This document shows, piece after piece, positions 1-64,000 of a DNA stretch of 64,000 nt; positions within the stretch are counted from its first letter, which is position 1, and each line of letters starts with the position of its first letter. The stretch lies in the NCBI GenBank assembly GCA_021815405.1, contig JAKAGV010000003.1:248001-312000 (forward strand), given 5' to 3'. The notes below the pieces were generated by a model. That model saw only the letters and a list, made by a program, of their open reading frames with translations. It was not told the DNA's origin and ran no database searches. The DNA is from Bacteroidota bacterium. Its GTDB lineage: Bacteria > Bacteroidota > Ignavibacteria > Ignavibacteriales > Ignavibacteriaceae. Made by a program: the position numbers and the translations under genes.

Positions 1-416
1 GAGTTGACGAAATAAGAAATCTTGCTGAATATTATCTAAAAAAGCTGTCTATCAAGTTTAACAAATGTGGATTAAAATTTTCGGAAGAGACGTTAAAAGA
101 ATTAGAGAACTATTACTGGAAAGGAAACGTAAGGGAATTGAAAAATATTATTACCAACGCCGTATTAAGAACTGACGATAATAAAATAATTACTCCCGAT
201 ATTGTACCGGTTAGAAATATTAGACAAGATTTATCAATTAAAAACGAACAATACAAAATTTCACTTCAAAAGTTTAAGAAAAAATATTTCTCCGATCTTT
301 TGGAGAGTTTCGGCGGTAGAATAAATGATGCTGCCGAAGCCGCAGGCATAAGCCGCCAGGCATTACATAAAATACTAAAGGAGTTAAATATATCAGATAG
401 TGACAAGCAAGATTGA
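1..416 (+). CDS. Sigma-54-dependent Fis-family regulator, C-terminal part (5' end outside window)
   Basis: The reading frame is open from base 3 and has no start inside the window, so only the last ~137 residues are present. It carries Y-W-K-G-N-V-R-E-L, the conserved GNVREL element at the end of the AAA+ sigma-54 interaction domain. A linker follows, then a Fis-type helix-turn-helix (G-G-R-I-N-D-A-A-E-A-A-G-I-S-R-Q-A-L-H-K) at the C-terminus. Family knowledge: NtrC-type enhancer-binding proteins activate sigma-54 promoters. The input domain and target genes cannot be seen. An ATG at 138 lies inside the AAA+ domain and is not the true start. A small hairpin at 454-473 follows the stop. Confidence 0.9.
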   Translation, partial: VDEIRNLAEYYLKKLSIKFNKCGLKFSEETLKELENYYWKGNVRELKNIITNAVLRTDDNKIITPDIVPVRNIRQDLSIKNEQYKISLQKFKKKYFSDLLESFGGRINDAAEAAGISRQALHKILKELNISDSDKQD

Positions 417-453
417 GCCTTCCATAATTTTTACGTAAACAAAACTTTACCCG

Positions 454-473
454 TGGTAAATAGAAGTTTACCA
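454..473 (+). terminator. Short hairpin after the sigma-54 regulator
   Basis: A perfect 7-bp inverted repeat (TGGTAAA/TTTACCA) with a 6-nt loop lies 37 bp behind the regulator stop codon. There is no T-run after it, so intrinsic terminator activity is doubtful. Confidence 0.3.
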
Positions 474-557
474 TAGCGAGATTCCCGCCTTAATTCTCTT
501 CAAAAAATGAAATGCAAACCAATGGAATGCTGTTTGACTATGTAAAACAATTACACA

Positions 558-797
558 TTGAAACTATGTTCAAATCAGATCGGAAATAAATTGGATAAAA
601 AAGAATCGGAAAAATTCAGGTTATGTCTTAACTGCGGAAACTTCTGCAATGTAAAAGAAGATCAGATATTCTGCGTAGTATGCGGAGAAAAGATGACGGA
701 AAAATGTAAAAAATGCGAAGCGCCCATTATTTATCCTACCGGAAAATTTTGTCATAACTGCGGGACTAAATATGAAATAAAAAAGCATGAACCATAA
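558..797 (+). CDS. Small double zinc-ribbon protein
   Basis: A 79-residue protein with four CxxC knuckles: C-L-N-C-G, C-V-V-C-G, C-K-K-C and C-H-N-C-G. They pair into two rubredoxin-like zinc ribbons, so each half should bind one Zn2+. No other domain is present and there is no signal peptide or membrane segment, so it should be cytoplasmic. The only in-frame start is TTG at 558, because a stop precedes it at 543, and no clear Shine-Dalgarno is visible; the start is uncertain. It lies 28 bp before the large secreted BNR-like protein, with no functional link evident. Zinc ribbons of this kind often mediate protein or nucleic-acid contacts, but the role here is unknown. Confidence 0.65.
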   Translation: MKLCSNQIGNKLDKKESEKFRLCLNCGNFCNVKEDQIFCVVCGEKMTEKCKKCEAPIIYPTGKFCHNCGTKYEIKKHEP

Positions 798-825
798 CGA
801 GAAATAAATAGTTGGAGTTAAAATA

Positions 826-3800
826 ATGAAGATTCAATTTTACATTTATTTTCTGGTTAGCTTGTTATTGATCTTTTCTTATAATGAGTTACCTGCTCAA
901 TCAATTTATAAAATGCCTGGGCAATATACCGGAAGCAGAATTGACAACCCATATGCAAGACAAAAACTGGAATGGCTTCAATTAAGAAATCCGGCTACAG
1001 GCAAAATTCCGACAAACATAAGGCAGAAAGAATTGCAGTTTGCAAAAACACTTCCTACAAAACAGCAGATTATGATGCAAATGAAAAAAGCCGGAGATAA
1101 AAATTCAATTCAGAATTATACCTGGACACAGCGGGGACCATACAATATCGGCGGGAGAACACGGGCGCTTGCTATTGATATTAATGACGGCAATACTATT
1201 CTTGCCGGAGGCGTGAATGGCGGAATGTGGAAGTCGACAGATGACGGTGCTTCATGGCAAGAAACAACTTCTCCCGAAGACATTCAAAGTGTAACCTGCG
1301 TTAGTCAAGATATTCGATCTGGTCATACAAATACTTGGTATTATGGAACAGGAGAGTTCACAATGATGCCTTTTGGTATTGTTAATAGTGCAACCGCAGG
1401 AGTAGGATTTGATTCAAGCCTGATGTTTTTAGGAAACGGAATATTCAAATCAACAGACGATGGAAACTCCTGGTCAGTTTTACCTTCAACACAAACGCCT
1501 GCAGGAGAATCATTCGGTGCATTTTCTATTGTGTATAACGTTGTTACCGATCCTGCAAATTTAAATCAAGATGAAATTCTTGCAGCTACATCAGTAGGCA
1601 TAATGCATAGTTCGGATGGTGGCGCTACCTGGGATACAACGCTTCCAAATATTTATGGATTGTACAGTAATATTTCCGTTACTTCAAAAGGAGTTTTTTA
1701 TGCAGTATTAAATTATGGTGCATTTCCAATATTAGGAGGAATATTTAGATCTACAGACGGAGTAAATTGGACTGATATTACACCGAATAATTTTCCGATT
1801 AATACTAATCAAACGGCAATTGGAATTGCACCGTCAAATGAAAATATTGTTTATTTCTTGTCAGATACTGCAAGCGGATTTACCGACGGACATATGCTTT
1901 GGAAATATACCTATTTATCCGGAGACGGTTCTGGCAGCGGCGGCAGTTGGGAAGACCGTACTGCAAATTTACCTAATTTTGGTGAACAAGGCTTTCACTT
2001 CGATTCACAATGGGGATATTGTATTTCAATAGGTGTAAAACCGGATGATGAAAACACTGTTTTCATTGGAGAAATAAATTTATATAGATCGACAGATGGT
2101 TTTGCAACTAAATCAAATATCGCTGTTCTTAATGATACTTCGGAGAACGTTCAATTTAATACTGATCACGTTGATCATCATGCAATTATTTTTTCCAGTA
2201 CAAATTCTAATATAATGTACGTGGGTGGCGACGGCGGAGTGTATAAAACTTCTGATGATATGGATTCTCCTCCTAACTGGACTTCTTTGAATAATGGTTA
2301 TTTTACCACACAATTTTATGCTACTGCTATTGATCATTCTACAACGGATAATATTATTATAGCAGGTGCTCAAGACAACGGAACAATCTTTTCTAATTCC
2401 GATTCTCCTACCTCACAATGGAATGAAATAAATGGCGGAGACGGCGAATACTGCTATATATCGGATAATGGCTCTTCATATTATACATCATATGCATTAG
2501 GAGGTCTCTTTCGAGAAAGTTTAGATAAAAACGGTAACATTATTTCGATCGGAGCGATTTATCCTCCGCCTAATCCTTTAGAGACAAACGGTATTTTAGA
2601 GCCTTACGTTTTAGATCCAAACGATAACAATGTTATATATTATGCGCAGGCAGATGTCATTTGGAGAAACTCAGATGTTACAGCTATTCCGCTTAACGGA
2701 CAAAACGATCCGACTACAATCAACTGGACAAAGTTTAATAATACTTCAACTTCCGGAAGCTACATTTCTGCAATAGGAATTTCTAAAACTCCAGCCAACA
2801 GAATTTATTATGGAACATATGACGGTGAAATTTTTAGATTGGATAATTCTAATTCTGCCGGTTCAACACCGGTAGATGTTTCTACAAATAAAGGATTGCC
2901 TTCAGGAGCTTTCGTTTATTGCATTGCTGTAGATCCAAATGACGGCGATAAAGCCATTGTGTCTTTTTCAAACTATTACATTAAAAGTTTATTTTATACT
3001 ACTGATGCCGGAAACACCTGGAATTCAATCTCCGGGAATTTGGAACAATATCCTGATGGTTCCGGCGATGGTCCTTCAACAAGGTGGGTGAAGATATTGC
3101 CGATTAATGGAACCAACATTTATTTCGTGGGAACAAGTACCGGAGTTTATTCAACTTCAACATTAAACGGCGATAAAACAGTTTGGGCGCAGGAAGGTGC
3201 AAGTACAATCGGCAATGCAGTTGTTGATGCGATTGACGCTAGGGCAACAGACGGCTTGGTTGTAGTGGCAACTCATGGCAAGGGAATTTTTACTACTCAC
3301 ATAACAACTGTTACCGGAACCGACACTACTGGAATTCTGCTTTCTTATGATAACAACAATCCTCAAACAGGTGTGTATGAAACAATGCCTAACAAAGATT
3401 GGATTTTAGCCAATCGTTTAACTGCACCCAATAGAAACTTTAAAATAGATAAGCTTATTTATTATATCGATGGAGATGATTCAACTGGCAATGCTAGTTT
3501 TTATCCAATTGTTTATCCTGGCAGTGTAGCTATTTTTGGCACGCCTGACATCTATCCGTTTTATACCGGTAGTTTATTTACTCCTCAAAAAGGTTGGAAC
3601 TCAATTGATCTTTCTTCAAATAATGTTACAAACCCGACAACTTCCGGAACAGACTTTTGGGTCGGTGTTAAATATGACGGAACTAATGAGCCGATTATTG
3701 GAATGGATACAGTTTCAAATGGGAGAGGTTGGGAATACAATCCGAATAATTCAACATGGACTGAATTGGATAATGAAAATCCTCCTTTCACCGCGACACT

Positions 3801-4140
3801 TTACATAAGGGCGGAAATAAGCACTATAACAAGCACTGAAAAAATTAATACTCAAGTTCCGAAGGAGTTTAGTTTATTTCAGAATTATCCAAATCCGTTT
3901 AATCCATCGACAATTATACAATATGATTTACCGAGAGCTGAAAAAGTAAAATTAATTGTATATGATATTCTCGGCAGGGAAGTAGCCTCTCTGGTAGATG
4001 CATATCAAAATGCAGGCGAATATAAAATTCAATGGAACGGAAAGAATGATTTTGGATCATCTGTAGCTTCAGGAATTTATCTATACTCATTTGAAGCCGG
4101 AAGTTTTAAATCCGTAAAGAAGATGATCCTTTTGAAATAA
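826..4140 (+). CDS. Secreted BNR/sialidase-like beta-propeller protein with T9SS sorting domain
   Basis: 1104 residues. An N-terminal signal peptide (hydrophobic stretch ending near Y-N-E-L-P-A-Q-S) is followed by a long region with repeated Asp-box-like turns: S-T-D-D-G-A-S-W, S-T-D-D-G-N-S-W, S-S-D-G-G-A-T-W, S-T-D-G-V-N-W and T-T-D-A-G-N-T-W. These are typical of BNR/YCF48/VPS10-like beta-propellers. The last ~85 residues form a type A sorting domain (F-Q-N-Y-P-N-P-F-N-P-S-T, then Y-D-I-L-G-R-E-V, ending K-K-M-I-L-L-K). Family knowledge: such domains send proteins through the type IX system to the surface. The Asp boxes alone do not prove sialidase activity, since similar proteins are adhesins or glycan binders. 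ATG at 826 has a purine-rich stretch upstream. Confidence 0.8.
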   Translation: MKIQFYIYFLVSLLLIFSYNELPAQSIYKMPGQYTGSRIDNPYARQKLEWLQLRNPATGKIPTNIRQKELQFAKTLPTKQQIMMQMKKAGDKNSIQNYTWTQRGPYNIGGRTRALAIDINDGNTILAGGVNGGMWKSTDDGASWQETTSPEDIQSVTCVSQDIRSGHTNTWYYGTGEFTMMPFGIVNSATAGVGFDSSLMFLGNGIFKSTDDGNSWSVLPSTQTPAGESFGAFSIVYNVVTDPANLNQDEILAATSVGIMHSSDGGATWDTTLPNIYGLYSNISVTSKGVFYAVLNYGAFPILGGIFRSTDGVNWTDITPNNFPINTNQTAIGIAPSNENIVYFLSDTASGFTDGHMLWKYTYLSGDGSGSGGSWEDRTANLPNFGEQGFHFDSQWGYCISIGVKPDDENTVFIGEINLYRSTDGFATKSNIAVLNDTSENVQFNTDHVDHHAIIFSSTNSNIMYVGGDGGVYKTSDDMDSPPNWTSLNNGYFTTQFYATAIDHSTTDNIIIAGAQDNGTIFSNSDSPTSQWNEINGGDGEYCYISDNGSSYYTSYALGGLFRESLDKNGNIISIGAIYPPPNPLETNGILEPYVLDPNDNNVIYYAQADVIWRNSDVTAIPLNGQNDPTTINWTKFNNTSTSGSYISAIGISKTPANRIYYGTYDGEIFRLDNSNSAGSTPVDVSTNKGLPSGAFVYCIAVDPNDGDKAIVSFSNYYIKSLFYTTDAGNTWNSISGNLEQYPDGSGDGPSTRWVKILPINGTNIYFVGTSTGVYSTSTLNGDKTVWAQEGASTIGNAVVDAIDARATDGLVVVATHGKGIFTTHITTVTGTDTTGILLSYDNNNPQTGVYETMPNKDWILANRLTAPNRNFKIDKLIYYIDGDDSTGNASFYPIVYPGSVAIFGTPDIYPFYTGSLFTPQKGWNSIDLSSNNVTNPTTSGTDFWVGVKYDGTNEPIIGMDTVSNGRGWEYNPNNSTWTELDNENPPFTATLYIRAEISTITSTEKINTQVPKEFSLFQNYPNPFNPSTIIQYDLPRAEKVKLIVYDILGREVASLVDAYQNAGEYKIQWNGKNDFGSSVASGIYLYSFEAGSFKSVKKMILLK

Positions 4141-4335
4141 AATTTTTAGAAAACTATGAATAATATAATTTGTATTGAAGTTATGCGATTTTTATTCTGT
4201 TCCGAAAATTTTCGAATCAACATTTTAACAACTAAAAATTTTGATTCTGAAACACGTTCTGACTGACTATAAACCGTTAAATAACTTCATATATGAAATT
4301 GAATATTAGTTGTAATAATTTTTGTGGGTAACAAG

Positions 4336-6006
4336 ATGAAATTTGAAAAAATAATTTATACTTTTTTTTTAATTCTCACTGTCTTATTCGGTACGAATTT
4401 AAAAGCACAAGACGGACAGCTTGATAAGACTTTTAATTCAACTGGGATTGCTACCACTACACTTACCGGAATAGGCGGTATCGGAATGTCCGGTACCGCT
4501 TATTCTACTTTAATTCAAAAAGACGGTAAAATTGTTTTAGTTGGAACAATAGGAGACGGAAGTCAATCATTCTTTTGTGTAATGCGTTATAATCAGAACG
4601 GTACTATCGACAGCACTTTCGGAATAAATGGAATTGATACTACTGCGATTGGCTATACTGATGACGAAGCTTTCTGCGGATTACTTCAACCGGATGGTAA
4701 AATTATTGCCGCCGGATATACATCTATCGGAGGTGCCGGAAGCCAGCGAAACTTTGCTTTAGTACGTTATAATACCGACGGCAGCCGCGATAGTACTTTT
4801 GGTTCTAACGGAATTGTTAGTACTTCTATTTCTCAATCGGATGACGAGATTCATTCCTTAACTATTCAAGGCGATGGAAAAATTGTAGCCGCGGGATCTT
4901 CATTTGAAGTAATTTCAAATCAAGCGGTGTATGCTTTTGCATTAGTCCGTTACAATCCGAATGGCAGTATCGATTCTACTTTCGGTACAAAAGGAATTAT
5001 TACAAACGCCCTTATACTCTCCGGGAAAATTGAATATTTTAATATTGCTAATTCAGTATTAATTCAAAATGATGGTAAAATTGTTATCGGAGGATATACC
5101 GGTAATATAACTGACGGCAAATATTATTTTGCTGTTCTTCGTTTTGATGCAAATGGAAATGCAGACAACACGTTCGGCAGCAGCGGAATTTCTCTGGCTT
5201 TTGTCGGCGATACAAATGAAGAAATAAATTCAATTGCGCTTCAAAGCGACGGCAAAATTATTGCAGGTGGCTTTTCTGAAAATACTTATCAAGGCGGTAT
5301 TGAAGATGATTTTACCTTAATCCGTTTTAATCAAGACGGCAGTATCGACAATTCTTTTGGCAGCGGTGGAGTAAGTGTTACATCAATCGGACACAATAAC
5401 GACCGGATAAATGCAGTAACAGTGGAAAGCGATGATAAAATAGTTGTAGCTGGTTTCTCTTATAACTCACAAGGAAGTAATCTTTTCGCTTTGGCAAGAT
5501 ATAACTCAAATGGAAGTTTGGATAATACCTTTGGCAATGCCGGAATTACAACGACAGACGTCGGTCCATTCAACACTGGCGGAGATGATAAAGCAAATTC
5601 TGTAGCAATTCAATCTGATGGAAAAATAGTTGCTTCGGGAAGTTCTCTATATAATAATTTTTATAATCTATATGCATTTGCAGTTGTAAGGTACACCGGA
5701 AGCATTACTACCGGAGTCAATTTAGTACAATCCGAAACACCGCAGTCATTCAAGCTTTATCAGAATTATCCGAACCCTTTTAATCCTACTACAGTAATCA
5801 GCTATCGGATTTCAGCAGTTAGCCATGTAACTTTAAAAGTTTATGACATTCTTGGGAAAGAAGTTTCTACTTTAGTAAATAAAATAGAACCGGCAGGGAA
5901 ATATGAAGTCCAGTTTTCCGGTTCTAATCTTCCAAGCGGAATTTATTTCTACTCAATTGAAGCCGGAAAATTCAGAGAAGTTAGAAAAATGATCTTGATA
6001 AAATGA
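4336..6006 (+). CDS. Secreted delta-60 repeat protein with T9SS sorting domain
   Basis: 556 residues from ATG 4336; a GTG 12 bases upstream is in frame but gives a poorer signal peptide. After a signal sequence (ends near N-L-K-A-Q-D) there are about seven copies of a ~60-residue repeat. Its signature is D-G-K-I-(V/I), then R-(Y/F)-N-x-(N/D)-G-(S/T)-x-D-(S/N)-(T/S)-F-G-x-x-G, the delta-60 (uncharacterised beta-propeller) repeat family. The C-terminal ~80 residues are a type A sorting domain (Y-Q-N-Y-P-N-P-F-N-P-T-T, ending K-M-I-L-I-K), so export to the cell surface by type IX secretion is expected. The ligand or function is unknown. The gene is followed by a 21-nt periodic, start-less open frame. 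Confidence 0.82.
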   Translation: MKFEKIIYTFFLILTVLFGTNLKAQDGQLDKTFNSTGIATTTLTGIGGIGMSGTAYSTLIQKDGKIVLVGTIGDGSQSFFCVMRYNQNGTIDSTFGINGIDTTAIGYTDDEAFCGLLQPDGKIIAAGYTSIGGAGSQRNFALVRYNTDGSRDSTFGSNGIVSTSISQSDDEIHSLTIQGDGKIVAAGSSFEVISNQAVYAFALVRYNPNGSIDSTFGTKGIITNALILSGKIEYFNIANSVLIQNDGKIVIGGYTGNITDGKYYFAVLRFDANGNADNTFGSSGISLAFVGDTNEEINSIALQSDGKIIAGGFSENTYQGGIEDDFTLIRFNQDGSIDNSFGSGGVSVTSIGHNNDRINAVTVESDDKIVVAGFSYNSQGSNLFALARYNSNGSLDNTFGNAGITTTDVGPFNTGGDDKANSVAIQSDGKIVASGSSLYNNFYNLYAFAVVRYTGSITTGVNLVQSETPQSFKLYQNYPNPFNPTTVISYRISAVSHVTLKVYDILGKEVSTLVNKIEPAGKYEVQFSGSNLPSGIYFYSIEAGKFREVRKMILIK

Positions 6007-6054
6007 TGTTGCTTCGTTTTTACAAATATTTCGAAGGAAATAACTGAAAATTGA

Positions 6055-6279
6055 ACTGACGGATTAAAAATTTTTACCTACGGAGTAAAAATCTTTTCCG
6101 AGGATGTAAATAATTTTACCGGAGATGTTATTAAATTAACTAAAGAAGTGAAAAATACTACTAACAACGTGGGAAATTATACCGTCGATGTAATAAAATT
6201 TTCCCACGAAGTAAAGATTCAGACTGTTTTAATTGAACAACGGGATGTCCGGAACGATAATCAATCTGTCAGAATATAA
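6055..6279 (+). pseudogene. Start-less open frame with 21-nt (heptad) periodicity
   Basis: From 6061 to about 6228 the DNA consists of eight consecutive degenerate 21-nt units. Read in the frame of the upstream gene they give heptads such as G-V-K-I-F-S-E, D-V-N-N-F-T-G, E-V-K-N-T-T-N, D-V-I-K-F-S-H and E-V-K-I-Q-T-V. The frame is open from after a TGA at 6052 to a TAA at 6277 and has no ATG or usable GTG/TTG near its beginning. The pattern looks like a former coiled-coil or beta-helical repeat protein that lost its 5' end, or a repeat that keeps protein-like spacing. No family is recognised. Confidence 0.4.
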
Positions 6280-6289
6280 TTATTAAAGA

Positions 6290-6769
6290 TCAAAATTTAT
6301 CTTCAGTCAATCTGAAGATTTTCCAATCTTCCATCGGCACTGCACCGAGACTTTTATAAAAGTCAATTGCATGTTTATTCCAATTTAGGACTGCCCACTC
6401 AACTCTACCGCAGTTTCTTTCTTTAGCTAATTTGATTAAGGCAAGAAGCAATGCTTTGCCTATCCCTTTTCCGCGCAGATGCTTTCTTACATAAAGATCT
6501 TCAAGATAAATTCCGGGCTTTCCTTTAAATGTTGAGAAGTTATGGAAGAAAAATGCATGTCCGGCTGGCTCGCCGTCATATTCTGCAATTAATACTTCTG
6601 CATATTTTCTTGTGCCGAACAAATATTTTCTTAAGCCTTCTTCGGTTGCTTCTACTTCATGAGCAAGCTTTTCAAACTCGGCAATCTCTTTTATAAAAGA
6701 ATAGATTGTTGGAATATCTTTTTCTTCCGCAGATCGGATGATTAATTTCTCTGATAATTCTTTTTTCAT
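6290..6769 (-). CDS. GNAT-family N-acetyltransferase (spermidine/thialysine acetyltransferase-like)
   Basis: 159 residues, the full length of a single-domain GNAT enzyme. The N-terminal I-I-R-S-A-E-E-K-D-I-P-T-I, the acceptor-site strand I-Y-L-E-D-L-Y-V, the acetyl-CoA pyrophosphate loop R-K-H-L-R-G-K-G-I-G-K-A-L-L and the C-terminal N-W-N-K-H-A-I-D-F-Y-K-S-L-G-A match the diamine/thialysine acetyltransferase subgroup. It would transfer acetyl from acetyl-CoA to a polyamine-like amine in the cytoplasm; the substrate is not certain. The start overlaps the end of the PAP2 gene by 4 nt, so the two are probably co-transcribed and translationally coupled. Confidence 0.85.
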   Translation of the reverse strand: MKKELSEKLIIRSAEEKDIPTIYSFIKEIAEFEKLAHEVEATEEGLRKYLFGTRKYAEVLIAEYDGEPAGHAFFFHNFSTFKGKPGIYLEDLYVRKHLRGKGIGKALLLALIKLAKERNCGRVEWAVLNWNKHAIDFYKSLGAVPMEDWKIFRLTEDKF

Positions 6770-7338
6770 GATTTGGAAATCTTTTCAAATTTAGTTTTTA
6801 AAAATTCATCTAACTTAAGCGCTGCAAAACCAAATGCATAACCGAAAGCCGAGCCGATAATGGCGCCGCCTAAAATATCCGAAGGATAATGAAGTCCAAC
6901 ATACACTCTTGAAAGTGCAACAAGCGAAGCTGCGATAAACACAGCCCATTTTATCTTCGGAAATAATTTGTAGAAAAAGAACGCTGCTGCAAAATTATTA
7001 ACCGCATGGTTGGACGGAAAGGAAAAAGTGCCGTTGCAGCCAAGCGGTGTAATTACGTCCTTCAATGCACCGCACGGACGGACTCTGTGGAAAAAATCTT
7101 TAATCGGTCCCGCGCTTACCTGATCTGTAACCAGGATTAAAATTAAAACACCGACCGCAGCAATTTTGCCTTTTCTTCCGCCTTTAATAAAGCTTATACC
7201 GAGTAAAATTATATAAGCAATATACCAGTTGTTTACGTTGGTAATTATTGTAAAGAATTTATTTAAAGCACCGCATGAAAGTGTGTGATTGAAGAAATAC
7301 AGAATAGAAACATCAATTGAATATAAAAAATTTTCCAT
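6766..7338 (-). CDS. PAP2-superfamily membrane phosphatase
   Basis: 190 residues with about five hydrophobic segments. All three PAP2 signature motifs are present: K-D-F-F-H-R-V-R-P (KX6RP), P-S-N-H (the usual PSGH with Gly replaced by Asn) and S-R-V-Y-V-G-L-H-Y-P-S-D (SRX5HX3D). The family includes undecaprenyl-pyrophosphate phosphatases and phosphatidic-acid or lipid-A phosphatases of the inner membrane; the exact lipid substrate is unclear. It is the first gene of a two-gene operon with the GNAT gene (4-nt overlap) and is divergent from the hybrid kinase at 7439, with about 100 bp between them for both promoters. Confidence 0.85.
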   Translation of the reverse strand: MENFLYSIDVSILYFFNHTLSCGALNKFFTIITNVNNWYIAYIILLGISFIKGGRKGKIAAVGVLILILVTDQVSAGPIKDFFHRVRPCGALKDVITPLGCNGTFSFPSNHAVNNFAAAFFFYKLFPKIKWAVFIAASLVALSRVYVGLHYPSDILGGAIIGSAFGYAFGFAALKLDEFLKTKFEKISKS

Positions 7339-7438
7339 AACTGAATAAAATTATTATTAGTTTTAGGTGGAAAAATATTTAGAGTATAGCTAATTTCCTA
7401 TACGGAGTTAAAATCATGTTTAGAAAGAATACCAACGG

Positions 7439-10078
7439 ATGTCAGGCGTGAGCACCAAATCTGTTTTTGATTACATATATAACGGTGAGATAGCATTTTC
7501 GTCTAAAGAATATGAGTTCTATAGGAAAGAATCGAAGTCTCTTCTGGTTACTCCTCTAAAAGTAATGGCTCTGCTGATAGCAATCTCCGGCTTGTTTGCC
7601 ATGGTATTTGAAGTGCGGTATTTCTCTCAATATTCATTTCAGGTTTATGTAACCAGGCTGCTAGCTACGCTTATTTCTTTTTCAGTTCTTGTAATAATGT
7701 ACACGAAGTTCGGAAGAGAAAGACCAATCCTGCTTGTACATATTCTTCTTGCGGTAATAATAATATCTTCAGGCTATATGATTTTATTGATGCCAACCAC
7801 ACTTGTGGTAAATGCGCAGATTGTAGGCTTGATGATATTTACTTCTGCTTTATTCCTGAGCTGGGATGTAAAGAACCAGATAATCGTAGCAATCTATTAT
7901 AATATAGTTTTTGCGAGTGCAATTTTACTAAATGACCATACAATATATTTCCTTCCGAATATGTATGAGTCGGTAATATTTGTTCTGTTCTTAAGTGTTA
8001 TTTCGGTTGTCGGAAGTGCAGTAAATTTCAAGTTAAGGATGCAGCTTGCGGAAGGTTCTTATCTTATAGAGCTTTCCGAAAAGAAATTTCATTCTATCTT
8101 CGAAAATTCTTCATCCGGAATGTTTCAATCTAGTCTTGAAGGTAAATTTCTTACTGTTAATCCTGTAATGGTAAAAATTTTAGGATACGAAAGTAAAGAA
8201 GATCTGTTGAATGTAGATATTACCAAGGATATTTACCGGTATGGATGGGAAAGAGAAAAGCTTCTCGAAGAATTAAAAGAAAAAGGATCAGTATATAATT
8301 ATGTACTTACTCTAAAGAAAAAGAGTGGATCATTAGTTATTGTAAGAGTAAACGACCGAATCGTTAGGGATGATTCAAGTAATCAGTTCTACTTTGAAGG
8401 AAGTATGGAAGATATTACCGATCAAATTATGGCTGATGACAAGAGGCGGAAAGCAGAAGAAGCATTACGAGGTGAGAAGTTAAAATCAGATCAGCTTGCT
8501 AAACAAGCTACCCAATCTGCTTTGATTAAAAGTCAGTTTCTCGCAAATATGAGCCATGAAATAAGAACTCCTATGAACGGAATACTCGGATTCCTTACTT
8601 TGATAGAGAAAGGTGCATATAAAGATGATTATGAACTGAAACAATTTTCTACCAATGCAAGGCATTCTGCCGAACTTCTTTTGGAAATTATAAACGACAT
8701 ACTTGATCTTTCCAAAATTGAATCTGGGAAAATGGAATTAGAAAATACAGATTTCGATTTAAATGATATTTTAGGAGAATCAATTTCTCTACTTTCGCAG
8801 AAGGCAAATGAGAAAGGATTGAAGTTTGTTACCAACATAGCAGAAGGAACAATCACTTCGCTTATAGGTGATCCGACAAGGCTGAGACAGATTTTTCTTA
8901 ACCTGATGAGCAACGCAGTAAAGTTTTCCGATCACGGCAGCGTGCGGATCGACATCTCTACAAAGGAACAAAAAGATGAATCGGTAGTATTAAATGCATC
9001 GGTTACTGATGAGGGAATCGGGATTCCTGCGGATAGGATCGGCGAATTGTTTCAACCGTTCACACAGGCAGATGGCTCACATACAAGAAAATTTGGCGGA
9101 ACGGGGTTAGGACTCGTAATTTGCAAGCAATTCGTCTCAATGATGAACGGTGAGATTGATGTTGAAAGTGAAAAAGGCAAAGGCAGCCGGTTCTATTTTT
9201 CGGTGCAGCTAAAGAAGCAGAAAAACGTTAGCCGCAAAATTCAGAGTAACGCAAAGAAAGATTTCGAAAATAAATCTAACCAAATAATAAGAGATCCAAT
9301 GGTAATTGAAGGATTGAAGAAAGAAAGAAATAAATATAAAATCCTTTTAGTAGAAGATAATTTGATAAATCAAAAGGTAGCGCTTAGAATTATTAATGAT
9401 GCCGGTTACTTTGCTCAATCTGCTATTAATGGAATTGAGGCAATAAAAGCTGTTAAAGAAAATTCATATGATCTGATTCTTATGGATGTTCAAATGCCGG
9501 AGATGGACGGCTTTACTGCAACAAAAGAAATAAGGAAGCTTAATTCAGATTCAAGTAAAGTTCCGATTATAGCTATAACTGCTCATGCGTTAATAGGTGA
9601 TAGAGAAAAATGTATCGAAGCCGGAATGGATGATTATATTTCCAAACCAATTATTCCGGATCAGTTAATAAAAATTCTTGATAGATGGCTAAATGTACAG
9701 AGGCAGACAGAAAAGATTCAAAAAAATATTAAAGAAGAGAGCCAGCCGATATTTGATTTTAGTGTTCTTGAAAAGATGAGTCTGGGCGACAGAGAATTCC
9801 AAACTGATTTATTAAAGAGCTATGTTCTGGATGTAGAAGAACGATTCGTCAGGCTTGAAAAATTTGTTTCAGAAAGCAATATCGATAAAATTATAAACGA
9901 AGCTCACACCATGAAAGGTGCCAGCTATTCGGTAGGTGCAAAAAAAATTGGTGATGAATCTCTTGGCATTGAGCTCTCCGGTAAGAATAACGATCTTGCT
10001 AACATCTCTCAAAGAATAAGCAGCTTAAGAAACGCCATCGAAGATACAAAAGTTATTTTGAAGGATTTTATTGACTGA
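7439..10078 (+). CDS. Membrane hybrid sensor histidine kinase with receiver and HPt domains
   Basis: 879 residues. About six transmembrane helices lie between residues ~30 and 200, followed by a PAS domain (~218-335). The HisKA dimerisation helix has the H-box S-H-E-I-R-T-P-M-N-G (phospho-acceptor His373). The HATPase_c domain has N-L-M-S-N-A-V-K-F-S, D-E-G-I-G-I-P and G-G-T-G-L-G-L. A receiver domain has L-M-D-V-Q-M-P (Asp683) and ends in a conserved K-P. A C-terminal HPt domain has A-H-T-M-K-G (His823). The whole phosphorelay His373-Asp683-His823 is therefore in one chain, and an external response regulator must take the output. The signal is unknown. Start ATG 7439 is chosen because the ATG at 7416 is out of frame and stops after 11 codons. 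Confidence 0.93.
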   Translation: MSGVSTKSVFDYIYNGEIAFSSKEYEFYRKESKSLLVTPLKVMALLIAISGLFAMVFEVRYFSQYSFQVYVTRLLATLISFSVLVIMYTKFGRERPILLVHILLAVIIISSGYMILLMPTTLVVNAQIVGLMIFTSALFLSWDVKNQIIVAIYYNIVFASAILLNDHTIYFLPNMYESVIFVLFLSVISVVGSAVNFKLRMQLAEGSYLIELSEKKFHSIFENSSSGMFQSSLEGKFLTVNPVMVKILGYESKEDLLNVDITKDIYRYGWEREKLLEELKEKGSVYNYVLTLKKKSGSLVIVRVNDRIVRDDSSNQFYFEGSMEDITDQIMADDKRRKAEEALRGEKLKSDQLAKQATQSALIKSQFLANMSHEIRTPMNGILGFLTLIEKGAYKDDYELKQFSTNARHSAELLLEIINDILDLSKIESGKMELENTDFDLNDILGESISLLSQKANEKGLKFVTNIAEGTITSLIGDPTRLRQIFLNLMSNAVKFSDHGSVRIDISTKEQKDESVVLNASVTDEGIGIPADRIGELFQPFTQADGSHTRKFGGTGLGLVICKQFVSMMNGEIDVESEKGKGSRFYFSVQLKKQKNVSRKIQSNAKKDFENKSNQIIRDPMVIEGLKKERNKYKILLVEDNLINQKVALRIINDAGYFAQSAINGIEAIKAVKENSYDLILMDVQMPEMDGFTATKEIRKLNSDSSKVPIIAITAHALIGDREKCIEAGMDDYISKPIIPDQLIKILDRWLNVQRQTEKIQKNIKEESQPIFDFSVLEKMSLGDREFQTDLLKSYVLDVEERFVRLEKFVSESNIDKIINEAHTMKGASYSVGAKKIGDESLGIELSGKNNDLANISQRISSLRNAIEDTKVILKDFID

Positions 10079-10083
10079 AAATT

Positions 10084-10148
10084 TTGTTGGTTGTGGTCAA
10101 TAGTTTTTCATTAACAAAATACTACAGACTAAAAACCACAATCAACAA
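10084..10148. terminator. Long-loop inverted repeat between convergent genes
   Basis: Arms of 14 bases (TTGTTGGTTGTGGT and its near-perfect complement, one G/A difference) are separated by 37 nt. They lie between the convergent kinase and aminotransferase genes. This could be a bidirectional terminator or a small dispersed repeat. Confidence 0.45.
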
Positions 10149-10152
10149 ACAA

Positions 10153-11355
10153 TTAATCCATTTCTAATGCTTCTTTAATTCTCGGAAGAGCCCAGTCAAT
10201 TTCATTCTTAGTAATAACAAGCGGCGGTGCAAATCTTATAACATTTTCATGAGTCTCTTTACACAAAATTCCTTTTTCCATTAAAGCTTCACAGAATCTT
10301 CGTGCGCCGTTTGCCTCTGGCTTTAGTTCAACTCCAATAAATAATCCTTTCCCTCGGATTTCCTTTACATGTTCTGATTTAATAGCACGGAGCTTTTCTC
10401 TAAAATATTCTCCCATATTAAAGGAGTTATCAATCAGATTTTCTTCAAGCAGAACTTTTATACTTTCTCTTGCGATAGCTGCTGCAAGCGGATTGCCTCC
10501 AAATGTAGAGCCATGGTCGCCCGGATTGAAAACTCCGAGTACTTCGCTTGAAGATAAAACTGCCGAGACAGGGTAGCATCCTCCTGAAAGTGCTTTCCCG
10601 ATAATAACCACATCAGGATGAATATTTTCATACTCAAACGCAAATAACTTTCCGCTTCTGCCAAGACCGGATTGTATTTCATCGGCAATAAAAAGTACAT
10701 TATTCTTTTTGCAGATGTCGAATGCTTTTTTCAAATAACCATACGGAGGAACTATTACTCCTCCTTCTCCTTGTATTGGCTCTACAAGAAAAGCAGCGGT
10801 ATTTTTTGTAATTGCCTTTTCAAGAGCAACCGAATCACCATAAGGAATAACTTTGAACCCTGGAGTGAAAGGTCCAAAACCATCTTTATATTGATCAACT
10901 GTTGTAAAGCTAATTATAGAAATTGTTCTTCCGGCAAAGTTATTTGAGCATGCAATAATTTCTGCTTCATTATTTTTAATTCCTTTGACCTTATAGCCCC
11001 ACTTCCTTGCAGCTTTAAGTGCTGTTTCAACAGCTTCGGCGCCGGAGTTCATCGGAAGGACCATTTGATATCCGGTTAACTCTGATAATTCTTTATATAA
11101 AAAAGGAAGTTGATCATTTCTAAATGCGCGCGAAGTAAGTGTAACCTTTTCAGCTTGATCCTTCAAAGCTTTAACAATTCTTGGATGACAGTGTCCCTGA
11201 TTAACAGCTGAATAAGCTGCCAGACAATCCAGATATTTTTTACCGTCGACGTCATAAACCCAAACGCCTTCGGCTTTATTTATTACTACATCAAGCGGAT
11301 GATAATTATGTGCGCCGTATTTTTCTTCGAGCTCTATAAATTCTTTGCTAAGCAT
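10153..11355 (-). CDS. rocD: Ornithine--oxo-acid aminotransferase
   Basis: 400 residues, full length for this class III PLP aminotransferase. Visible features are the N-terminal E-K-Y-G-A-H-N-Y-H-P, typical of ornithine aminotransferases, the V-N-Q-G-H-C-H-P-R-I segment, the cofactor-contacting F-I-A-D-E-I-Q-S-G-L-G-R-(S)-G (Asp225) and the Schiff-base lysine in I-G-K-A-L-S-G-G (Lys254). Reaction: L-ornithine plus 2-oxoglutarate gives glutamate-5-semialdehyde plus glutamate, linking arginine and proline metabolism in the cytosol. It stands alone, convergent with the hybrid kinase and divergent from the S1/P1 nuclease. Acetylornithine aminotransferase is the main alternative, but the N-terminal signature favours RocD. 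Confidence 0.9.
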   Translation of the reverse strand: MLSKEFIELEEKYGAHNYHPLDVVINKAEGVWVYDVDGKKYLDCLAAYSAVNQGHCHPRIVKALKDQAEKVTLTSRAFRNDQLPFLYKELSELTGYQMVLPMNSGAEAVETALKAARKWGYKVKGIKNNEAEIIACSNNFAGRTISIISFTTVDQYKDGFGPFTPGFKVIPYGDSVALEKAITKNTAAFLVEPIQGEGGVIVPPYGYLKKAFDICKKNNVLFIADEIQSGLGRSGKLFAFEYENIHPDVVIIGKALSGGCYPVSAVLSSSEVLGVFNPGDHGSTFGGNPLAAAIARESIKVLLEENLIDNSFNMGEYFREKLRAIKSEHVKEIRGKGLFIGVELKPEANGARRFCEALMEKGILCKETHENVIRFAPPLVITKNEIDWALPRIKEALEMD

Positions 11356-11595
11356 AAAATTGAATTCTGTTTGTTAAGATGAATAAAAATTTTCCCACAA
11401 ATTTAAGGATTTTATACAATTTAAAGAATTTGATATTTAGAAAACCACCTATTCGGGTAGTATCATTTCATTTTTGATTTAATCAAATTGGGTGCTAAGT
11501 TTCGTCCCGAACTTCTAATTGAATCACCTTTTGGAATTTCAATTATTCAAGCAATAGTAAAAAAGGTTATATTACAAAATAACGGGATAAAGAAT

Positions 11596-12441
11596 ATGAA
11601 AAAAAATCTGCAAATTGTATCAGTAATTATTTTAAGTTTTTTCTTTCTAACAAGCTCATCATTTCCGTGGGGAGACCAGGGACATAAGCTTATAAGCAAA
11701 AAATCTGTTTTATATCTTCCTGCTTCGATGAATAGTTATAAGAAGTGGGCGGACTATCTTTCGGAACATGCGCCTGATCCCGATCTTAGAAAGAAAGATG
11801 ATAAAACTGAAGCCCCAAAGCATTTTATCGATATTGATTTTTACAAAGAATTTTTAGCCGGCAATATGGTTGAGAATGAAGATTCACTAATTGCTGAATA
11901 TGGCGAGAAAGAAGTTGTCAAACAAGGAATTCTGCCATGGGCAACACTGCAAACCTATCAGAATTTAATCCAGGCTTTTAAAGATCATGATAAAGCAAAG
12001 GCACTAAGGCTTGCAGCAGATCTCGGTCATTATGTTGCAGACGGGCATCAGCCGATGCATACCGTAATGAATTATAATGGACAGTTAACTGATCAGAAAG
12101 GCGTTCATGCGCGTTATGAAATTCATATGGTGGATGATCATCTGGCAGAGCTGGACTCGTCATTTGATCCTCAGCCGGTCACTCTTGTGAAAAATCCTGA
12201 AGAATTTATTTTTAATTATATCTCGGATGCTAATTCTGTCTGCAATGTTCTAATGGATGCTGATAACTTTGCCTTCAAGCAGACAAATTCCAGAAGAAGC
12301 AATGCATACTATAACTTACTTTGGTTTAGAACCAAGTATATAACAGAAATTCAATTTAATAACGCTGCAAAAGATTTTGCTGCACTTCTTTATACCGCAT
12401 GGGTAAAAGGCGGCAAGCCTGCGTTTAATAAAATGATGTAA
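11596..12441 (+). CDS. Secreted S1/P1-type zinc nuclease or phospholipase
   Basis: 281 residues from ATG 11596; the longer in-frame start at 11488 would put 36 odd residues before a good signal peptide. Cleavage after S-S-F-P would leave a mature N-terminus W-G-D-Q-G-H. In S1/P1 nucleases the N-terminal Trp and the following His bind the trinuclear zinc cluster. Further ligand-like elements are H-F-I-D-I-D, L-G-H-Y-V-A-D-G-H-Q-P-M-H and H-A-R-Y-E-I-H. Family knowledge: these enzymes cleave single-stranded nucleic acid (3'-nucleotidase) or phospholipid head groups. Export to the periplasm or outside is expected. A 17-bp gap separates it from the GH13 gene, suggesting one transcript. Confidence 0.82.
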   Translation: MKKNLQIVSVIILSFFFLTSSSFPWGDQGHKLISKKSVLYLPASMNSYKKWADYLSEHAPDPDLRKKDDKTEAPKHFIDIDFYKEFLAGNMVENEDSLIAEYGEKEVVKQGILPWATLQTYQNLIQAFKDHDKAKALRLAADLGHYVADGHQPMHTVMNYNGQLTDQKGVHARYEIHMVDDHLAELDSSFDPQPVTLVKNPEEFIFNYISDANSVCNVLMDADNFAFKQTNSRRSNAYYNLLWFRTKYITEIQFNNAAKDFAALLYTAWVKGGKPAFNKMM

Positions 12442-12458
12442 ATAATTTAGGAACATGA

Positions 12459-15323
12459 ATGAAGTTAAAACTGGTAATAATATCTTTGGTAATTTTCAAT
12501 TTTCAATTTTTATTTTCTCAGATTGTCAGGACCATTCCTGAATATCCCACTGAAAATGATTCTATTGTAGTTATATTCGACGCTTCGCAGCCAGGCGCAT
12601 CGGAGCTGCTGAATTATACCGGAATTGTTTATTCGCATACTGGTGTTACAACAAATCTCGGTTTATGGCAACATGTAATTGGAACATGGGGTAATAATTC
12701 TACTCAGCCGGCATTAACAAGCGAAGGTACTAATTTATATAAATTGACAATAGGTTACCCGAGAATGTTTTATCATTTGAGTGATACTTCTGAACATATT
12801 ACGGCAATAGACTTTGTTTTTAGAAGTGCAGATGGAACAAAACAAACTAGACCTGATATTTTTGTCCCTTTATATTCAACCGGGCTAAATTTGGTTTTGA
12901 ACAATCCAACTTTGCCTCAACAGTTCAGTGATCCGTTGAATGCACCATTGTTTGCAAATCCAAATGATACACTTAATCTTTCGGCTACGGCTGTTTCAGT
13001 TGGAACAACGTTAAAAAGTTTATCGCTTTACATAAATTGGAATTTGATGGGACAGGTAAGCAGCGATACTATTACCTATGCTTATTTTACAAATAATTTT
13101 CCTTCCGGGATTAATCATGTTACAGTTAAGGCTTTGGATAATTCCGGTAACATTGATTCACTGACATTCGCCATTGTTGTTAATCCGGCAGTACAACAAG
13201 CTCCTCCACCTGCAGGTGTTGAGTATGGGATTAATTATGATGCAAATGATCCTACAACAGCAACACTGGTTTTGTTTGCCCCTTATAAATCCTTTGTATA
13301 TGCAATTGGTGATTTTAATAATTGGGAAGTTAATACTTCCTATTTGATGAATGAATACCAGGTTAATCAAGATAGCGTTATTTGGTGGATTACATTGCAC
13401 AATCTTACTCCGGGTCAGGAATATGCTTTTCAATATCTTGTGGACGGAGATATCAGAATTGCTGATCCTTTTACTCATAAAATTTTAGACCCTGATAACG
13501 ACAAATATATAAACTCATCTCCGACCGGCAATATTGTCTATCCGAATTTAAAAGCATATCCTGCCGGAAAGACTTCTGAAATAGTCTCTGTGCTTCAAAC
13601 CGGTCAGGATCCTTACAACTGGCAAGCAACTAATTTCAAAAGACCTGCTAACTCAGATCTTGTTATTTATGAACTATTGGTGCGAGATTTTGTTTCAACT
13701 CATTCTTACCATACATTAATTGATACCATAGCTTATTTGAAGAGACTTGGTGTTAATGCAATAGAGTTATTGCCGGTAATGGAATTTGAAGGCAATGACA
13801 GTTGGGGCTACAATCCCAGTTTTGATTTTGCACCGGATAAATATTATGGACCGTCAGACAGTCTTAAGCATTTTGTAGATGTTGCTCATCAGAATGGAAT
13901 GGCAGTTATACTTGATGCACCCATGAACGACATAATGGGTTCATCGCCGCTTGCAAGGCTTTATTGGGATAGTACAAATAATCGTCCGGCAGCAAATAAT
14001 CCTTGGCTTAATCCAGTAGCAACGCATCCTTATAATGTCGGCAATGACTTTAATTATTCGAGCCCGGAAACAAAATATTACATTCATCGTTTTACAAGAT
14101 ATTGGCTGAAGAATTACAACGTTGATGGTTTTAGATTTGATCTGGCTGGAGGATATACACAAGCTCCAAACGGTTACAACAATTGGCAGAGCATTTATGA
14201 TCCAACTAGAGTGGCTACCGATAAATCAATTGCTGATTCAATGTGGGCAGTAAGTCCGGGCGCTTATATAATTTTAGAAGAGTTTGTTACTGGTGCAGAA
14301 GAAGATACAGTTGCAAATTATGGTATGATGGTTTGGGATAATATGGCATACCATTATCAGCAAGCTGCAATGGGCTATACTTCAGGCTGGGATTTATCAG
14401 GAATATCTTATAAATCATGGGGATGGAATACTCCGGGATTAGTTGGCTACATGGAAAGCCATGACGAAGAAAGAATGATGTACCAATGTTTGAATTATGG
14501 GAATTCAAATGGCAGCTATAATATTAAAGATTTAGCAACTGCCATAAATAGAATAAAGCTTTGCTCAGCGTTTTTCTATACAGTGCCTGGACCAAAAATG
14601 CTCTGGCAGTTCGGCGAGCTTGGTTATGATTATTCTATAAATTATAACGGAAGAACAGGCGATAAACCGATCCTCTGGAATTATCTTAACGATACTCGTA
14701 GAATGAGCCTTTACAAAGTAACTGAGGCTCTGATTAAGCTGAAAGAAAATTATAATGTTTTTAGTACCACTAATTTCAGTACAAATCTTACCGGAAATGT
14801 AAAAACTATTACTCTTACAAGCCCTGCTATGAATGTAGTGGTTGTAGGAAATTTTGATGTTGATAGTCTCGGCGTAACAGGAAATGCTTTCCCTTATACC
14901 GGCACGTGGTATGATTATTTTACCGGTACTGCCTTCAACATACAGACTGTCGGAATAAAGTTAGCGCCTGGTGAATTTCATATCTTTACAAATATTCAGC
15001 TTCCTGTTCCGGATACTTCTGTGGTAACAGGTATTGAAGATAATTCTTTTGCGGGTATAAATACTTACAACCTAAGTCAAAACTATCCGAATCCATTTAA
15101 TCCTACGACGACGATTAATTATCAGATCCCTAATGCAGGTCATGTTATATTAAAAGTCTTTAATATTTTAGGACAGGAAGTGGCAACACTTGTAAATGAA
15201 ATTAAACCGGCAGGGAAATATTCTATTAAATTTGACGGCTCTGAACTTCCAAGCGGAGTTTATGTCTACCGGATAGAAGCCGGGAATTTTATTTCGGCAA
15301 GGAAATTACTTCTTCTTAAATAA
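12459..15323 (+). CDS. Secreted GH13 alpha-amylase-family enzyme with T9SS sorting domain
   Basis: 954 residues. Signal peptide; N-terminal Ig-like regions; a CBM48-like module (A-P-Y-K-S-F-V-Y-A-I-G-D-F-N-N-W); then a GH13 barrel with L-P-V-M-E-F-E-G-N, the nucleophile strand D-G-F-R-F-D-L (Asp561), the acid/base strand Y-I-I-L-E-E-F (Glu607) and M-E-S-H-D-E-E (Asp669). The C-terminal ~80 residues carry the sorting domain (S-Q-N-Y-P-N-P-F-N-P-T-T, ending K-L-L-L-L-K). It should hydrolyse alpha-glucans at the cell surface. The exact specificity (amylase, pullulanase or branching-like) cannot be read from the sequence. It lies 17 bp after the S1/P1 gene. Confidence 0.9.
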   Translation: MKLKLVIISLVIFNFQFLFSQIVRTIPEYPTENDSIVVIFDASQPGASELLNYTGIVYSHTGVTTNLGLWQHVIGTWGNNSTQPALTSEGTNLYKLTIGYPRMFYHLSDTSEHITAIDFVFRSADGTKQTRPDIFVPLYSTGLNLVLNNPTLPQQFSDPLNAPLFANPNDTLNLSATAVSVGTTLKSLSLYINWNLMGQVSSDTITYAYFTNNFPSGINHVTVKALDNSGNIDSLTFAIVVNPAVQQAPPPAGVEYGINYDANDPTTATLVLFAPYKSFVYAIGDFNNWEVNTSYLMNEYQVNQDSVIWWITLHNLTPGQEYAFQYLVDGDIRIADPFTHKILDPDNDKYINSSPTGNIVYPNLKAYPAGKTSEIVSVLQTGQDPYNWQATNFKRPANSDLVIYELLVRDFVSTHSYHTLIDTIAYLKRLGVNAIELLPVMEFEGNDSWGYNPSFDFAPDKYYGPSDSLKHFVDVAHQNGMAVILDAPMNDIMGSSPLARLYWDSTNNRPAANNPWLNPVATHPYNVGNDFNYSSPETKYYIHRFTRYWLKNYNVDGFRFDLAGGYTQAPNGYNNWQSIYDPTRVATDKSIADSMWAVSPGAYIILEEFVTGAEEDTVANYGMMVWDNMAYHYQQAAMGYTSGWDLSGISYKSWGWNTPGLVGYMESHDEERMMYQCLNYGNSNGSYNIKDLATAINRIKLCSAFFYTVPGPKMLWQFGELGYDYSINYNGRTGDKPILWNYLNDTRRMSLYKVTEALIKLKENYNVFSTTNFSTNLTGNVKTITLTSPAMNVVVVGNFDVDSLGVTGNAFPYTGTWYDYFTGTAFNIQTVGIKLAPGEFHIFTNIQLPVPDTSVVTGIEDNSFAGINTYNLSQNYPNPFNPTTTINYQIPNAGHVILKVFNILGQEVATLVNEIKPAGKYSIKFDGSELPSGVYVYRIEAGNFISARKLLLLK

Positions 15324-15725
15324 CTCAATTTATTTAATGAACCTGAAGATGTTTATTTATCATTTATGGGGCTTCTTTAGATTTGTTCGAATTTAGCCCA
15401 AATTCGCATATTTATATTTAAAACATGTGAATTAATAATATTTTTTCGCAAATTAATAATAACTATTCTAGAAAAGTTATTATCTTTTCGCAAGTTAATA
15501 TTATCTATAGATGTAAAACAAGATAATAAAATAAAGAATTTCGTATCCGCAGCGGACATCTACAATGCGAAAAAAAAAAATAGATTTGCACTTTTGTGGG
15601 AATGACAAGGACAGACAAGAAAATTATTTCTGCGCAAGTTCAGAAATTAAGTGAGAAACACCTTTAAATTTTCTGCCTGAAATTAGTACGAAGTAAAGGC
15701 GAGACTCACTTACAGAAATTATTTT
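15324..15725. other. Intergenic region between convergent genes, 402 bp
   Basis: No gene is seen. It holds a 9-bp inverted repeat (arms 15456-15464 and 15475-15483) ending in a T-rich stretch, a possible terminator for the GH13 gene. The motif TTCGCAAATTAATA / TTCGCAAGTTAATA occurs once on each side of that hairpin. The rest is plain AT-rich sequence. Confidence 0.45.
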
Positions 15726-17957
15726 TTAGATTAGTCTGAAAACCCGAAGATAGTTGAAGAGAGCTTTAGCATCAATTAAGGAAACATTTTCAGAAAACGA
15801 TGACCGCGTGCGGTTAAAATCTTTATTCAGGTTTACGATAAAGATTTTTCCAGTTTTAACTTCAGGTAAACTATTGAATAAAGCCTGTAATGATTGATTA
15901 TCCGGAGATTCGCTGCCGTAAAAATAAAAAGCAGCTAATTCAAACAATTGTCCCTTTTTTTGATAATTACCTTTAAGAACGAAAATCTTTTCTTCTGAAT
16001 TATCCTTGTAAGAAATATTTCTGAATCCGAGATTTATAAATAGTTGATTTAGCTTATCCAAAATATTCTCAACGGGTAATTTTAAAAATTCATCCAGTGA
16101 AATTTTAACATTCAATTCTACATTCTTTTTATCCGACTCAAGTCTGAACATATCGAACCAGTCATTTTCATTCATCAGTTTTGAAAAAGAATCGGCGCCT
16201 ACATTTTCGACTATGTTTTTGTTTAGAAGACCGTATTCATCAAGCTTTGATTTAATAGAAATATCGATAGTATCTTTAGTAAAATAATTTATAATCTTGA
16301 GCGGAGACTTGTTCCCGTTTATTAATTTGTCTTCAAGCTGCCATTGTGAAACCGGCACCCACCATTGATCAAAATGAATTATAGCATCGAAATTTTTTAT
16401 TTGAACTTTTACAGGCAAAGCTTTAGCAGCAATTAAAAGAACGGTGATTGATCCATCTTTCTCAAATTTCTTTAAGCTAGTCTCAAACTCATTCTGAGGA
16501 ATGCCGGGCAGACAAGTGATAAATTTTATTTCGGCGCCATTAAATATTTCCGTTAGCTTTTGAGTTCCGAACTTATCGTACTGTGAAAATACTATTGCTT
16601 TCTGATTTGAATTTTTCATTGAAGAAATCTGGTCTAAGAAAAGATCTGATTTTTTACTAGACTTAGCCTTAGAGGAAAAATTAAGTATCTGTTTTAGCTG
16701 ATGTATCAGTGTAAAAACCTTTGCCTGCAGCCGGTAAGGATTACCTGTCTGATAAATATCCCAGATCTGATTTTGTGCATGAAAGAATTCCTGGTCGTAT
16801 TCAAGCTTCTGCTCTTTATCGAGCTCAATCCAATTATCTATTCTTTCCGTACCTGGAATTTGATCTACCACTTTTTTCGGTACTGATTTATCTGAAATTA
16901 AATCTGCCAAGTTAACTTTTTGTGATTTAATAATCGGTTTCGATTTAGGCTGAAGCAGTTGATTGACATTTTCTAAAGCAGGTGAGGACAAATTTTTTAT
17001 TGAAGGCGTAAATTCCAGGTTGATATCATTGTATAAAATGGAAAAGGTTGATCTTTCGTCGTTCAATAACTCCGGGAAATAGATTTTATTGAAGTGAACA
17101 TCCAGCGGTGATAGTTTTTCAATGTAGATTCTCTTGTCAACAGACGATATCAAGTCGCTTTTAAAATAAAGTGAACGAAGTCCGGCAACGGAAATATTTT
17201 CAAAATTGAAATTGTAAGTCGACGGAAATTTATCCAACAGATCAATTTTTATTAAGAAATTATTTAGTCCGGATTTTATTTCTTCAAAAGTATTAAGCAG
17301 CGATATTTTATAAATTTTCGGAAGTAATCTAGACAGATAATCTATAACGGCTGGCTTACTTATGTCATAAGCAACTTCTATAGGATCAGTAACTTGAATA
17401 AATATTTTATAATCATCTGGTTTTTTAAGGTGAAAACCAAAATCAATATTATTAGTTGAAATATTTTCCCCGGGTTTATTTCGTGTATTATATGATATTC
17501 CAAGAGGGAAATCCATGATGGCCGGATTAAGCTGCCTGGTGATTGTTTTTTTCTGGTGACCATCTACTTTAAGTATGACAGAATTCGATTCGTTTACTAT
17601 GTCTGCAGAAAAAATTTGCTTCAGTTCCTGATTGAATTTAACCGGAACATTATGCGACGAAGTTTTTCCGAATTGAAAAAAAACAAGATTGGATCGCGTT
17701 TTAAAATTATAAATCTTATGGGAAGATTTGAAAGTTTTAACTTTTGCAATTGAAATCTTATAATCCGTGGTATCTGGAGAAAGAATGTTTAGAATAATCT
17801 TATCAGTCTTGTCAAGTTTAGAAAAAAGCGGTTTGATTTCCATGGATTCCCAAGACGGCATTCTTATCCATTTATCCCAGGCAAAGATTTCCACATTTTC
17901 CAAATTGGAAATCTTCGAAGCCGTTAGCTTCCTTATTTTATTTTTAAGATCAGACAT
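15726..17957 (-). CDS. SNF2-like protein with only the C-terminal helicase lobe and a possible Mrr-like end
   Basis: 743 residues from ATG 17957, whose A overlaps the stop of the upstream gene in a T-A-A-T-G junction; the longer start at 17993 would run into that gene. Residues ~385-590 resemble the SNF2 C-terminal lobe: K-A-I-V-F-S-Q-Y-D-K-F (motif IV region), then F-D-Q-W-W-V-P-V-S-Q-W-Q-L-E-D-K, which takes the place of the usual DPWWNPAVE...RAHRIGQ motif with the arginine finger missing. No Walker A or DEAH motif is seen in the N-terminal half. The last ~110 residues (ending V-S-L-I-D-A-K-A-L-F-N-Y-L) recall Mrr-type nuclease folds, without certainty. It is probably cytoplasmic, catalytically degenerate, and translationally coupled to the 177-residue protein. 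Confidence 0.6.
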   Translation of the reverse strand: MSDLKNKIRKLTASKISNLENVEIFAWDKWIRMPSWESMEIKPLFSKLDKTDKIILNILSPDTTDYKISIAKVKTFKSSHKIYNFKTRSNLVFFQFGKTSSHNVPVKFNQELKQIFSADIVNESNSVILKVDGHQKKTITRQLNPAIMDFPLGISYNTRNKPGENISTNNIDFGFHLKKPDDYKIFIQVTDPIEVAYDISKPAVIDYLSRLLPKIYKISLLNTFEEIKSGLNNFLIKIDLLDKFPSTYNFNFENISVAGLRSLYFKSDLISSVDKRIYIEKLSPLDVHFNKIYFPELLNDERSTFSILYNDINLEFTPSIKNLSSPALENVNQLLQPKSKPIIKSQKVNLADLISDKSVPKKVVDQIPGTERIDNWIELDKEQKLEYDQEFFHAQNQIWDIYQTGNPYRLQAKVFTLIHQLKQILNFSSKAKSSKKSDLFLDQISSMKNSNQKAIVFSQYDKFGTQKLTEIFNGAEIKFITCLPGIPQNEFETSLKKFEKDGSITVLLIAAKALPVKVQIKNFDAIIHFDQWWVPVSQWQLEDKLINGNKSPLKIINYFTKDTIDISIKSKLDEYGLLNKNIVENVGADSFSKLMNENDWFDMFRLESDKKNVELNVKISLDEFLKLPVENILDKLNQLFINLGFRNISYKDNSEEKIFVLKGNYQKKGQLFELAAFYFYGSESPDNQSLQALFNSLPEVKTGKIFIVNLNKDFNRTRSSFSENVSLIDAKALFNYLRVFRLI

Positions 17958-18490
17958 TAATCGCCGGTTTTCTGAAGATGAACTTGCTCGCATGCTGTTT
18001 TCAAGCGTTCGAAAGGCTCCAATAGATTCCTGCTCTCAGATATGGAATTAAGTTTGTCGCGAATTTCTGGAAGTTCATTTTCGAATTTCTTTGATGTCTC
18101 AATAAAGATTTTTGAATTGTCGCCGGCTGTTGCACGCAATTCCTCTTTTACGTATCCATTCTTATTTTGTGAATCGTTCCCGTTATAAACTCTTAGAACT
18201 CTAACTCCTTGTTTATTGTTAGCGCCTAAAAATAAAGGATCTCGTACCAGGATTAAATCAATTTCCTGGCTTACTGCACTAAGTAAAGGCACAGAAATTA
18301 ATTCTACCAAGATATGTTCCATCAAAACATTTCCGTACAAAGTTTTCTGAAAGTTCGTCGGCTTAATTGGTGCAGTTACACGAAATTCAAGCGGCTTAGT
18401 ATCTGAATCGGTGACAAGAATAGCGCCCATAATTCCTTCATTGTTGTCAATGTTATAAGTTTCTAAAAAAGCAATCTTAGATAATGGCAT
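17957..18490 (-). CDS. Conserved-looking hypothetical protein coupled to the SNF2-like gene
   Basis: 177 residues, family not recognised. It has no signal peptide or membrane helix. The first ~110 residues look like an alpha/beta domain (M-P-L-S-K-I-A-F-L-E-T-Y, G-A-I-L-V-T-D, E-F-R-V-T-A-P-I-K-P-T, D-L-I-L-V-R-D-P). The last ~50 residues are charged and probably helical (F-E-N-E-L-P-E-I-R-D-K-L). The stop overlaps the start of the SNF2-like gene by one base (T-A-A-T-G), so the two proteins are probably made in fixed ratio and may act together. It is the first gene of that pair; 222 bp separate it from the TrmH gene upstream. Confidence 0.6.
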   Translation of the reverse strand: MPLSKIAFLETYNIDNNEGIMGAILVTDSDTKPLEFRVTAPIKPTNFQKTLYGNVLMEHILVELISVPLLSAVSQEIDLILVRDPLFLGANNKQGVRVLRVYNGNDSQNKNGYVKEELRATAGDNSKIFIETSKKFENELPEIRDKLNSISESRNLLEPFERLKTACEQVHLQKTGD

Positions 18491-18712
18491 ATACGTTCCT
18501 TAAATAGTTATTAGTATTATTTAATCCAATTAAAAATCAATAATAGAAAAACGGCTCGTCTAAAAGTCAGTGAGTTTAAGCGCGCATATTCCCCGGCGTT
18601 TAGAAATGTCTCTCATAATCCCGGTTCAATTAGAACCTAAATGAAGAGTAATAAAATATAAATAAAATAATTGAATAACAAAATTGATTTTGTCGGTTTC
18701 GTCAAATTTTTA

Positions 18713-19477
18713 TTATTTAGTGAGCTGCCCTAATATAATAGCCGATGCACTGGCTACATTAAGTGATTCCGCGGCACCTAATTTCGGGATTGTGATGCTG
18801 TCGTCAATTAGAGAAGAAATTTCCGCCGAAGGTCCATTAGCTTCATTTGAAAAGATAATTACATTCTTACCTGTTGGTTCAAAATCGAAAATGTTTTTGC
18901 CTTTTAGGTCTGCGCAAAGAATTTTATATCCTTTTTCTTGAAGTTTTATAAGTCGATTCTTTGCGTCAATTTCATAATAGAGGCGAACATGAAAGATTGA
19001 TCCCATGCTTGCCCGTACTGCTTTAGAGCTGTACGCATCTGCTGAATTGTATAACGAAATTATATCTTCGATCCCAAACCAGTCGCAATTGCGTATGATA
19101 GTACCTACATTACCGGGATCAGAAACATCATCCAGGCAGCAAATAATATTCGGTTCAAGGTCATTTATTAAATTTGGTGTGTGTGAAGGTTTAAGAAATA
19201 CGGCAGCAATTCCCTGCGGCGTAACCGTATCGCTGATTTTTTGAAATTCCATATTCTTTAGGACTTCAATTTTAAATCCCTTTTTCTTGAATTCATAGAT
19301 GAGTTTTTTATTCTCTTCATTAAATTGAAATGTAACAAAGATTACTTCACATTTAAAATTACTTCCCAATCCTTCTTCCAAGCTTTTAATACCTTCGACA
19401 ATGAATTTCTTTTCTTCATCGCGGTACCTTTTTCTATGAAGTGAAGAGTAATATTTTAGGTCGTTTTTAGTCAGCAT
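18713..19477 (-). CDS. TrmH/SpoU-family RNA 2'-O-ribose methyltransferase
   Basis: 254 residues. It has an N-terminal substrate-binding domain (K-Y-Y-S-S-L-H-R-K-R-Y-R, F-I-V-E-G-I-K-S-L-E-E) and a SPOUT knot domain with C-L-D-D-V-S-D-P-G-N-V-G-T-I-I-R-N (motif 1), F-S-N-E-A-N-G-P-S-A-E (motif 2) and I-P-K-L-G-A-A-E-S-L-N-V-A-S-A (motif 3). Family members methylate ribose 2'-OH of 23S rRNA or tRNA using S-adenosylmethionine; the target nucleotide is unknown. The start codon overlaps the stop of the DUF971 gene (T-A-A-T-G), so they form an operon. Confidence 0.88.
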   Translation of the reverse strand: MLTKNDLKYYSSLHRKRYRDEEKKFIVEGIKSLEEGLGSNFKCEVIFVTFQFNEENKKLIYEFKKKGFKIEVLKNMEFQKISDTVTPQGIAAVFLKPSHTPNLINDLEPNIICCLDDVSDPGNVGTIIRNCDWFGIEDIISLYNSADAYSSKAVRASMGSIFHVRLYYEIDAKNRLIKLQEKGYKILCADLKGKNIFDFEPTGKNVIIFSNEANGPSAEISSLIDDSITIPKLGAAESLNVASASAIILGQLTK

Positions 19478-19818
19478 TAAATAAAATCTTTATAATTGTG
19501 GTGTCCTTTTTCATTTTGAGTTCGTTCAAGTTCTTTTAAGTAGCTCCAGGTATAAATGCCAGTATTATGACCATCATTCCATGTTAATTGAATAGCATAA
19601 TTACCGACTTGTTGAATATCCTTTAATTTATACCTGTCGGGATTATTAGATGCAGGTTTTGCCGGGCGATAAGTTTTTAATAATACTGTTTCTCCTTTGC
19701 AGCCGGCACAAGGGCATTCGTCTCTCAAGTAAGGTAATTCGATTATTGTTTTGGTATTATCTTCCCAAGTTATTTGCAATTTAGCTTTTTCAAGAATCTT
19801 AATTTGAGTCGGGATCAT
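19477..19818 (-). CDS. DUF971 (gamma-butyrobetaine hydroxylase N-terminal-like) protein
   Basis: 113 residues from the internal ATG at 19818 (M-I-P-T-Q-I-K-I); a start 39 bases upstream is also open but adds a tail unlike the family. The core shows L-Q-I-T-W-E-D-N-T, L-R-D-E-C-P-C-A-G-C-K-G-E (a C-P-C-A-x-C cysteine cluster), V-G-N-Y-A-I-Q-L-T-W-N-D-G-H and G-I-Y-T-W-S-Y-L. These are the hallmarks of DUF971 domains that also form the N-terminal part of gamma-butyrobetaine hydroxylases. Free-standing DUF971 proteins are linked to iron-sulfur metabolism in some bacteria (ApbC/Mrp context), but no partner is adjacent here. It is co-transcribed with the TrmH-type gene. Confidence 0.85.
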   Translation of the reverse strand: MIPTQIKILEKAKLQITWEDNTKTIIELPYLRDECPCAGCKGETVLLKTYRPAKPASNNPDRYKLKDIQQVGNYAIQLTWNDGHNTGIYTWSYLKELERTQNEKGHHNYKDFI

Positions 19819-19996
19819 TTCAAAATTGGAAATTGTTATATAAAAATGACGGCGCAATTTTAATCAAATTAAACCACACCTTCAATTTAATTTGCTGTTA
19901 GAAACTATTGCGAAAATTATATTAGTTTAGATAATTAGAAATATTAAAATCATTTGCTCATCTAGTGAAAAAATATTAGTTTTGAAATCTAAATTT

Positions 19997-20069
19997 GCTG
20001 GCATAGCTCAGCTGGTAGAGCAGCTGATTTGTAATCAGCAGGTCGTTGGTTCAAATCCGACTGCCAGCT
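19997..20069 (+). tRNA. tRNA-Thr (anticodon TGT)
   Basis: A 73-nt cloverleaf: acceptor arms GCTGGCA and TGCCAGC with discriminator T, D-arm with AGCTCAGCTGGTAGAGC, anticodon stem GCTGA/TCAGC around the loop TTTGTAA (anticodon TGT, reading ACA), and T-arm GTTGG-TTCAAAT-CCGAC. The 3' CCA is not encoded. The integrase and restriction genes begin downstream. Confidence 0.97.
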
Positions 20070-20071
20070 CT

Positions 20072-20110
20072 AAAACCTCGAAAAACGAATGTTTTCGAGG
20101 TTTTTTATTT
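20072..20110 (+). terminator. Intrinsic terminator of tRNA-Thr
   Basis: A perfect 13-bp stem (AAAACCTCGAAAA with its complement) and a 7-nt loop start three bases after the tRNA. The 3' arm runs into TTTTTTATTTT. This is a strong rho-independent terminator. Confidence 0.92.
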
Positions 20111-20384
20111 TAAAGAATTGCAACCAAATATCCAAATTGACCTAATTTAGACTTAAAAATGCGTAGTTGCCAATAGCAACTATGGCAAAAACTATTGCAA
20201 AAATATTAAGCGAAATAAAAATTTACTGCCCCAGTTTATTGCACATTTCAAATTGAAAAGGGTTTTTACAGAAAATTAAATAAACATCGATGCTTCCAAA
20301 CATTTTTTTGAAAAGATTTGATAATCTTATATTAATTGGAATGAAACAAATATCTTTGATAAAAGGAAATAAAATAATAGGAAT

Positions 20385-20744
20385 ATGGACGGTAACGAAA
20401 TTCTTAGTCTGGAAATGATTGTTAAATCGATAGGAGGAAAAATTTCCAAATTACGAAATGACATCAAATCTAATTTTAACTATATAAGAAAAACTAATAT
20501 TTTCCCGCCAAAAAGTATATATAAATATGAACATTATCCCGTAAAAAATGGGCTTCTTGTTTTAAACGTTTATGCTAGTAAAATAGCCAGTGCCGAATAT
20601 ATTAGACTATGTGATAAAGATGAGGAAGAAAATCTAAAACTTGAAGCAAATAACTATAAACATACTTTTAATATAGGATTTAATATACAAAGTGAGGATG
20701 AAACTTCTTCAGAATTAAGACACGATAATATTGGTACAAAATAG
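20385..20744 (+). CDS. Hypothetical protein
   Basis: 119 residues, no recognised family. The N-terminal part (L-E-M-I-V-K-S-I-G-G-K-I-S-K-L-R-N-D-I) is probably helical. The middle contains I-F-P-P-K-S-I-Y-K-Y-E-H-Y and the tail is acidic. There is no signal peptide. It is the first possible gene after tRNA-Thr and its terminator, in DNA that looks acquired. The downstream DNA stays open in another frame (20741-20866), so this may be the front part of a frameshifted gene. Ribosome-binding sequence before the ATG is weak (A-A-T-A-G-G-A-A-T at about 7 nt). Confidence 0.4.
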   Translation: MDGNEILSLEMIVKSIGGKISKLRNDIKSNFNYIRKTNIFPPKSIYKYEHYPVKNGLLVLNVYASKIASAEYIRLCDKDEEENLKLEANNYKHTFNIGFNIQSEDETSSELRHDNIGTK

Positions 20745-20866
20745 TATATGATAGAAGTCGTGGACCATTCGGAACGATTGTCATCAACATGTATCTGTTA
20801 GATCTAGATGCAGCAGGAATTAATATTAAAAAATATCTATTCAAACTGTTAAACGACATGGACTAA
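20741..20866 (+). pseudogene. Possible frameshifted 3' part of the preceding gene
   Basis: In a second frame overlapping the stop of the 119-residue gene, the DNA reads I-V-Y-D-R-S-R-G-P-F-G-T-I-V-I-N-M-Y and continues with L-D-A-A-G-I-N-I-K-K-Y-L-F-K-L-L to a TAA at 20864. The amino-acid make-up is protein-like and there is no start codon of its own before an internal Met. A frameshift remnant fits better than a separate gene, but the evidence is only composition. Confidence 0.3.
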
Positions 20867-21039
20867 TTTTTTATCAATAAAATACGAGGGGGATAATTTA
20901 ATCATGTTGTAATATTCTTTAACCTAATTTCCAATTTTTCACTAACTAAAATATTAGCAGACTTTTTGCAAGTCCTCAATTAAACAAATTATTTACAGCT
21001 TAAGGTTGTAATGAATTTCCTTTTTGTGTAAAAGACCTA

Positions 21040-21059
21040 TTATTTCAAGTTTGAAATAA
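21040..21059. promoter_or_regulatory. Palindrome upstream of the Rrf2 gene, possible operator
   Basis: A perfect 9-bp inverted repeat TTATTTCAA/TTGAAATAA with a 2-bp spacer, centred about 73 bp before the Rrf2 start codon. Rrf2-family regulators commonly bind such AT-rich dyads in their own promoters, so autoregulation is plausible. Confidence 0.5.
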
Positions 21060-21122
21060 AAGTCTAAGCAAACCTATTTATTCAATCAAATTTTAATTCA
21101 ACAAAATCTAAGGAGAAATGAT

Positions 21123-21530
21123 ATGCGCATTTTTAACAAGTCATTAAGCTATACTTTGAAGGCAGTTATTTATTTGGCTGACCATGCAAACGATGGACTA
21201 GTTCTGTCATCTGAAATTGCTAAGGCGGAGAAAATACCATATCACTATTTAGCCAAAATATTGCAGCGGCTTTCTAAATATGGATATATCGAATCAACAA
21301 AGGGTAAAAATGGCGGTTTTAGTATAACTGAAAAAGGTCTCAATAGTACTGTTTCCATTATTATGAAACAAATCGATGGTTCAAGTCCCCAAAAAGAATG
21401 CATCCTAAATAAAGGCAAATGCTCTGGAAAGAGTCCTTGTGCTTTACATAAATATTGGGACGAAATAGAAAAGATTATACAAGACTCACTTCTGCAATTA
21501 AAAATTAAAGACCTAAATACAAAGAAATGA
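21123..21530 (+). CDS. Rrf2-family transcriptional regulator with cysteine cluster
   Basis: 135 residues, full length for Rrf2. The N-terminal winged helix shows Y-T-L-K-A-V-I-Y-L-A-D-H, I-P-Y-H-Y-L-A-K-I-L-Q-R-L and G-Y-I-E-S-T-K-G-K-N-G-G-F. Three cysteines sit in K-E-C-I-L-N-K-G-K-C-S-G-K-S-P-C, the position of the Fe-S ligands in IscR, NsrR and RsrR, so it is probably redox-, NO- or iron-responsive. Shine-Dalgarno A-A-G-G-A-G-A is well placed before ATG 21123. The next gene starts 12 bp after the stop and is likely co-transcribed. A 20-bp palindrome lies upstream. Confidence 0.9.
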   Translation: MRIFNKSLSYTLKAVIYLADHANDGLVLSSEIAKAEKIPYHYLAKILQRLSKYGYIESTKGKNGGFSITEKGLNSTVSIIMKQIDGSSPQKECILNKGKCSGKSPCALHKYWDEIEKIIQDSLLQLKIKDLNTKK

Positions 21531-21542
21531 TAAGGAGAAAAA

Positions 21543-22301
21543 ATGTTAATTAAACCAATTGATGAACAAACAACAAGAAATTTATTTTCAAAAGAAGCAT
21601 GTGAAAAGATAACGGGCTTATCTTTCATTCAATCTGTAACGGACCCAAAAGGTAAGATAGTTAATAGTCCGGATGGGTGGCTGATTGATAAAAGGTCTCC
21701 CGATTACAAGCTTCTAAAGTGCGAATTTAAATTTATGCCTTCCGGCTGGCAGGATTATAAGCATAATGGACAATTTGATATCTCTGTGGTTTGGAAGATT
21801 CATCCTTCGACCACAAGAGAAAAGCTGTTAATAGAGTTGGAAAAGAAAAATTGTTGTAACGAGATAATTGTCCTTAGTGAGTATCGGGAATTTACAACGC
21901 TCCCAAATTTTATGACGGGAGAAAAAATCAATGTTGAGCAGCTAAGAGCAATTGATGACATGGGAAGACTTTTGCTTAAAAAAGAAAAAGAGGCGGCTTA
22001 TATTGCTTACATTGCGGCAAGTATATATCCAAAGAATTTCATAATGGATAAGATGATAAATTTATTGGTCAGAAATTTTTCAAGAATAAAAGAGATACAG
22101 CCTAAGGGCAGAGCCGGAATCGTGACTGCATTAATTCAAACAAAGCTACAGTTAATCAAACATATGTTCGGGAAAGAATATAAATGGAACGATGAAATCG
22201 ATTCTCAACTGGCTTTGGCAAGAATCTCGGAATTGTTTGTAAATAATTTTGAGATCCAGTTTCCAACTGAAAAGGATTTGAACTACGTTCAATTAAAATG
22301 A
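21543..22301 (+). CDS. Hypothetical protein with PD-(D/E)XK-like core, downstream of Rrf2
   Basis: 252 residues, family not recognised. Residues ~33-72 read N-S-P-D-G-W-L-I-D then L-K-C-E-F-K-F and D-I-S-V-V-W-K-I. The Asp followed by an E-x-K strand is the spacing seen in PD-(D/E)XK nuclease-like folds, but this is a pattern reading, not proof. The C-terminal half is helical (A-A-Y-I-A-Y-I-A-A-S-I-Y). No signal peptide. It follows the Rrf2 gene by 12 bp with its own A-A-G-G-A-G-A site, so it is the likely target or partner of that regulator. Its place beside an integrase and restriction genes suggests an accessory or defence role (inference). Confidence 0.5.
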   Translation: MLIKPIDEQTTRNLFSKEACEKITGLSFIQSVTDPKGKIVNSPDGWLIDKRSPDYKLLKCEFKFMPSGWQDYKHNGQFDISVVWKIHPSTTREKLLIELEKKNCCNEIIVLSEYREFTTLPNFMTGEKINVEQLRAIDDMGRLLLKKEKEAAYIAYIAASIYPKNFIMDKMINLLVRNFSRIKEIQPKGRAGIVTALIQTKLQLIKHMFGKEYKWNDEIDSQLALARISELFVNNFEIQFPTEKDLNYVQLK

Positions 22302-22492
22302 AATCTTGAACTTACGAACTGATTATCTAAATCTTGACAAATAGAAAATGTAATTGCGCGCAATTGATTGCACCAGATAAGATGGCTATTAAGAAGAAAA
22401 ACACCAGCATGAAGGTACCAAATTTATGAAAGTAAATAAACAAGACAAGGATAAACATTAATCGAATAATTTAAAAAAGGAGATAATATAAA

Positions 22493-22810
22493 ATGGGTAC
22501 GGGAATAGATGAATTAGAGTTGTTGTCAATATCAAAAACTGCAAAGATTTTAAGAATTAGTAAGCTTTCTTTAATTGACCTTGTTAATAAAGGGAAAATC
22601 GGGACAATTGAAATCGGGCGGAGAAGAAAAATTCCGGTACGTGAACTGCTAAGATTTCAAAGAGAGAGTGTTGTAAGAGAAAATATTACAAATTGTAAAC
22701 CTGTGGTTACCGACAAAGAAGTAAATAATTTCTTTGGCATTTCAAGCTACAAGAAGGGAAGGTCTCTTGACGGCAAGAATATATTGAATGAAGTTATGGA
22801 GGTAAATTAA
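22493..22810 (+). CDS. Excisionase-like MerR-type DNA-binding protein
   Basis: 105 residues. The first ~55 residues form an excisionase-family winged helix: L-L-S-I-S-K-T-A-K-I-L-R-I-S (helix-turn-helix), V-N-K-G-K-I-G-T-I-E-I-G-R-R-R-K-I-P-V (wing) and L-L-R-F-Q. The C-terminal half is not recognised. It has a good A-A-A-A-A-G-G-A-G site and ends one base before the TTG start of the integrase, which is the usual arrangement of recombination directionality factors. The likely role is to bend DNA at the attachment site and bias integration or excision. Confidence 0.75.
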   Translation: MGTGIDELELLSISKTAKILRISKLSLIDLVNKGKIGTIEIGRRRKIPVRELLRFQRESVVRENITNCKPVVTDKEVNNFFGISSYKKGRSLDGKNILNEVMEVN

Positions 22811-22811
22811 A

Positions 22812-23864
22812 TTGGCGGTAATTCTAAAACGAGGAGATGTCCTGCACATACAATGGTATGATCCGAATTTGAAGAAGACTTGTTCTAAGTCCACAAAGCT
22901 AAAGGCAACGCAGGCTAATCAGATAAAGGCTAAGAAGTATGCTGAAAAGCTTCAGAACGAACTGACAAAGCGGTATAATGAATCAAGGCAGCTCGGGGTG
23001 AAGAATGTCCGGCTCAAAGATGCATTCGAACATTTCCTGCATATCAATGAAGGAAAGCATCCGAAGACAATAAAAGATTATAAGAGGTTCTATAAATTGT
23101 TTGCCTCGTACTTTGATGAAGAGCAGCCTTGCGTTTTGATAAACAAATTGTCTGTGGAAGATTGGCTCTTGAATGTTAGGAAGCTTCACTTAAGCCAGAA
23201 CACAATACATGGTTATGGGAAGCAGTGCAATCATTTTTTGAACTTCTTGTTTGAATATAATTATATTCCCATGTTCAGGATAAACCGCGCTGTTAAAACC
23301 AAGCCGGAGGTAAAGGATAAAATAGTTTTCAAGGATGAGCATATCAAAAAAATATTTAAGAATCTGGATGGGAAGAGTTGGAATTTTAAGATCGCAGTAC
23401 TGCTGTTATTCTATACCGGACTCCGTTCTTCTGATGTTTTAACGATTCGATCAGATAAGATTGACCTTGATAAACAAGTCCTAAACTATTACTCTCCGAA
23501 GCGGAAAAAGTACCGATCGGTTGCATTTCACAAGGACCTAGTTCCTGTTCTGATGGAAAGGATGAAACAAGTAGGTATAGGACCATTGCTGGATTATGGG
23601 AATATTGAAAACCTTGGGAAAGCAGTTCATCGTTATTTGATGGAATTAGATCTTGACGGTAACGGTTATTCAGCTCGAACATTTAGAAAGACATTCATAA
23701 CACTTTGCCGGTCAAGGTTTGGAATGGATGCATCGATAGTGAGGGAACTCGTCGGGCATGAACATGGGAATACTACCGATAAATATTATAACTCTATTAC
23801 AGTAGAAGCAATGAGAAGTGAACTTGAAAAATTTAAAGTAGAAGCGATAATAGCTAATAATTAA
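22812..23864 (+). CDS. Tyrosine recombinase/integrase
   Basis: 350 residues from TTG 22812, preceded by A-T-G-G-A-G-G-T-A inside the end of the excisionase gene. It has an N-terminal arm-binding part, a SAM-like core-binding domain (residues ~75-165) and a C-terminal catalytic domain. Active-site elements are F-Y-T-G-L-R-S-S-D (Arg205), R-T-F-R-K-T-F (Arg292; the first His of the usual HxxR box is Arg here), L-V-G-H-E-H-G (His316) and D-K-Y-Y-N-S (Tyr325/326). It should catalyse site-specific integration and excision of the surrounding element. tRNA-Thr at 19997 is a plausible attachment site, but no duplicate of the tRNA end was found. Four 11-bp direct repeats lie about 90 bp downstream. 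Confidence 0.9.
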   Translation: MAVILKRGDVLHIQWYDPNLKKTCSKSTKLKATQANQIKAKKYAEKLQNELTKRYNESRQLGVKNVRLKDAFEHFLHINEGKHPKTIKDYKRFYKLFASYFDEEQPCVLINKLSVEDWLLNVRKLHLSQNTIHGYGKQCNHFLNFLFEYNYIPMFRINRAVKTKPEVKDKIVFKDEHIKKIFKNLDGKSWNFKIAVLLLFYTGLRSSDVLTIRSDKIDLDKQVLNYYSPKRKKYRSVAFHKDLVPVLMERMKQVGIGPLLDYGNIENLGKAVHRYLMELDLDGNGYSARTFRKTFITLCRSRFGMDASIVRELVGHEHGNTTDKYYNSITVEAMRSELEKFKVEAIIANN

Positions 23865-23951
23865 TTGGCTGTAAGGAAGATCAGGTATTATGGAAAAGGT
23901 AGATAATAGGAAGTTAAGTAGAAGTACAAGCCTAGAAGTATATGAGATATG

Positions 23952-23995
23952 TGCATTCAGAGTATATTCAGAGTGCATTCAGAGCGCATTCAGAA
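23952..23995 (+). repeat. Four tandem 11-bp repeats behind the integrase
   Basis: The units are TGCATTCAGAG, TATATTCAGAG, TGCATTCAGAG and CGCATTCAGAA, exactly head to tail. One helical turn per unit suggests a protein-binding array such as integrase or excisionase arm sites. Confidence 0.85.
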
Positions 23996-24086
23996 AATAT
24001 GAGTATTTATTCGTATTCATCTGATTAATTGTTGAGAATTAAGGAGAATTTATGTATCTATTATAATAAAAAATTTTGATATTTAT

Positions 24087-25565
24087 ATGGGGCAGCATTT
24101 ATTAAGCAAGTCTTCGTTCCTAAAAGGCATGCAATGCGAGAAGCAGCTTTATCTTTATAAGTACCGCTATGAGTGGATGGATGAAATCAGCGCAAGTCAG
24201 CAGGCTGTCTTTAAGAGGGGAACGGATGTGGGGATTCTTGCGCAGCAGTTATTTCCGGACGGAGTTACAGGAACAGCAGATCCTAAGAAGGCTGATGATG
24301 CAGTTGATATTACGGGCAAATTAATTGAAAAAGGCGCCAATGTAATTTATGAAGCAGCTTTTGAATTTAACGGCGTACTTGTAATAAGCGATATCATAGT
24401 AATGGACGGAAATAGGTGGAATGTGTACGAAGTTAAAAGCTCGACTTCAATTTCAGAGACTTACCTTCTCGATGCAGCTATCCAATATTATGTATTAAAA
24501 AACTCCGGGTTAAATATAAATGACATTTCGATTATTTATATAAACAATCAGTATATAAGACAGGGTAAGCTTGATATCAGTTCGCTTTTTAGAATTGAAA
24601 GTGTCAAAGAACTTGTTCAAGAACAGCAGGGCATAGTAGAAAGCGAAACTAAAAGACTAAAAGAAGTTCTGAAGCAGACAGACATTCCTAACATTTCGAT
24701 AGGCGTACAGTGCTTTAATCCGTATCAGTGCAGTTTCTACGGGTCATGCTGGAAGAAGATGCCGGAATATTCTGTATTTGATATAGCTAATCTTAAAATT
24801 GAAAAGAAGTTTGATCTTTATAATAATGGATACGTAAAGCTTGAAGATATTCCGGATGACTATAAGCTGAATGATAAACAGTGGATGCAGGTTGATTGTC
24901 ATGTAAATAATAAAATAGTCTTTGAAAAAAAAGCCGTTAAGGAATTCTTATCAGGGATAAAATATCCAATATATTTTATGGACTTTGAAACTTTCCAGCT
25001 AGCGGTGCCTATGTTTGACAATTTAAGACCGTACCAGCAGATACCATTTCAATATTCACTTCATTATCAGGAAAGCGAATACAGCAAGCTAGAACATTAT
25101 GAATTCTTAGCAGATGCAGACGGCGATCCGCGAGTGCCTTTTATTACTAAGTTATTAGAGGATACACAAAGAAGAGGAATAATATTGGTGTACAATCAGG
25201 CTTTCGAAATTACGCGCCTAAAGGAAATAGCAAGAGACTTTCCGGAATTTGCAGATGAGATTGAAAAAAGGATTAACCAGATTGCTGATTTGATGATTCC
25301 GTTCCAAAAAAGATACTATTACACACCAGAGATGAAAGGATCGTATTCTATCAAATATGTTTTACCGGCGCTGGTGCCGGAGATGAGCTATGATAAGCTG
25401 GAAATAAAAGAAGGCGGAACAGCATCGCTTGCATTTGAAAGTCTTTATTATGAGAAAAATATTTTTAAGAGAGAACAGATAAGGAAAAATCTGCTTGAAT
25501 ACTGCAAGATGGATACGCTGGCAATGGTTGAAGTATTTAATAAATTAAAAACGCATAACGGCTAG
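24087..25565 (+). CDS. DUF2779-family RecB-like nuclease with Fe-S cysteines
   Basis: 492 residues. The N-terminal half resembles the RecB/Cas4-type PD-(D/E)XK domain: L-S-K-S-S-F-L-K-G-M-Q-C-E-K-Q, the catalytic-type I-S-D-I-I-V-M-D and W-N-V-Y-E-V-K-S-S, and a cysteine cluster C-F-N-P-Y-Q-C-S-F-Y-G-S-C. Together with Cys37 in M-Q-C-E this could hold a 4Fe-4S cluster. The C-terminal half is the DUF2779 domain with a DEDD-exonuclease look: Y-F-M-D-F-E-T-F near residue 300, V-Y-N-Q-A-F-E, and Y-C-K-M-D-T-L-A-M-V near the end. It probably degrades nucleic acid. Lying between integrase and restriction genes, it may be an anti-phage or element-maintenance factor (inference). Confidence 0.8.
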   Translation: MGQHLLSKSSFLKGMQCEKQLYLYKYRYEWMDEISASQQAVFKRGTDVGILAQQLFPDGVTGTADPKKADDAVDITGKLIEKGANVIYEAAFEFNGVLVISDIIVMDGNRWNVYEVKSSTSISETYLLDAAIQYYVLKNSGLNINDISIIYINNQYIRQGKLDISSLFRIESVKELVQEQQGIVESETKRLKEVLKQTDIPNISIGVQCFNPYQCSFYGSCWKKMPEYSVFDIANLKIEKKFDLYNNGYVKLEDIPDDYKLNDKQWMQVDCHVNNKIVFEKKAVKEFLSGIKYPIYFMDFETFQLAVPMFDNLRPYQQIPFQYSLHYQESEYSKLEHYEFLADADGDPRVPFITKLLEDTQRRGIILVYNQAFEITRLKEIARDFPEFADEIEKRINQIADLMIPFQKRYYYTPEMKGSYSIKYVLPALVPEMSYDKLEIKEGGTASLAFESLYYEKNIFKREQIRKNLLEYCKMDTLAMVEVFNKLKTHNG

Positions 25566-25735
25566 AATAGAATATAATTTGATTATAGAATGAAATAAGA
25601 TTGTGCACGAAAAGCGAGAAAACAAATACTAATTTTCCTAATATACTTCATTTTCTTAAAAATTTTTGTTAATATAAGTTCATGAAAAACAAACACCTTA
25701 CAAATATTTGATTTTATAAGGGGATTCAATTCCAA

Positions 25736-28153
25736 ATGCCTTCAGAAAATAATTCCTTTAGTCCAATAGACAAAAAATCTCTCTCCGAACGCGACATCTG
25801 CACCAAGTATATTACATCAGCAATTCAGCAAGCTGGCTGGGATATCGAAAAACAAGTCCGCGAAGAATTTTCTTTTACTGCCGGTAGGATTTATGTTAAA
25901 GGCGATGTTTGGACACGCGGCAAACAAAAAAGAGCGGATTACATTCTTTACTACAAACATAATATCCCGGTTGCAGTGATTGAAGCAAAAGACAATAACC
26001 ATTCTATCATCGCGGGCATACAGCAGGCTCTTGACTACGCTGTTACTTTAGACCTTCCGGTAGCATTCAGCAGTAACGGCGACGGATTTATTATGCATAA
26101 TCGCACTGTCAAATCCGGTCAAATTGAAAAACAGCTTTCTCTTGATGAATTTCCTTCGACTGAAGAACTATGGAATATTTACAAAACTTATAAAGGCATT
26201 TCTGATCCCTCAATTGAATCTATTATTAAACAAGATTATGATTATAAGCCACTTAAACAGTTAAGATATTTTCAGCAGATAGCTGTCAATCGTACGGTTG
26301 AAGCCATAGCAAAAGGACAAAACCGTATCCTTCTTACAATTGCAACCGGCACCGGCAAAACTTTAGTTGCATATCATATCATTTATCGTTTATGGAAAGC
26401 TGGCATTAAGAAAAGAATTCTTTTCCTTGCCGATAGAAACGCTCTTATCGATCAAGCTAAACGAAATGACTTTCAATACTTTGGCGATAAGATGACTATC
26501 ATTAGAAAAAAGATGATTGATAAATCTTATGAAATTTATTTAGCGCTATATCAAGGTTTAATGAATTATGATGAAGACCTTGTTGACGTCTACAAAGAAT
26601 TCAGCAGAGATTTTTTTGACCTTGTAGTGATTGATGAATGCCATCGCGGTAGTGCTGCTCAAGACAGCGCTTGGAGAGAAATTTTAAATTACTTTAACAA
26701 TGCCACTCATATTGGTATGACCGCCACTCCTAAAGAAACAAGCACTGTTTCAAATATTGAATACTTTGGCGATCCCATCTACACTTATTCACTTAAACAA
26801 GGTATAGCTGATGGTTTTCTTGCCCCATATAAGGTAATTCGCTGCGGAATAAATGTCGATCTCGAAGGCTGGCGCCCGGAAGAAGGCAAAACTGATATAA
26901 ACGGAAATCCGGTTGTGGATAGAGAATATTATTCAAGAGACTATGATGCTAATTTAGTTATCGATGAACGTACCAAATTTGTTGCAAAGAGAATTACTGA
27001 ATATTTAAAAAAACATAATCGCTTCGATAAAACTATAGTATTTTGTGTAGATATAGAACATGCTGCAAGAATGCGTCAGGCTCTTATAAATGAAAATTCC
27101 GATCTTGTATCCGCTAATTCCAAATATGTAATGAAAATAACCGGTGACGATGAAGAAGGGAAAAGAGAGCTTGATAATTTTATTAACCCGGAAGAAACAT
27201 ATCCTGTTATTGCAACAACTTCTAAATTGATGACTACCGGTATTGATGCTCAAACATGCAAACTTATTGTTCTCGACAGCAATATAAACTCTATGACTGA
27301 ATTCAAACAAATTATTGGTCGTGGTACTCGCGTTAACGAAGAGTATAATAAATATTTCTTTACCATTATGGATTTTAGAAACGTAACCCGCCATTTCGCC
27401 GATCCTAATTTTGACGGTGATCCGGTTATGATAAAAGTTGTTGATCCGGAAGATGAAATTCCATCTATTGAAGAAGAAGAAAGTATTACTGAAAATTATA
27501 CTGATGAGTTGTCCGGTGAAGAAATTAAATTTGATACTCCTCAAGATATTTACGATAATTCACAATCTACAAATGAAGAACATCATGTAAGAGAAAAAAT
27601 TTACGTTAACGGCGTAGATGTTTCTCTCCTTAACGAAAGGGTACAGTATGTTGGAAGTGACGGTTCCTTAATTACCGGCAGCCTAAAAGATTATACTAAA
27701 AATCAGATACAAAAAAATTACCGTTCGCTCGATGACTTTATTAACAAGTGGAATAAAACCGATCAGAAGCAAGCTCTTATTGATGAACTTGTTGAGCAAG
27801 GCATTATCATTGGCAATTTTCTTGACGATATAAATAAGGACATGGACGTCTTTGATTTAATTCTCCACGCTGCTTATGACCAGCCGCCACTTTCTAGGAA
27901 AGAACGTGCCGACAATGTTAAAAAACGAAATTATTTTTCAAAGTATTCCGGCAAGGCTCGAAATGTTTTAGAAAGTTTGCTTGATAAGTATGCAGACGGC
28001 GGTATTGAAAATGTTGAAGACCTCACAATCTTAAGGCTTAACCCCTTTGATGAAATCGGATCTCCCAGTGAAATAATATCTTTGTTCGGTGATAAAGAAA
28101 AATACCTTACAGCAATTAAAGAACTTGAATCTCAAATTTACGGAGCTGCTTAG
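25736..28153 (+). CDS. hsdR: Type I restriction endonuclease subunit R
   Basis: 805 residues. The N-terminal nuclease domain carries V-I-E-A-K-D (Glu83, Lys85) of the PD-(D/E)XK site. The SF2 translocase has A-T-G-T-G-K-T (Lys208), V-I-D-E-C-H-R-G (Asp300-His303), M-T-A-T-P-K and I-I-G-R-G-T-R-V. A C-terminal EcoEI_R-type domain (from about residue 650) binds the methylase complex. Role: ATP-driven DNA translocation and cleavage of unmethylated foreign DNA as part of the R2M2S complex. The stop overlaps the GTG start of hsdM by one base. It is first in the order R-M-S, with 170 bp of promoter space upstream. Confidence 0.95.
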   Translation: MPSENNSFSPIDKKSLSERDICTKYITSAIQQAGWDIEKQVREEFSFTAGRIYVKGDVWTRGKQKRADYILYYKHNIPVAVIEAKDNNHSIIAGIQQALDYAVTLDLPVAFSSNGDGFIMHNRTVKSGQIEKQLSLDEFPSTEELWNIYKTYKGISDPSIESIIKQDYDYKPLKQLRYFQQIAVNRTVEAIAKGQNRILLTIATGTGKTLVAYHIIYRLWKAGIKKRILFLADRNALIDQAKRNDFQYFGDKMTIIRKKMIDKSYEIYLALYQGLMNYDEDLVDVYKEFSRDFFDLVVIDECHRGSAAQDSAWREILNYFNNATHIGMTATPKETSTVSNIEYFGDPIYTYSLKQGIADGFLAPYKVIRCGINVDLEGWRPEEGKTDINGNPVVDREYYSRDYDANLVIDERTKFVAKRITEYLKKHNRFDKTIVFCVDIEHAARMRQALINENSDLVSANSKYVMKITGDDEEGKRELDNFINPEETYPVIATTSKLMTTGIDAQTCKLIVLDSNINSMTEFKQIIGRGTRVNEEYNKYFFTIMDFRNVTRHFADPNFDGDPVMIKVVDPEDEIPSIEEEESITENYTDELSGEEIKFDTPQDIYDNSQSTNEEHHVREKIYVNGVDVSLLNERVQYVGSDGSLITGSLKDYTKNQIQKNYRSLDDFINKWNKTDQKQALIDELVEQGIIIGNFLDDINKDMDVFDLILHAAYDQPPLSRKERADNVKKRNYFSKYSGKARNVLESLLDKYADGGIENVEDLTILRLNPFDEIGSPSEIISLFGDKEKYLTAIKELESQIYGAA

Positions 28154-29583
28154 TGAAGAATATCGGTAATGTTGTTAAATCGATTCAGAATATTATGTGG
28201 AAAGACCCCGGCGTAAGCGGCGACGCTCAAAGAATTGAGCAGCTTGGATGGATGCTGTTCCTAAAAATCCTTGACGATAATGACAAAGAATTGGAGCTCA
28301 TTCATAAAAAATTCAAATCCGTAATTCCATCTAATCTTCAGTGGCGCAATTGGGCTGCAGATGATGAGGGCATTACCGGTGATGAATTAAAGGCTTTTGT
28401 TGATAATGAACTCATTCCCGCACTTAAAAACCTGGATGTAAGTACCGGAAGTAAACGCTCAATTATGATTCGCGAAATATTTGAAGGTACTAACAACTAT
28501 ATGAAAAACGGTACCTTGATAAGACAGGTTATAAATAAAATAAATGAAGTCGATTTTACTGCTTCTTCCGACCGTCATTTGTTCGGCGATATTTATGAAA
28601 CAATCTTAAGAGATTTACAAAGTGCAGGCAACTACGGCGAGTTTTATACCCCGCGTGCTTTAACCGAATTTATGACTGAAATGATTAATCCTAAACTTGA
28701 GGAAAAAGTATTAGACCCGGCATGTGGAACTGGCGGCTTTTTAACTTCTGTTATTACTCATCATGTAAAGAATAAAAAGCTCAAAAATGTAAGCGACTAT
28801 AAATTGCTTGAGCAAAATATTCATGGTCAAGAATTAAAGCCGCTTCCGTTTATGCTTTGTGTTACCAACTTAATCTTGCATGATATTGAAATTCCAAACG
28901 TTGATTACACCAACAGCCTTAACCGCGAATATACTTCCATAGGAAAAAGAGACCGTGTTAATGTAATACTTGCTAATCCTCCTTTCGGCGCATCCGTTAG
29001 TGACGGTGTTGAAAAGAATTTTCCTCAAGCCTATAGGACAACAGAAAGCGCAGATTTATTTTTATTGCTTATGATTCGTTACCTTGAAGAAGGCGGGCGT
29101 GCAGCTATTGTATTGCCTGATGGCTCTCTTACCGGCGATGGTGTTAAGCAAAGAATTCGTCAGCATTTTTTGGAAAGCTGTAATCTCCACACAATAGTAA
29201 GACTCCCCAATTCTGTTTTTCAGCCCTATGCTACCGTAGCAACCAACCTTTTATTTTTTGAAAAAGGTAAACCCACAAAAGATATCTGGTATTGGGAACA
29301 TAAACTGCCGGAAGGTCAAAAGTCATATTCCAAAACCAAACCAATAAGAGTTGAAGAATTTAACGACGTAAAAAAATGGTGGAAGAAAAGAACTGAAAGC
29401 GAACAAGCATGGAAAGTGAATATCAAAACAATCGAAGAAAACGGATATAACCTTGATATAAAAAATCCGTTTAAGAAAGAAGAAGAACAAGAACACTCCA
29501 GCGCAGAACTTTTAGAAATGCTGCACAAGAGTTTTGAAAAAAGCAATCAGCTTTTGGAACAATTAAAGTCGGCAGTAAAATGA
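28153..29583 (+). CDS. hsdM: Type I restriction-modification DNA methyltransferase subunit M
   Basis: 476 residues from GTG 28153 (T-A-G-T-G junction with hsdR). It has an N-terminal HsdM helical domain (I-M-W-K-D-P-G-V-S-G-D-A-Q-R-I-E-Q-L). The methylase core follows with D-P-A-C-G-T-G-G-F (S-adenosylmethionine motif I, Asp188) and N-P-P-F-G (motif IV, Asn275), which marks N6-adenine methylation. It protects host DNA and, with HsdS, is the modification enzyme; with HsdR it forms the restriction complex. The C-terminal ~30 residues are a charged helix. The end overlaps hsdS by 4 nt. Confidence 0.96.
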   Translation: MKNIGNVVKSIQNIMWKDPGVSGDAQRIEQLGWMLFLKILDDNDKELELIHKKFKSVIPSNLQWRNWAADDEGITGDELKAFVDNELIPALKNLDVSTGSKRSIMIREIFEGTNNYMKNGTLIRQVINKINEVDFTASSDRHLFGDIYETILRDLQSAGNYGEFYTPRALTEFMTEMINPKLEEKVLDPACGTGGFLTSVITHHVKNKKLKNVSDYKLLEQNIHGQELKPLPFMLCVTNLILHDIEIPNVDYTNSLNREYTSIGKRDRVNVILANPPFGASVSDGVEKNFPQAYRTTESADLFLLLMIRYLEEGGRAAIVLPDGSLTGDGVKQRIRQHFLESCNLHTIVRLPNSVFQPYATVATNLLFFEKGKPTKDIWYWEHKLPEGQKSYSKTKPIRVEEFNDVKKWWKKRTESEQAWKVNIKTIEENGYNLDIKNPFKKEEEQEHSSAELLEMLHKSFEKSNQLLEQLKSAVK

Positions 29584-31010
29584 GTTCATATAAAATTGAT
29601 AAGTTATTTAATTATGAGAAAGGATTATTGCAGAGTACTAAATGTACTCCAGGTGAATTTAATTTTATTACTGCTTCTGCAGATTGGAAAACTCATTCAA
29701 CCTACACTCACGATTGTGAAGCTTTAGTATTTGCAGCAGCAGCATCTGGCTCATTAGGTCGTACACATTATATAAACGGTAAATTTATTGCAAGCGATTT
29801 GTGTTTCGTACTTACTCCAAAAGACCCTAATAATTTTCCTATTGATTTAGGTTTCTACCACATAATTTTTAATTTAATTCGCGAAGATATTGTTAGAAAT
29901 ACTAAAGCCGGTACTTCAAAAGAAGCTATTGGACTTTCAAGATTTGGGAATTATGAATTGCCATATTTTGATATTTATAAGCAAAAGGAGATAAAAAATA
30001 AGTTTATCAGATTGGAACAAATAAACGATTCAATTTTAGAAGAGAATTCATCGCAGCAAAAACTTATCTCCCAACTCCGCCAATCATTTCTCCGTGAAGC
30101 AATGCAAGGCAAGCTGACTTCGGAATGGAGAGACTCCATTCTCCGAAGTCATCCCGAACTAGTTTCGGGATCTTCCAAGTCCGCCACTTTATCAGATGGA
30201 ACATTATACGAACCAGCATCTGAGCTCCTAAAAAAAATAAAAGCAGAAAAAGCAAAGCTTATTGCTGAAGGAAAACTTAAAAAGCAGAAACCTCTTCCGG
30301 AAATTAAACCGGAAGAAATTCCTTATGAAATACCGGCTAGTTGGGTTTGGTGCAGGCTTGGTAAAGTGTGCATTAATATAATGGATGGTACTCATAATTC
30401 ACCTATTAATTCACATACTGGTAAGTTTAAATATATAACTGCAAAGAATATTAAAGATGAGGGAATTGATCTATCTGACATAACTTACATATCAAAAGAA
30501 GCACATACAGAAATTTATGCAAAGTGTAACCCTGAAAAGGGGGATATACTTTTTATTAAAGATGGCGCAACAACTGGCGTAGTCACAATAAATAATTTAG
30601 ATGAGCAATTTAGTTTATTATCAAGTGTAGCTCTCTTAAAACTCCCCGAAATTGTATTAAATAAATATTTAATGTATGCAATCAGAAGTCCATTTTACTA
30701 TGATGCAACAAGAAAAGATATGTTTGGTGTCGCAATTACAAGGGTAAACTTAATAAAAATAAATAATTCAATAGTCCCGATTCCTCCGTATTCAGAGCAA
30801 CAAAGAATCGTTTCCAAACTTGAAGAGCTAATGCGCCTTTGCGATGAATTAGAAAAAAACATAAACCAAACCAAAGCCCAAACAAACTTACTTTTGCAAA
30901 CAGTATTAAAAGAAGCGCTGCTTTCGAAAGATGATGAAAGGTCCGATACAAAAGAAATAATTCAAGAATTGGCACTTAAACATGAAAAAGCATTGGTGAA
31001 ACTTGTATGA
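29580..31010 (+). CDS. hsdS: Type I restriction-modification specificity subunit S
   Basis: 476 residues with two target-recognition domains. TRD1 (residues ~1-140) is followed by a conserved helix (L-I-S-Q-L-R-Q-S-F-L-R-E-A-M-Q-G-K-L-T). TRD2 (~245-415) is followed by the second conserved helix (P-P-Y-S-E-Q-Q-R-I-V-S-K-L-E-E-L-M). The two half-sites of a bipartite DNA target are read by the two TRDs, and helix length sets the spacer. Between helix 1 and TRD2 lies R-S-H-P-E-L-V-S-G-S-S-K-S-A-T-L, encoded by a palindromic repeat (30117-30171) that seems to have inserted in frame. The start overlaps hsdM by 4 nt, and the stop overlaps a small zinc-ribbon gene. Confidence 0.94.
   Translation: MSSYKIDKLFNYEKGLLQSTKCTPGEFNFITASADWKTHSTYTHDCEALVFAAAASGSLGRTHYINGKFIASDLCFVLTPKDPNNFPIDLGFYHIIFNLIREDIVRNTKAGTSKEAIGLSRFGNYELPYFDIYKQKEIKNKFIRLEQINDSILEENSSQQKLISQLRQSFLREAMQGKLTSEWRDSILRSHPELVSGSSKSATLSDGTLYEPASELLKKIKAEKAKLIAEGKLKKQKPLPEIKPEEIPYEIPASWVWCRLGKVCINIMDGTHNSPINSHTGKFKYITAKNIKDEGIDLSDITYISKEAHTEIYAKCNPEKGDILFIKDGATTGVVTINNLDEQFSLLSSVALLKLPEIVLNKYLMYAIRSPFYYDATRKDMFGVAITRVNLIKINNSIVPIPPYSEQQRIVSKLEELMRLCDELEKNINQTKAQTNLLLQTVLKEALLSKDDERSDTKEIIQELALKHEKALVKLV
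30117..30171. repeat. Two adjacent palindromes inside hsdS (in-frame repeat insertion)
   Basis: First palindrome 30117-30149: ACTTCGGAATGGAG against CTCCATTCTCCGAAGT with a two-base bulge. Second 30151-30171: ATCCCGA/TCGGGAT around AACTAGT. Together they encode S-E-W-R-D-S-I-L-R-S-H-P-E-L-V-S-G-S, the peptide typical of dispersed palindromic elements that sit in reading frames of many bacteria. They lie in the flexible linker after the first spacer helix. Confidence 0.75.
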
Positions 31011-31171
31011 ATGAAAATGCTACTTGCCCAATATGTAATACAAAATTAATAGACTTTTTGAGGGAAGCAATAAAAAGTAGAGATTATATTACTTGCTCAA
31101 TTTGTGCTAAATATTATCTCAAAATCTGGCTATTGCAAATCCTATTGAACTGGAAAGTAAAAGTTAAATGA
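31007..31171 (+). CDS. Small zinc-ribbon protein trailing the hsdRMS operon
   Basis: 54 residues, starting in the A-T-G-A overlap with the hsdS stop. It has two CxxC knuckles, A-T-C-P-I-C-N (Cys7, Cys10) and I-T-C-S-I-C-A (Cys30, Cys33), separated by a probable helix, so it should bind one Zn2+. A hydrophobic C-terminus follows (Y-Y-L-K-I-W-L-L-Q-I-L-L). The overlap with hsdS and the immediate start of the next gene (one base between stop and ATG) indicate one transcript. Family and function are not recognised; an accessory role to the restriction system is inference from position. Confidence 0.6.
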   Translation: MNENATCPICNTKLIDFLREAIKSRDYITCSICAKYYLKIWLLQILLNWKVKVK

Positions 31172-31172
31172 T

Positions 31173-31403
31173 ATGGTTGATCTAAAATTTATATTAGAAT
31201 ATTGCCAACAATACAATCGGGTTTGTCCTATGCCCCAAAAATGGAGTGAGCTATACAATCTGCTCAATAATAAAAAACAAAAACCATCTGGCGGCTGGGA
31301 ACCATCTCTTCCTTTAATTTTAGCTGCTTGGTACGACACACCCGCTTTGATGAAAATTATAAGACTCCGTGTAATGCCCCCAGAAAAGCAAGAGAAAATA
31401 TAG
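31173..31403 (+). CDS. Small hypothetical protein at the end of the hsdRMS operon
   Basis: 76 residues, one base behind the zinc-ribbon gene. It reads M-V-D-L-K-F-I-L-E-Y-C-Q-Q-Y, N-R-V-C-P-M-P-Q-K-W, then G-G-W-E-P-S-L-P-L-I-L-A-A-W-Y-D-T-P-A-L-M-K. The invariant-looking N-R-V-C-P-x-P and L-A-A-W-x-D-T-P segments recall a small uncharacterised family I have seen in diverse bacteria (memory, not a search). The last ~12 residues (V-M-P-P-E-K-Q-E-K-I) differ from what I remember, and the left end of the IS3 element lies 13 bp after the stop, so the 3' end may have been altered by that insertion. Confidence 0.55.
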   Translation: MVDLKFILEYCQQYNRVCPMPQKWSELYNLLNNKKQKPSGGWEPSLPLILAAWYDTPALMKIIRLRVMPPEKQEKI

Positions 31404-31423
31404 ATAAAGATGGTAGAGAAAAA

Positions 31424-32254
31424 TCAAGCAACATTTTTGTAATTATTTAGTTTTTCAAATTCAATTGGGCTTAAATATCCAAGAGCTGAATGAGGATATT
31501 CCCGGTTATAAAAATTGATGAAATTATCTACCTCAACTCTTGCTTCTTCAAATGATTCATATTCATACGGATAAACTTTTTCTTCCTTGAACGTTCTCAT
31601 AAAGCGTTCAGTATCAGCATTTCCCTTGGGATTGGAATAACTTGTCGTAATATGACTTATCCCAAGTAAAGCAGCTGCATTTTCAAACTTTTCTGATGTT
31701 GGCTGCGCTCCGTTATCACTCATCAAATGCAGGTCATATTCTCTTGAACCTAAAGGACAGTTATTCACAACTGCCATATCAAGAGCATCAATCCAATCCT
31801 CTGCTTTTGATCTGAGGTTTAGTTTGCAGCCAACAACCTTTTTAGTGTACCAGTCAAGCACGATCACTAAGTAAACCCAGCCTAATGAATTGATGTAGAA
31901 TTTTGTCATATCAATTCCCCACCATTGATTGCTCTTTACTGGTTTCGGCTTATCTTTCTGAGGAGTTCTTTTTGCTTTATAACTTTTCCGGTCAACTAGT
32001 AAATCATTTTTCTTCATTATGCGATAGACCCGGTTATAACTAACCTTGATTCCATATTTCCTCTTCAAATACGCTCTTACTCGACGATAACCCCAGAAGA
32101 GGTGTTCTGCTTTTATTTCTTTTATCTTCTGAGCCAAACAGACATCCTTTTGAATTCTGACCGCTTTCTTATCACTTATCTGCTTAGCTTTGGTTTGCTT
32201 TAAGGCTCTCCGGTAATAGCTGCTTTCAGGTAGTCTCAGCACTTTACAGACCAC
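31424..32254 (-). pseudogene. IS3-family transposase OrfB (integrase catalytic part), frame broken at 5' end
   Basis: 276 residues are open from a GTG at 32254. They include an HTH_21-like region (E-H-L-F-W-G-Y-R-R-V-R-A-Y-L) and the rve fold with the DDE triad in W-W-G-I-D-M-T-K-F, L-M-S-D-N-G-A-Q-P-T-S and N-A-D-T-E-R-F-M-R-T-F-K. After -1 slippage on A9 the OrfA frame continues [20 protein letters not shown] then V-S-L, and it runs into a TGA. The true continuation V-C-K-V-L-R-L-P lies in the next frame. An extra T-G in C-T-G-T-G-G around 32254 explains this. Confidence 0.85.
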
Positions 32255-32306
32255 AGGCTTACCGGGTATCCTTCTTGTTTCAAAGAACCAACAAACTCAT
32301 CGCTGC

Positions 32307-32594
32307 CTAGATCAGATTCAAGTTTTTTTTTAATATCTGAATCTCGATAGTTTGTCTGCCTATGACCTTTTCATATTCTTCAAGTTTTGTTTTATCTGCA
32401 CTTGAGGAATTTCCTCCACTTGAACTCATCAATCCCTTTTTGCCTCCCTCAAGGAATTTATCCCGCCATTTGTAGTAGAGGCTTTGAGATAATCCGTGTT
32501 TTCGGCAAAGCTCACTGATATTGCTTTCAGTCTTTAGTCCTTCCAGGACGATGGCAAGTTTTTCTTCTGTGGTTTTGGTTGTCTTAACTGGCAT
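32307..32594 (-). CDS. IS3-family transposase OrfA
   Basis: 95 residues. The N-terminal HTH ([32 protein letters not shown]) is followed by a leucine-zipper-like helix ([19 protein letters not shown]). It binds the terminal inverted repeats and, fused to OrfB by -1 frameshifting at the A9 run near its 3' end, gives the active transposase. The zero-frame stop is TAG at 32307. OrfA is intact although OrfB is broken. Confidence 0.9.
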
Positions 32595-32654
32595 TACGTT
32601 CTCCTAAAATAACGTGTTAGAAAAATAGTAAAATGCCGCATAAATTTTTCTCCG

Positions 32655-32703
32655 GATTCAGAGGCACTACGTTTCGCTACGCTCCACTTCGTGCCTCTGA
32701 ATC
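32655..32703. repeat. Palindromic element beside the IS3 right end
   Basis: A perfect 13-bp inverted repeat, GATTCAGAGGCAC against GTGCCTCTGAATC, with a 23-nt inner part that itself contains TTCGCTACGCTCC-type short repeats. It begins two bases after the IS3 inverted repeat. It looks like a dispersed REP-type hairpin or an insertion target; there is no T-run, so termination is unlikely. Confidence 0.7.
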
Positions 32704-33537
32704 AATCCCTTTCTCTCTACTACTAAACTCTCTCACTATTTTGGGTAGCAATATATATATATCTAATTACAATTCGGTCTAAGGCCGAAAAATATACGAT
32801 GAATTTTTAATGTCTTATACTCGTAGGTACTCTTGACTTTTTACACAGTACCTTTTCTTTCAAGAGAAAGGAACAAAAAATTAAACAACTATAGACAAAC
32901 TACTATCATTACTTGTTGCTCTTGCATCTCTCACAATTCTTGTTTTGAGTTTATACATTTCCCTTGAAGAAGCAAATATCTTTTCCTTTGCTCTCTCTAA
33001 TAAGTTAGATTAATAGAGTAAAAAATTTTTTACGTTGACATGATGCTTATTTTATTATCTGATCCTCAAGTACTGCTTCGTTATATTTAATAATACTATA
33101 TTGGATTAAAATCTAATACCGAAATCAATAGTATACCAGGAAAACAAAATGACATAGGATAAAGACAAATCGATTTCATAAACTGAGATGCAATCAATTA
33201 CTCGGAATGATATTTTCTATTTATCAAGACTTTCGAAACAAAAAAAATCGTGTGGTATCCGATCCAAGAAATGGCGGATGCAAATGAGAGTAAGGGGTAA
33301 TTTTAAGTGAGAGAAAAAAATACTTTGGTGTCGCTACACTTACTTTAAAATTGTTAAATAAATATACTATATCCTAGTATTGACTTCTTAGGGCATCAAT
33401 TAACCCTCAGTTTGCTAGCGTAATTAATAATAATGGTAATTTTATATTTTACAAGAACTCATTTGAATGATAAATTTTTAGCATATAAAATATTTTGGTT
33501 CAGATTAACGTTGAAGTAAATTATTTCTAGATTGCAC
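32704..33537. other. Gene-poor junction between accessory DNA and rhamnose locus
   Basis: No convincing gene. It contains an AT dinucleotide run near 32750, a small TTCGG/CCGAA hairpin near 32777, a C-C-T-T-T/A-A-A-G-G hairpin near 32860, and one protein-like minus-strand frame (32881-33009). The composition is very AT-rich. It probably combines island debris and the distal promoter region of the LacI-type gene. Confidence 0.5.
32881..33009 (-). pseudogene. Possible gene remnant, C-terminal end only
   Basis: A 42-codon frame without a start, read on the minus strand: L-L-E-R-A-K-E-K-I-F-A-S-S-R-E-M-Y-K-L-K then T-R-I-V-R-D-A-R-A-T-S-N-D, to a TAA at 32881. The helix-like, charged composition looks like a real protein end, but no family is recognised and the frame is short. 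Confidence 0.25.
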
Positions 33538-33593
33538 TTGACAATAAAAAAGAAATATTATATTTTACTTAAAGGATTTCGAAAAGCATTAAG
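33538..33593 (+). promoter_or_regulatory. Promoter and LacI-type operator 1 (before the regulator gene)
   Basis: TTGACA at 33538-33543, a 17-bp spacer and TATTTT at 33561-33566 form a sigma-70-like promoter. One base later, at 33568-33593, begins a 26-bp palindrome: CTTAA and TTAAG arms around the core TTTCGAAA. The operator covers the likely transcription start, so binding would block the regulator's own gene. Confidence 0.8.
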
Positions 33594-33691
33594 AGTCATA
33601 AAATTTATTACATAAATGGTGAAAGTATAATAAACCAAAATTTCGATTTATTTATTTTTACTTTTATAAATCAGTGCACAAATAAATATAA

Positions 33692-34732
33692 ATGATTATA
33701 AAAAAATATATTAGAAAAAGAGTAACTCTAAAAGATGTTGCAAATGTTTTGTCACTTACTCCTGCAACTGTGTCAAAAGCATTAAGTGATGGTAGTGATA
33801 TCTCTTTTGAAACAAAGGAAAAGGTTAAAAAAGTTTGTCAAGAACTTGGATATAGACCTAACTTATTAGCCAGATCATTAATTAGTAATAGAAGCAGAAT
33901 CTTAGGTGTATTGGTACCTGATTTACGGATTTCATTTTTTTCTGAAGCAGTAAGAGGTATGTACGAGGAGGCAAGTAGAAAAGGATATGAATGTATAGTA
34001 CTTGTACACGATGAAAATTTACATAAAGAAAGAAAAAAAATTGAGTTTCTAGCCGATATACATGCTGATGGTATATTGTTGAATGCAGCAGGAGGCAAAA
34101 GCAATTACGATTTATATAAAAAAATAAATGAAGAGGGAGTTAGAATAGTATGCTGGGATAGAAACTTAATAGATGGATTAGAATTTAAATCTGTAAAGAT
34201 AGATGACGTTGATGCTTCGTTTAAACTGACAACAAAACTAATTAAAGAAGGTAGAAAAAATATTTTATTCTTAGGTCCTAATACAGGGCTGAATTTGCTC
34301 AAAGATAGATTTAAAGGCTATAAATTAGCTTTAGAAAAAAGTAATATTGAATATAAGCCTGAGCTAGTGGTTCAATCATTTAGAAGTGTGGATGACAGCT
34401 ACAAAAAAATGCTGTCTATTATTGATCATGGAATAAAAATAGATGCCATCGTAAGTATAGGAGGTTTAGTAACATATGGTGCAGGGAAAGCACTTATTGA
34501 AAGAAACTTTTCAATACCAAAGGATGTAATTATCGGCGAGTTTGGTGACAATGATATAGTATATCGTTTAGGTGTACCTTTTTATACCGTCTTCCAATTT
34601 CCTTATGAAATGGGCAAACAGTCTACTGATTTGTTAATAAAAATGATTGAGACTCGAAAAGAGGATAAAGAGTTTAAAGATATAATAATCGATTCTAAGA
34701 TATATGAGAGAAAGCAAATCAATATGGATTAG
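33692..34732 (+). CDS. LacI-family transcriptional regulator of the rhamnose/BMC genes
   Basis: 346 residues. The N-terminal LacI helix-turn-helix reads V-T-L-K-D-V-A-N-V-L-S-L-T-P-A-T-V-S-K-A-L, and the hinge helix Y-R-P-N-L-L-A-R-S-L. The rest is a periplasmic-binding-protein-like effector domain (I-L-G-V-L-V-P-D-L, D-G-I-L-L-N-A-A, I-V-C-W-D-R-N). A palindrome with the central CG typical of LacI sites occurs before this gene, before pduL and twice before rhaA, always just behind a -10-like box. It is therefore most likely a repressor of its own gene and the whole catabolic locus, released by a rhamnose-derived sugar or sugar phosphate (inference). ATG 33692 is chosen; no strong Shine-Dalgarno is visible. 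Confidence 0.9.
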   Translation: MIIKKYIRKRVTLKDVANVLSLTPATVSKALSDGSDISFETKEKVKKVCQELGYRPNLLARSLISNRSRILGVLVPDLRISFFSEAVRGMYEEASRKGYECIVLVHDENLHKERKKIEFLADIHADGILLNAAGGKSNYDLYKKINEEGVRIVCWDRNLIDGLEFKSVKIDDVDASFKLTTKLIKEGRKNILFLGPNTGLNLLKDRFKGYKLALEKSNIEYKPELVVQSFRSVDDSYKKMLSIIDHGIKIDAIVSIGGLVTYGAGKALIERNFSIPKDVIIGEFGDNDIVYRLGVPFYTVFQFPYEMGKQSTDLLIKMIETRKEDKEFKDIIIDSKIYERKQINMD

Positions 34733-34748
34733 ACAACTATTTTTTTTC

Positions 34749-34781
34749 TATGATACTTAAAGGTTTTCGAAATTGATTAAG
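34749..34781 (+). promoter_or_regulatory. Promoter element and LacI-type operator 2 (before the BMC operon)
   Basis: The -10-like TATGAT at 34749-34754 is followed, after one base, by the 26-bp palindrome at 34756-34781 (CTTAA/TTAAG arms, core TTTCGAAA). The start of pduL is 35 bp downstream. No good -35 box is seen at 17 bp. Confidence 0.75.
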
Positions 34782-34815
34782 TTTTATTTATTATTAATGA
34801 TTAGCAAGGAACTTT

Positions 34816-35520
34816 GTGAAGAATTTTTTGAATTTAAATGTTTCTAGTGAGAAACTGACTGATTTAATTGAAAATGAAATTCAAAATTATTTTAAGCAGA
34901 AATTAATACCCGAAAAGATAAATGATAGAGAAAAATTTCAATTTCCACTCATACCATTGGGAATTTCGAACCGGCATATTCATCTTACCGAAAAGACATT
35001 TTCTCAGCTATTTGGTGAAAATACAAAGTTTGAAGAGATGCGCCCGCTTTACCAACCGGGAGAATTTGCTTCTAAGCATTTGTTAACAATTGTAGGACCA
35101 AAACTGCGAAGCATACCCAATGTGAGAATTCTAGGACCTCTAAGAAAATATGATCAGGTGGAGGTTTCTTTAACTGATGCAATTTTTTTAGGCATTGATC
35201 CACCGGTAGCAAACTCAGGTACATTAGAAAATGCCGCGCCTCTTACGTTAGTTGGTCCACTAAGCTCGGTATATTTAGAAAGATGTGCAATTGTAGCAAA
35301 CAGGCATATTCATATGTCGAATAAAGAAGCTGAAATATTCGGAGTAAAGAACGGTGATTATTGTAAAGTGCGGATCGGTGGAGAGAAAAGTACGATGTTT
35401 GAAAATGTTTTAATCAGGACAAATGATAATTGGAAACTACAAATTCATTTAGATACAGATGATGCAAACGCAGCCAATGTACGAGCAGAGACTTTCGTAG
35501 AATTTTTCGGAAAGATGTAA
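34816..35520 (+). CDS. pduL: Phosphate acyltransferase PduL (BMC phosphotransacylase)
   Basis: 234 residues from GTG 34816 (A-A-G-G-A-A upstream). Two PduL domains carry the paired zinc motifs N-R-H-I-H-L (~residue 54) and N-R-H-I-H-M (~residue 160). Reaction: acyl-CoA plus phosphate gives acyl-phosphate plus CoA; in this pathway lactyl-CoA would give lactyl-phosphate and regenerate CoA inside the shell. The first ~35 residues lie before the catalytic domain and form an amphipathic helix (E-K-L-T-D-L-I-E-N-E-I-Q-N-Y-F), as expected for an encapsulation peptide. First gene of the BMC operon, directly behind operator 2. Confidence 0.93.
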   Translation: MKNFLNLNVSSEKLTDLIENEIQNYFKQKLIPEKINDREKFQFPLIPLGISNRHIHLTEKTFSQLFGENTKFEEMRPLYQPGEFASKHLLTIVGPKLRSIPNVRILGPLRKYDQVEVSLTDAIFLGIDPPVANSGTLENAAPLTLVGPLSSVYLERCAIVANRHIHMSNKEAEIFGVKNGDYCKVRIGGEKSTMFENVLIRTNDNWKLQIHLDTDDANAANVRAETFVEFFGKM

Positions 35521-35529
35521 AGCTGAATA

Positions 35530-35829
35530 ATGAAGTTAGGCAAAGTAATAGGTAATTTAGTTTCAACCAAAAAAGAAGGAAACCTAGACGGATTAAGAAT
35601 TTTGATTGTAACATATCTTGATGAAAACATGATAGATACTAAAAAGACAGCAGCTTGTGTTGATACAGTAAATGCAGGAGATGGAGATATAGTACTTCTC
35701 TGTTCATCATCATCTGCTAGAATAACTCGAATGACTAGAAACTCTGCAGTTGACAATATAACAGTTGCAATTATTGAATCGATATCTTTCAATAACAGAT
35801 ATATTTCTAGAAAAGAAAACGGTAAATAA
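35530..35829 (+). CDS. BMC-P (EutN/CcmL-type) pentameric shell vertex protein 1
   Basis: 99 residues. EutN_CcmL fold signatures are the N-terminal M-K-L-G-K-V-I-G-N-L-V-S-T-K-K, the middle D-T-V-N-A-G-D-G-D-I-V-L-L and the end I-D-x-x-(V/I)-x-x-I-I-like D-N-I-T-V-A-I-I-E. Pentamers of this family cap the twelve vertices of the icosahedral shell. It follows pduL by 9 bp. It shares S-S-S-A-R-(I/M)-T with the copy at 38520, so these two are closest paralogues. A C-terminal extension of ~12 residues (N-N-R-Y-I-S-R-K-E) is unusual. Confidence 0.92.
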   Translation: MKLGKVIGNLVSTKKEGNLDGLRILIVTYLDENMIDTKKTAACVDTVNAGDGDIVLLCSSSSARITRMTRNSAVDNITVAIIESISFNNRYISRKENGK

Positions 35830-35830
35830 G

Positions 35831-36142
35831 TTGGAAATAAAATTTGAAAAACTAATTGAGGTTATTGTAAGAGAAGTATTAGAAGAGCTTTTGAAAATCG
35901 GAGTAAAAGTAGATTATAGTTCGGAACTAAAAAAGAATACTTGTTCGTGTAATAACACAAATAAGAATTTATACCGTGAAATATTAAACTTTAATGGATA
36001 TCGAACAGCAGTATTAACAGAAAAACAATTACTGTCTCTAAAACCAGAGACAGTTGAGATCGTTATACCTAAAGAAACTGTATTTACACCAGGGGCAAGA
36101 GAAATTATAAAAAAAAGAAAATTGATAATTAGTTACAATTGA
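35831..36142 (+). CDS. Small BMC-locus protein with helix tag and TPxARE-type domain
   Basis: 103 residues from TTG 35831, which gives M-E-I-K-F-E-K-L-I-E-V-I-V-R-E-V-L-E-E-L. The frame is open further upstream into the BMC-P gene, but that part reads as out-of-frame sequence. The N-terminal amphipathic helix resembles the encapsulation peptides of this locus. The second half reads A-V-L-T-E-K-Q-L-L-S-L, then V-E-I-V-I-P-K-E-T-V-F-T-P-G-A-R-E-I-I-K-K. The T-P-x-A-R-E element recalls the short N-terminal segment of EutT and related BMC accessory proteins (family memory). A C-S-C-N-N motif lies between. It is likely cargo or a cargo adaptor; enzymatic function is unknown. Confidence 0.6.
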   Translation: MEIKFEKLIEVIVREVLEELLKIGVKVDYSSELKKNTCSCNNTNKNLYREILNFNGYRTAVLTEKQLLSLKPETVEIVIPKETVFTPGAREIIKKRKLIISYN

Positions 36143-36165
36143 AAAACAAAAAAAAGGAAATAAAA

Positions 36166-36444
36166 ATGTCAAGAGTAGCATTAGGATTTGTAGAGACGCG
36201 CGGAAATACCGGCGCTGTACAAGCCATAGACGCAATGTTGAAGACTGCCAATGTTGAATTAGTTAAACGAGTAGAAATTGGCAGCGCTTATGTAACTGCA
36301 ATAGTCAGCGGTGAAGTTGGTGCAGTAAAATCATCTGTTGAAGCCGGCGCAGATGCAGCAGCTAAGATAGGTGAATTAGTGAGCACTAATATTATCCCGT
36401 CTGCGCATGAAGAAGTATTTGAATTAATCGGAATTGAAAAATAG
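36166..36444 (+). CDS. BMC-H hexameric shell protein 1
   Basis: 92 residues from ATG 36166 with A-A-A-A-A-G-G-A-A-A upstream; an in-frame TTG at 36139 overlaps the previous gene and is rejected. It is a single Pfam-BMC domain: L-G-F-V-E-T-R-G-N-T-G-A-V-Q-A-I-D-A-M-L-K-T-A-N-V, then I-V-S-G-E-V-G-A-V-K-S-S-V-E-A-G. The pore loop between strands reads V-E-I-G-S-A-Y, so G-S-A is at the hexamer pore. It tiles the facets of the shell and allows small polar substrates through. The C-terminus is short (H-E-E-V-F-E-L-I-G). Confidence 0.94.
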   Translation: MSRVALGFVETRGNTGAVQAIDAMLKTANVELVKRVEIGSAYVTAIVSGEVGAVKSSVEAGADAAAKIGELVSTNIIPSAHEEVFELIGIEK

Positions 36445-36454
36445 GAGTTGAAAA

Positions 36455-36757
36455 ATGGTAGATGCATTAGGTATAATCGAAACAGTCGGGTACACAGCCG
36501 CAATTCAAGCAGCGGATGCGGCGGTAAAATCGGCTAATGTAAAATTAGGTAAATGGATTAAGGTAGGCGGAGGCAGAGTAAGTATAATTATTCGAGGTGA
36601 TGTAGCGGCTGTAAAAGCAGCAGTAGAAGCCGGAGCCCAAGCAGCCAATAATATAGGTGAAGTAGTATCTGAGTTAGTGATTCCCCGTCCTTCTGATAAG
36701 TTATTGCCGAAATTCCCGATTGATCCCTTAACAACTGAAAAGAAATCTATAAAATAA
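36455..36757 (+). CDS. BMC-H hexameric shell protein 2
   Basis: 100 residues. BMC domain with [25 protein letters not shown] and [16 protein letters not shown]. The pore loop reads V-G-G-G-R, more open and glycine-rich than in paralogue 1, so permeability may differ. A C-terminal tail of ~20 residues after V-I-P-R-P-S is longer than usual. It starts 10 bp after the first BMC-H gene with a G-G-A-G site. The three BMC-H genes here (36166, 36455, 38233) are clearly paralogous. Confidence 0.94.
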
Positions 36758-36773
36758 AATTTAAAGGATAGTC

Positions 36774-38201
36774 GTGAATATTAGTGAAGACCAATTAAAA
36801 GAAATTGTCCATAATATTGTTAGACAGGTGGTAAATCAGTCAGATAATATTTCTTCCTCAAAAAACTCAACCGACAAAGGAGACTGGGGGGTATTTGATG
36901 ATATGAATGATGCAGTGGAGGCAGCACATGAAGCGTTTCTGTTGTATAGACAACGGAGTGAGCAATGCCGAAAGACTATAACCGATTCAGTACGGCAAAT
37001 GGCACTAGATCATAAGGAAGAACTTGCTAAGATGACTGTTGAAGAAACAAAGATGGGACGTGTTAATCATAAAATAGCAAAGTTTGAAAACGCAGCGAAG
37101 TACAGCCCCGGGATAGAATATCTTCAACCGCAAGCATGGTCCGGGAAAAACGGGCTTGCATTGGATGTCTATTCACCATTTGGTGTAATAGGTAATATAA
37201 CTCCAAGTACTCACCCTGGTCCGACAATGATAAATAATATAATTATACAATTATGCGGCGGTAATACTATTGCCTTTAATCCACATCCTTCTGCCAAGAG
37301 ATTGAATGCAAAAGTTATACAACTAGCTAACCAATACATGGTAAAAGCAGGTGCGCCGAAGAACCTCGTTACTTGTGTGGCTGAGCCAACACTAGAAACA
37401 GCAAAGATATTGTTTGGTCATGAAAAAGTAGAACTCCTGTCTGTTACAGGTGGACCAGTAATGGTGGATATGGCTATGACATATCCTAAGAAAGTAATAG
37501 CCGCTGGTCCTGGAAATCCTCCTGCGTTAGTAGATGAGACAGCGGACCTAACATTAGCAGCAGAAGAAATAACCAGGAGTTCAAGCTATGATAACAACGT
37601 TTTATGTATAGCCGAAAAAGAAATATTTGTAGTAGAATCGGTCTTTGAATCTTTTATGAATGAAATGGAAAAAGCCGGGAACTACAGATTAACTGCTGAT
37701 CAGATGGATCAACTTGGAAAAATTGCATTGCAGCTTTCCGGCAAACATTGGCTTATAGGTCGTGATTATGTAGGACGAAATGCAAACGTACTTTCCAAAG
37801 CAATCGGTATAGAATTATCTGAAAATGTTCCGTTATTATTTGGCGAGACCGATCGAAATCATCCATGGGTAGTAGCCGAACAAATGACATCTTGTATACC
37901 GGTGGTAAGAGTGAAAGATTTTGAGGATGGACTACAGGCATCTGTAAAAGCAGAGCATAGGTTTAAACATACCGCAAGCATTTTCACAAAAGATATGAAC
38001 CGTGCAACTAAATTTACACGGGTAATGGACTGCGATGTACATACTATCAATGGAGGCACATTACGTGGAGATGGAGGCGAATTAGGAGAAGGTTATTTTT
38101 CACATACAATAGCTACCCCAACCGGTGAAGGCATTTGTACACCTCTTAATTTTGTACGTAAACGGAGAGTAATGACATACGGCGCTTATAGATTTGTTTA
38201 A
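36774..38201 (+). CDS. CoA-acylating aldehyde dehydrogenase of the microcompartment (PduP-like)
   Basis: 475 residues from GTG 36774 behind A-A-A-G-G-A. The first ~18 residues (I-S-E-D-Q-L-K-E-I-V-H-N-I-V-R-Q-V-V) form a helix of the encapsulation type, followed by a linker. The dehydrogenase part shows Y-S-P-F-G-V-I-G-N-I-T-P-S-T-H-P, G-P-G-N-P-P-A-L-V-D and the nucleophile in N-N-V-L-C-I-A-E (Cys278). Reaction: aldehyde plus NAD+ plus CoA gives acyl-CoA plus NADH. In this locus the substrate is expected to be L-lactaldehyde, giving lactyl-CoA. It is core cargo of the organelle, with pduL supplying CoA recycling. Confidence 0.94.
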   Translation: MNISEDQLKEIVHNIVRQVVNQSDNISSSKNSTDKGDWGVFDDMNDAVEAAHEAFLLYRQRSEQCRKTITDSVRQMALDHKEELAKMTVEETKMGRVNHKIAKFENAAKYSPGIEYLQPQAWSGKNGLALDVYSPFGVIGNITPSTHPGPTMINNIIIQLCGGNTIAFNPHPSAKRLNAKVIQLANQYMVKAGAPKNLVTCVAEPTLETAKILFGHEKVELLSVTGGPVMVDMAMTYPKKVIAAGPGNPPALVDETADLTLAAEEITRSSSYDNNVLCIAEKEIFVVESVFESFMNEMEKAGNYRLTADQMDQLGKIALQLSGKHWLIGRDYVGRNANVLSKAIGIELSENVPLLFGETDRNHPWVVAEQMTSCIPVVRVKDFEDGLQASVKAEHRFKHTASIFTKDMNRATKFTRVMDCDVHTINGGTLRGDGGELGEGYFSHTIATPTGEGICTPLNFVRKRRVMTYGAYRFV

Positions 38202-38232
38202 ATAGAATTAAAAAAAACATTGGAGAAATAAA

Positions 38233-38508
38233 ATGGCACAAAAAAATGCAATAGGTATACTCGAAACAAAAGGATTTGCACCATTGATTCAGGGTGCAGA
38301 TACTGCAGTAAAAGCAGCAAATGTAGAATTAGTTGAATGGCGACAAGTTGGAAGTGGTTATTTATCCTTTGTAATCGAAGGAGATGTAGCTGCTGTCCGT
38401 TCAGCAATAGAATCTGCAGCAGATGCAGCTTCAAAGATTGGCGAAGTAGTGTCGCAGTTGATCATTCCACGACCAGTTGATGAATTAGATAAGACATTTA
38501 ACAGATAA
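38233..38508 (+). CDS. BMC-H hexameric shell protein 3
   Basis: 91 residues. BMC domain with I-G-I-L-E-T-K-G-F-A-P-L-I-Q-G-A-D-T-A-V-K-A-A-N-V and I-E-G-D-V-A-A-V-R-S-A-I-E-S-A. The pore segment is Q-V-G-S-G-Y. It ends V-I-P-R-P-like (I-I-P-R-P-V-D-E-L). A T-T-G-G-A-G site lies nine bases upstream. It is separated from the other two BMC-H genes by the aldehyde dehydrogenase gene and followed by three BMC-P genes. Confidence 0.94.
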   Translation: MAQKNAIGILETKGFAPLIQGADTAVKAANVELVEWRQVGSGYLSFVIEGDVAAVRSAIESAADAASKIGEVVSQLIIPRPVDELDKTFNR

Positions 38509-38519
38509 TAAAGATGTAA

Positions 38520-38789
38520 ATGATATTTGCAAAAGTAATCGGCACGATTGTCTCATCGCAAAAAGATGAAAACTTGAACGGCAAAAAGCTGCTATTATGT
38601 AAAGAAGTCGATCACAATGGCAATCCATTGAATTCATATCATGTTGCTGTTGATGCAGTACAAGCCGGAGAGGGGAGCTTCGTCTTACTTTCTTACGGAT
38701 CATCTGCTCGAATGACAGAGACAACCAAGAACTCGCCGATTGATGCAGTAATTATTGCAATAATTGACAATGTTCAAATGACGAACTGA
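38520..38789 (+). CDS. BMC-P pentameric shell vertex protein 2
   Basis: 89 residues of EutN_CcmL type: M-I-F-A-K-V-I-G-T-I-V-S-S-Q-K, then A-V-D-A-V-Q-A-G-E-G-S-F-V-L-L and the C-terminal P-I-D-A-V-I-I-A-I-I-D. The G-S-S-A-R-M-T-E segment is shared with the copy at 35530. It is one of three adjacent BMC-P genes, each separated by about 11 bp or overlapping, so they are translated together. Confidence 0.93.
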   Translation: MIFAKVIGTIVSSQKDENLNGKKLLLCKEVDHNGNPLNSYHVAVDAVQAGEGSFVLLSYGSSARMTETTKNSPIDAVIIAIIDNVQMTN

Positions 38790-38800
38790 AAAGGTAAAGT

Positions 38801-39064
38801 ATGAAATTAGGATTGGTGGTTGGTGTAGTTTGGTCAACAAAGAAAGTAAGAGAAATAAACTGGTGCAGGATGTACATCGTTCAGCCAATATCAACAAGCG
38901 GAGAAGAAATAGATACGCCATTAGTTGTTGCAGATCCAAAGAACTTAGCAGCATGCGGTGACAAAGTTATATATGTTACAAGCACCGACGCTTCTCAGGC
39001 ATTTGAATCAGGATTCGCACCTGTTAATGCAAGTATTGTAGAGTTAGTAGATAAGATTGTTTAA
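38801..39064 (+). CDS. BMC-P pentameric shell vertex protein 3
   Basis: 87 residues: M-K-L-G-L-V-V-G-V-V-W-S-T-K-K, V-A-D-P-K-N-L-A-A-C-G-D-K-V-I-Y-V-T and the end P-V-N-A-S-I-V-E-L-V-D. The glycine-rich loop of the other copies is replaced by N-L-A-A-C-G-D, and the C-terminal strand differs, so it is a distinct paralogue. A-A-A-A-G-G-T-A precedes it. Its last base overlaps the ATG of the next BMC-P gene (T-A-A-T-G). Confidence 0.92.
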   Translation: MKLGLVVGVVWSTKKVREINWCRMYIVQPISTSGEEIDTPLVVADPKNLAACGDKVIYVTSTDASQAFESGFAPVNASIVELVDKIV

Positions 39065-39342
39065 TGTTTTTAGCTCGTGTAGAAAAAAAAATAATATCAT
39101 CTCAAAAGCATGATGCTTACAAAGGAAAAATAGTTTTTGCAGTGCAGCCAGTTTCACCTGATGGTACTGCTAAAGGCAATGAATGGATTGCAATCGATTA
39201 TGTAGGCGCAGGAATAGGTGATCTAGTAATATGCGGAGGAGCGCCGGGTGTTGCTAAGAATGTATTTGGCTTAGATCTTGCACCGATTAGAACATTGATA
39301 ATAGCCATTGTGGATAAGATTAATTACCATGATATAAATTGA
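39064..39342 (+). CDS. BMC-P pentameric shell vertex protein 4
   Basis: 92 residues: M-F-L-A-R-V-E-K-K-I-I-S-S-Q-K, W-I-A-I-D-Y-V-G-A-G-I-G-D-L-V-I-C-G and the end P-I-R-T-L-I-I-A-I-V-D. Translationally coupled to the preceding BMC-P gene through a one-base overlap. With four BMC-P genes in the operon, mixed or alternative vertices are possible. Confidence 0.93.
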   Translation: MFLARVEKKIISSQKHDAYKGKIVFAVQPVSPDGTAKGNEWIAIDYVGAGIGDLVICGGAPGVAKNVFGLDLAPIRTLIIAIVDKINYHDIN

Positions 39343-39352
39343 ACAATATGTT

Positions 39353-40654
39353 ATGACTTTAAAAGAGATTGAAAATTTTGGAATTATAGGAGCCGGCGGA
39401 GCAGGCTTTCCTACACATGCTAAATTAAATTCCAAGCCGGATACAATAATTATGAATGCAGCGGAATGTGAGCCGCTACTTCATAAAGATATGACATTAA
39501 TACTTCATCATAGTGATGAAATTTTAGAGGGTTTCAAAACGGTAATGGAAATAACCGGAGCGAAACAAGGAATTATCGGAATAAAAAATAAACATGCTGA
39601 AGAAATAGAATTACTCAATTCAAAAGTTAGCGGCAATATAAAAATAATTGAAGTAGAAGATGTTTATCCTGCCGGAGACGAGGTAACATTAATTTACATG
39701 ACTACTAAAAGGATTGTACCTCCAGGAGGGCTTCCTATTTCAGTTGGGTGTGTTGTACAGAATGTTGAAACGCTTTTTAATATAGGTATGAATAAACCGG
39801 TTATAGAAAAATTCATATCAGTTGCCGGAGCGGTTGAAGAACCTGCAACAATTAAAGTTCCGGTTGGAATCACGTATGCTGAGGTGTTATCACATTTTAA
39901 CATTACAGTTTCCAATTATGTCATTAGATCAGGCGGATTAATGATGGGAATTTTAGAAGATGATCTTAACAAAGTAATATCAAAGCGAACGGGAGCTTTG
40001 ATAGTATTGCCGGAAGATCATCATTGTGTTACAATGTATAAAAGATTTCCAAACGAACACGCTACCGACATAATTGCAAAAGCAGCGTGTGATCAATGCA
40101 GTTATTGTACAGAGTTTTGTCCAAGATATTTATTAGGACAGCCTGTCAGACCTGAAATCGCCATGCGTAATCGAATGTTTTCCAGAGAAGAACAACCCAT
40201 GCTTTCAGTAGGGAATTTATCTTGCTGTGAATGTAATTTATGTACCATGTATTCGTGTCCGGAAGGTTTAGATCCAAGAGGAGCGACAGTAATTGAGAAG
40301 CGGTTAGCAAGGGAACAGAATTTAAAGTGGAGTGGAGATGATATTACGGTTCATCCTATGTACGAGTATAGAAAAGTCCCAACCCAAAAACTAATGCAAA
40401 GGCTTGATGTTTTAAGTTTTAAGGATGAAGGACCGTACAAAGAATTAAATATTTATCCGAAGGTTGTAAGAATTCCTTTAGATCAACATGTTGGTGCTCC
40501 TGCGCAACCAGTTGTTAAAGACGGGGATTTGGTGAGAAAATATAATTTAATAGCTAAAGCAAGCGGGAAAATATCAAGTAATGTACATGCATCTATCAAT
40601 GGGGTAGTAGAAAAAGTAACTACCAAAGAAATTATGATATATAAAACAGAATAG
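39353..40654 (+). CDS. PduS/RnfC-like Fe-S flavoprotein of the microcompartment
   Basis: 433 residues. The RnfC-type nucleotide-binding domain shows G-I-I-G-A-G-G-A-G-F-P-T-H-A-K and N-A-A-E-C-E-P-L-L. It is followed by an SLBB domain (V-P-V-G-I-T-Y-A-E-V-L). Two 4Fe-4S sites follow: Cys246-x2-Cys249-x2-Cys252-x3-Cys256, and Cys291-x2-Cys294-x2-Cys297-x4-Cys302. The C-terminal barrel-sandwich part contains G-K-I-S-S-N-V-H-A-S-I-N-G. In the propanediol system PduS is a cobalamin reductase. No B12 enzyme is encoded here, so oxidising NADH and passing electrons out of the shell through the Fe-S trimer encoded next is the more likely job (inference). Confidence 0.9.
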   Translation: MTLKEIENFGIIGAGGAGFPTHAKLNSKPDTIIMNAAECEPLLHKDMTLILHHSDEILEGFKTVMEITGAKQGIIGIKNKHAEEIELLNSKVSGNIKIIEVEDVYPAGDEVTLIYMTTKRIVPPGGLPISVGCVVQNVETLFNIGMNKPVIEKFISVAGAVEEPATIKVPVGITYAEVLSHFNITVSNYVIRSGGLMMGILEDDLNKVISKRTGALIVLPEDHHCVTMYKRFPNEHATDIIAKAACDQCSYCTEFCPRYLLGQPVRPEIAMRNRMFSREEQPMLSVGNLSCCECNLCTMYSCPEGLDPRGATVIEKRLAREQNLKWSGDDITVHPMYEYRKVPTQKLMQRLDVLSFKDEGPYKELNIYPKVVRIPLDQHVGAPAQPVVKDGDLVRKYNLIAKASGKISSNVHASINGVVEKVTTKEIMIYKTE

Positions 40655-40769
40655 ACCGGAGTAACAGTAAATGCAGAAGCTGTGCAATTTATACTTAATA
40701 AAAATTCCTTTTTTTGTTCATCAATTGATGACGAAATGAATACTACATATCGAAGGGACATAAGAATTA

Positions 40770-41339
40770 ATGGAAAATAGAAATGCAATTGGAATAATAG
40801 AATTAGCAAGTATATATAAAGGTTTTGCAGTACAGGATGCAGTGCTTAAATCTGCAAATGTTGAAAAGCTTGTAGCAAGAACAATTTGTTCGGGAAAATA
40901 TTTTATGGTTGTACGTGGTAATGTTGCAGATGTTGAAACTGCTATAAGTATTGCAAGTGAAGTCGGAGGTTTTTCAGTAATAAATCTTACGACTATACCA
41001 AATATAGATCCAAGAGTATTTCCAGCGATATCAGGAAATACATTACTCCAAATAAGTTTAAATAAGGAAGTCGGAGCTATGTTAGTCTTAGAAACTTTTT
41101 CAGTAGTATCAGCAATTAAAGCTGCTGATTTTGCTGTAAAAGAAGCCGAACTTGATATCATAAGAGTTCACGTAGCTATGGCAGTTGGCGGGAAAGGTTA
41201 CGTAGTTATTACCGGCGATATAGGAGCGTTGGAAGCGGCAGTAAAACCTGCTGTAGATTATTGCAAGCAAGAAGGAATGTTAGCAGGATATGTTATAATT
41301 AAGAACCCACATAAAGATTTATTAAAAGAATTACTTTAA
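40770..41339 (+). CDS. BMC-T trimeric shell protein, PduT-like with Fe-S cysteine
   Basis: 189 residues made of two BMC domains in tandem: I-G-I-I-E-L-A-S-I-Y-K-G-F-A-V-Q-D-A-V-L-K-S-A-N-V, and a second A-M-L-V-L-E-T-F-S-V-V-S-A-I-K-A-A-D. Three copies form a pseudohexamer. The pore segment of domain 1 is A-R-T-I-C-S-G-K-Y (Cys40), matching the T-I-C-P-G-K loop whose cysteine holds a 4Fe-4S cluster at the PduT pore. It follows pduS (115-bp gap), its known electron partner in Pdu organelles. It is therefore likely an electron conduit through the shell. Confidence 0.92.
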   Translation: MENRNAIGIIELASIYKGFAVQDAVLKSANVEKLVARTICSGKYFMVVRGNVADVETAISIASEVGGFSVINLTTIPNIDPRVFPAISGNTLLQISLNKEVGAMLVLETFSVVSAIKAADFAVKEAELDIIRVHVAMAVGGKGYVVITGDIGALEAAVKPAVDYCKQEGMLAGYVIIKNPHKDLLKELL

Positions 41340-41354
41340 AATAGGAGTTATTAT

Positions 41355-42158
41355 ATGACCAATGAATGGGAATTGAAAGATTTTATACTTGAAATAGGAA
41401 GAAGAATTTGGACTAGAGGATTTGTAGCCTCAAACGACGGTAATATTTCGATAAGAATAAATGATAGAGAAGTACTTACAACGCCTCACGGTGTAAGTAA
41501 GGGATTCATGACGAAGGATATGATAATTAAAACCGATATGACCGGCAAAGTCATTTCAGGTAGTTCTAAATATCATCCATCAAGTGAGCTTAAAATGCAT
41601 CTGGAAGTATATAAAGAACGTCCCGATATTAAGTCAGTAGTTCATGCTCATCCTCCTTATGCAACAAGCTTTGCCGTCGCAGGTATTCCGCTTAACAAGT
41701 GTGTCTTACCGGAAGCGATTATAATAATAGGTGCAGTTCCAACCGCAAAGTATGGTTTGCCATCAACAAAGGAAATTCCAGATGCAATTAGAGAACATAT
41801 AAAAAATTCGGATGCAATCTTGCTTGAAAACCATGGAGCACTAACATTAGGCGGAGATTTATTATCTGCATATCATAATATGGAAACATTGGAACTAACG
41901 GCAAGTATTGTATGGAAAGCAATTCAATTAGGTAATTTAAATGTATTGCCTGAATATGAAAGAGACAGGTTAATGGGATTGAGAGAAAAGTTTAAATTAC
42001 AAGGTCGTGTTGCAACATGCGATGCAACTCCAATGCCCAGCAGTGAATCTCCGCGTTTTGATTTCAAGGAATTATCGGGACTCAATAATAATATTACAGA
42101 ACAAGCTATTAAAGAGATTACGGGAAGAGTACTTGCTAAGATTAAATTAAAAGATTAA
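41355..42158 (+). CDS. Class II aldolase for rhamnulose/fuculose 1-phosphate, BMC-targeted
   Basis: 267 residues. Class II aldolase/adducin fold with S-N-D-G-N-I-S-I-R, S-S-E-L-K-M-H-L-E-V-Y (catalytic Glu), zinc ligands V-V-H-A-H-P-P-Y and L-L-E-N-H-G-A-L. Reaction: L-rhamnulose-1-phosphate (and probably L-fuculose-1-phosphate) gives DHAP plus L-lactaldehyde. After the fold ends near residue 215 there is a Ser/Pro-rich linker and the terminal helix I-T-E-Q-A-I-K-E-I-T-G-R-V-L-A-K-I-K-L, an encapsulation-peptide type tag. So lactaldehyde may be made at or inside the shell. It lies 15 bp behind the BMC-T gene. Confidence 0.92.
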   Translation: MTNEWELKDFILEIGRRIWTRGFVASNDGNISIRINDREVLTTPHGVSKGFMTKDMIIKTDMTGKVISGSSKYHPSSELKMHLEVYKERPDIKSVVHAHPPYATSFAVAGIPLNKCVLPEAIIIIGAVPTAKYGLPSTKEIPDAIREHIKNSDAILLENHGALTLGGDLLSAYHNMETLELTASIVWKAIQLGNLNVLPEYERDRLMGLREKFKLQGRVATCDATPMPSSESPRFDFKELSGLNNNITEQAIKEITGRVLAKIKLKD

Positions 42159-42189
42159 AAGATTACCTAACCTTAAGATTTAGAATTTA

Positions 42190-43410
42190 ATGAAAATATT
42201 AATTGCAAATCCTGGAAGCACTTCGTATAAATGTAAATTGTATGATATAGCTGAGCATTCTATTAGCCAGAAACATCTTTCTACCGGACAGGCTGGTATG
42301 AAAGTTATTTTTCAAGCAAATGTAGAACGAATCGGCGACAAAGAGGGAATTTATTCTTATGGTTTTAATGGTGATGAAAAGATAGTTAGTACACTAGAAA
42401 TCCCGAATTATACATTTGCTGTTAATTTGACTTTAAAGTCAATCAAAGAAAAAATTTCAATTGAAGAAATTGATGCGGTTGGCTTCAAGACGGTTCATGC
42501 AAAAGGAGTGACAGGTTGTGTAGAGTTGACAGACGATATATTAAAAGCAATGGAAGATTACCGCTTGCTTGCACCGGTGCATACTGATGTTTATATAACT
42601 GCTATTTCAGTTTTTAAGAAGCTAATGAGTTCAACACGAATGATCGGATTATTTGAGACACACTTTCATAAGAATATTCCACCGGAAGCCTTTACGTTTG
42701 GAATTCCTTATGAGCTTTATGAAAAGCATGGAATCCGTAAATACGGATTTCATGGTGCATCTCATAGATATATCGGATTAAGAGCTAAAGAGTTATTTGA
42801 TGCAAATAAAATTATTTCTTGTCATCTTGGTGGCAGTTCCTCTGTTTGTGCAATTAAAGATGGCTGGTCAATAGATACTTCGATGGGAATGAGCCCGCAG
42901 AGCGGACTGCTGCAAGCAAAAAGAGTCGGCGATTTGGATCCGTTTGCATTGTTGTATTTAATGGAAAAAGAAAATCTTACAAGTAATAAAATAGAAAATA
43001 TTCTTATGTCAAAAAGCGGTATATATGGAATTTCCGGATCAAGCGGCGACTTAAGGGATATTGAAGAAAGAATGTCAAGAGGAGATAAGCGTGCTGAATT
43101 AGCATTCAAAACATTTGCCTATGGCGTTAAAAGATACATCGGCGAATACCTAGTAATTCTTAACAGTGCTGATTATATAATATTTACTGCCGGAGGCGGA
43201 CAAAATTCTCCGATGCTCAGGAAAGAAATTCTTTCTGGCATGGAAAACTTAGGTATAATAATAGATGACACGAAGAATAATTCGGGCTTTAAAGAAGGGG
43301 TAATCTCACATGAAAGATCAAAAATAAAAGTAGCTGTTATACCTACTAATGAAGAATTTATTGTTGCTACTGAAGTAAAAAATTTTTTAATAAATATTCA
43401 ATCATATTAA
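42190..43410 (+). CDS. Acetate/propionate kinase-family enzyme (lactyl-phosphate kinase role)
   Basis: 406 residues, full length for AckA family. Signatures are I-A-N-P-G-S-T-S-Y-K-C-K (N-terminal phosphate motif), F-E-T-H-F-H-K-N-I-P-P-E-A-F and R-K-Y-G-F-H-G-A-S-H-R-Y-I. Later come L-G-G-S-S-S-V and F-T-A-G-G-G-Q-N-S. The second motif is T-S-Y rather than S-S-S, so substrate preference may differ from true acetate kinase. It makes ATP from acyl-phosphate plus ADP; placed after PduL, lactyl-phosphate is the expected substrate. No encapsulation tag is seen, so it probably works in the cytosol. Confidence 0.88.
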   Translation: MKILIANPGSTSYKCKLYDIAEHSISQKHLSTGQAGMKVIFQANVERIGDKEGIYSYGFNGDEKIVSTLEIPNYTFAVNLTLKSIKEKISIEEIDAVGFKTVHAKGVTGCVELTDDILKAMEDYRLLAPVHTDVYITAISVFKKLMSSTRMIGLFETHFHKNIPPEAFTFGIPYELYEKHGIRKYGFHGASHRYIGLRAKELFDANKIISCHLGGSSSVCAIKDGWSIDTSMGMSPQSGLLQAKRVGDLDPFALLYLMEKENLTSNKIENILMSKSGIYGISGSSGDLRDIEERMSRGDKRAELAFKTFAYGVKRYIGEYLVILNSADYIIFTAGGGQNSPMLRKEILSGMENLGIIIDDTKNNSGFKEGVISHERSKIKVAVIPTNEEFIVATEVKNFLINIQSY

Positions 43411-43422
43411 TATAGAAGCTAA

Positions 43423-44979
43423 ATGAGGGCAAAAAAATATATTGGTTTTGATTTAGGCGCCGAAAGCGGGCGTTGTGTCGTAGCGATACTATATGGGAAT
43501 GACCTGTTTGGTGCTAACAAAATAACATTACATGAAGTACACCGGTTTACTACACATAATATCCGATATGAAAATGGATTTTATTGGGATATATTGGCGA
43601 TTTACCAGGAAATAATTCAGGGATTAACCTTTGCACAAAAAGAATTTGGCAGTGATTTTGATGGTATAGGAATAGATACTTGGGCTGTGGATTATGTTTT
43701 AATTGACAAACAAGATAGAATACTTGGATATCCGTATCACTATCGCGATGAGCGTACTGATGGCATGATGGATGAAGCTTTTAAGATCGTTCCCAAAGAA
43801 AAGTTGTATAATGAAACGGGAATTCAATTTGCGCAATTTAATACGTTGTTTCAGTTACTATCAGAGAAAAATAATGGACAAAATCTTTTAGATAAGACCG
43901 ATAAAATTCTGTTGATTCCGGATTTCTTAAATTTTCTTCTATCAGGTAACAAGAAGGCAGAATATTCAATCGCATCAACTACAAGTCTTGCAGAACCTAT
44001 CAACAGAGAATGGTCTTGGGATTTAATAGATGCATTTGGTTTCCCAAGAGAAATTTTTCCGGAAATAGTTGAACCCGGAACGATATTAGGTACCCTAATG
44101 CCATCAATTGCAAAACAAACCGGTTTAAGCGAGAATATTCCGATTATTGCAAGTACCGGTCATGATACGGCATCAGCGGTAATTTCTGTCCCAGCTTTTG
44201 AAAATAATAACTTAAAAATAGATAAAAATAGTATCAGAATAAAAAATCTGGTTGGTGAGGAAAACTGGGCATTTTTAAGTTCGGGGACGTGGTCATTAAT
44301 GGGCATTGAATTAAAACAGCCTATGTTAAGTATAAAAGCAATGGAGTACAATTTTACAAATGAAGGTGGATTCAATAATACAATTCGCTTCCTTAAAAAT
44401 ATAATAGGACTGTGGCCTGTGCAGGAATGCAAAAGGTATTGGGAGAAAAAATCTAAAAAGTATAGTTATCCTCAATTGGTCTCTTTAGCAGAAAAATACG
44501 GTCCATCAAATGCATGGATTGATTTAAATGATCCTCGCTTTCTTAAAGCTGGTGAAATGCCTGAAAAGATTTTAGAATATTTAAAGGAAACTAATCAGAC
44601 CGTTAAAGAGGACGTTGGTTTTATAATAAGGGTTGTACTTGAAAGCCTTGCATATAGTTATAGAGAGACGATTAAAGAAATTGAATCTGTAACAAAAATA
44701 GAAATAAAAAGATTACATGCAGTAGGGGGTGGAATACAAAATGAACTATTAACACAATTAACAGCAAATTCAATTGGCTGTAAAGTACTTGCCGGACCGA
44801 CCGAAGGGGCAATAGTTGGTAATATTGGAGTGCAGGCAATAACTACCGGTGCAGTTCCGGATATTCATGCTTGGAGGATGATTGTGGCTAATTCATTTGA
44901 GTTAAAAATGTATACTCCTAATAACACAAGATATTTTAATGAAAATGAAAAAAACTACAAAAGTATTCTGAAACATTAA
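43423..44979 (+). CDS. rhaB: Rhamnulokinase (FGGY family)
   Basis: 518 residues. FGGY kinase with the N-terminal phosphate loop F-D-L-G-A-E-S-G-R-C, the catalytic-region G-I-D-T-W-A-V-D-Y typical of rhamnulokinases, Y-H-Y-R-D-E-R-T-D, S-T-G-H-D-T-A-S-A and the C-terminal ATP motif A-V-G-G-G-I-Q-N-E-L. Reaction: L-rhamnulose plus ATP gives L-rhamnulose-1-phosphate, which feeds the aldolase. An insert of ~20 residues around N-N-L-K-I-D-K-N-S-I-R-I lies between the T-G-H-D-T and S-S-G-T-W-S segments and makes the protein slightly longer than E. coli RhaB. It lies inside the BMC operon rather than next to rhaA. Confidence 0.93.
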   Translation: MRAKKYIGFDLGAESGRCVVAILYGNDLFGANKITLHEVHRFTTHNIRYENGFYWDILAIYQEIIQGLTFAQKEFGSDFDGIGIDTWAVDYVLIDKQDRILGYPYHYRDERTDGMMDEAFKIVPKEKLYNETGIQFAQFNTLFQLLSEKNNGQNLLDKTDKILLIPDFLNFLLSGNKKAEYSIASTTSLAEPINREWSWDLIDAFGFPREIFPEIVEPGTILGTLMPSIAKQTGLSENIPIIASTGHDTASAVISVPAFENNNLKIDKNSIRIKNLVGEENWAFLSSGTWSLMGIELKQPMLSIKAMEYNFTNEGGFNNTIRFLKNIIGLWPVQECKRYWEKKSKKYSYPQLVSLAEKYGPSNAWIDLNDPRFLKAGEMPEKILEYLKETNQTVKEDVGFIIRVVLESLAYSYRETIKEIESVTKIEIKRLHAVGGGIQNELLTQLTANSIGCKVLAGPTEGAIVGNIGVQAITTGAVPDIHAWRMIVANSFELKMYTPNNTRYFNENEKNYKSILKH

Positions 44980-45001
44980 TTTTATATGAATAGAATTTGA
45001 T

Positions 45002-45547
45002 ATGGACCTTATTGAAAAATTTATTTCAAATGCAGAAGAAGCAGCTGCTACAGTAAAAATAATAAGGGCAAATGCGAACTCATTGAATGATGCTTTAATT
45101 GCAGCTACAGAAAATGAATTAGTGCTTTTTGCAGGACCTGACGATTTAGATCCGGAATTGTTTTCAATATTTATATCGAATAAAAATGTTATTACGAAAC
45201 CTACTAAGGAACAGCTATCAATAATTAGTACCGGCGTTACAGATGCTTTTTGTGCAGTAGCGTCTACCGGTTCAGTTTGTGTTTCGATAACTAAAAATTT
45301 GTCCAGTCCTGTAAGTATGCTAACACAAAAGCATATTGTTGTTATTGACAGCAGAACAATTATTCCAAGACCTCGAGATATTTTTTCTGAAAACTATTTG
45401 GAAGGTAAAGGATTAAAGCGAAGCTTCTCGATAATAACAGGTCCCAGTGCAACTGCTGATATGGGGCCCCTGGTTAGAGGAGTTCACGGTCCAGGTAAAC
45501 TGCATATTATAATTATTGATTCATTTGACGAAATGCATGTTAGATAA
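45002..45547 (+). CDS. lutC: LutC/LldG-type LUD-domain protein of lactate oxidation
   Basis: 181 residues with a single LUD (DUF162) domain: N-S-L-N-D-A-L-I, G-V-T-D-A-F-C-A-V-A-S-T-G-S-V-C and I-I-T-G-P-S-A-T-A-D-M-G-P-L-V-R-G-V-H-G-P, the last being the strongest family signature. LutC is one of three parts of the LutABC (LldEFG) iron-sulfur L-lactate oxidase. The stop is directly followed by the ATG of the LutB-LutA fusion. In this operon it would help oxidise lactate formed from rhamnose to pyruvate. Confidence 0.9.
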   Translation: MDLIEKFISNAEEAAATVKIIRANANSLNDALIAATENELVLFAGPDDLDPELFSIFISNKNVITKPTKEQLSIISTGVTDAFCAVASTGSVCVSITKNLSSPVSMLTQKHIVVIDSRTIIPRPRDIFSENYLEGKGLKRSFSIITGPSATADMGPLVRGVHGPGKLHIIIIDSFDEMHVR

Positions 45548-47764
45548 ATGGAAAACATTAACGATTATATCCTTCATCCAAGGCAGGTAGCCGACAAATC
45601 TTCTAAAGAGACTCTTCAAAAGGCAATAAAATTAGCGCTTGATGTTGAGACAGATGCTTTGCGACTTAATACTCAGACGTTCAACACCAACCGATATAGG
45701 GCTGTTAAAAGATTAGATGACTATGAGGAATTAAAAAACCGTGCTCGTTTAATTAAAGAAAAATCAATTAAGAATTTGATTCCATTGATCTCTAAAGTAA
45801 CCAAAGCAATTGAAGCCCGCGGTGGTAAAGTATTTTATGCAAAAACGAAAGAAGACGCTACTGCTTACATTAAAAAAATTTGTTTATCCCGGGAAGCGAA
45901 GCTTGTTGTAAAATCGAAATCAATTACGTCTGAAGAAATCGGTTTAAATTCAGATTTGGAAAAAGCGGGCATTGAAGTTGCAGAAACAGATCTAGCTGAA
46001 TTCATTTTGCAGGTTTCTAAAGAACAGCCCTCTCACAATGTAGCTCCTGCTATACATAGAAGCAGAGAAAGTATTTCCGAATTATTTAAGAGAAACTTTA
46101 AAACCGAGAAAAAGTTAGATACAGGTGAAGAACTAACCGAGTTTGCGAGAGACATCCTAAGACAAAAATTTCTTAAAGCAGACATAGGAATTAGCGGGGC
46201 TAATTTTGTTGCGGCAAAAGAAGGGTCTATATTATTGGTTGAAAGCGAAGGAAACATTAGGCTAACCACTCAGCTTCCTGCTGTTCATATAGCAATTGCC
46301 GGTATAGAAAAGATAATTCCAAGTAAAAAGGATTTTGGTGTATTCATAGAGCTCCTGGCTGCAAGCGGTACCGGTCAGCCTCTAACATCTTATACTAATA
46401 TAATAGAGCCGCCATTAGATTTGCCGGTTCTTAACTTAAACGGAAGAAATGACGGTAAAAGAGAGTTTCACTTAGTTCTTATTGACAATGGACGAATGCA
46501 AATGCGAGACGATGAAGAGTTAAAAGAAGCTCTTTATTGTATAAGATGCAGTGCTTGTATGAATTCATGTTCAAATTTTCAAACGGTAGGAGGGCATGCA
46601 TTCGGCGGTGAATGTTATACGGGCGGAATTGGCGGTGCCTGGACAGTTGCGACTACCGGCAGTTTAGAAAAAGCAAGGTTTGCAGAATTGTGTACTGGAT
46701 GTTCAAGGTGTATTCCAAACTGTCCGGTCCTTATTGATATACCTAGACTCAACACAACCATAAAAAATCGTTTAATTAAAGCAGACGGGGGAGCTTCATT
46801 ACAAAAATTATTTTTCGGAAATTTTTCAAAGTTAGGTAAATATTCATCTATAGTTCCCACATTAACAAATTTTATAGTCAGCCTTTCGATAAGCAAATTA
46901 CTGATGGAAAAAATAGTTGGGCTTGATAAGCGCCGTCCTATTCCCAGGTTTGCTAATAAGACATTGAAGAGACAATATAAATTATACCGAAAAAGTAATA
47001 GTATACAGATTTCAGATGTATTTAAAAAAGGATTAGTTTTATTCGCAGATGTTTTTACGAATTATAATAATCCACAAGTGGGGATGGCAACAGTTCGAGT
47101 CTTTGATAAATTGGGAATACCAATTAAACTCAGCAAAATTATTGAAGATGGAAGAGCAGCTCAATCACAGGGACTAATTGAATCTGCAAGGCAAAGTGCT
47201 ATCAAACTTGCAGGGTATCTTGAAGAGATTATCGATAGCGGGAAAGAGATAATTGTCGCTGAACCAAGTGTACTTGCATTGTTTAGATATGATTACAAAA
47301 AATTAATTAATAACGATTATCTTTTTTCAAAGCTTGAGAAGCACACTTATGATCCGATTGAATATTTAAATAAGTTACTAAACCATTCTGAGTTAGATTT
47401 GACCGGCAAAATTGAGATTAAAAAGCTTAACTCAGACAAAATTTTTTACCATGCACATTGTCAATTAAAGACAATTGGAGCAGGTAATACAGCGTTAGAA
47501 TTTTTTAATAAGCTAGGATTCATAGTTGAAATATCTAATGTAGAATGCTGCGGTATGGCGGGTAGCTTTGGCTATAAAAAAGGGTACTATGATATAAGCA
47601 AAAACATAGGGAATGAACTGATAAAGCAGATTAAAAAAGTAGCGACAAGAGATAGCAAGAAAGTTATATTAGCAAGCGGTACATCTTGTAGAGAACAGTT
47701 AAGGGATGAATTAGAAGAAACTATTTACCATCCCATAGAATATCTGGAAAAAATATTAAAATAG
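45548..47764 (+). CDS. LutB-LutA fusion, iron-sulfur L-lactate oxidase subunit
   Basis: 738 residues. Residues ~1-310 are a LUD domain (LutB-like: S-G-A-N-F-V-A-A-K-E-G-S). Two 4Fe-4S motifs follow (Cys331-x2-Cys334-x2-Cys337-x3-Cys341; Cys382-x2-Cys385-x2-Cys388-x3-Cys392). The C-terminal ~270 residues are a CCG-domain region like LutA/GlpC, with V-E-C-C-G-M-A-G-S-F-G (Cys667-Cys668) and a final A-S-G-T-S-C-R. LutA and LutB are separate in Bacillus; here they are one chain. The first CCG motif is not evident: Y-K-K-G-L-V-L-F-A-D-V-F stands where LutA has its opening cysteine strand. With LutC it should oxidise L-lactate to pyruvate, delivering electrons to quinone or a carrier. Last gene of the BMC operon. 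Confidence 0.85.
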   Translation: MENINDYILHPRQVADKSSKETLQKAIKLALDVETDALRLNTQTFNTNRYRAVKRLDDYEELKNRARLIKEKSIKNLIPLISKVTKAIEARGGKVFYAKTKEDATAYIKKICLSREAKLVVKSKSITSEEIGLNSDLEKAGIEVAETDLAEFILQVSKEQPSHNVAPAIHRSRESISELFKRNFKTEKKLDTGEELTEFARDILRQKFLKADIGISGANFVAAKEGSILLVESEGNIRLTTQLPAVHIAIAGIEKIIPSKKDFGVFIELLAASGTGQPLTSYTNIIEPPLDLPVLNLNGRNDGKREFHLVLIDNGRMQMRDDEELKEALYCIRCSACMNSCSNFQTVGGHAFGGECYTGGIGGAWTVATTGSLEKARFAELCTGCSRCIPNCPVLIDIPRLNTTIKNRLIKADGGASLQKLFFGNFSKLGKYSSIVPTLTNFIVSLSISKLLMEKIVGLDKRRPIPRFANKTLKRQYKLYRKSNSIQISDVFKKGLVLFADVFTNYNNPQVGMATVRVFDKLGIPIKLSKIIEDGRAAQSQGLIESARQSAIKLAGYLEEIIDSGKEIIVAEPSVLALFRYDYKKLINNDYLFSKLEKHTYDPIEYLNKLLNHSELDLTGKIEIKKLNSDKIFYHAHCQLKTIGAGNTALEFFNKLGFIVEISNVECCGMAGSFGYKKGYYDISKNIGNELIKQIKKVATRDSKKVILASGTSCREQLRDELEETIYHPIEYLEKILK

Positions 47765-47775
47765 ATTTTTTTTTC

Positions 47776-47831
47776 TTGACAATAATTAAAAATATGAGTA
47801 GTTTCCTTAAGGCTTTTCGAAAAGGATTAAG
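47776..47831 (+). promoter_or_regulatory. Promoter and LacI-type operator 3 (before rhaA)
   Basis: TTGACA at 47776-47781, a 17-bp spacer, TAGTTT at 47799-47804, one base, then the 26-bp palindrome at 47806-47831 (CTTAA/TTAAG arms, core TTTCGAAA). The geometry is identical to operator 1. Confidence 0.8.
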
Positions 47832-47903
47832 TGATCTATATTAAAAAGCAAATTGCCCATGTGAGTAACGTGGCGAAGCTGCATCTTAAATAAAAAAATT
47901 TAT

Positions 47904-47936
47904 TAATATACTTAAAGGATTTCGAAAAGGATTGAG
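47904..47936 (+). promoter_or_regulatory. LacI-type operator 4 (second site before rhaA)
   Basis: The -10-like TAATAT at 47904-47909 stands one base before a fourth copy of the palindrome at 47911-47936, with one mismatch in the right arm (TTGAG for TTAAG). It lies 105 bp behind operator 3, a whole number of helical turns, so repressor looping or a second promoter is possible. Confidence 0.72.
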
Positions 47937-48005
47937 CAGTACGCCATATTAAAATTGAAAGATTTAAATGATTAGAATTATTGAAAATAAACCGGAGTAT
48001 AAGCA

Positions 48006-49286
48006 GTGATAAATAGAAAATCAATTGAAGCTGAATATAAATTAGCGAAGGACCAATATGCCGGCTTTGGCGTCGATACGGATGAGGCGTTAAGCAGGCT
48101 TGATAAAATAAATATAAGTTTACATTGCTGGCAGGCAGATGATGTAGGCGGCTTCGAAATCCCTGATGCTATACTTAATGGCGGCGGGATACAGGTTACG
48201 GGAAATCATCACGGAAAGGCTAATACCATAAGCCAGCTGCGGAGTGACATAGAAAAGGTGATGAAACTGCTTCCCGGCAGGCAGCGCTTAAATCTTCATG
48301 CTATTTACGGCGATTTTAAGGGTGATAAAATAGAACGTGATCAAATTGAAATAAAACATTTTCAGAGTTGGATAGATTGGGCAAAAAAACTTGGGATAGG
48401 TATGGATTTTAATCCGACATGCTTTTCCCATCCTTTTGCAAATGACGGTTTTACTCTTTCAAGTAAAGATGAAAAAATAAGAAATTTTTGGATTGAGCAT
48501 GTAAAGCGTACTAGAAAAATTGCAGCCGAAATGGGAAGGCAACTTGGTACACCGGCTGTTAACAATATATGGATACCAGACGGTTCTAAAGATACTCCGG
48601 TTGACAGGTATACTCATCGGACCTTATTAAAGGAATCGCTCGATGAAATATTTAGGGAAGAATATCCCAAAAAGTATCTTAAGGATTCATTGGAGAGTAA
48701 GCTCTTTGGAATAGGTTCAGAGTCGATGGTAGTTGGTTCTCACGAATTTTATTTAGGTTATGCAGTCAAAAACAACAAACTAATTTGTTTAGATAACGGA
48801 CATTTTCATCCTACGGAACAAATAGGTGATAAGATTTCCTCCCTGTTGCAATTTATTGATGAATTGTTATTGCACATCAGCAGGGGAGTAAGATGGGACA
48901 GTGATCATGTGGTAATATTTAATGATGAAGTTCAGCTTATAGCCCAAGAGATAGTACGTGCAAATGCTTTAAATCGTGTTAGAATCGGACTTGATTACTT
49001 CGACGCCAGTATAAACCGTATAGGAGCTTATGTTGTTGGTGCCCGGGCTGCACAATTGGCTTTCCTTTATGCTCTTCTTGAGCCGATTGGAATATTAAAA
49101 GATTTTGAAGAAAACGAAAAATATTTTGAGCGCCTTGCATTTCTTGAGTTATTGAAGACAATGCCTTATGGAACTGTTTATAATTATTACTGTTTGATGA
49201 ACAATGTACCTGTTGGAGAGGAATATATAGATGAGATTAAGAAGTACGAAGTTGAAATTTTGAATAAGAGGGGTAAGATAAATTAA
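48006..49286 (+). CDS. rhaA: L-rhamnose isomerase
   Basis: 426 residues from GTG 48006 (G-G-A-G at about 10 nt upstream). Family signatures of RhaA: I-S-L-H-C-W-Q-A-D-D-V-G-G-F-E near the N-terminus, D-F-N-P-T-C-F-S-H-P, I-G-S-E-S-M-V-V-G-S-H-E-F-Y-L-G-Y, D-N-G-H-F-H-P-T-E and W-D-S-D-H-V-V. These supply the metal-binding Glu/His/Asp residues. Reaction: L-rhamnose to L-rhamnulose, Mn2+-dependent, in the cytosol, the first step of the pathway completed by rhaB and the aldolase. It has its own double-operator promoter, separate from the BMC operon. Confidence 0.95.
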   Translation: MINRKSIEAEYKLAKDQYAGFGVDTDEALSRLDKINISLHCWQADDVGGFEIPDAILNGGGIQVTGNHHGKANTISQLRSDIEKVMKLLPGRQRLNLHAIYGDFKGDKIERDQIEIKHFQSWIDWAKKLGIGMDFNPTCFSHPFANDGFTLSSKDEKIRNFWIEHVKRTRKIAAEMGRQLGTPAVNNIWIPDGSKDTPVDRYTHRTLLKESLDEIFREEYPKKYLKDSLESKLFGIGSESMVVGSHEFYLGYAVKNNKLICLDNGHFHPTEQIGDKISSLLQFIDELLLHISRGVRWDSDHVVIFNDEVQLIAQEIVRANALNRVRIGLDYFDASINRIGAYVVGARAAQLAFLYALLEPIGILKDFEENEKYFERLAFLELLKTMPYGTVYNYYCLMNNVPVGEEYIDEIKKYEVEILNKRGKIN

Positions 49287-49403
49287 TTTCATAGCTTTGA
49301 CAGTATGGCAGAAGTTTAAACGAAATATAAATTTAATAGAAAGATAAAAGCAATAGAAGTATAAGACAAGACAATCAGAGGGGGGTATGAAAATAGGCAA
49401 AAA

Positions 49404-51260
49404 ATGAAGATGATAACAATGAAAGATTCACAGTCCAATAAAAAACTATCAATCTTGCATATAGTTGTAAGTTGTGTAATCATCCTTGCATGCTCTGCCT
49501 GGTCGGAACGGGTAATAGGTGCAGAGGTATTAACAATAAAGTCTAATATTTCTACTGTGCAAATGGGACATTCTATCCAAGTTACTGCACATTTAGAATT
49601 GAAACCAGGCGTTTCCTTAAGAAACTATTTGCTTTTACCATATGTGAACAATCGCAGATGGGGTTCCCAGGAAAGAACGGATAAAAATGGAAATGCAACT
49701 TTCTTGTTGCCATTACCAAATCCAGGTGATGAACATATTCAAGTAATGGGAGTTAAAGCAGAGCCTCATAATTGGATGGGAATCTCTGATATGGATTTAT
49801 TGGTAGTGGGCAATTTAATGCCAACAAAAGGGGGAGTGCGTTCTAACGAGATCGATATCAAAGTTCTAAGGAGGCAAATGCCAAAGTTACCAAATGACGG
49901 TCATCTATATTGCATCCAATATGAAAATTGGTTCGGGAAATCATCATGGAATACTGCTGAAGCGGTGCCACTTATCGGATTTTATGATTCACATAACGAA
50001 GATGTAATTCGCCAACATATCTTATGGTTTGTGGATACAGGCATCAATTCAATAATGTTAGACTGGTCTAATCATCTCTGGGGCGATACAAGCTGGAATC
50101 AAAGAGGTGAGGGGGCGAGAACAATTATCAGCAATACAACTTTTTTCCTAGGTGTATTGGCAAAAATGCGCGATGAAGGAATTGATGTTCCAAAAGTAAT
50201 TTTGATGTCTGGTCTAAGCAACGGGCCGCCTGCGACGATGAATGCATTAAACGAAGAGCTGGATTGGATTTATAAAAATTACATTTTGAATCCTAGATTT
50301 AAAGGTCTATTCCAGATTTATGATGGCAAGCCTTTGATGATCGTTCTCGATACAGGTATAATTGGAAATAAGAAAGGTACTACTGAATCTGCTTTTAGAG
50401 TTCCATTTTTTAAAGAGACGCTAGCATTATCGAAATCAAAGCTTGATGCTTTTAGAGCTGCTCAAGGACCGGTTAATGATACTCATTTTACAATACGTTT
50501 TATGTCATCTCAGAATCAGCTTACCGAACACAATCAGTTAGGTTATTGGTCATGGATGGATGGACAAATAAATCCATTAGTAACATACTATAATGGAAAA
50601 CCAGAAGCTATTACAGTTACTCCTTCTTTTTTTGGTGCTGAAGGATGGACAGCGCATGATGCATACGGTAGATTAGGAGGAACAACATACATCGAGACGT
50701 TCAAAGATGCTCTTAAATACAGACCTCGGGTTATATTTTTGCATCAATTCAATGAATTTACAGGTCAAAGCAAAGGACATGGTTATGGAAAAAACAAGGA
50801 CTGTTTTCTTGATGAATATAATGTAGAGTTAAGCGATGATATTGAGCCAGTGTCATTAACAGCGGAAGGTTATCGGGGCGACAAAGGAGGTTGGGGTTTT
50901 TATTATCTTAATTTAACTCATGCTTTAATAAATATTTTTCGCGGGGATCCAAAAGGAACTACAATTTTAGCAGTTCAAGCTCCCAAGATTTCAAGGGATT
51001 ATATAAAATTAAAGTGGTCATACATTGGTGTTCCGCCTAAAAGCTATTCACTTTCGATCGATAATATAATAGTTCATAAAAATCTTAAAAAAGCTAAGTA
51101 TGAAATTTCAGCAAAAGATTTAACAATGGGCGTCCACACTCTTACAATAAAAGCTAATGGAGTAAGCACTCACTACGCTCTTTCAGAAAAAGAATTTGAT
51201 GTACCAACAGAATCATCGATACCTGTTAGTGTTAGTCAATCATTGTATATAAAAAATTAA
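49404..51260 (+). CDS. Putative exported glycoside hydrolase of GH71/GH99-like TIM-barrel type
   Basis: 618 residues. The N-terminal hydrophobic segment ends I-I-L-A-C, a lipobox, so it may be a lipoprotein; a normal signal peptide cleaved after V-I-G-A is the alternative. Residues ~40-150 form an Ig-like domain. The rest looks like a (beta/alpha)8 hydrolase: Y-C-I-Q-Y-E-N-W, H-I-L-W-F-V-D-T-G-I-N-S-I-M-L-D-W, Y-D-G-K-P-L-M-I-V-L-D, L-H-Q-F-N-E-F. It then has F-L-D-E-Y-N-V-E-L-S-D-D-I-E-P-V, a motif shared with the protein at 56914. Substrate unknown; the neighbourhood suggests a rhamnose-containing glycan. A G-G-G-G-G-G run precedes the start by about 20 nt. Confidence 0.65.
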   Translation: MKMITMKDSQSNKKLSILHIVVSCVIILACSAWSERVIGAEVLTIKSNISTVQMGHSIQVTAHLELKPGVSLRNYLLLPYVNNRRWGSQERTDKNGNATFLLPLPNPGDEHIQVMGVKAEPHNWMGISDMDLLVVGNLMPTKGGVRSNEIDIKVLRRQMPKLPNDGHLYCIQYENWFGKSSWNTAEAVPLIGFYDSHNEDVIRQHILWFVDTGINSIMLDWSNHLWGDTSWNQRGEGARTIISNTTFFLGVLAKMRDEGIDVPKVILMSGLSNGPPATMNALNEELDWIYKNYILNPRFKGLFQIYDGKPLMIVLDTGIIGNKKGTTESAFRVPFFKETLALSKSKLDAFRAAQGPVNDTHFTIRFMSSQNQLTEHNQLGYWSWMDGQINPLVTYYNGKPEAITVTPSFFGAEGWTAHDAYGRLGGTTYIETFKDALKYRPRVIFLHQFNEFTGQSKGHGYGKNKDCFLDEYNVELSDDIEPVSLTAEGYRGDKGGWGFYYLNLTHALINIFRGDPKGTTILAVQAPKISRDYIKLKWSYIGVPPKSYSLSIDNIIVHKNLKKAKYEISAKDLTMGVHTLTIKANGVSTHYALSEKEFDVPTESSIPVSVSQSLYIKN

Positions 51261-51309
51261 ACGTGTTTTTATAAAACTCTGTCTTATTTAATTATTTGAA
51301 AGGATAAGC

Positions 51310-54309
51310 ATGACAAAAAAAATTATGATAGAATTTTTTTTATTCTTTTTATTTATCAGTTTGCAGGCTGGTAATTTATTTGCACAAAATAATCAAAATG
51401 GAATATTGGAGGGGACTGTTAGAACTGCAGACACTAAAAGCGCACTTCCATATGCTAATGTAGTAATTCTTGGAACTAATAATGGTACCGCATCGGATTT
51501 AAATGGAAATTTTATTATCAGAAATATAACTGCTGGTGTGCATAAGATTGGAATAACTTATATAGGATATGAGCAAAAAATTGAAACAGTTACTATAAAA
51601 CCAAATAAAACATTACGAATTAACATATATTTGCAACCTCATAGTATTAAAGCTAATGAAGTAGTTGTAACTGCGCAAGCAAAAGGGCAATTGCATGCTA
51701 TAAATGAACAAATCAATTCAAAAGATATTGTTAGTATTGTAGCACCTGATCGTTTGCAAGAAAATCCGGATGCAAACATTGCCGAAGCGATAGGTCGCCT
51801 TCCAGGCATATCACTTGTTAGGTCTGGTGGCGAAGGGCAAGGTGTTGTTATAAGAGGATTGGATCCAAAATATAGTGAAGTTGAAATTGATGGGATAGAA
51901 ATACCTTCTACAGATCCAACTAATAGAAGTACTAATATATCAGGCATTTCGCAATATGTTTTACAGGGAGTTGAAGTGTTTAAGACTCTAACCCCCGACA
52001 TGGATGGTGACGCTACAGCAGGTACAGTTAATTTACAATTGAGTGAAGCACCGGTGGGTTTTCATTTTAACCTTATGACTCAAGGAGGTTATAATCACTT
52101 AAATAATTATTGGAAAAATTATAATATTGATGCCAATCTTAGCAATAGATTTTTTGATAATAAACTCGGGATTTTGCTGAATATCGGTTCTGAACGAGTT
52201 AATAGAAGCGATCAAAACATGACCAGTGATTATGGTACTGTTTCAGCAATAACACAAAATAATCAATTTCCACAATTATTTGTTAACGATATTAACTTGA
52301 GCGATAATATTCGAATAAATTACAGATCATCTGCAACCTTAGTAATGGATTATAAATATGGTATGAATTCCAAAATTGTCTTTTCTAACTTTCTTTCTCA
52401 CTCATCGCAAGATTTTACGGGCGCATTAAAAGGATTTGATTTACACGATGCTAATAGAACTGTAACTGATTTGTTTAATCAAAACATTGGCCCTGGTAAC
52501 GAACTATATCTTAGTTCATTAAAAGGCGAAAATAAATTCGGCTCTATTGATCTATCATATGGTGCTGCCTTTTCCCAGACACATATTTATACGCCAAAGA
52601 ACAGATCTTGGTATTTTGCATATGCCGGAGGAGTTCCTTCTGCATATACAGATACGACAAATAGAAGCTTACCTTTAGGTACTATCGTTAATGCAATAAA
52701 TGAAAATCTTTCGACAACTGCAGCTTTAAAAAATACAATAATTACTAATGTTAATGTATCATCCGAAGATGACTTGGATCAGATAACAAATCTATACTTT
52801 AACGCAAAATTTAATTTTCAATTTGCTAATAATGTTTCAGCTTATATAAAATTAGGTGCAAAATATAAAAGCGAAAATAAGAAAAGATATTATGCAAATT
52901 ATTATGAAGGATTGTCAACTGGTAGTTTCCCACAATTCGGAGATACTGCATCGAAATACCTGCCCTGGATTGATGTTGAAGGAAGACTTGTATCAGCTAA
53001 TGGTTTTCAAGATCATATTGAAAATAGTTTTCTAAATGGACAATATGATTATGGCTGGTACCCAAACTTTAACCGGTTAAATGAACTTTTGGATTGGTAT
53101 TCAAATTGGTCTAATTACTATTGGGGACATCCAGGCGCCGGAATGAGCCCCCAAATGTTTTTAAGACCAGATTATACCGCTCAGCAAGCAAACAATTATA
53201 AATTTAATGATAAATATTTTGGTACCTATTTAATGGGAGAATTGGATTTAGGTAAAATGATTACTTTTATTCCAGGAGTTCGTTATGAAAAAGTCACCGA
53301 CAATTTGGATGGTTGGTGGACTATAAATATTCCTTTCCCCACGGCACCATATGGTCATTCGGCTTCAAATACACATGAAGATGATTATTATTTGCCAGAC
53401 GCCCATTTGATAATACGCCCGAGTAATTGGATACAAATCCATTTGGCATATACGAGTTCATTAAATCGACCGGATTATTTTAGCCTAATTCCAATTACAT
53501 ATGTAAATACGGGCATCTCTCCTAATACACTTAGTGAGGGTAATCCTAATCTAAAGCCAGAATATTGGAAAAATTTTGATCTTCAATTTGCTTTCTTTAC
53601 TAATAAAATAGGCTATCTTGGGGTTAATGGGTTTTATAAGATTGCTAAAAATGTTATATGGACACCTGTGCATGTCAGAATGCCCGGCGATCCTCTCCCC
53701 GCTGGCTTTGAAAATGTTTTTCAATCGAATGCTGTTATAGATATAACGCAGCCTGTTAATATGGACTATTCTGTTTTTATAAGGGGTTTAGAATTAGAAT
53801 GGCAAACTAATTTTTGGTATTTGCCAAAACCGTTAAGCTATTTTTCGTTATATGCAAATTATACCCTGATGAACTCTTCTACAAAATATCCAAGATATAC
53901 AACGCTAAATGAACAAGTAGGAACAGATAATAGAGGTAGGCCTATTTACAAATTAGTCACCACTTATCATGTTGATGATGGTTCAATGGTAAATCAGCCA
54001 AATAATATCGCTAACGTTTCCTTAGGTTTTAACTATGAGGGATTAAACGTATGGCTCTCATATGAATTTTCCGGTGAAAAGCTTACCGCATTTAATCCGG
54101 AACCCTGGTTTAATACTAATAGTTTAAGTTTTCAAAGATTGGATTTACAAGTAACACAGAAGCTACCTATTAAAAATCTCGAGGTGATGTTAAACGTAGC
54201 GGATATTAATAATCCTACGGAAACTCAAAATCTTGTCGGAGATCCAAGACCAACTTCGCAAGAAAACTATGGATGGACTGTTGATCTTGGATTAAGATAT
54301 GGTTTATAG
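51310..54309 (+). CDS. TonB-dependent outer-membrane receptor
   Basis: 999 residues. Signal peptide (ends N-L-F-A-Q-N), then a CarboxypepD_reg-like domain (G-T-V-R-T-A-D-T-K-S-A-L-P-Y-A-N-V and G-Y-E-Q-K-I, residues ~33-118). A plug domain follows (I-A-E-A-I-G-R-L-P-G-I-S-L-V-R-S-G-G-E-G, V-I-R-G-L-D-P, D-M-D-G-D-A-T-A-G-T-V-N-L), then a 22-strand barrel with the usual L-N-R-P-D-Y-F and E-G-N-P-N-L-K-P-E. It resembles the large oligosaccharide-transporting receptors of the Caulobacter type more than a SusC/SusD pair, and no SusD gene is adjacent. It would import glycan fragments, powered by TonB, into the periplasm. Confidence 0.9.
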   Translation: MTKKIMIEFFLFFLFISLQAGNLFAQNNQNGILEGTVRTADTKSALPYANVVILGTNNGTASDLNGNFIIRNITAGVHKIGITYIGYEQKIETVTIKPNKTLRINIYLQPHSIKANEVVVTAQAKGQLHAINEQINSKDIVSIVAPDRLQENPDANIAEAIGRLPGISLVRSGGEGQGVVIRGLDPKYSEVEIDGIEIPSTDPTNRSTNISGISQYVLQGVEVFKTLTPDMDGDATAGTVNLQLSEAPVGFHFNLMTQGGYNHLNNYWKNYNIDANLSNRFFDNKLGILLNIGSERVNRSDQNMTSDYGTVSAITQNNQFPQLFVNDINLSDNIRINYRSSATLVMDYKYGMNSKIVFSNFLSHSSQDFTGALKGFDLHDANRTVTDLFNQNIGPGNELYLSSLKGENKFGSIDLSYGAAFSQTHIYTPKNRSWYFAYAGGVPSAYTDTTNRSLPLGTIVNAINENLSTTAALKNTIITNVNVSSEDDLDQITNLYFNAKFNFQFANNVSAYIKLGAKYKSENKKRYYANYYEGLSTGSFPQFGDTASKYLPWIDVEGRLVSANGFQDHIENSFLNGQYDYGWYPNFNRLNELLDWYSNWSNYYWGHPGAGMSPQMFLRPDYTAQQANNYKFNDKYFGTYLMGELDLGKMITFIPGVRYEKVTDNLDGWWTINIPFPTAPYGHSASNTHEDDYYLPDAHLIIRPSNWIQIHLAYTSSLNRPDYFSLIPITYVNTGISPNTLSEGNPNLKPEYWKNFDLQFAFFTNKIGYLGVNGFYKIAKNVIWTPVHVRMPGDPLPAGFENVFQSNAVIDITQPVNMDYSVFIRGLELEWQTNFWYLPKPLSYFSLYANYTLMNSSTKYPRYTTLNEQVGTDNRGRPIYKLVTTYHVDDGSMVNQPNNIANVSLGFNYEGLNVWLSYEFSGEKLTAFNPEPWFNTNSLSFQRLDLQVTQKLPIKNLEVMLNVADINNPTETQNLVGDPRPTSQENYGWTVDLGLRYGL

Positions 54310-54366
54310 TTCAATAAGTGCCTTTTCTAATTACTCTTATTAATTATTTTAATTATCAAAGTACAA

Positions 54367-54416
54367 TTGTTTTGTCGAGGGAGGTGAGGAAAAGTTATTT
54401 TATTAAGACAAAACAA
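54367..54416 (+). promoter_or_regulatory. Hairpin with purine-rich loop behind the TonB-dependent receptor
   Basis: A perfect 10-bp stem, TTGTTTTGTC with GACAAAACAA, encloses a 30-nt loop beginning GAGGGAGGTGAGG. There is no T-run on the 3' side. It lies in the 227-bp gap before the next gene. It could be an mRNA processing or stability element, or a terminator for the other strand. Confidence 0.5.
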
Positions 54417-54536
54417 CAATAAGGTCTATTTTGATTCTTATTTCCAGGAAGGAGGCAAATATAAAAATTCATTTCAAATTTGCAATTTTTTATTAATCAA
54501 CATTATTTATCTAAATCATTATTATTAGGAGATAAT

Positions 54537-56789
54537 ATGAACAAATTATCTGTTTTTCTGATTTCTCTTTTTTTTAGTGCTACAATATTCGCACAAACTT
54601 ATTTAGATGTTACCCCAGGGTATGGAACATTAAATCAGGCAATTTCACAAAACCAGGGTAATGTTATTTATCGGTTACAAGCTGGTCAGTGGTACGGCTT
54701 AAATGGAGTGATACAAAATTCAACATTTAAATTAATTATTATTGGTACAACACCACCAAATGATACAACAATGCCAGCGATGATTCAGGTTGGTTCAGAT
54801 GCAAATGGAGTCCCATTTTCTAATATGATTTCAGCATTTGATGATGTAACATTGAAAAATCTTTTTATCGTTGATGCAAACACTAACAATGTTCAAGCTA
54901 ATGGACCTGTTATTACTATGCAAGCTAAATGTACGGTTAAAATAGACAGCGTAGTATTTGATCCACTTGGAGTTAATAATCAGTTGATTGATTGCGGAAG
55001 TGCCACTAATCCAAATGTATTTATGACAAACAGTATGGTTTTACGTTCCGGTCAAGAAACTGATCCAAATGATGGAAATCTTTTTACTATTTCAGGTGCT
55101 CCAACAAACGGCGTAGATACTCTTTACATAGAGAATAATACATTCGTCAATACGGGTACATGGTTTTTTAATAATGAAAATTTTAATACAGGTCGTGATA
55201 ATTTTATTTGGGTTAATCATAATACATTCATTTTTCATAAAAGCCAGCTGTTCTGGACATGGTACACAAATGACCAGTTCTTTACAAACAATTTGCTGTT
55301 CGACTTCAATACTCAACCATGGGTAATGGCTTGGAATGCTTTTTTTCCAGATGGTTCTGCAATACCTGAAACAAAAGAATCAAGATTTAGTCTTATTAAT
55401 GCAGACACACTTTTTACAACTGATGCAAATGGAAATAAAGTAAGAGAAACATTTCCTTCCATAAGAAAAAATTTTGCAGAATATAATCTTGATTATACAG
55501 ATCCTAGGATAGAAGCAATCCCTACGACTTGGGCAGAATCACATACTTTAAATAATGATGGAAAAACGCCGATACCACTATCTTACCTAATGCCCTTAGT
55601 TCAGCCAAAAGATTCTAGTAATGTCAGTAGAGAGGCTCAAATTTTTAACGATCATATTAATTTCCCGGGCTTTAAATATGGCAACACATACACAGATGTA
55701 GATCCGCAATGGACAGAACAAAAAATTTATCAACTTCAAGATTCACTTTCAGTTTGGTCATTATTAGGGTGTGAATTACACACATGGGGTTTTGATCCTT
55801 CCAATTTACCGCCTGTTTCGCAATGGCCGCTGTATTGGTGGAACGCCGACTCAAACGGTATGGGCAATCCAACAAAATGGCCCCGTTTTGATGGTACATA
55901 TAAAAACCCACAAATTCTAACAGCATCAATTGAAGGCTTGCCTTTAGGCGATTTGAACTGGTTCCCGGCAGCAAAAGCAACATGGCAAGCTCATAAGACT
56001 GAAATTATGAATTATATATTAGCAGAAAATGTCAGTCCGATGAATCTTACTAGCTCTGAAACTGCTGTTTCATCTTCAAATGCAGCAGCATCACTAGGTG
56101 CTAGTAATGTGATTGACAATGATCCAAATACTTTTTGGGCAAGTGCTCCTCATGCAAGTGCAAATGCGGAGGAATGGATTTATATAGATCTAGGTTCTTC
56201 CCAAAATGTTACCAAAGTTGTATTGGTTCCAAGAGCAGTCAATGATACTGTGGTTTTGTCTTTCCCTGAAGATTTTAAGATTCAATACAGTTCAGACGCA
56301 AGTAATTGGACAGATGTACCGGGTCAAAGTTATACTAATTATCCTATTCCTTCTAATAATGATGGAGAAGTTTTTACATTTGCATCTCCGGTTAATTGCC
56401 GTTATGTAAGAGTTGATGCAACTAAGCTTCGCGTAGATGATAGCGGCACAAATTATTATTTCCAATTAGCTGAGTTTCACGTATATAACACAGTGACTGC
56501 AGTTAAAAGCGATAAAGAGATTGTTAAAGACTATAATCTTTCACAAAATTATCCTAATCCTTTTAACCCATCAACCCGAATTGATTTTAATCTACAAAAA
56601 TCCGGAATGACTAAATTGGAAGTCTATAATATTCTTGGTCAAAGAGTTGTTACTTTAATTAACGGAAATCTAAATGCTGGTCAACATAGTGTAGTTTTTG
56701 ATGCGGACAATCTACCTTCCGGAATTTATCTATACACGCTTTCTTCCGGCAGCTTCATGGTTACTAAAAAGATGATGCTTCTCAAATAA
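54537..56789 (+). CDS. Secreted protein with beta-helix-like part, F5/8C domain and T9SS sorting domain
   Basis: 750 residues from ATG 54537, which has a strong A-G-G-A-G-A site and gives a clean signal peptide (F-S-A-T-I-F-A-Q); a TTG 57 bases upstream is open but poor. The N-terminal ~300 residues resemble a right-handed beta-helix (L-N-Q-A-I-S-Q-N, V-T-L-K-N-L-F-I-V-D, L-Y-I-E-N-N-T-F-V-N). Residues ~505-660 are an F5/8 type C (discoidin) carbohydrate-binding domain (V-I-D-N-D-P-N-T-F-W-A-S, Q-L-A-E-F-H-V-Y). The end is a type A sorting domain (S-Q-N-Y-P-N-P-F-N-P-S-T, M-M-L-L-K). It is probably a surface polysaccharide lyase or binding protein; no catalytic residues can be assigned. Confidence 0.72.
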   Translation: MNKLSVFLISLFFSATIFAQTYLDVTPGYGTLNQAISQNQGNVIYRLQAGQWYGLNGVIQNSTFKLIIIGTTPPNDTTMPAMIQVGSDANGVPFSNMISAFDDVTLKNLFIVDANTNNVQANGPVITMQAKCTVKIDSVVFDPLGVNNQLIDCGSATNPNVFMTNSMVLRSGQETDPNDGNLFTISGAPTNGVDTLYIENNTFVNTGTWFFNNENFNTGRDNFIWVNHNTFIFHKSQLFWTWYTNDQFFTNNLLFDFNTQPWVMAWNAFFPDGSAIPETKESRFSLINADTLFTTDANGNKVRETFPSIRKNFAEYNLDYTDPRIEAIPTTWAESHTLNNDGKTPIPLSYLMPLVQPKDSSNVSREAQIFNDHINFPGFKYGNTYTDVDPQWTEQKIYQLQDSLSVWSLLGCELHTWGFDPSNLPPVSQWPLYWWNADSNGMGNPTKWPRFDGTYKNPQILTASIEGLPLGDLNWFPAAKATWQAHKTEIMNYILAENVSPMNLTSSETAVSSSNAAASLGASNVIDNDPNTFWASAPHASANAEEWIYIDLGSSQNVTKVVLVPRAVNDTVVLSFPEDFKIQYSSDASNWTDVPGQSYTNYPIPSNNDGEVFTFASPVNCRYVRVDATKLRVDDSGTNYYFQLAEFHVYNTVTAVKSDKEIVKDYNLSQNYPNPFNPSTRIDFNLQKSGMTKLEVYNILGQRVVTLINGNLNAGQHSVVFDADNLPSGIYLYTLSSGSFMVTKKMMLLK

Positions 56790-56840
56790 AGAATATCAAT
56801 TCTTTTGTCTTTTTCCAATTTTGTTGAATAGATAAATATC

Positions 56841-56880
56841 AAGTGGTTCATTTTTTCAAAGGAATGAACCACTTTTATTA
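56841..56880 (+). terminator. Intrinsic terminator
   Basis: A perfect 12-bp stem, AAGTGGTTCATT with AATGAACCACTT, a 10-nt loop, then TTATTATTT. It lies 51 bp behind the F5/8C gene and separates it from the next hydrolase gene. Confidence 0.85.
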
Positions 56881-56913
56881 TTTAAATCGTTACATACGTA
56901 TGGTGATGTATTT

Positions 56914-59475
56914 ATGAAAATAAAATTAAAACTTTTGAAGTTATTATTATTCCTTCTTTTTCCATTACTTCTTAAAGCACAAACATGGAATGTGAATCCG
57001 GATTTCTGGACAGCGACCGACGCACTTGGCAGAGTAACGCCTAATGAAAATGAAACTGGCTTAACTAAAACCGGGAAATATGTCGGAATGTTTTATTGGA
57101 CATGGCACACAGATGGTAATGCTGATTTTTCGCCGGTCATAGATATTTCCAAGATTCTTAAACAAGATCCCGGCGCCGCTACTGATTTGAATGACCCGGC
57201 ATGGGATGGAATCATAAATGGTGGGGTTTACTGGTGGAGCGAACCATTGTTTGGTTACTACCGGACTACTGATGATTGGGTTTTGCGTAAGCATGCCCAG
57301 ATGCTTGCCAATGCCGGTATAGATGTAGTCTTTTTTGATTGTACGAACGGCAGTCTTACATGGAAATCCTCATATACCGAATTATTAAAGGTATGGGAAC
57401 AAGCAAGACAGGAAGGTGTAAAAACGCCCAAAATTGCTTTTATACTTAATTTTGGACCGACAGCAACGTCCTTAACTGAAATTACGGAACTTTATAATGA
57501 TTTGTACCAGCCCGGATTATACAAAGATTTGTGGTTTATGTGGAATGGTAAGCCATTGATAATGGCATATCCCGAAATGCTTGTAGCATCCAGCAATACC
57601 GCCGGACTTAAGTTTGCTGCCGATTCATCTTTTGTTGGAGTTGATGCTTGTTGTCCGAGCTGGGCTAACAATATAGGTAATCTTACTTTAAAATTATATA
57701 AATGGAATACAGATTATCCAACCACTATATCGGGTACACCCATTGCGGATTCAACTTTTATGAATTTTAATGACAACGCTCGACTTATATTACATTTCAA
57801 ACCGCAACCCTCTGGAAATTATTATTGGGAGTTAAGTAATGCTACGGAGGTAGTAGGCGTTTGGAAGTGGAATAATACTAAAGACCCTGTTACCAGTTTT
57901 TATAATGGTAAAGCTGTAACAGATGGAAATTATGACAGCAAAATTTATTACGCAGCCGGTGCTGTTATCAATTTAACTAATGATGATGGTACCGGGCATA
58001 CTCCTGTTCAAATTCCGCCGGGAACTAATAGTACTCTTATAGATAGCATAAAAAACTTTTTCACATTCCGCCCAGGTCAACCAGATTACGTTAGTGGTCC
58101 AAACGGTCTGGATGCGAACACTCAATGGGGCTGGCTTGAAGATTATCCACAGCACGGTTATGTAAGCAAAACCGGCGGTGGTTATGAAGAAATGCCGGTT
58201 GGAGTATCTCAAAATGCCAGCAGCGCAAGTGGCGGGCATTGTTGTGCTTTTAATCAGCCTAATTCTTATGGACGAAGCTATACACACGCAAACGGTCAAG
58301 ATGCGGATACGAATGCATATTTGTATGGAGAAAATTTCCAGGAGCAATGGTCTCGTGCATTTGCTCTTAAACCGGATCTTGTATTTGTCACCGGATGGAA
58401 TGAATGGATTGCAGGAAGATGGGATACTAAATCCTGGCCAAATCCATACGCTCCTTTTTCATTTGTAGATGAATATAACTGGGAAAAAAGCAGAGATATA
58501 GAACCGGTAAAATCATGGGGGGATAATGCAGATGATTATTATATGCAATTGGTAGACAACGTTCGTAAGTACAAAGGAATGCAAGCGCAGGAGCCTGCTT
58601 CCGGTCGTAAGACTATTAATTTAGACAGCTTGAATGATTGGACAGATGTTCAGCCTGAATATTTGGATTACAGGGGAGATACGATTTGGCGTAATTCGAA
58701 GGGGCAAGGAGATAGTCTTGTATATACAGATTCAACGGGACGCAACGATATAGTGTCTGCTAAAGTAGCTCGCGATAGTGAATATGTTTATTTTCTTGTA
58801 GAGACTGCTGACACACTAACACCTAAAACCGATCCTAAATGGATGCGGCTTTGGATAGATATTGACCGCAATAAAGCAACCGGGTGGGAAGGATATGATT
58901 ATGTAATCAACCGGATAAATCCGGATGATTCTGCGATAGTAGAGAAGAGTACAAGCGGTTGGAATTGGACTAAAATAGGTTCTGCCGCATATACAATACA
59001 AGGCAATGTATTGGAATTGAAAGTAGAACGGTCATTGCTAAATGTAGAAGGTAAGAGGTTGGACTTTGAGTTTAAGTGGAGTGATAACTGTGAGAATGAT
59101 GGCAACATTATGGATTTCTACGTTCATGGAGATGCAGCTCCGGATGGCAGGTTCAATTATGCTTATTCAACTACCAGCATTACTGGTGTTACAGAACATG
59201 CGGAACAACCTACTAAATTTACTTTATCACAAAACTATCCAAATCCCTTCAACCCGGCTACAACCATTAGCTACAGCGTACCCCAAAAGGAATTGGTTAC
59301 TTTAGAAGTCTTTAATATGCTTGGGCAAAAAGTAGCTACATTAGTAGATAGAGTACAAAATTCGGGCAATCATAAATTAAACTTCAATGCTTCAAATCTT
59401 GCATCCGGCGTTTATTTGTATAGGATGCAATCAACCAATTTTACGTTAACAAAAAAAATGGTCCTCCTTAAATAA
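56914..59475 (+). CDS. Secreted putative GH71/GH99-like hydrolase with CBM9-like and T9SS sorting domains
   Basis: 853 residues. Signal peptide (L-L-F-P-L-L-L-K-A-Q). The barrel region (residues ~35-555) contains K-Y-V-G-M-F-Y-W-T-W-H, H-A-Q-M-L-A-N-A-G-I-D-V-V-F-F-D-C, M-W-N-G-K-P-L-I-M-A-Y-P, V-T-G-W-N-E-W-I-A-G-R-W and F-V-D-E-Y-N-W-E-K-S-R-D-I-E-P-V. The last motif and the G-K-P-L-(I/M) segment are shared with the 618-residue protein at 49404, so the two are distant paralogues. Residues ~565-750 look like a CBM9/DOMON-type sugar-binding domain (V-Y-F-L-V-E-T-A-D, W-I-D-I-D-R-N-K-A-T-G-W). The end is a type A sorting domain. It is probably an endo-acting enzyme on a surface glycan; the substrate is not known. 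Confidence 0.7.
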   Translation: MKIKLKLLKLLLFLLFPLLLKAQTWNVNPDFWTATDALGRVTPNENETGLTKTGKYVGMFYWTWHTDGNADFSPVIDISKILKQDPGAATDLNDPAWDGIINGGVYWWSEPLFGYYRTTDDWVLRKHAQMLANAGIDVVFFDCTNGSLTWKSSYTELLKVWEQARQEGVKTPKIAFILNFGPTATSLTEITELYNDLYQPGLYKDLWFMWNGKPLIMAYPEMLVASSNTAGLKFAADSSFVGVDACCPSWANNIGNLTLKLYKWNTDYPTTISGTPIADSTFMNFNDNARLILHFKPQPSGNYYWELSNATEVVGVWKWNNTKDPVTSFYNGKAVTDGNYDSKIYYAAGAVINLTNDDGTGHTPVQIPPGTNSTLIDSIKNFFTFRPGQPDYVSGPNGLDANTQWGWLEDYPQHGYVSKTGGGYEEMPVGVSQNASSASGGHCCAFNQPNSYGRSYTHANGQDADTNAYLYGENFQEQWSRAFALKPDLVFVTGWNEWIAGRWDTKSWPNPYAPFSFVDEYNWEKSRDIEPVKSWGDNADDYYMQLVDNVRKYKGMQAQEPASGRKTINLDSLNDWTDVQPEYLDYRGDTIWRNSKGQGDSLVYTDSTGRNDIVSAKVARDSEYVYFLVETADTLTPKTDPKWMRLWIDIDRNKATGWEGYDYVINRINPDDSAIVEKSTSGWNWTKIGSAAYTIQGNVLELKVERSLLNVEGKRLDFEFKWSDNCENDGNIMDFYVHGDAAPDGRFNYAYSTTSITGVTEHAEQPTKFTLSQNYPNPFNPATTISYSVPQKELVTLEVFNMLGQKVATLVDRVQNSGNHKLNFNASNLASGVYLYRMQSTNFTLTKKMVLLK

Positions 59476-59480
59476 TAGTA

Positions 59481-59658
59481 CCCTCATCCTGACCTCTCCC
59501 TATGGGATAGCTCCTTTCCTCCTCTCATCAGGTAAATTATGAGAGAGGTCGGGAGTGAGGACAATATAACATAAACAGTCTAGCCGGAACTAAAAAAGAA
59601 GTCAGAAGACAGAGGTCAGTATCAAAAGTCCTCTCACTTCTGTTCTCTGATTTCTTTT
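59481..59658. repeat. Two imperfect inverted repeats (MITE-like) between hydrolase and unknown pair
   Basis: First unit 59481-59560: CCCTCATCCTGACCTCTCC at one end and GAGAGAGGTCGGGAGTGAGG at the other. Second unit about 59598-59658: GAAGTCAGAAGACAGAGGTCA against CTCTCACTTCTGTTCTCTGATTTC. Both are common-looking dispersed repeat types. They fill most of the 257-bp gap, which otherwise holds nothing. Confidence 0.6.
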
Positions 59659-59732
59659 CCATTTAGCGCATAATATTATGACAAATAAAATATTCTATTT
59701 ATAACGGATCCTTCAAGAATCAGGAGAATTTC

Positions 59733-60773
59733 ATGAACAAAAATAAATTATTAGCCTTGTCATTTTTTTTCTTCATTTTCACTTTGGCGTTAAATGCTCA
59801 AACAGGTTCTGAAACAATAGACAGTTCAGTTACGCAAGAAGTGCAACAATTACTCACGCCAGTTGACAAACAAGCTGTTCGCGTTAATTGCAGGCTTACC
59901 GACTTTACAATGGAACCCGGGGAAGTGGATCAAGCCATTGTACTAAAGGATCCGGCAAATGAGCAAACAGTACTTTTTGACTTGGCAGAAGGCGGGGCAA
60001 TCGTTTCATTAATATATCGCGGTACCGAGTATGTATGGGGATATAATGGCGGAGGACTCTTACAAATGGCTTTTCACAATCAAAGGAAGGATGGTCCTTG
60101 GGAAGGTGATTACAATCCTACTCAAGCAGGAGACGGAACTTCCAAGTCGCCTGTAACAGGCATAGGCGGTAACGGTAAAGATTCGTTGGATATTTTAACT
60201 ATGATGCTCGACTTCAATCATAATAATGGGTTTTACAAACACCCGCTCATCGCAGTGTGGGGTGGAAAGGTTGACACGCATATTCCTACCAGCTACTTCA
60301 GTCCTTATACACTTGAAACAATCGCTCACTGGGTAAAGAATTCGGGCGGAGAACCAAAATACTATCTTGAACTCGACGAACGCATAACTCATCTTACCGA
60401 TGAAAAATTGGGGGAGTTGATTTATGACTTTGCAGATTACCAACTATGGAAGTTTAGTGTCCGCGCTATCAGTCCCAAAAACTGCCCGTGCAAATCATCA
60501 TTAACAAACTATATGTCCGGAGGATGGTATTCAGATTCAACGCGTCAGGAAGGCTTAGCCATCGCCATGCCAAGCAGCAACTTTCCTAATAGTAAAGTAA
60601 ACGGCGGTTTCAATAGCGATTACATGTGGCGTAACCACAGCTTTCATCTTACTTCATCAGAATCACTCGATGGAGTGGCATCGAAAAGTTTTGTATGGTA
60701 CGTTATGGTTGGCTCTTGGGATAACGCACTTAAATTTTCACAGAAACTTGGTCTTTCCAGAGGTGAGCGATGA
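59733..60773 (+). CDS. Exported protein of unknown family, first of a tandem pair
   Basis: 346 residues with a signal peptide (F-T-L-A-L-N-A-Q-T). No recognised domain. Segments shared with its neighbour at 60770: V-L-K-D-P-A-N-E-Q-T-V-L-F-D-L-A-E-G-G-A then I-V-S-L-I-Y-R-G-T-E; P-L-I-A-V-W-G-G-K; Y-F-S-P-Y-T-L-E-T; G-E-P-K-Y-Y-L-E-L; I-S-P-K-N-C-P-C; S-F-V-W-Y-V-M-V-G-S-W-D-N-A-L-K-F. The composition (strand-rich, aromatic) suggests a beta-sandwich fold, for example a mutarotase-like supersandwich, but this is a guess. The ATGA overlap with the next gene shows co-translation. It lies within the rhamnose-glycan cluster, so a polysaccharide role is likely. Confidence 0.65.
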   Translation: MNKNKLLALSFFFFIFTLALNAQTGSETIDSSVTQEVQQLLTPVDKQAVRVNCRLTDFTMEPGEVDQAIVLKDPANEQTVLFDLAEGGAIVSLIYRGTEYVWGYNGGGLLQMAFHNQRKDGPWEGDYNPTQAGDGTSKSPVTGIGGNGKDSLDILTMMLDFNHNNGFYKHPLIAVWGGKVDTHIPTSYFSPYTLETIAHWVKNSGGEPKYYLELDERITHLTDEKLGELIYDFADYQLWKFSVRAISPKNCPCKSSLTNYMSGGWYSDSTRQEGLAIAMPSSNFPNSKVNGGFNSDYMWRNHSFHLTSSESLDGVASKSFVWYVMVGSWDNALKFSQKLGLSRGER

Positions 60774-61879
60774 GGATTGGAACATATAACAATCTGACAG
60801 AAACTCTTTTGGATTTACTAAGAACAAATTGTTTTTGGGTAATCTTCATTTTTATAGTTTTTGCAAATATAACTGTGAAGTGCCAGCAAATGCCAGATGT
60901 CCGGGGTCATACTGAAGAATATCCGGTGAATATGGTTGATTATTGGCAGTCACGCCATTCGCTAAAAACAGTGCAAGTAGTGGTACTGCGAGATCCGGCG
61001 GGTGAACAAGAAGCGCGGTTCGATTTGACCCATGGTGCTACATTAATTTCATTGCGCTATCATGGACATGAACTTCTTTATGGTCATAGTGCCGGTGCGA
61101 ACATTGAGATGAATACATTTCGTCATGGCACAGAGAATGATTTAAAAGGATTGAGCCCATATTGGTCGGCTTTCCGTCCAAGTCAAGGTGGAACGAGTAT
61201 GGGTATTCCATCAACAACGGCTGGCGTTGCATGCCACGGAGAAAAATCTATGCGAGCTTTTGCAATGATGGTGGATGCAGGCGTAGATAACTCATTTCAA
61301 AGCAGTCCACTGCTTGGTGTATGGAAAGGTAAATTAAGCGATAGTTTCCCGCCAGGCTATTCCACTCCTTATACAATTGAAACCGATGCAAGTTGGACTC
61401 CAAATCCAAATGGTGAACCGAAATACTATTTGCAACTTCATCAAGAAGTAGTGAACGTTCGACCAACAGACTCAGGGCCCATGGATTGGTACTTAGCAGG
61501 CGTAGCACCTTGGTCTTTCAAATACAATACTGTTTATGCACCTAAAAATTGCAGTGAAAAGATGCCCTGCACGAGCGCAACAGCACCTGTTCTAATGATA
61601 GGTCGTTATCAAGATTCTAAACTAACTCATGGTTTTGCAATTGTTGTTCCAACAAAAAGCTGGGCGACGAACCGCGCTTATGTGCTGGAGAATGCTGAAT
61701 ATGTTAAGCTTCTATATGGAGCTGTTTGGGCTGCACCGAGACATACTTTTGCAGTTGTTTTATCTCATCCACTCAATGGCTTAAGCGCATATTCCTTTGA
61801 TTGGTACATCTGTGCAGGAAGTTGGAATCATGCACGTTCTTTTGGAAAGTACTCTGCAAGTCATAACCAGCCTAATTAG
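60770..61879 (+). CDS. Exported protein of unknown family, second of a tandem pair
   Basis: 369 residues, overlapping its paralogue by 4 nt. The N-terminus has a hydrophobic segment (F-W-V-I-F-I-F-I-V-F-A-N-I-T-V) preceded by ~20 residues, so it is either a signal peptide with a long n-region or an anchor. Shared blocks with 59733 include V-V-L-R-D-P-A-G-E-Q-E-A-R-F-D-L-T, L-L-G-V-W-K-G-K, S-T-P-Y-T-I-E-T, G-E-P-K-Y-Y-L-Q-L, Y-A-P-K-N-C and S-F-D-W-Y-I-C-A-G-S-W-N-H-A-R. Identity is moderate, so the duplication is old. Extra cysteines appear in S-E-K-M-P-C-T. Family and activity are not recognised. Confidence 0.65.
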   Translation: MRIGTYNNLTETLLDLLRTNCFWVIFIFIVFANITVKCQQMPDVRGHTEEYPVNMVDYWQSRHSLKTVQVVVLRDPAGEQEARFDLTHGATLISLRYHGHELLYGHSAGANIEMNTFRHGTENDLKGLSPYWSAFRPSQGGTSMGIPSTTAGVACHGEKSMRAFAMMVDAGVDNSFQSSPLLGVWKGKLSDSFPPGYSTPYTIETDASWTPNPNGEPKYYLQLHQEVVNVRPTDSGPMDWYLAGVAPWSFKYNTVYAPKNCSEKMPCTSATAPVLMIGRYQDSKLTHGFAIVVPTKSWATNRAYVLENAEYVKLLYGAVWAAPRHTFAVVLSHPLNGLSAYSFDWYICAGSWNHARSFGKYSASHNQPN

Positions 61880-62058
61880 ATTTGAAATCAAAATTTTATT
61901 AAAGGTTTTTAATTTTTTGTTCTTGTTGACAAATTTTCTAATAACATATCTTATTTAGGACAAAAAGAATCCGGTGATAATTTAGGGAAATTGCTAAATA
62001 AAAGAATGCATATTACAAAAAATACAATTTATCATTTAAATATTTAGGAGGTAATATC

Positions 62059-63762
62059 GTGAAATATTATATCTTTATGGTAATTATTTCGTGTTTCCTT
62101 TATTTTATGGGTTGTAATAAAACAATTGTTCAACCGCAAGAAACGACGACTAGTAAAACGATTTCAAAGCTCAGCACGGATGTACCAATAACAAGTGTGG
62201 CAGCTTCTTCGCAATTATGGCCGGACTCTAATGCTATTGACGGCGATACAACAACTATTTGGAGCTCTAATACTCATGCTTCAGCAGGTTCTACTGAATG
62301 GATCGCCTATTGGTTTAACACTTTTTATAATATTAATTATATTGAAATGTATCCAAGATATGCTGGGGGTCCAGCCTTAGGCTTTCCGGTACAATTTGAT
62401 GTTTATTATTCAAACGGAAGCAGCTGGGTGCACGAAAGTTCTTATACTTCTTTTCCAACACCACAATCCGACTGGATAATACTGCCTCTACCCTCTACAG
62501 TGAATGCCAATGGAATACAAATTGTTGCTACTCAATTAGGAGTAGATGATTATAATAATTATGTATTTCAATTAGCTGAAGTTGGAACCGGGTACAATTC
62601 AGGTTACAATAATTTTCAGTTCATTCAAAATAACGGCGTTAGCCAGCAGAACGAAATAAGAAATATAGGTTCAGGTTCTTTTGACCCCAATAAACTAAGT
62701 AATTGGAATTATGACATAGGGAATCCAATTATTACTGCCGTTCCAGGCGGTAATAGCAATATATATGCTCCGAGTATTGTAAATAACGGAGGAGCTTGGA
62801 ATATTTATTTTGGAGGTTGGGACGGTACTACTGACGATCATGATCGAATATCAATCACTGTAACTAATGATGATTTTTTAACATTCGGTACGCATTACGT
62901 AATGATTGATCATGGAGTTTTTAATCATGTAAATAATGAAACAGCTATTAAAAAGCCTGACAATACATGGTTAATGTATTATACTGCGGATTCATATTCT
63001 CCTCCATTGAATAAACCTTGTTATGCAACCTCTCCCGATGGAGTAAGTTGGACTCCGAATGCAGGCAGCACAAATTATTTAATAAATATGAGTGGTTATA
63101 ATAATTGGAATAATGCAGATGTAAATGGCTCTAATGTTATTTATTTAGAAAACGGAGTATATAATCTTTATTTTGATGATTTCAATTATGCTACTACAGG
63201 GCATGCCGATGCTGTTCATCATGCAACAAGCACGGATGGAATTAATTTTACTTATACTGGCGATGTGTTGAATGAAAGTTGGATTGCACAGGATGTAAAA
63301 ATCTTTACTTATAACGGTTCAAATTATTATTTAATGTGCCTGCATAATAATACTAATTCGCTTAGGTATAGCGTTGGTACAAGCCCGACATCCTTTTCTG
63401 CAAGTCAATTGCTGCTTAATAATCTTAATTCAGCTGATCAATATATTACTTCGGCTGGCTGGGTTGCTAATAACAATAGACTTTATGGCGTATTGTATGG
63501 CGCAGGACCAAGCTCAACTCTTACGCAAAATGCCATTCATGCAAAATGGTTGCAGAAAAAGGTAATATTTATTAGTGATGATGGAAAGGTACGTTGGGGT
63601 GATACTGAGAGAGCCTATGGTCCCGATAGAATAAGGCTGTTTATGAACACTAATATTGAAACCGGACATTTTTATGTGTATGATACTGACGGCAGTACGC
63701 TGTTATATACAAGTCCTCAAATTACTATGCGATCTGGTGATGTATGGCAGTATGTTCCGTAA
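62059..63762 (+). CDS. Lipoprotein with F5/8C domain and GH43-like five-bladed propeller
   Basis: 567 residues from GTG 62059 with a strong A-G-G-A-G-G site. The signal ends in a lipobox (Y-F-M-G-C-N), so lipid attachment at Cys19 is expected. Residues ~45-175 are an F5/8C domain (A-I-D-G-D-T-T-T-I-W-S-S-N and Q-L-A-E-V). From about 215 on there is a GH43/GH117-like propeller: N-I-Y-A-P-S-I-V-N-N-G-G-A-W, I-Y-F-G-G-W-D-G, N-N-E-T-A-I-K-K-P, N-L-Y-F-D-D-F. It probably removes side-chain sugars such as arabinose or galactose from a pectin-like glycan. Catalytic residues cannot be assigned with certainty. Confidence 0.75.
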   Translation: MKYYIFMVIISCFLYFMGCNKTIVQPQETTTSKTISKLSTDVPITSVAASSQLWPDSNAIDGDTTTIWSSNTHASAGSTEWIAYWFNTFYNINYIEMYPRYAGGPALGFPVQFDVYYSNGSSWVHESSYTSFPTPQSDWIILPLPSTVNANGIQIVATQLGVDDYNNYVFQLAEVGTGYNSGYNNFQFIQNNGVSQQNEIRNIGSGSFDPNKLSNWNYDIGNPIITAVPGGNSNIYAPSIVNNGGAWNIYFGGWDGTTDDHDRISITVTNDDFLTFGTHYVMIDHGVFNHVNNETAIKKPDNTWLMYYTADSYSPPLNKPCYATSPDGVSWTPNAGSTNYLINMSGYNNWNNADVNGSNVIYLENGVYNLYFDDFNYATTGHADAVHHATSTDGINFTYTGDVLNESWIAQDVKIFTYNGSNYYLMCLHNNTNSLRYSVGTSPTSFSASQLLLNNLNSADQYITSAGWVANNNRLYGVLYGAGPSSTLTQNAIHAKWLQKKVIFISDDGKVRWGDTERAYGPDRIRLFMNTNIETGHFYVYDTDGSTLLYTSPQITMRSGDVWQYVP

Positions 63763-63807
63763 AAACAAATCATCTTTTATCATAACCTTTAATTAAAAAG
63801 AAATACA

Positions 63808-64000
63808 ATGAAAACAAATGCACTTACAATTTTGCTGTTATTTTCTGTAGTAATATTTACAGGATTTTCATCAAGAAATACATCTGACACTTTACATCCA
63901 AAATATCTGCGATGTGAAAATTTAGTTAATCCGTTGGGGATAGATATTACAACTCCGCGATTAAGCTGGTATTCAGAATCTCATCAAAGAGATCAGAAGC
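63808..64000 (+). CDS. Alpha-L-rhamnosidase (GH78-type), N-terminal fragment
   Basis: The first 64 codons of a gene cut by the window end. After a signal peptide (L-T-I-L-L-L-F-S-V-V-I-F-T-G-F) it reads Y-L-R-C-E-N-L-V-N-P-L-G-I-D and T-T-P-R-L-S-W-Y-S-E-S. This L-x-C-E-x-x-x-N-P-L-G-I-D-x-x-x-P-R-L-S-W pattern is the typical beginning of bacterial alpha-L-rhamnosidases. The enzyme releases terminal L-rhamnose and so links the glycan cluster to rhaA/rhaB and the BMC. Confidence 0.85.
   Translation, partial: MKTNALTILLLFSVVIFTGFSSRNTSDTLHPKYLRCENLVNPLGIDITTPRLSWYSESHQRDQK

Follow-up and report, generated by a model that had tools for sequence, protein, structure and literature searches.

GH71/GH99-like proteins next to an L-rhamnose microcompartment locus in a Bacteroidota bacterium: putative hydrolases with a candidate displaced catalytic acid

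The window analyzed here, a stretch of 64,000 nucleotides from a Bacteroidota contig, contains two open reading frames on the plus strand, at positions 49404–51260 (618 aa) and 56914–59475 (853 aa), which are denoted below by their start positions. Both frames, and the motifs quoted for them in an earlier sequence-only reading, are present letter for letter: FLDEYNVELSDDIEPV and FVDEYNWEKSRDIEPV, HQFNEF and GWNEW, GKPLM and GKPLI in the two proteins. Direct comparison of the two protein sequences by BLASTP yields 52.4 bits (E = 5e-11), with a second matching piece (35.0 bits) that spans the motif block, so that the resemblance is not due to chance. The genes and domains of the region are as follows:

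33692..49286 (+), complete-looking L-rhamnose microcompartment locus
49404..51260 (+), GH71/99-like protein, 618 aa, with a signal-like N-terminus, a barrel at about residues 146–519 and a C-terminal beta-rich stretch
51310..54309 (+), TonB-dependent receptor, between 49404 and 56914
54480..56789 (+), F5/8 type C and T9SS protein
56914..59475 (+), GH71/99-like protein, 853 aa, with a signal-like N-terminus, a barrel, a C-terminal beta-sandwich and a T9SS tail
57592..57999 (+), barrel insert of 56914, about 136 residues (model residues 205–340, pLDDT <50)
58597..59178 (+), C-terminal beta-sandwich of 56914, resembling CBM9 in weak fold matches
59236..59463 (+), T9SS type A sorting domain of 56914
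62059..63762 (+), F5/8 type C protein

The microcompartment locus encodes a LacI regulator, PduL, BMC and EutN/CcmL shell proteins, an aldehyde dehydrogenase, an RnfC-like protein, a class II aldolase, acetate kinase, an FGGY kinase, LUD proteins and L-rhamnose isomerase; the end of RhaA is separated from the start of 49404 by 117 bases. The PVM-type gene set (shell proteins, class II aldolase, aldehyde dehydrogenase and PduL) is thus found together, along with the rhamnose isomerase and FGGY kinase that are also common to the fucose/rhamnose microcompartments of this type, and the likeness of this neighbor of the GH99-like genes is one of gene set, not of shell-protein phylogeny. PVM microcompartments are described as processing fucose or rhamnose (PMC8217296, PMC8857213), and the class II aldolase as their signature (PMC8217296). 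Downstream of the window, there are one full GH78 gene, two GH78-like genes, GH127, GH2 pieces and additional paralogs of the family. Of two genomes of the same genus, one (G002) carries RhaA followed by a short homolog and then a 56914-like gene, and in the other (G011), a GH78 gene adjoins the short homolog.

Several other features of this region were observed. The segment 22812–32594, directly before the rhamnose locus, is a mobile-looking island that encodes an integrase, a DUF2779/Cas4-like protein, the type I restriction proteins HsdR, HsdM and HsdS, and a transposase pair (rve and HTH_Tnp_1). Two open reading frames at 59733–61879 (346 and 369 aa, overlapping by 4 bases) encode paralogs of each other (33% identity over 292 columns, E = 1e-53) and have no Pfam match at E ≤1. 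The downstream GH2 gene (L016:13523-15388) is split over two adjacent reading frames and is possibly broken.

The two proteins differ in their accessory parts. The sorting domain previously noticed in 56914 is borne out by a match to PF18962 (49.4 bits, Pfam cut-off 27), and T9SS-tail matches are the only ones found for this protein in an NCBIfam search (E ≤1), which gave no match for 49404. The beta-sandwich that precedes the tail was also read as CBM9-like; Foldseek finds weak matches to 1i82 (E = 1.0e-3) and 7nwo (E = 2.1e-3), and a Pfam search at E ≤1 detects no CBM9. The insert of about 136 residues in the barrel of 56914 is present in one paralog (L016:15444-17999) and absent from another (L017:925-2772); it is also discernible by eye in L018:2521-3462, and the reading frame of L017:925-2772 stops without a T9SS tail. 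For 49404, a lipoprotein is plausible, judging by eye from the VIILAC sequence near the N-terminus; the front part of this protein, read earlier as Ig-like, has block pLDDT values of 23–43 in its model.

The earlier proposal that the two proteins are distant paralogs within a GH71/GH99-like barrel family agrees with the structural comparisons, with a barrel firmly predicted for 56914 only. The AlphaFold2 model of mature 56914, built from 75 sequences, is good except for the insert (pLDDT 81.7, pTM 0.82), and in VIA-align comparisons, GH99 structures come first with Z of 17.5–18.8 (4acy, Z 18.8, rmsd 4.7, 282 aligned), followed by 5ngw (Z 17.1), GH71 (Z 14.2–15.0) and then matches at ≤12.3. GH99 is also the best match in Foldseek, yet at an E of just 1.0e-3. 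The model of 49404 is poor (pLDDT 55.0), but the same families lead its VIA-align ranking: GH99 at Z 11.2–12.1, GH71 at 10.4–11.3 and 5ngw at 11.0, with the next row at 9.1.

The GH99 family of Pfam (PF16317) scores 16.0 and 14.8 bits for the two proteins, under the cut-off of 33. Searched against the sequences in PDB, 49404 has no match, and 56914 has two that are weak and unrelated (E = 0.64 and 0.8). Across the family, PF16317 matches 36 of 64 members at E ≤0.1 (best 1.2e-6) and is the closest Pfam family. Profile searches of PDB retrieved GH99 with 8 family members (E = 7.5e-10), with three 49404-type sequences (E = 2.6e-8) and with 64 barrels (E = 1.2e-4); the full-length profile of 75 sequences retrieved no GH99 at E ≤1. 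Alignment of the family profile with that of 8 bacterial GH99/71-like sequences by hhalign gave a probability of 97.6. Together, the fold and the profile homology place the family in the GH71/GH99 superfamily, although the full-length profile fell short. For GH71 (PF03659), there is no Pfam match to either protein at E ≤1, and none of the 32 genomes holding relatives has a match above the cut-off. Membership in GH99 proper was considered and rejected, given the scores below the Pfam cut-off and the lack of the E-x-x-E pair; WbsX (PF14307) was rejected as well, and neither protein matches it in Pfam at E ≤1. WbsX matches were found in 6 of 64 relatives at E ≤0.1.

For the active site, the comparison rests on the motif EWHE of GH99 and DYGE of GH71, as given in PMC13421300 and PMC11025385; mutants of the two GH71 acids are described in PMC12394665 as 200- to 15,000-fold impaired. 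In HMMER alignments, N-E-W is shared by the family and GH99 at the same place, and where GH99 has the second Glu of W-H-E-G, the family has the Ala of W-I-A-G. The codons of interest are:

50754..50756 (+), E451 of 49404, counterpart of the first ExxE Glu in GH99
50811..50813 (+), D470 of 49404, the loop Asp (D/E in 105/105 rows)
50838..50846 (+), D479-I480-E481 of 49404, the D-I-E-P block
58402..58404 (+), E497 of 56914, counterpart of the first ExxE Glu in GH99 (Glu in 105/105 rows)
58411..58413 (+), A500 of 56914, place of the missing second GH99 Glu (acidic in 0/105 rows)
58468..58470 (+), D519 of 56914, putative displaced catalytic acid
58495..58503 (+), D528-I529-E530 of 56914 (D528 in 100/105 rows, E530 in 100/105 rows)

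Conservation was counted over 105 of the 107 family rows, the 2 rows without this region having been dropped; the numbering is that of 56914. Position 497 is Glu throughout. One of the two seeds of the family scan, VTGWNEW, favors rows with this Glu; the 38 rows that lack the seed all have it as well. Positions 500 and 519 are outside every scan seed. At position 500, the rows have A (83), M (14), V (3) or, once each, S, N, G, K and R. Accordingly, the GH99 pair is absent, with 49404 reading NEFTGQ and 56914 NEWIAG, and so is the D-x-x-E pair of GH71, given that the first acid is invariably Glu and the second position is non-acidic in all 105 rows. Position 519, the D of DEYN, is Asp in 103 rows and Glu in the other 2. 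The next residue had been suggested as catalytic alongside the Glu of N-E-(F/W), but position 520 is Gln in 68 rows, Glu in 31 and something else in 6, and the Glu of DEYN, probably not catalytic, is rejected on this count. In contrast, the Glu of N-E-[FW] (E497 in 56914, E451 in 49404) is supported as a catalytic candidate by its alignment with the first Glu of GH99 and by its conservation.

The DEYNxExSxDIEPV block, described as conserved on the basis of the pair, occurs in both proteins but is less fixed in the family, where its usual form is [DE][EQ][FY]...S-R-D-[IVC]-E-P. The five exceptions at positions 528 and 530 form one clade with N-R-[TG]-I-Q-P-M (T-I-Q-P or G-I-Q-P in place of the block's D-I-E-P), which weakens the case for D528/E530 as a universal second acid. 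The first acid and the Glu of I-E-P (E497–E530) are spaced 16–48 apart in the family vs 8 in 20 of 24 references, the reference motif pattern being one that demands the second Glu; the other four references (L109, L110, L113 and L127) do not show the motif, and none of them scores over the cut-off of its own reference family. Tyr116, Asn145 and Trp405 are each present in 85 of 85 rows, and Arg386 in 84 of 85. Because the second acid of ExxE is lost, the loop is longer and D/E is fixed at position 519, we propose D519 as the candidate replacement acid.

Several known systems come close to the family. GH99 enzymes (BxGH99 4ad1, BtGH99 4acy and human MANEA) have in common with it the fold, P-x-x-G-x-Y and G-K-P-L, N-E-W and the later I-E-P, whereas the family is distinguished by the lack of the second ExxE Glu, the enlarged loop with a conserved Asp, the C-terminal beta-sandwich in the 56914 type and, in its own context, rhamnose rather than mannose genes. 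The GH71 alpha-1,3-glucanases (AnGH71C 9fnf and Agn1 8yfh) and the bacterial GH71/99-like proteins, of which PmGH99 is one (cd11575, PMC13421300), share the fold and have their first acid at the same position. Of the 8 bacterial GH99/71-like reference sequences, taken without assignment to a CDD family, 7 read N-D-[FY]-G-E-G. GH71 and these proteins keep D-[YF]-G-E, whereas the family has E-x-x-A/M and its loop is longer. Glyco_tran_WbsX (PF14307) has the similar motif W-N-E-W-x-(E)-x...L-E-P but, unlike the family, keeps the second Glu, and its hhalign probability against the family is 14.9. PDB entry 5ngw, annotated as a 'glycoside hydrolase-like protein', shares the fold (Z 17.1). In keeping with the earlier reading, which named no characterized member, none was recognized in searches of the openly licensed PMC literature. 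The superfamily itself is already known, with CDD GH99_GH71_like_3 cited and a paucity of information on 71/99-like proteins remarked upon in PMC13421300, and the family is therefore a variation on a type already familiar rather than a new one.

The family is apparently large and uncharacterized. A scan of a genome collection covering 84,980 species, with four paralogs from this genome as queries, found at least 558 confirmed relatives, of which 79 loci from Bacteroidota, Planctomycetota, Kiritimatiellota and Clostridia were kept. The description of the window's genes as two distant paralogs is correct as regards the homologous pair but understates the number: three more copies follow shortly after the end of the window (C12:322452-324995, 326930-328849 and 328995-330782), two of them with 72–73% identity to 56914 over the matched parts. 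In a tree of the 107 family rows and 8 references, built by a quick method in which long branches, that of 49404 included, are flagged, 56914 and two of its own paralogs fall inside a Bacteroidota group, and 49404 groups with two short proteins from the same genus (SH-aLRT 99). The closest relatives of 49404 among the sequences compared are proteins of 332–333 aa from two same-genus genomes (30.7% and 27.3% by BLASTP). A profile of the 49404 type (E ≤1e-10) detects, within the phylum, 1 of 395 genomes, which is the genome studied here, and BLAST finds 49404 in 4 of 59 relatives, this genome counted; the presence of the 49404 type is therefore patchy. No relative of this type was found in a scan of viral contigs, and a plasmid search with 56914 returned 5 records, in each of which the one place shown is confined to the C-terminal part of the query (residue 727 onward). 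High-scoring (>480 bits) and lower-scoring types of the family coexist in 29 of the 32 genomes that hold relatives, and occur together in 19 of the 65 family clusters of these genomes.

In four Dyadobacter/Larkinella loci (L034, L038, L041 and L043, about 1–11700; reading frames ≥120 aa), two SusC/SusD pairs are followed by two family members. A protein with DUF4959 and F5/8C domains adjoins the family in L027:6214-7845, with look-alikes from the same cluster in L028 and L030; PMC10434189 lists a B. thetaiotaomicron locus, BT2902–BT2906, that combines DUF4959, a TonB receptor and a protein called 'family 99-like'.

Another line of evidence on the potential substrate comes from the neighborhoods of the relatives. 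Of the 65 family clusters, 15, spread over 11 of the 32 genomes, have a GH106 or GH78 gene within 15 kb among the matches listed, which comprise 282 rhamnosidase places. The gene density would predict 5.84 such clusters (simulated p = 4e-4, with related genomes taken as independent and contig ends ignored). The control for general clustering of sugar genes consisted of GH92 alone, which, among the 150 places listed, is within 15 kb of 5 of the 65 clusters vs 3.01 expected (p = 0.18). RhaA is encoded in 19 of the 32 genomes, and in three of these (G441, G444 and G446), the listed coordinates put it no more than about 9 kb from family genes. Neighbors of the rhamnose type were found in 6 of 29 loci of Bacteroidota, 0 of 8 of Planctomycetota and Kiritimatiellota and 3 of 42 of Clostridia, counts that are based on single query proteins (that for GH106 from locus L025 itself) and on many short flanks. 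The sister clade of 56914 has such genes in 5 of 9 loci vs 1 of 20 in the other Bacteroidota (Fisher p = 0.005), a grouping made post hoc to which we give no evidential weight. The rhamnose link of the family across genomes is thus supported and is not universal: most loci lack rhamnose-type genes, so the idea that rhamnose unites all relatives is unsupported, and therefore the substrate may differ between subfamilies.

Taken together, these observations are best explained, with a probability of about 0.5, if 49404 and 56914 are hydrolases that are exported, act on a polysaccharide containing rhamnose and use a displaced catalytic acid. Both proteins would bind an extracellular L-rhamnose-containing polysaccharide in the cleft of the barrel and most likely cut it internally, by analogy with GH99 and GH71; the fragments would enter the cell through the TonB receptor and be trimmed by the alpha-L-rhamnosidases encoded downstream, and the microcompartment encoded upstream would degrade the L-rhamnose. 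In catalysis, the Glu of N-E-[WF] (E497/E451) would play the part of the first ExxE Glu in GH99, and the second acid, no longer at +3, would be supplied by the Asp on the enlarged loop behind it (D519/D470), possibly helped by D528/E530. Rhamnogalacturonan, on fragments of which an activity screen had been suggested, is compatible with this rhamnose context as a substrate.

The strongest competitor, although distinctly less probable, holds that these are hydrolases with this fold but that the substrate they have in common is a different polysaccharide of plants or bacteria, such as one rich in arabinose or fucose, with rhamnose only as a side-chain sugar in some loci. The scarcity of rhamnose-type genes across loci fits such a substrate, as do the GH127 beta-L-arabinofuranosidase genes near 3 of 29 Bacteroidota loci and in the cluster of this genome, the alpha-L-fucosidase in 2 of 88 neighbors scanned (of 124 listed, with the Clostridia neighbors left out) and the Dyadobacter/Larkinella arrangement; the enrichment of rhamnosidases near the clusters, among the matches listed, and the rhamnose catabolic operon directly upstream argue against it. 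It appears unlikely that the proteins are divergent GH99 endo-alpha-mannanases that act on a mannose-containing glycan, the missing Glu being replaced locally: GH99 is the closest fold and Pfam family, and GH92 alpha-mannosidases occur near a few clusters, but the Pfam scores are less than half the cut-off, the second Glu is missing in every row, the proximity of GH92 is not significantly enriched among the matches listed and the genes in the locus itself pertain to rhamnose, not mannose. Least probable are catalytically dead sugar-binding proteins or non-hydrolytic (lyase or transferase) derivatives of the old fold, as the universal loss of the second GH99 acid and the presence of the general motif in WbsX, an annotated transferase, might suggest, given that E497 and D/E519 are kept in all rows and that the near-invariant Tyr116, Asn145, Trp405 and Arg386 argue for a working active site.

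Within the preferred reading of hydrolases acting on a rhamnose-containing polysaccharide, a more specific version, in our opinion a long shot, is that of a new GH family, namely, endo-acting alpha-L-rhamnosidases derived from GH99/GH71 stock, with the acid moved from ExxE to the loop Asp. Alpha-L-rhamnosides and alpha-mannosides have the 1,2-trans-diaxial geometry in common, so that the 1,2-anhydro-sugar route of the GH99 kind might persist in such enzymes.

If the displacement of the acid is real, the family would illustrate clearly how, in nature, a catalytic residue can migrate while the fold stays the same. It would also supply a first step ahead of the rhamnose microcompartment, provided that its substrate is a rhamnose polymer. 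The members in the four Dyadobacter/Larkinella loci, because they directly follow the two SusC/SusD pairs, are the first candidates for cutting the polymer.
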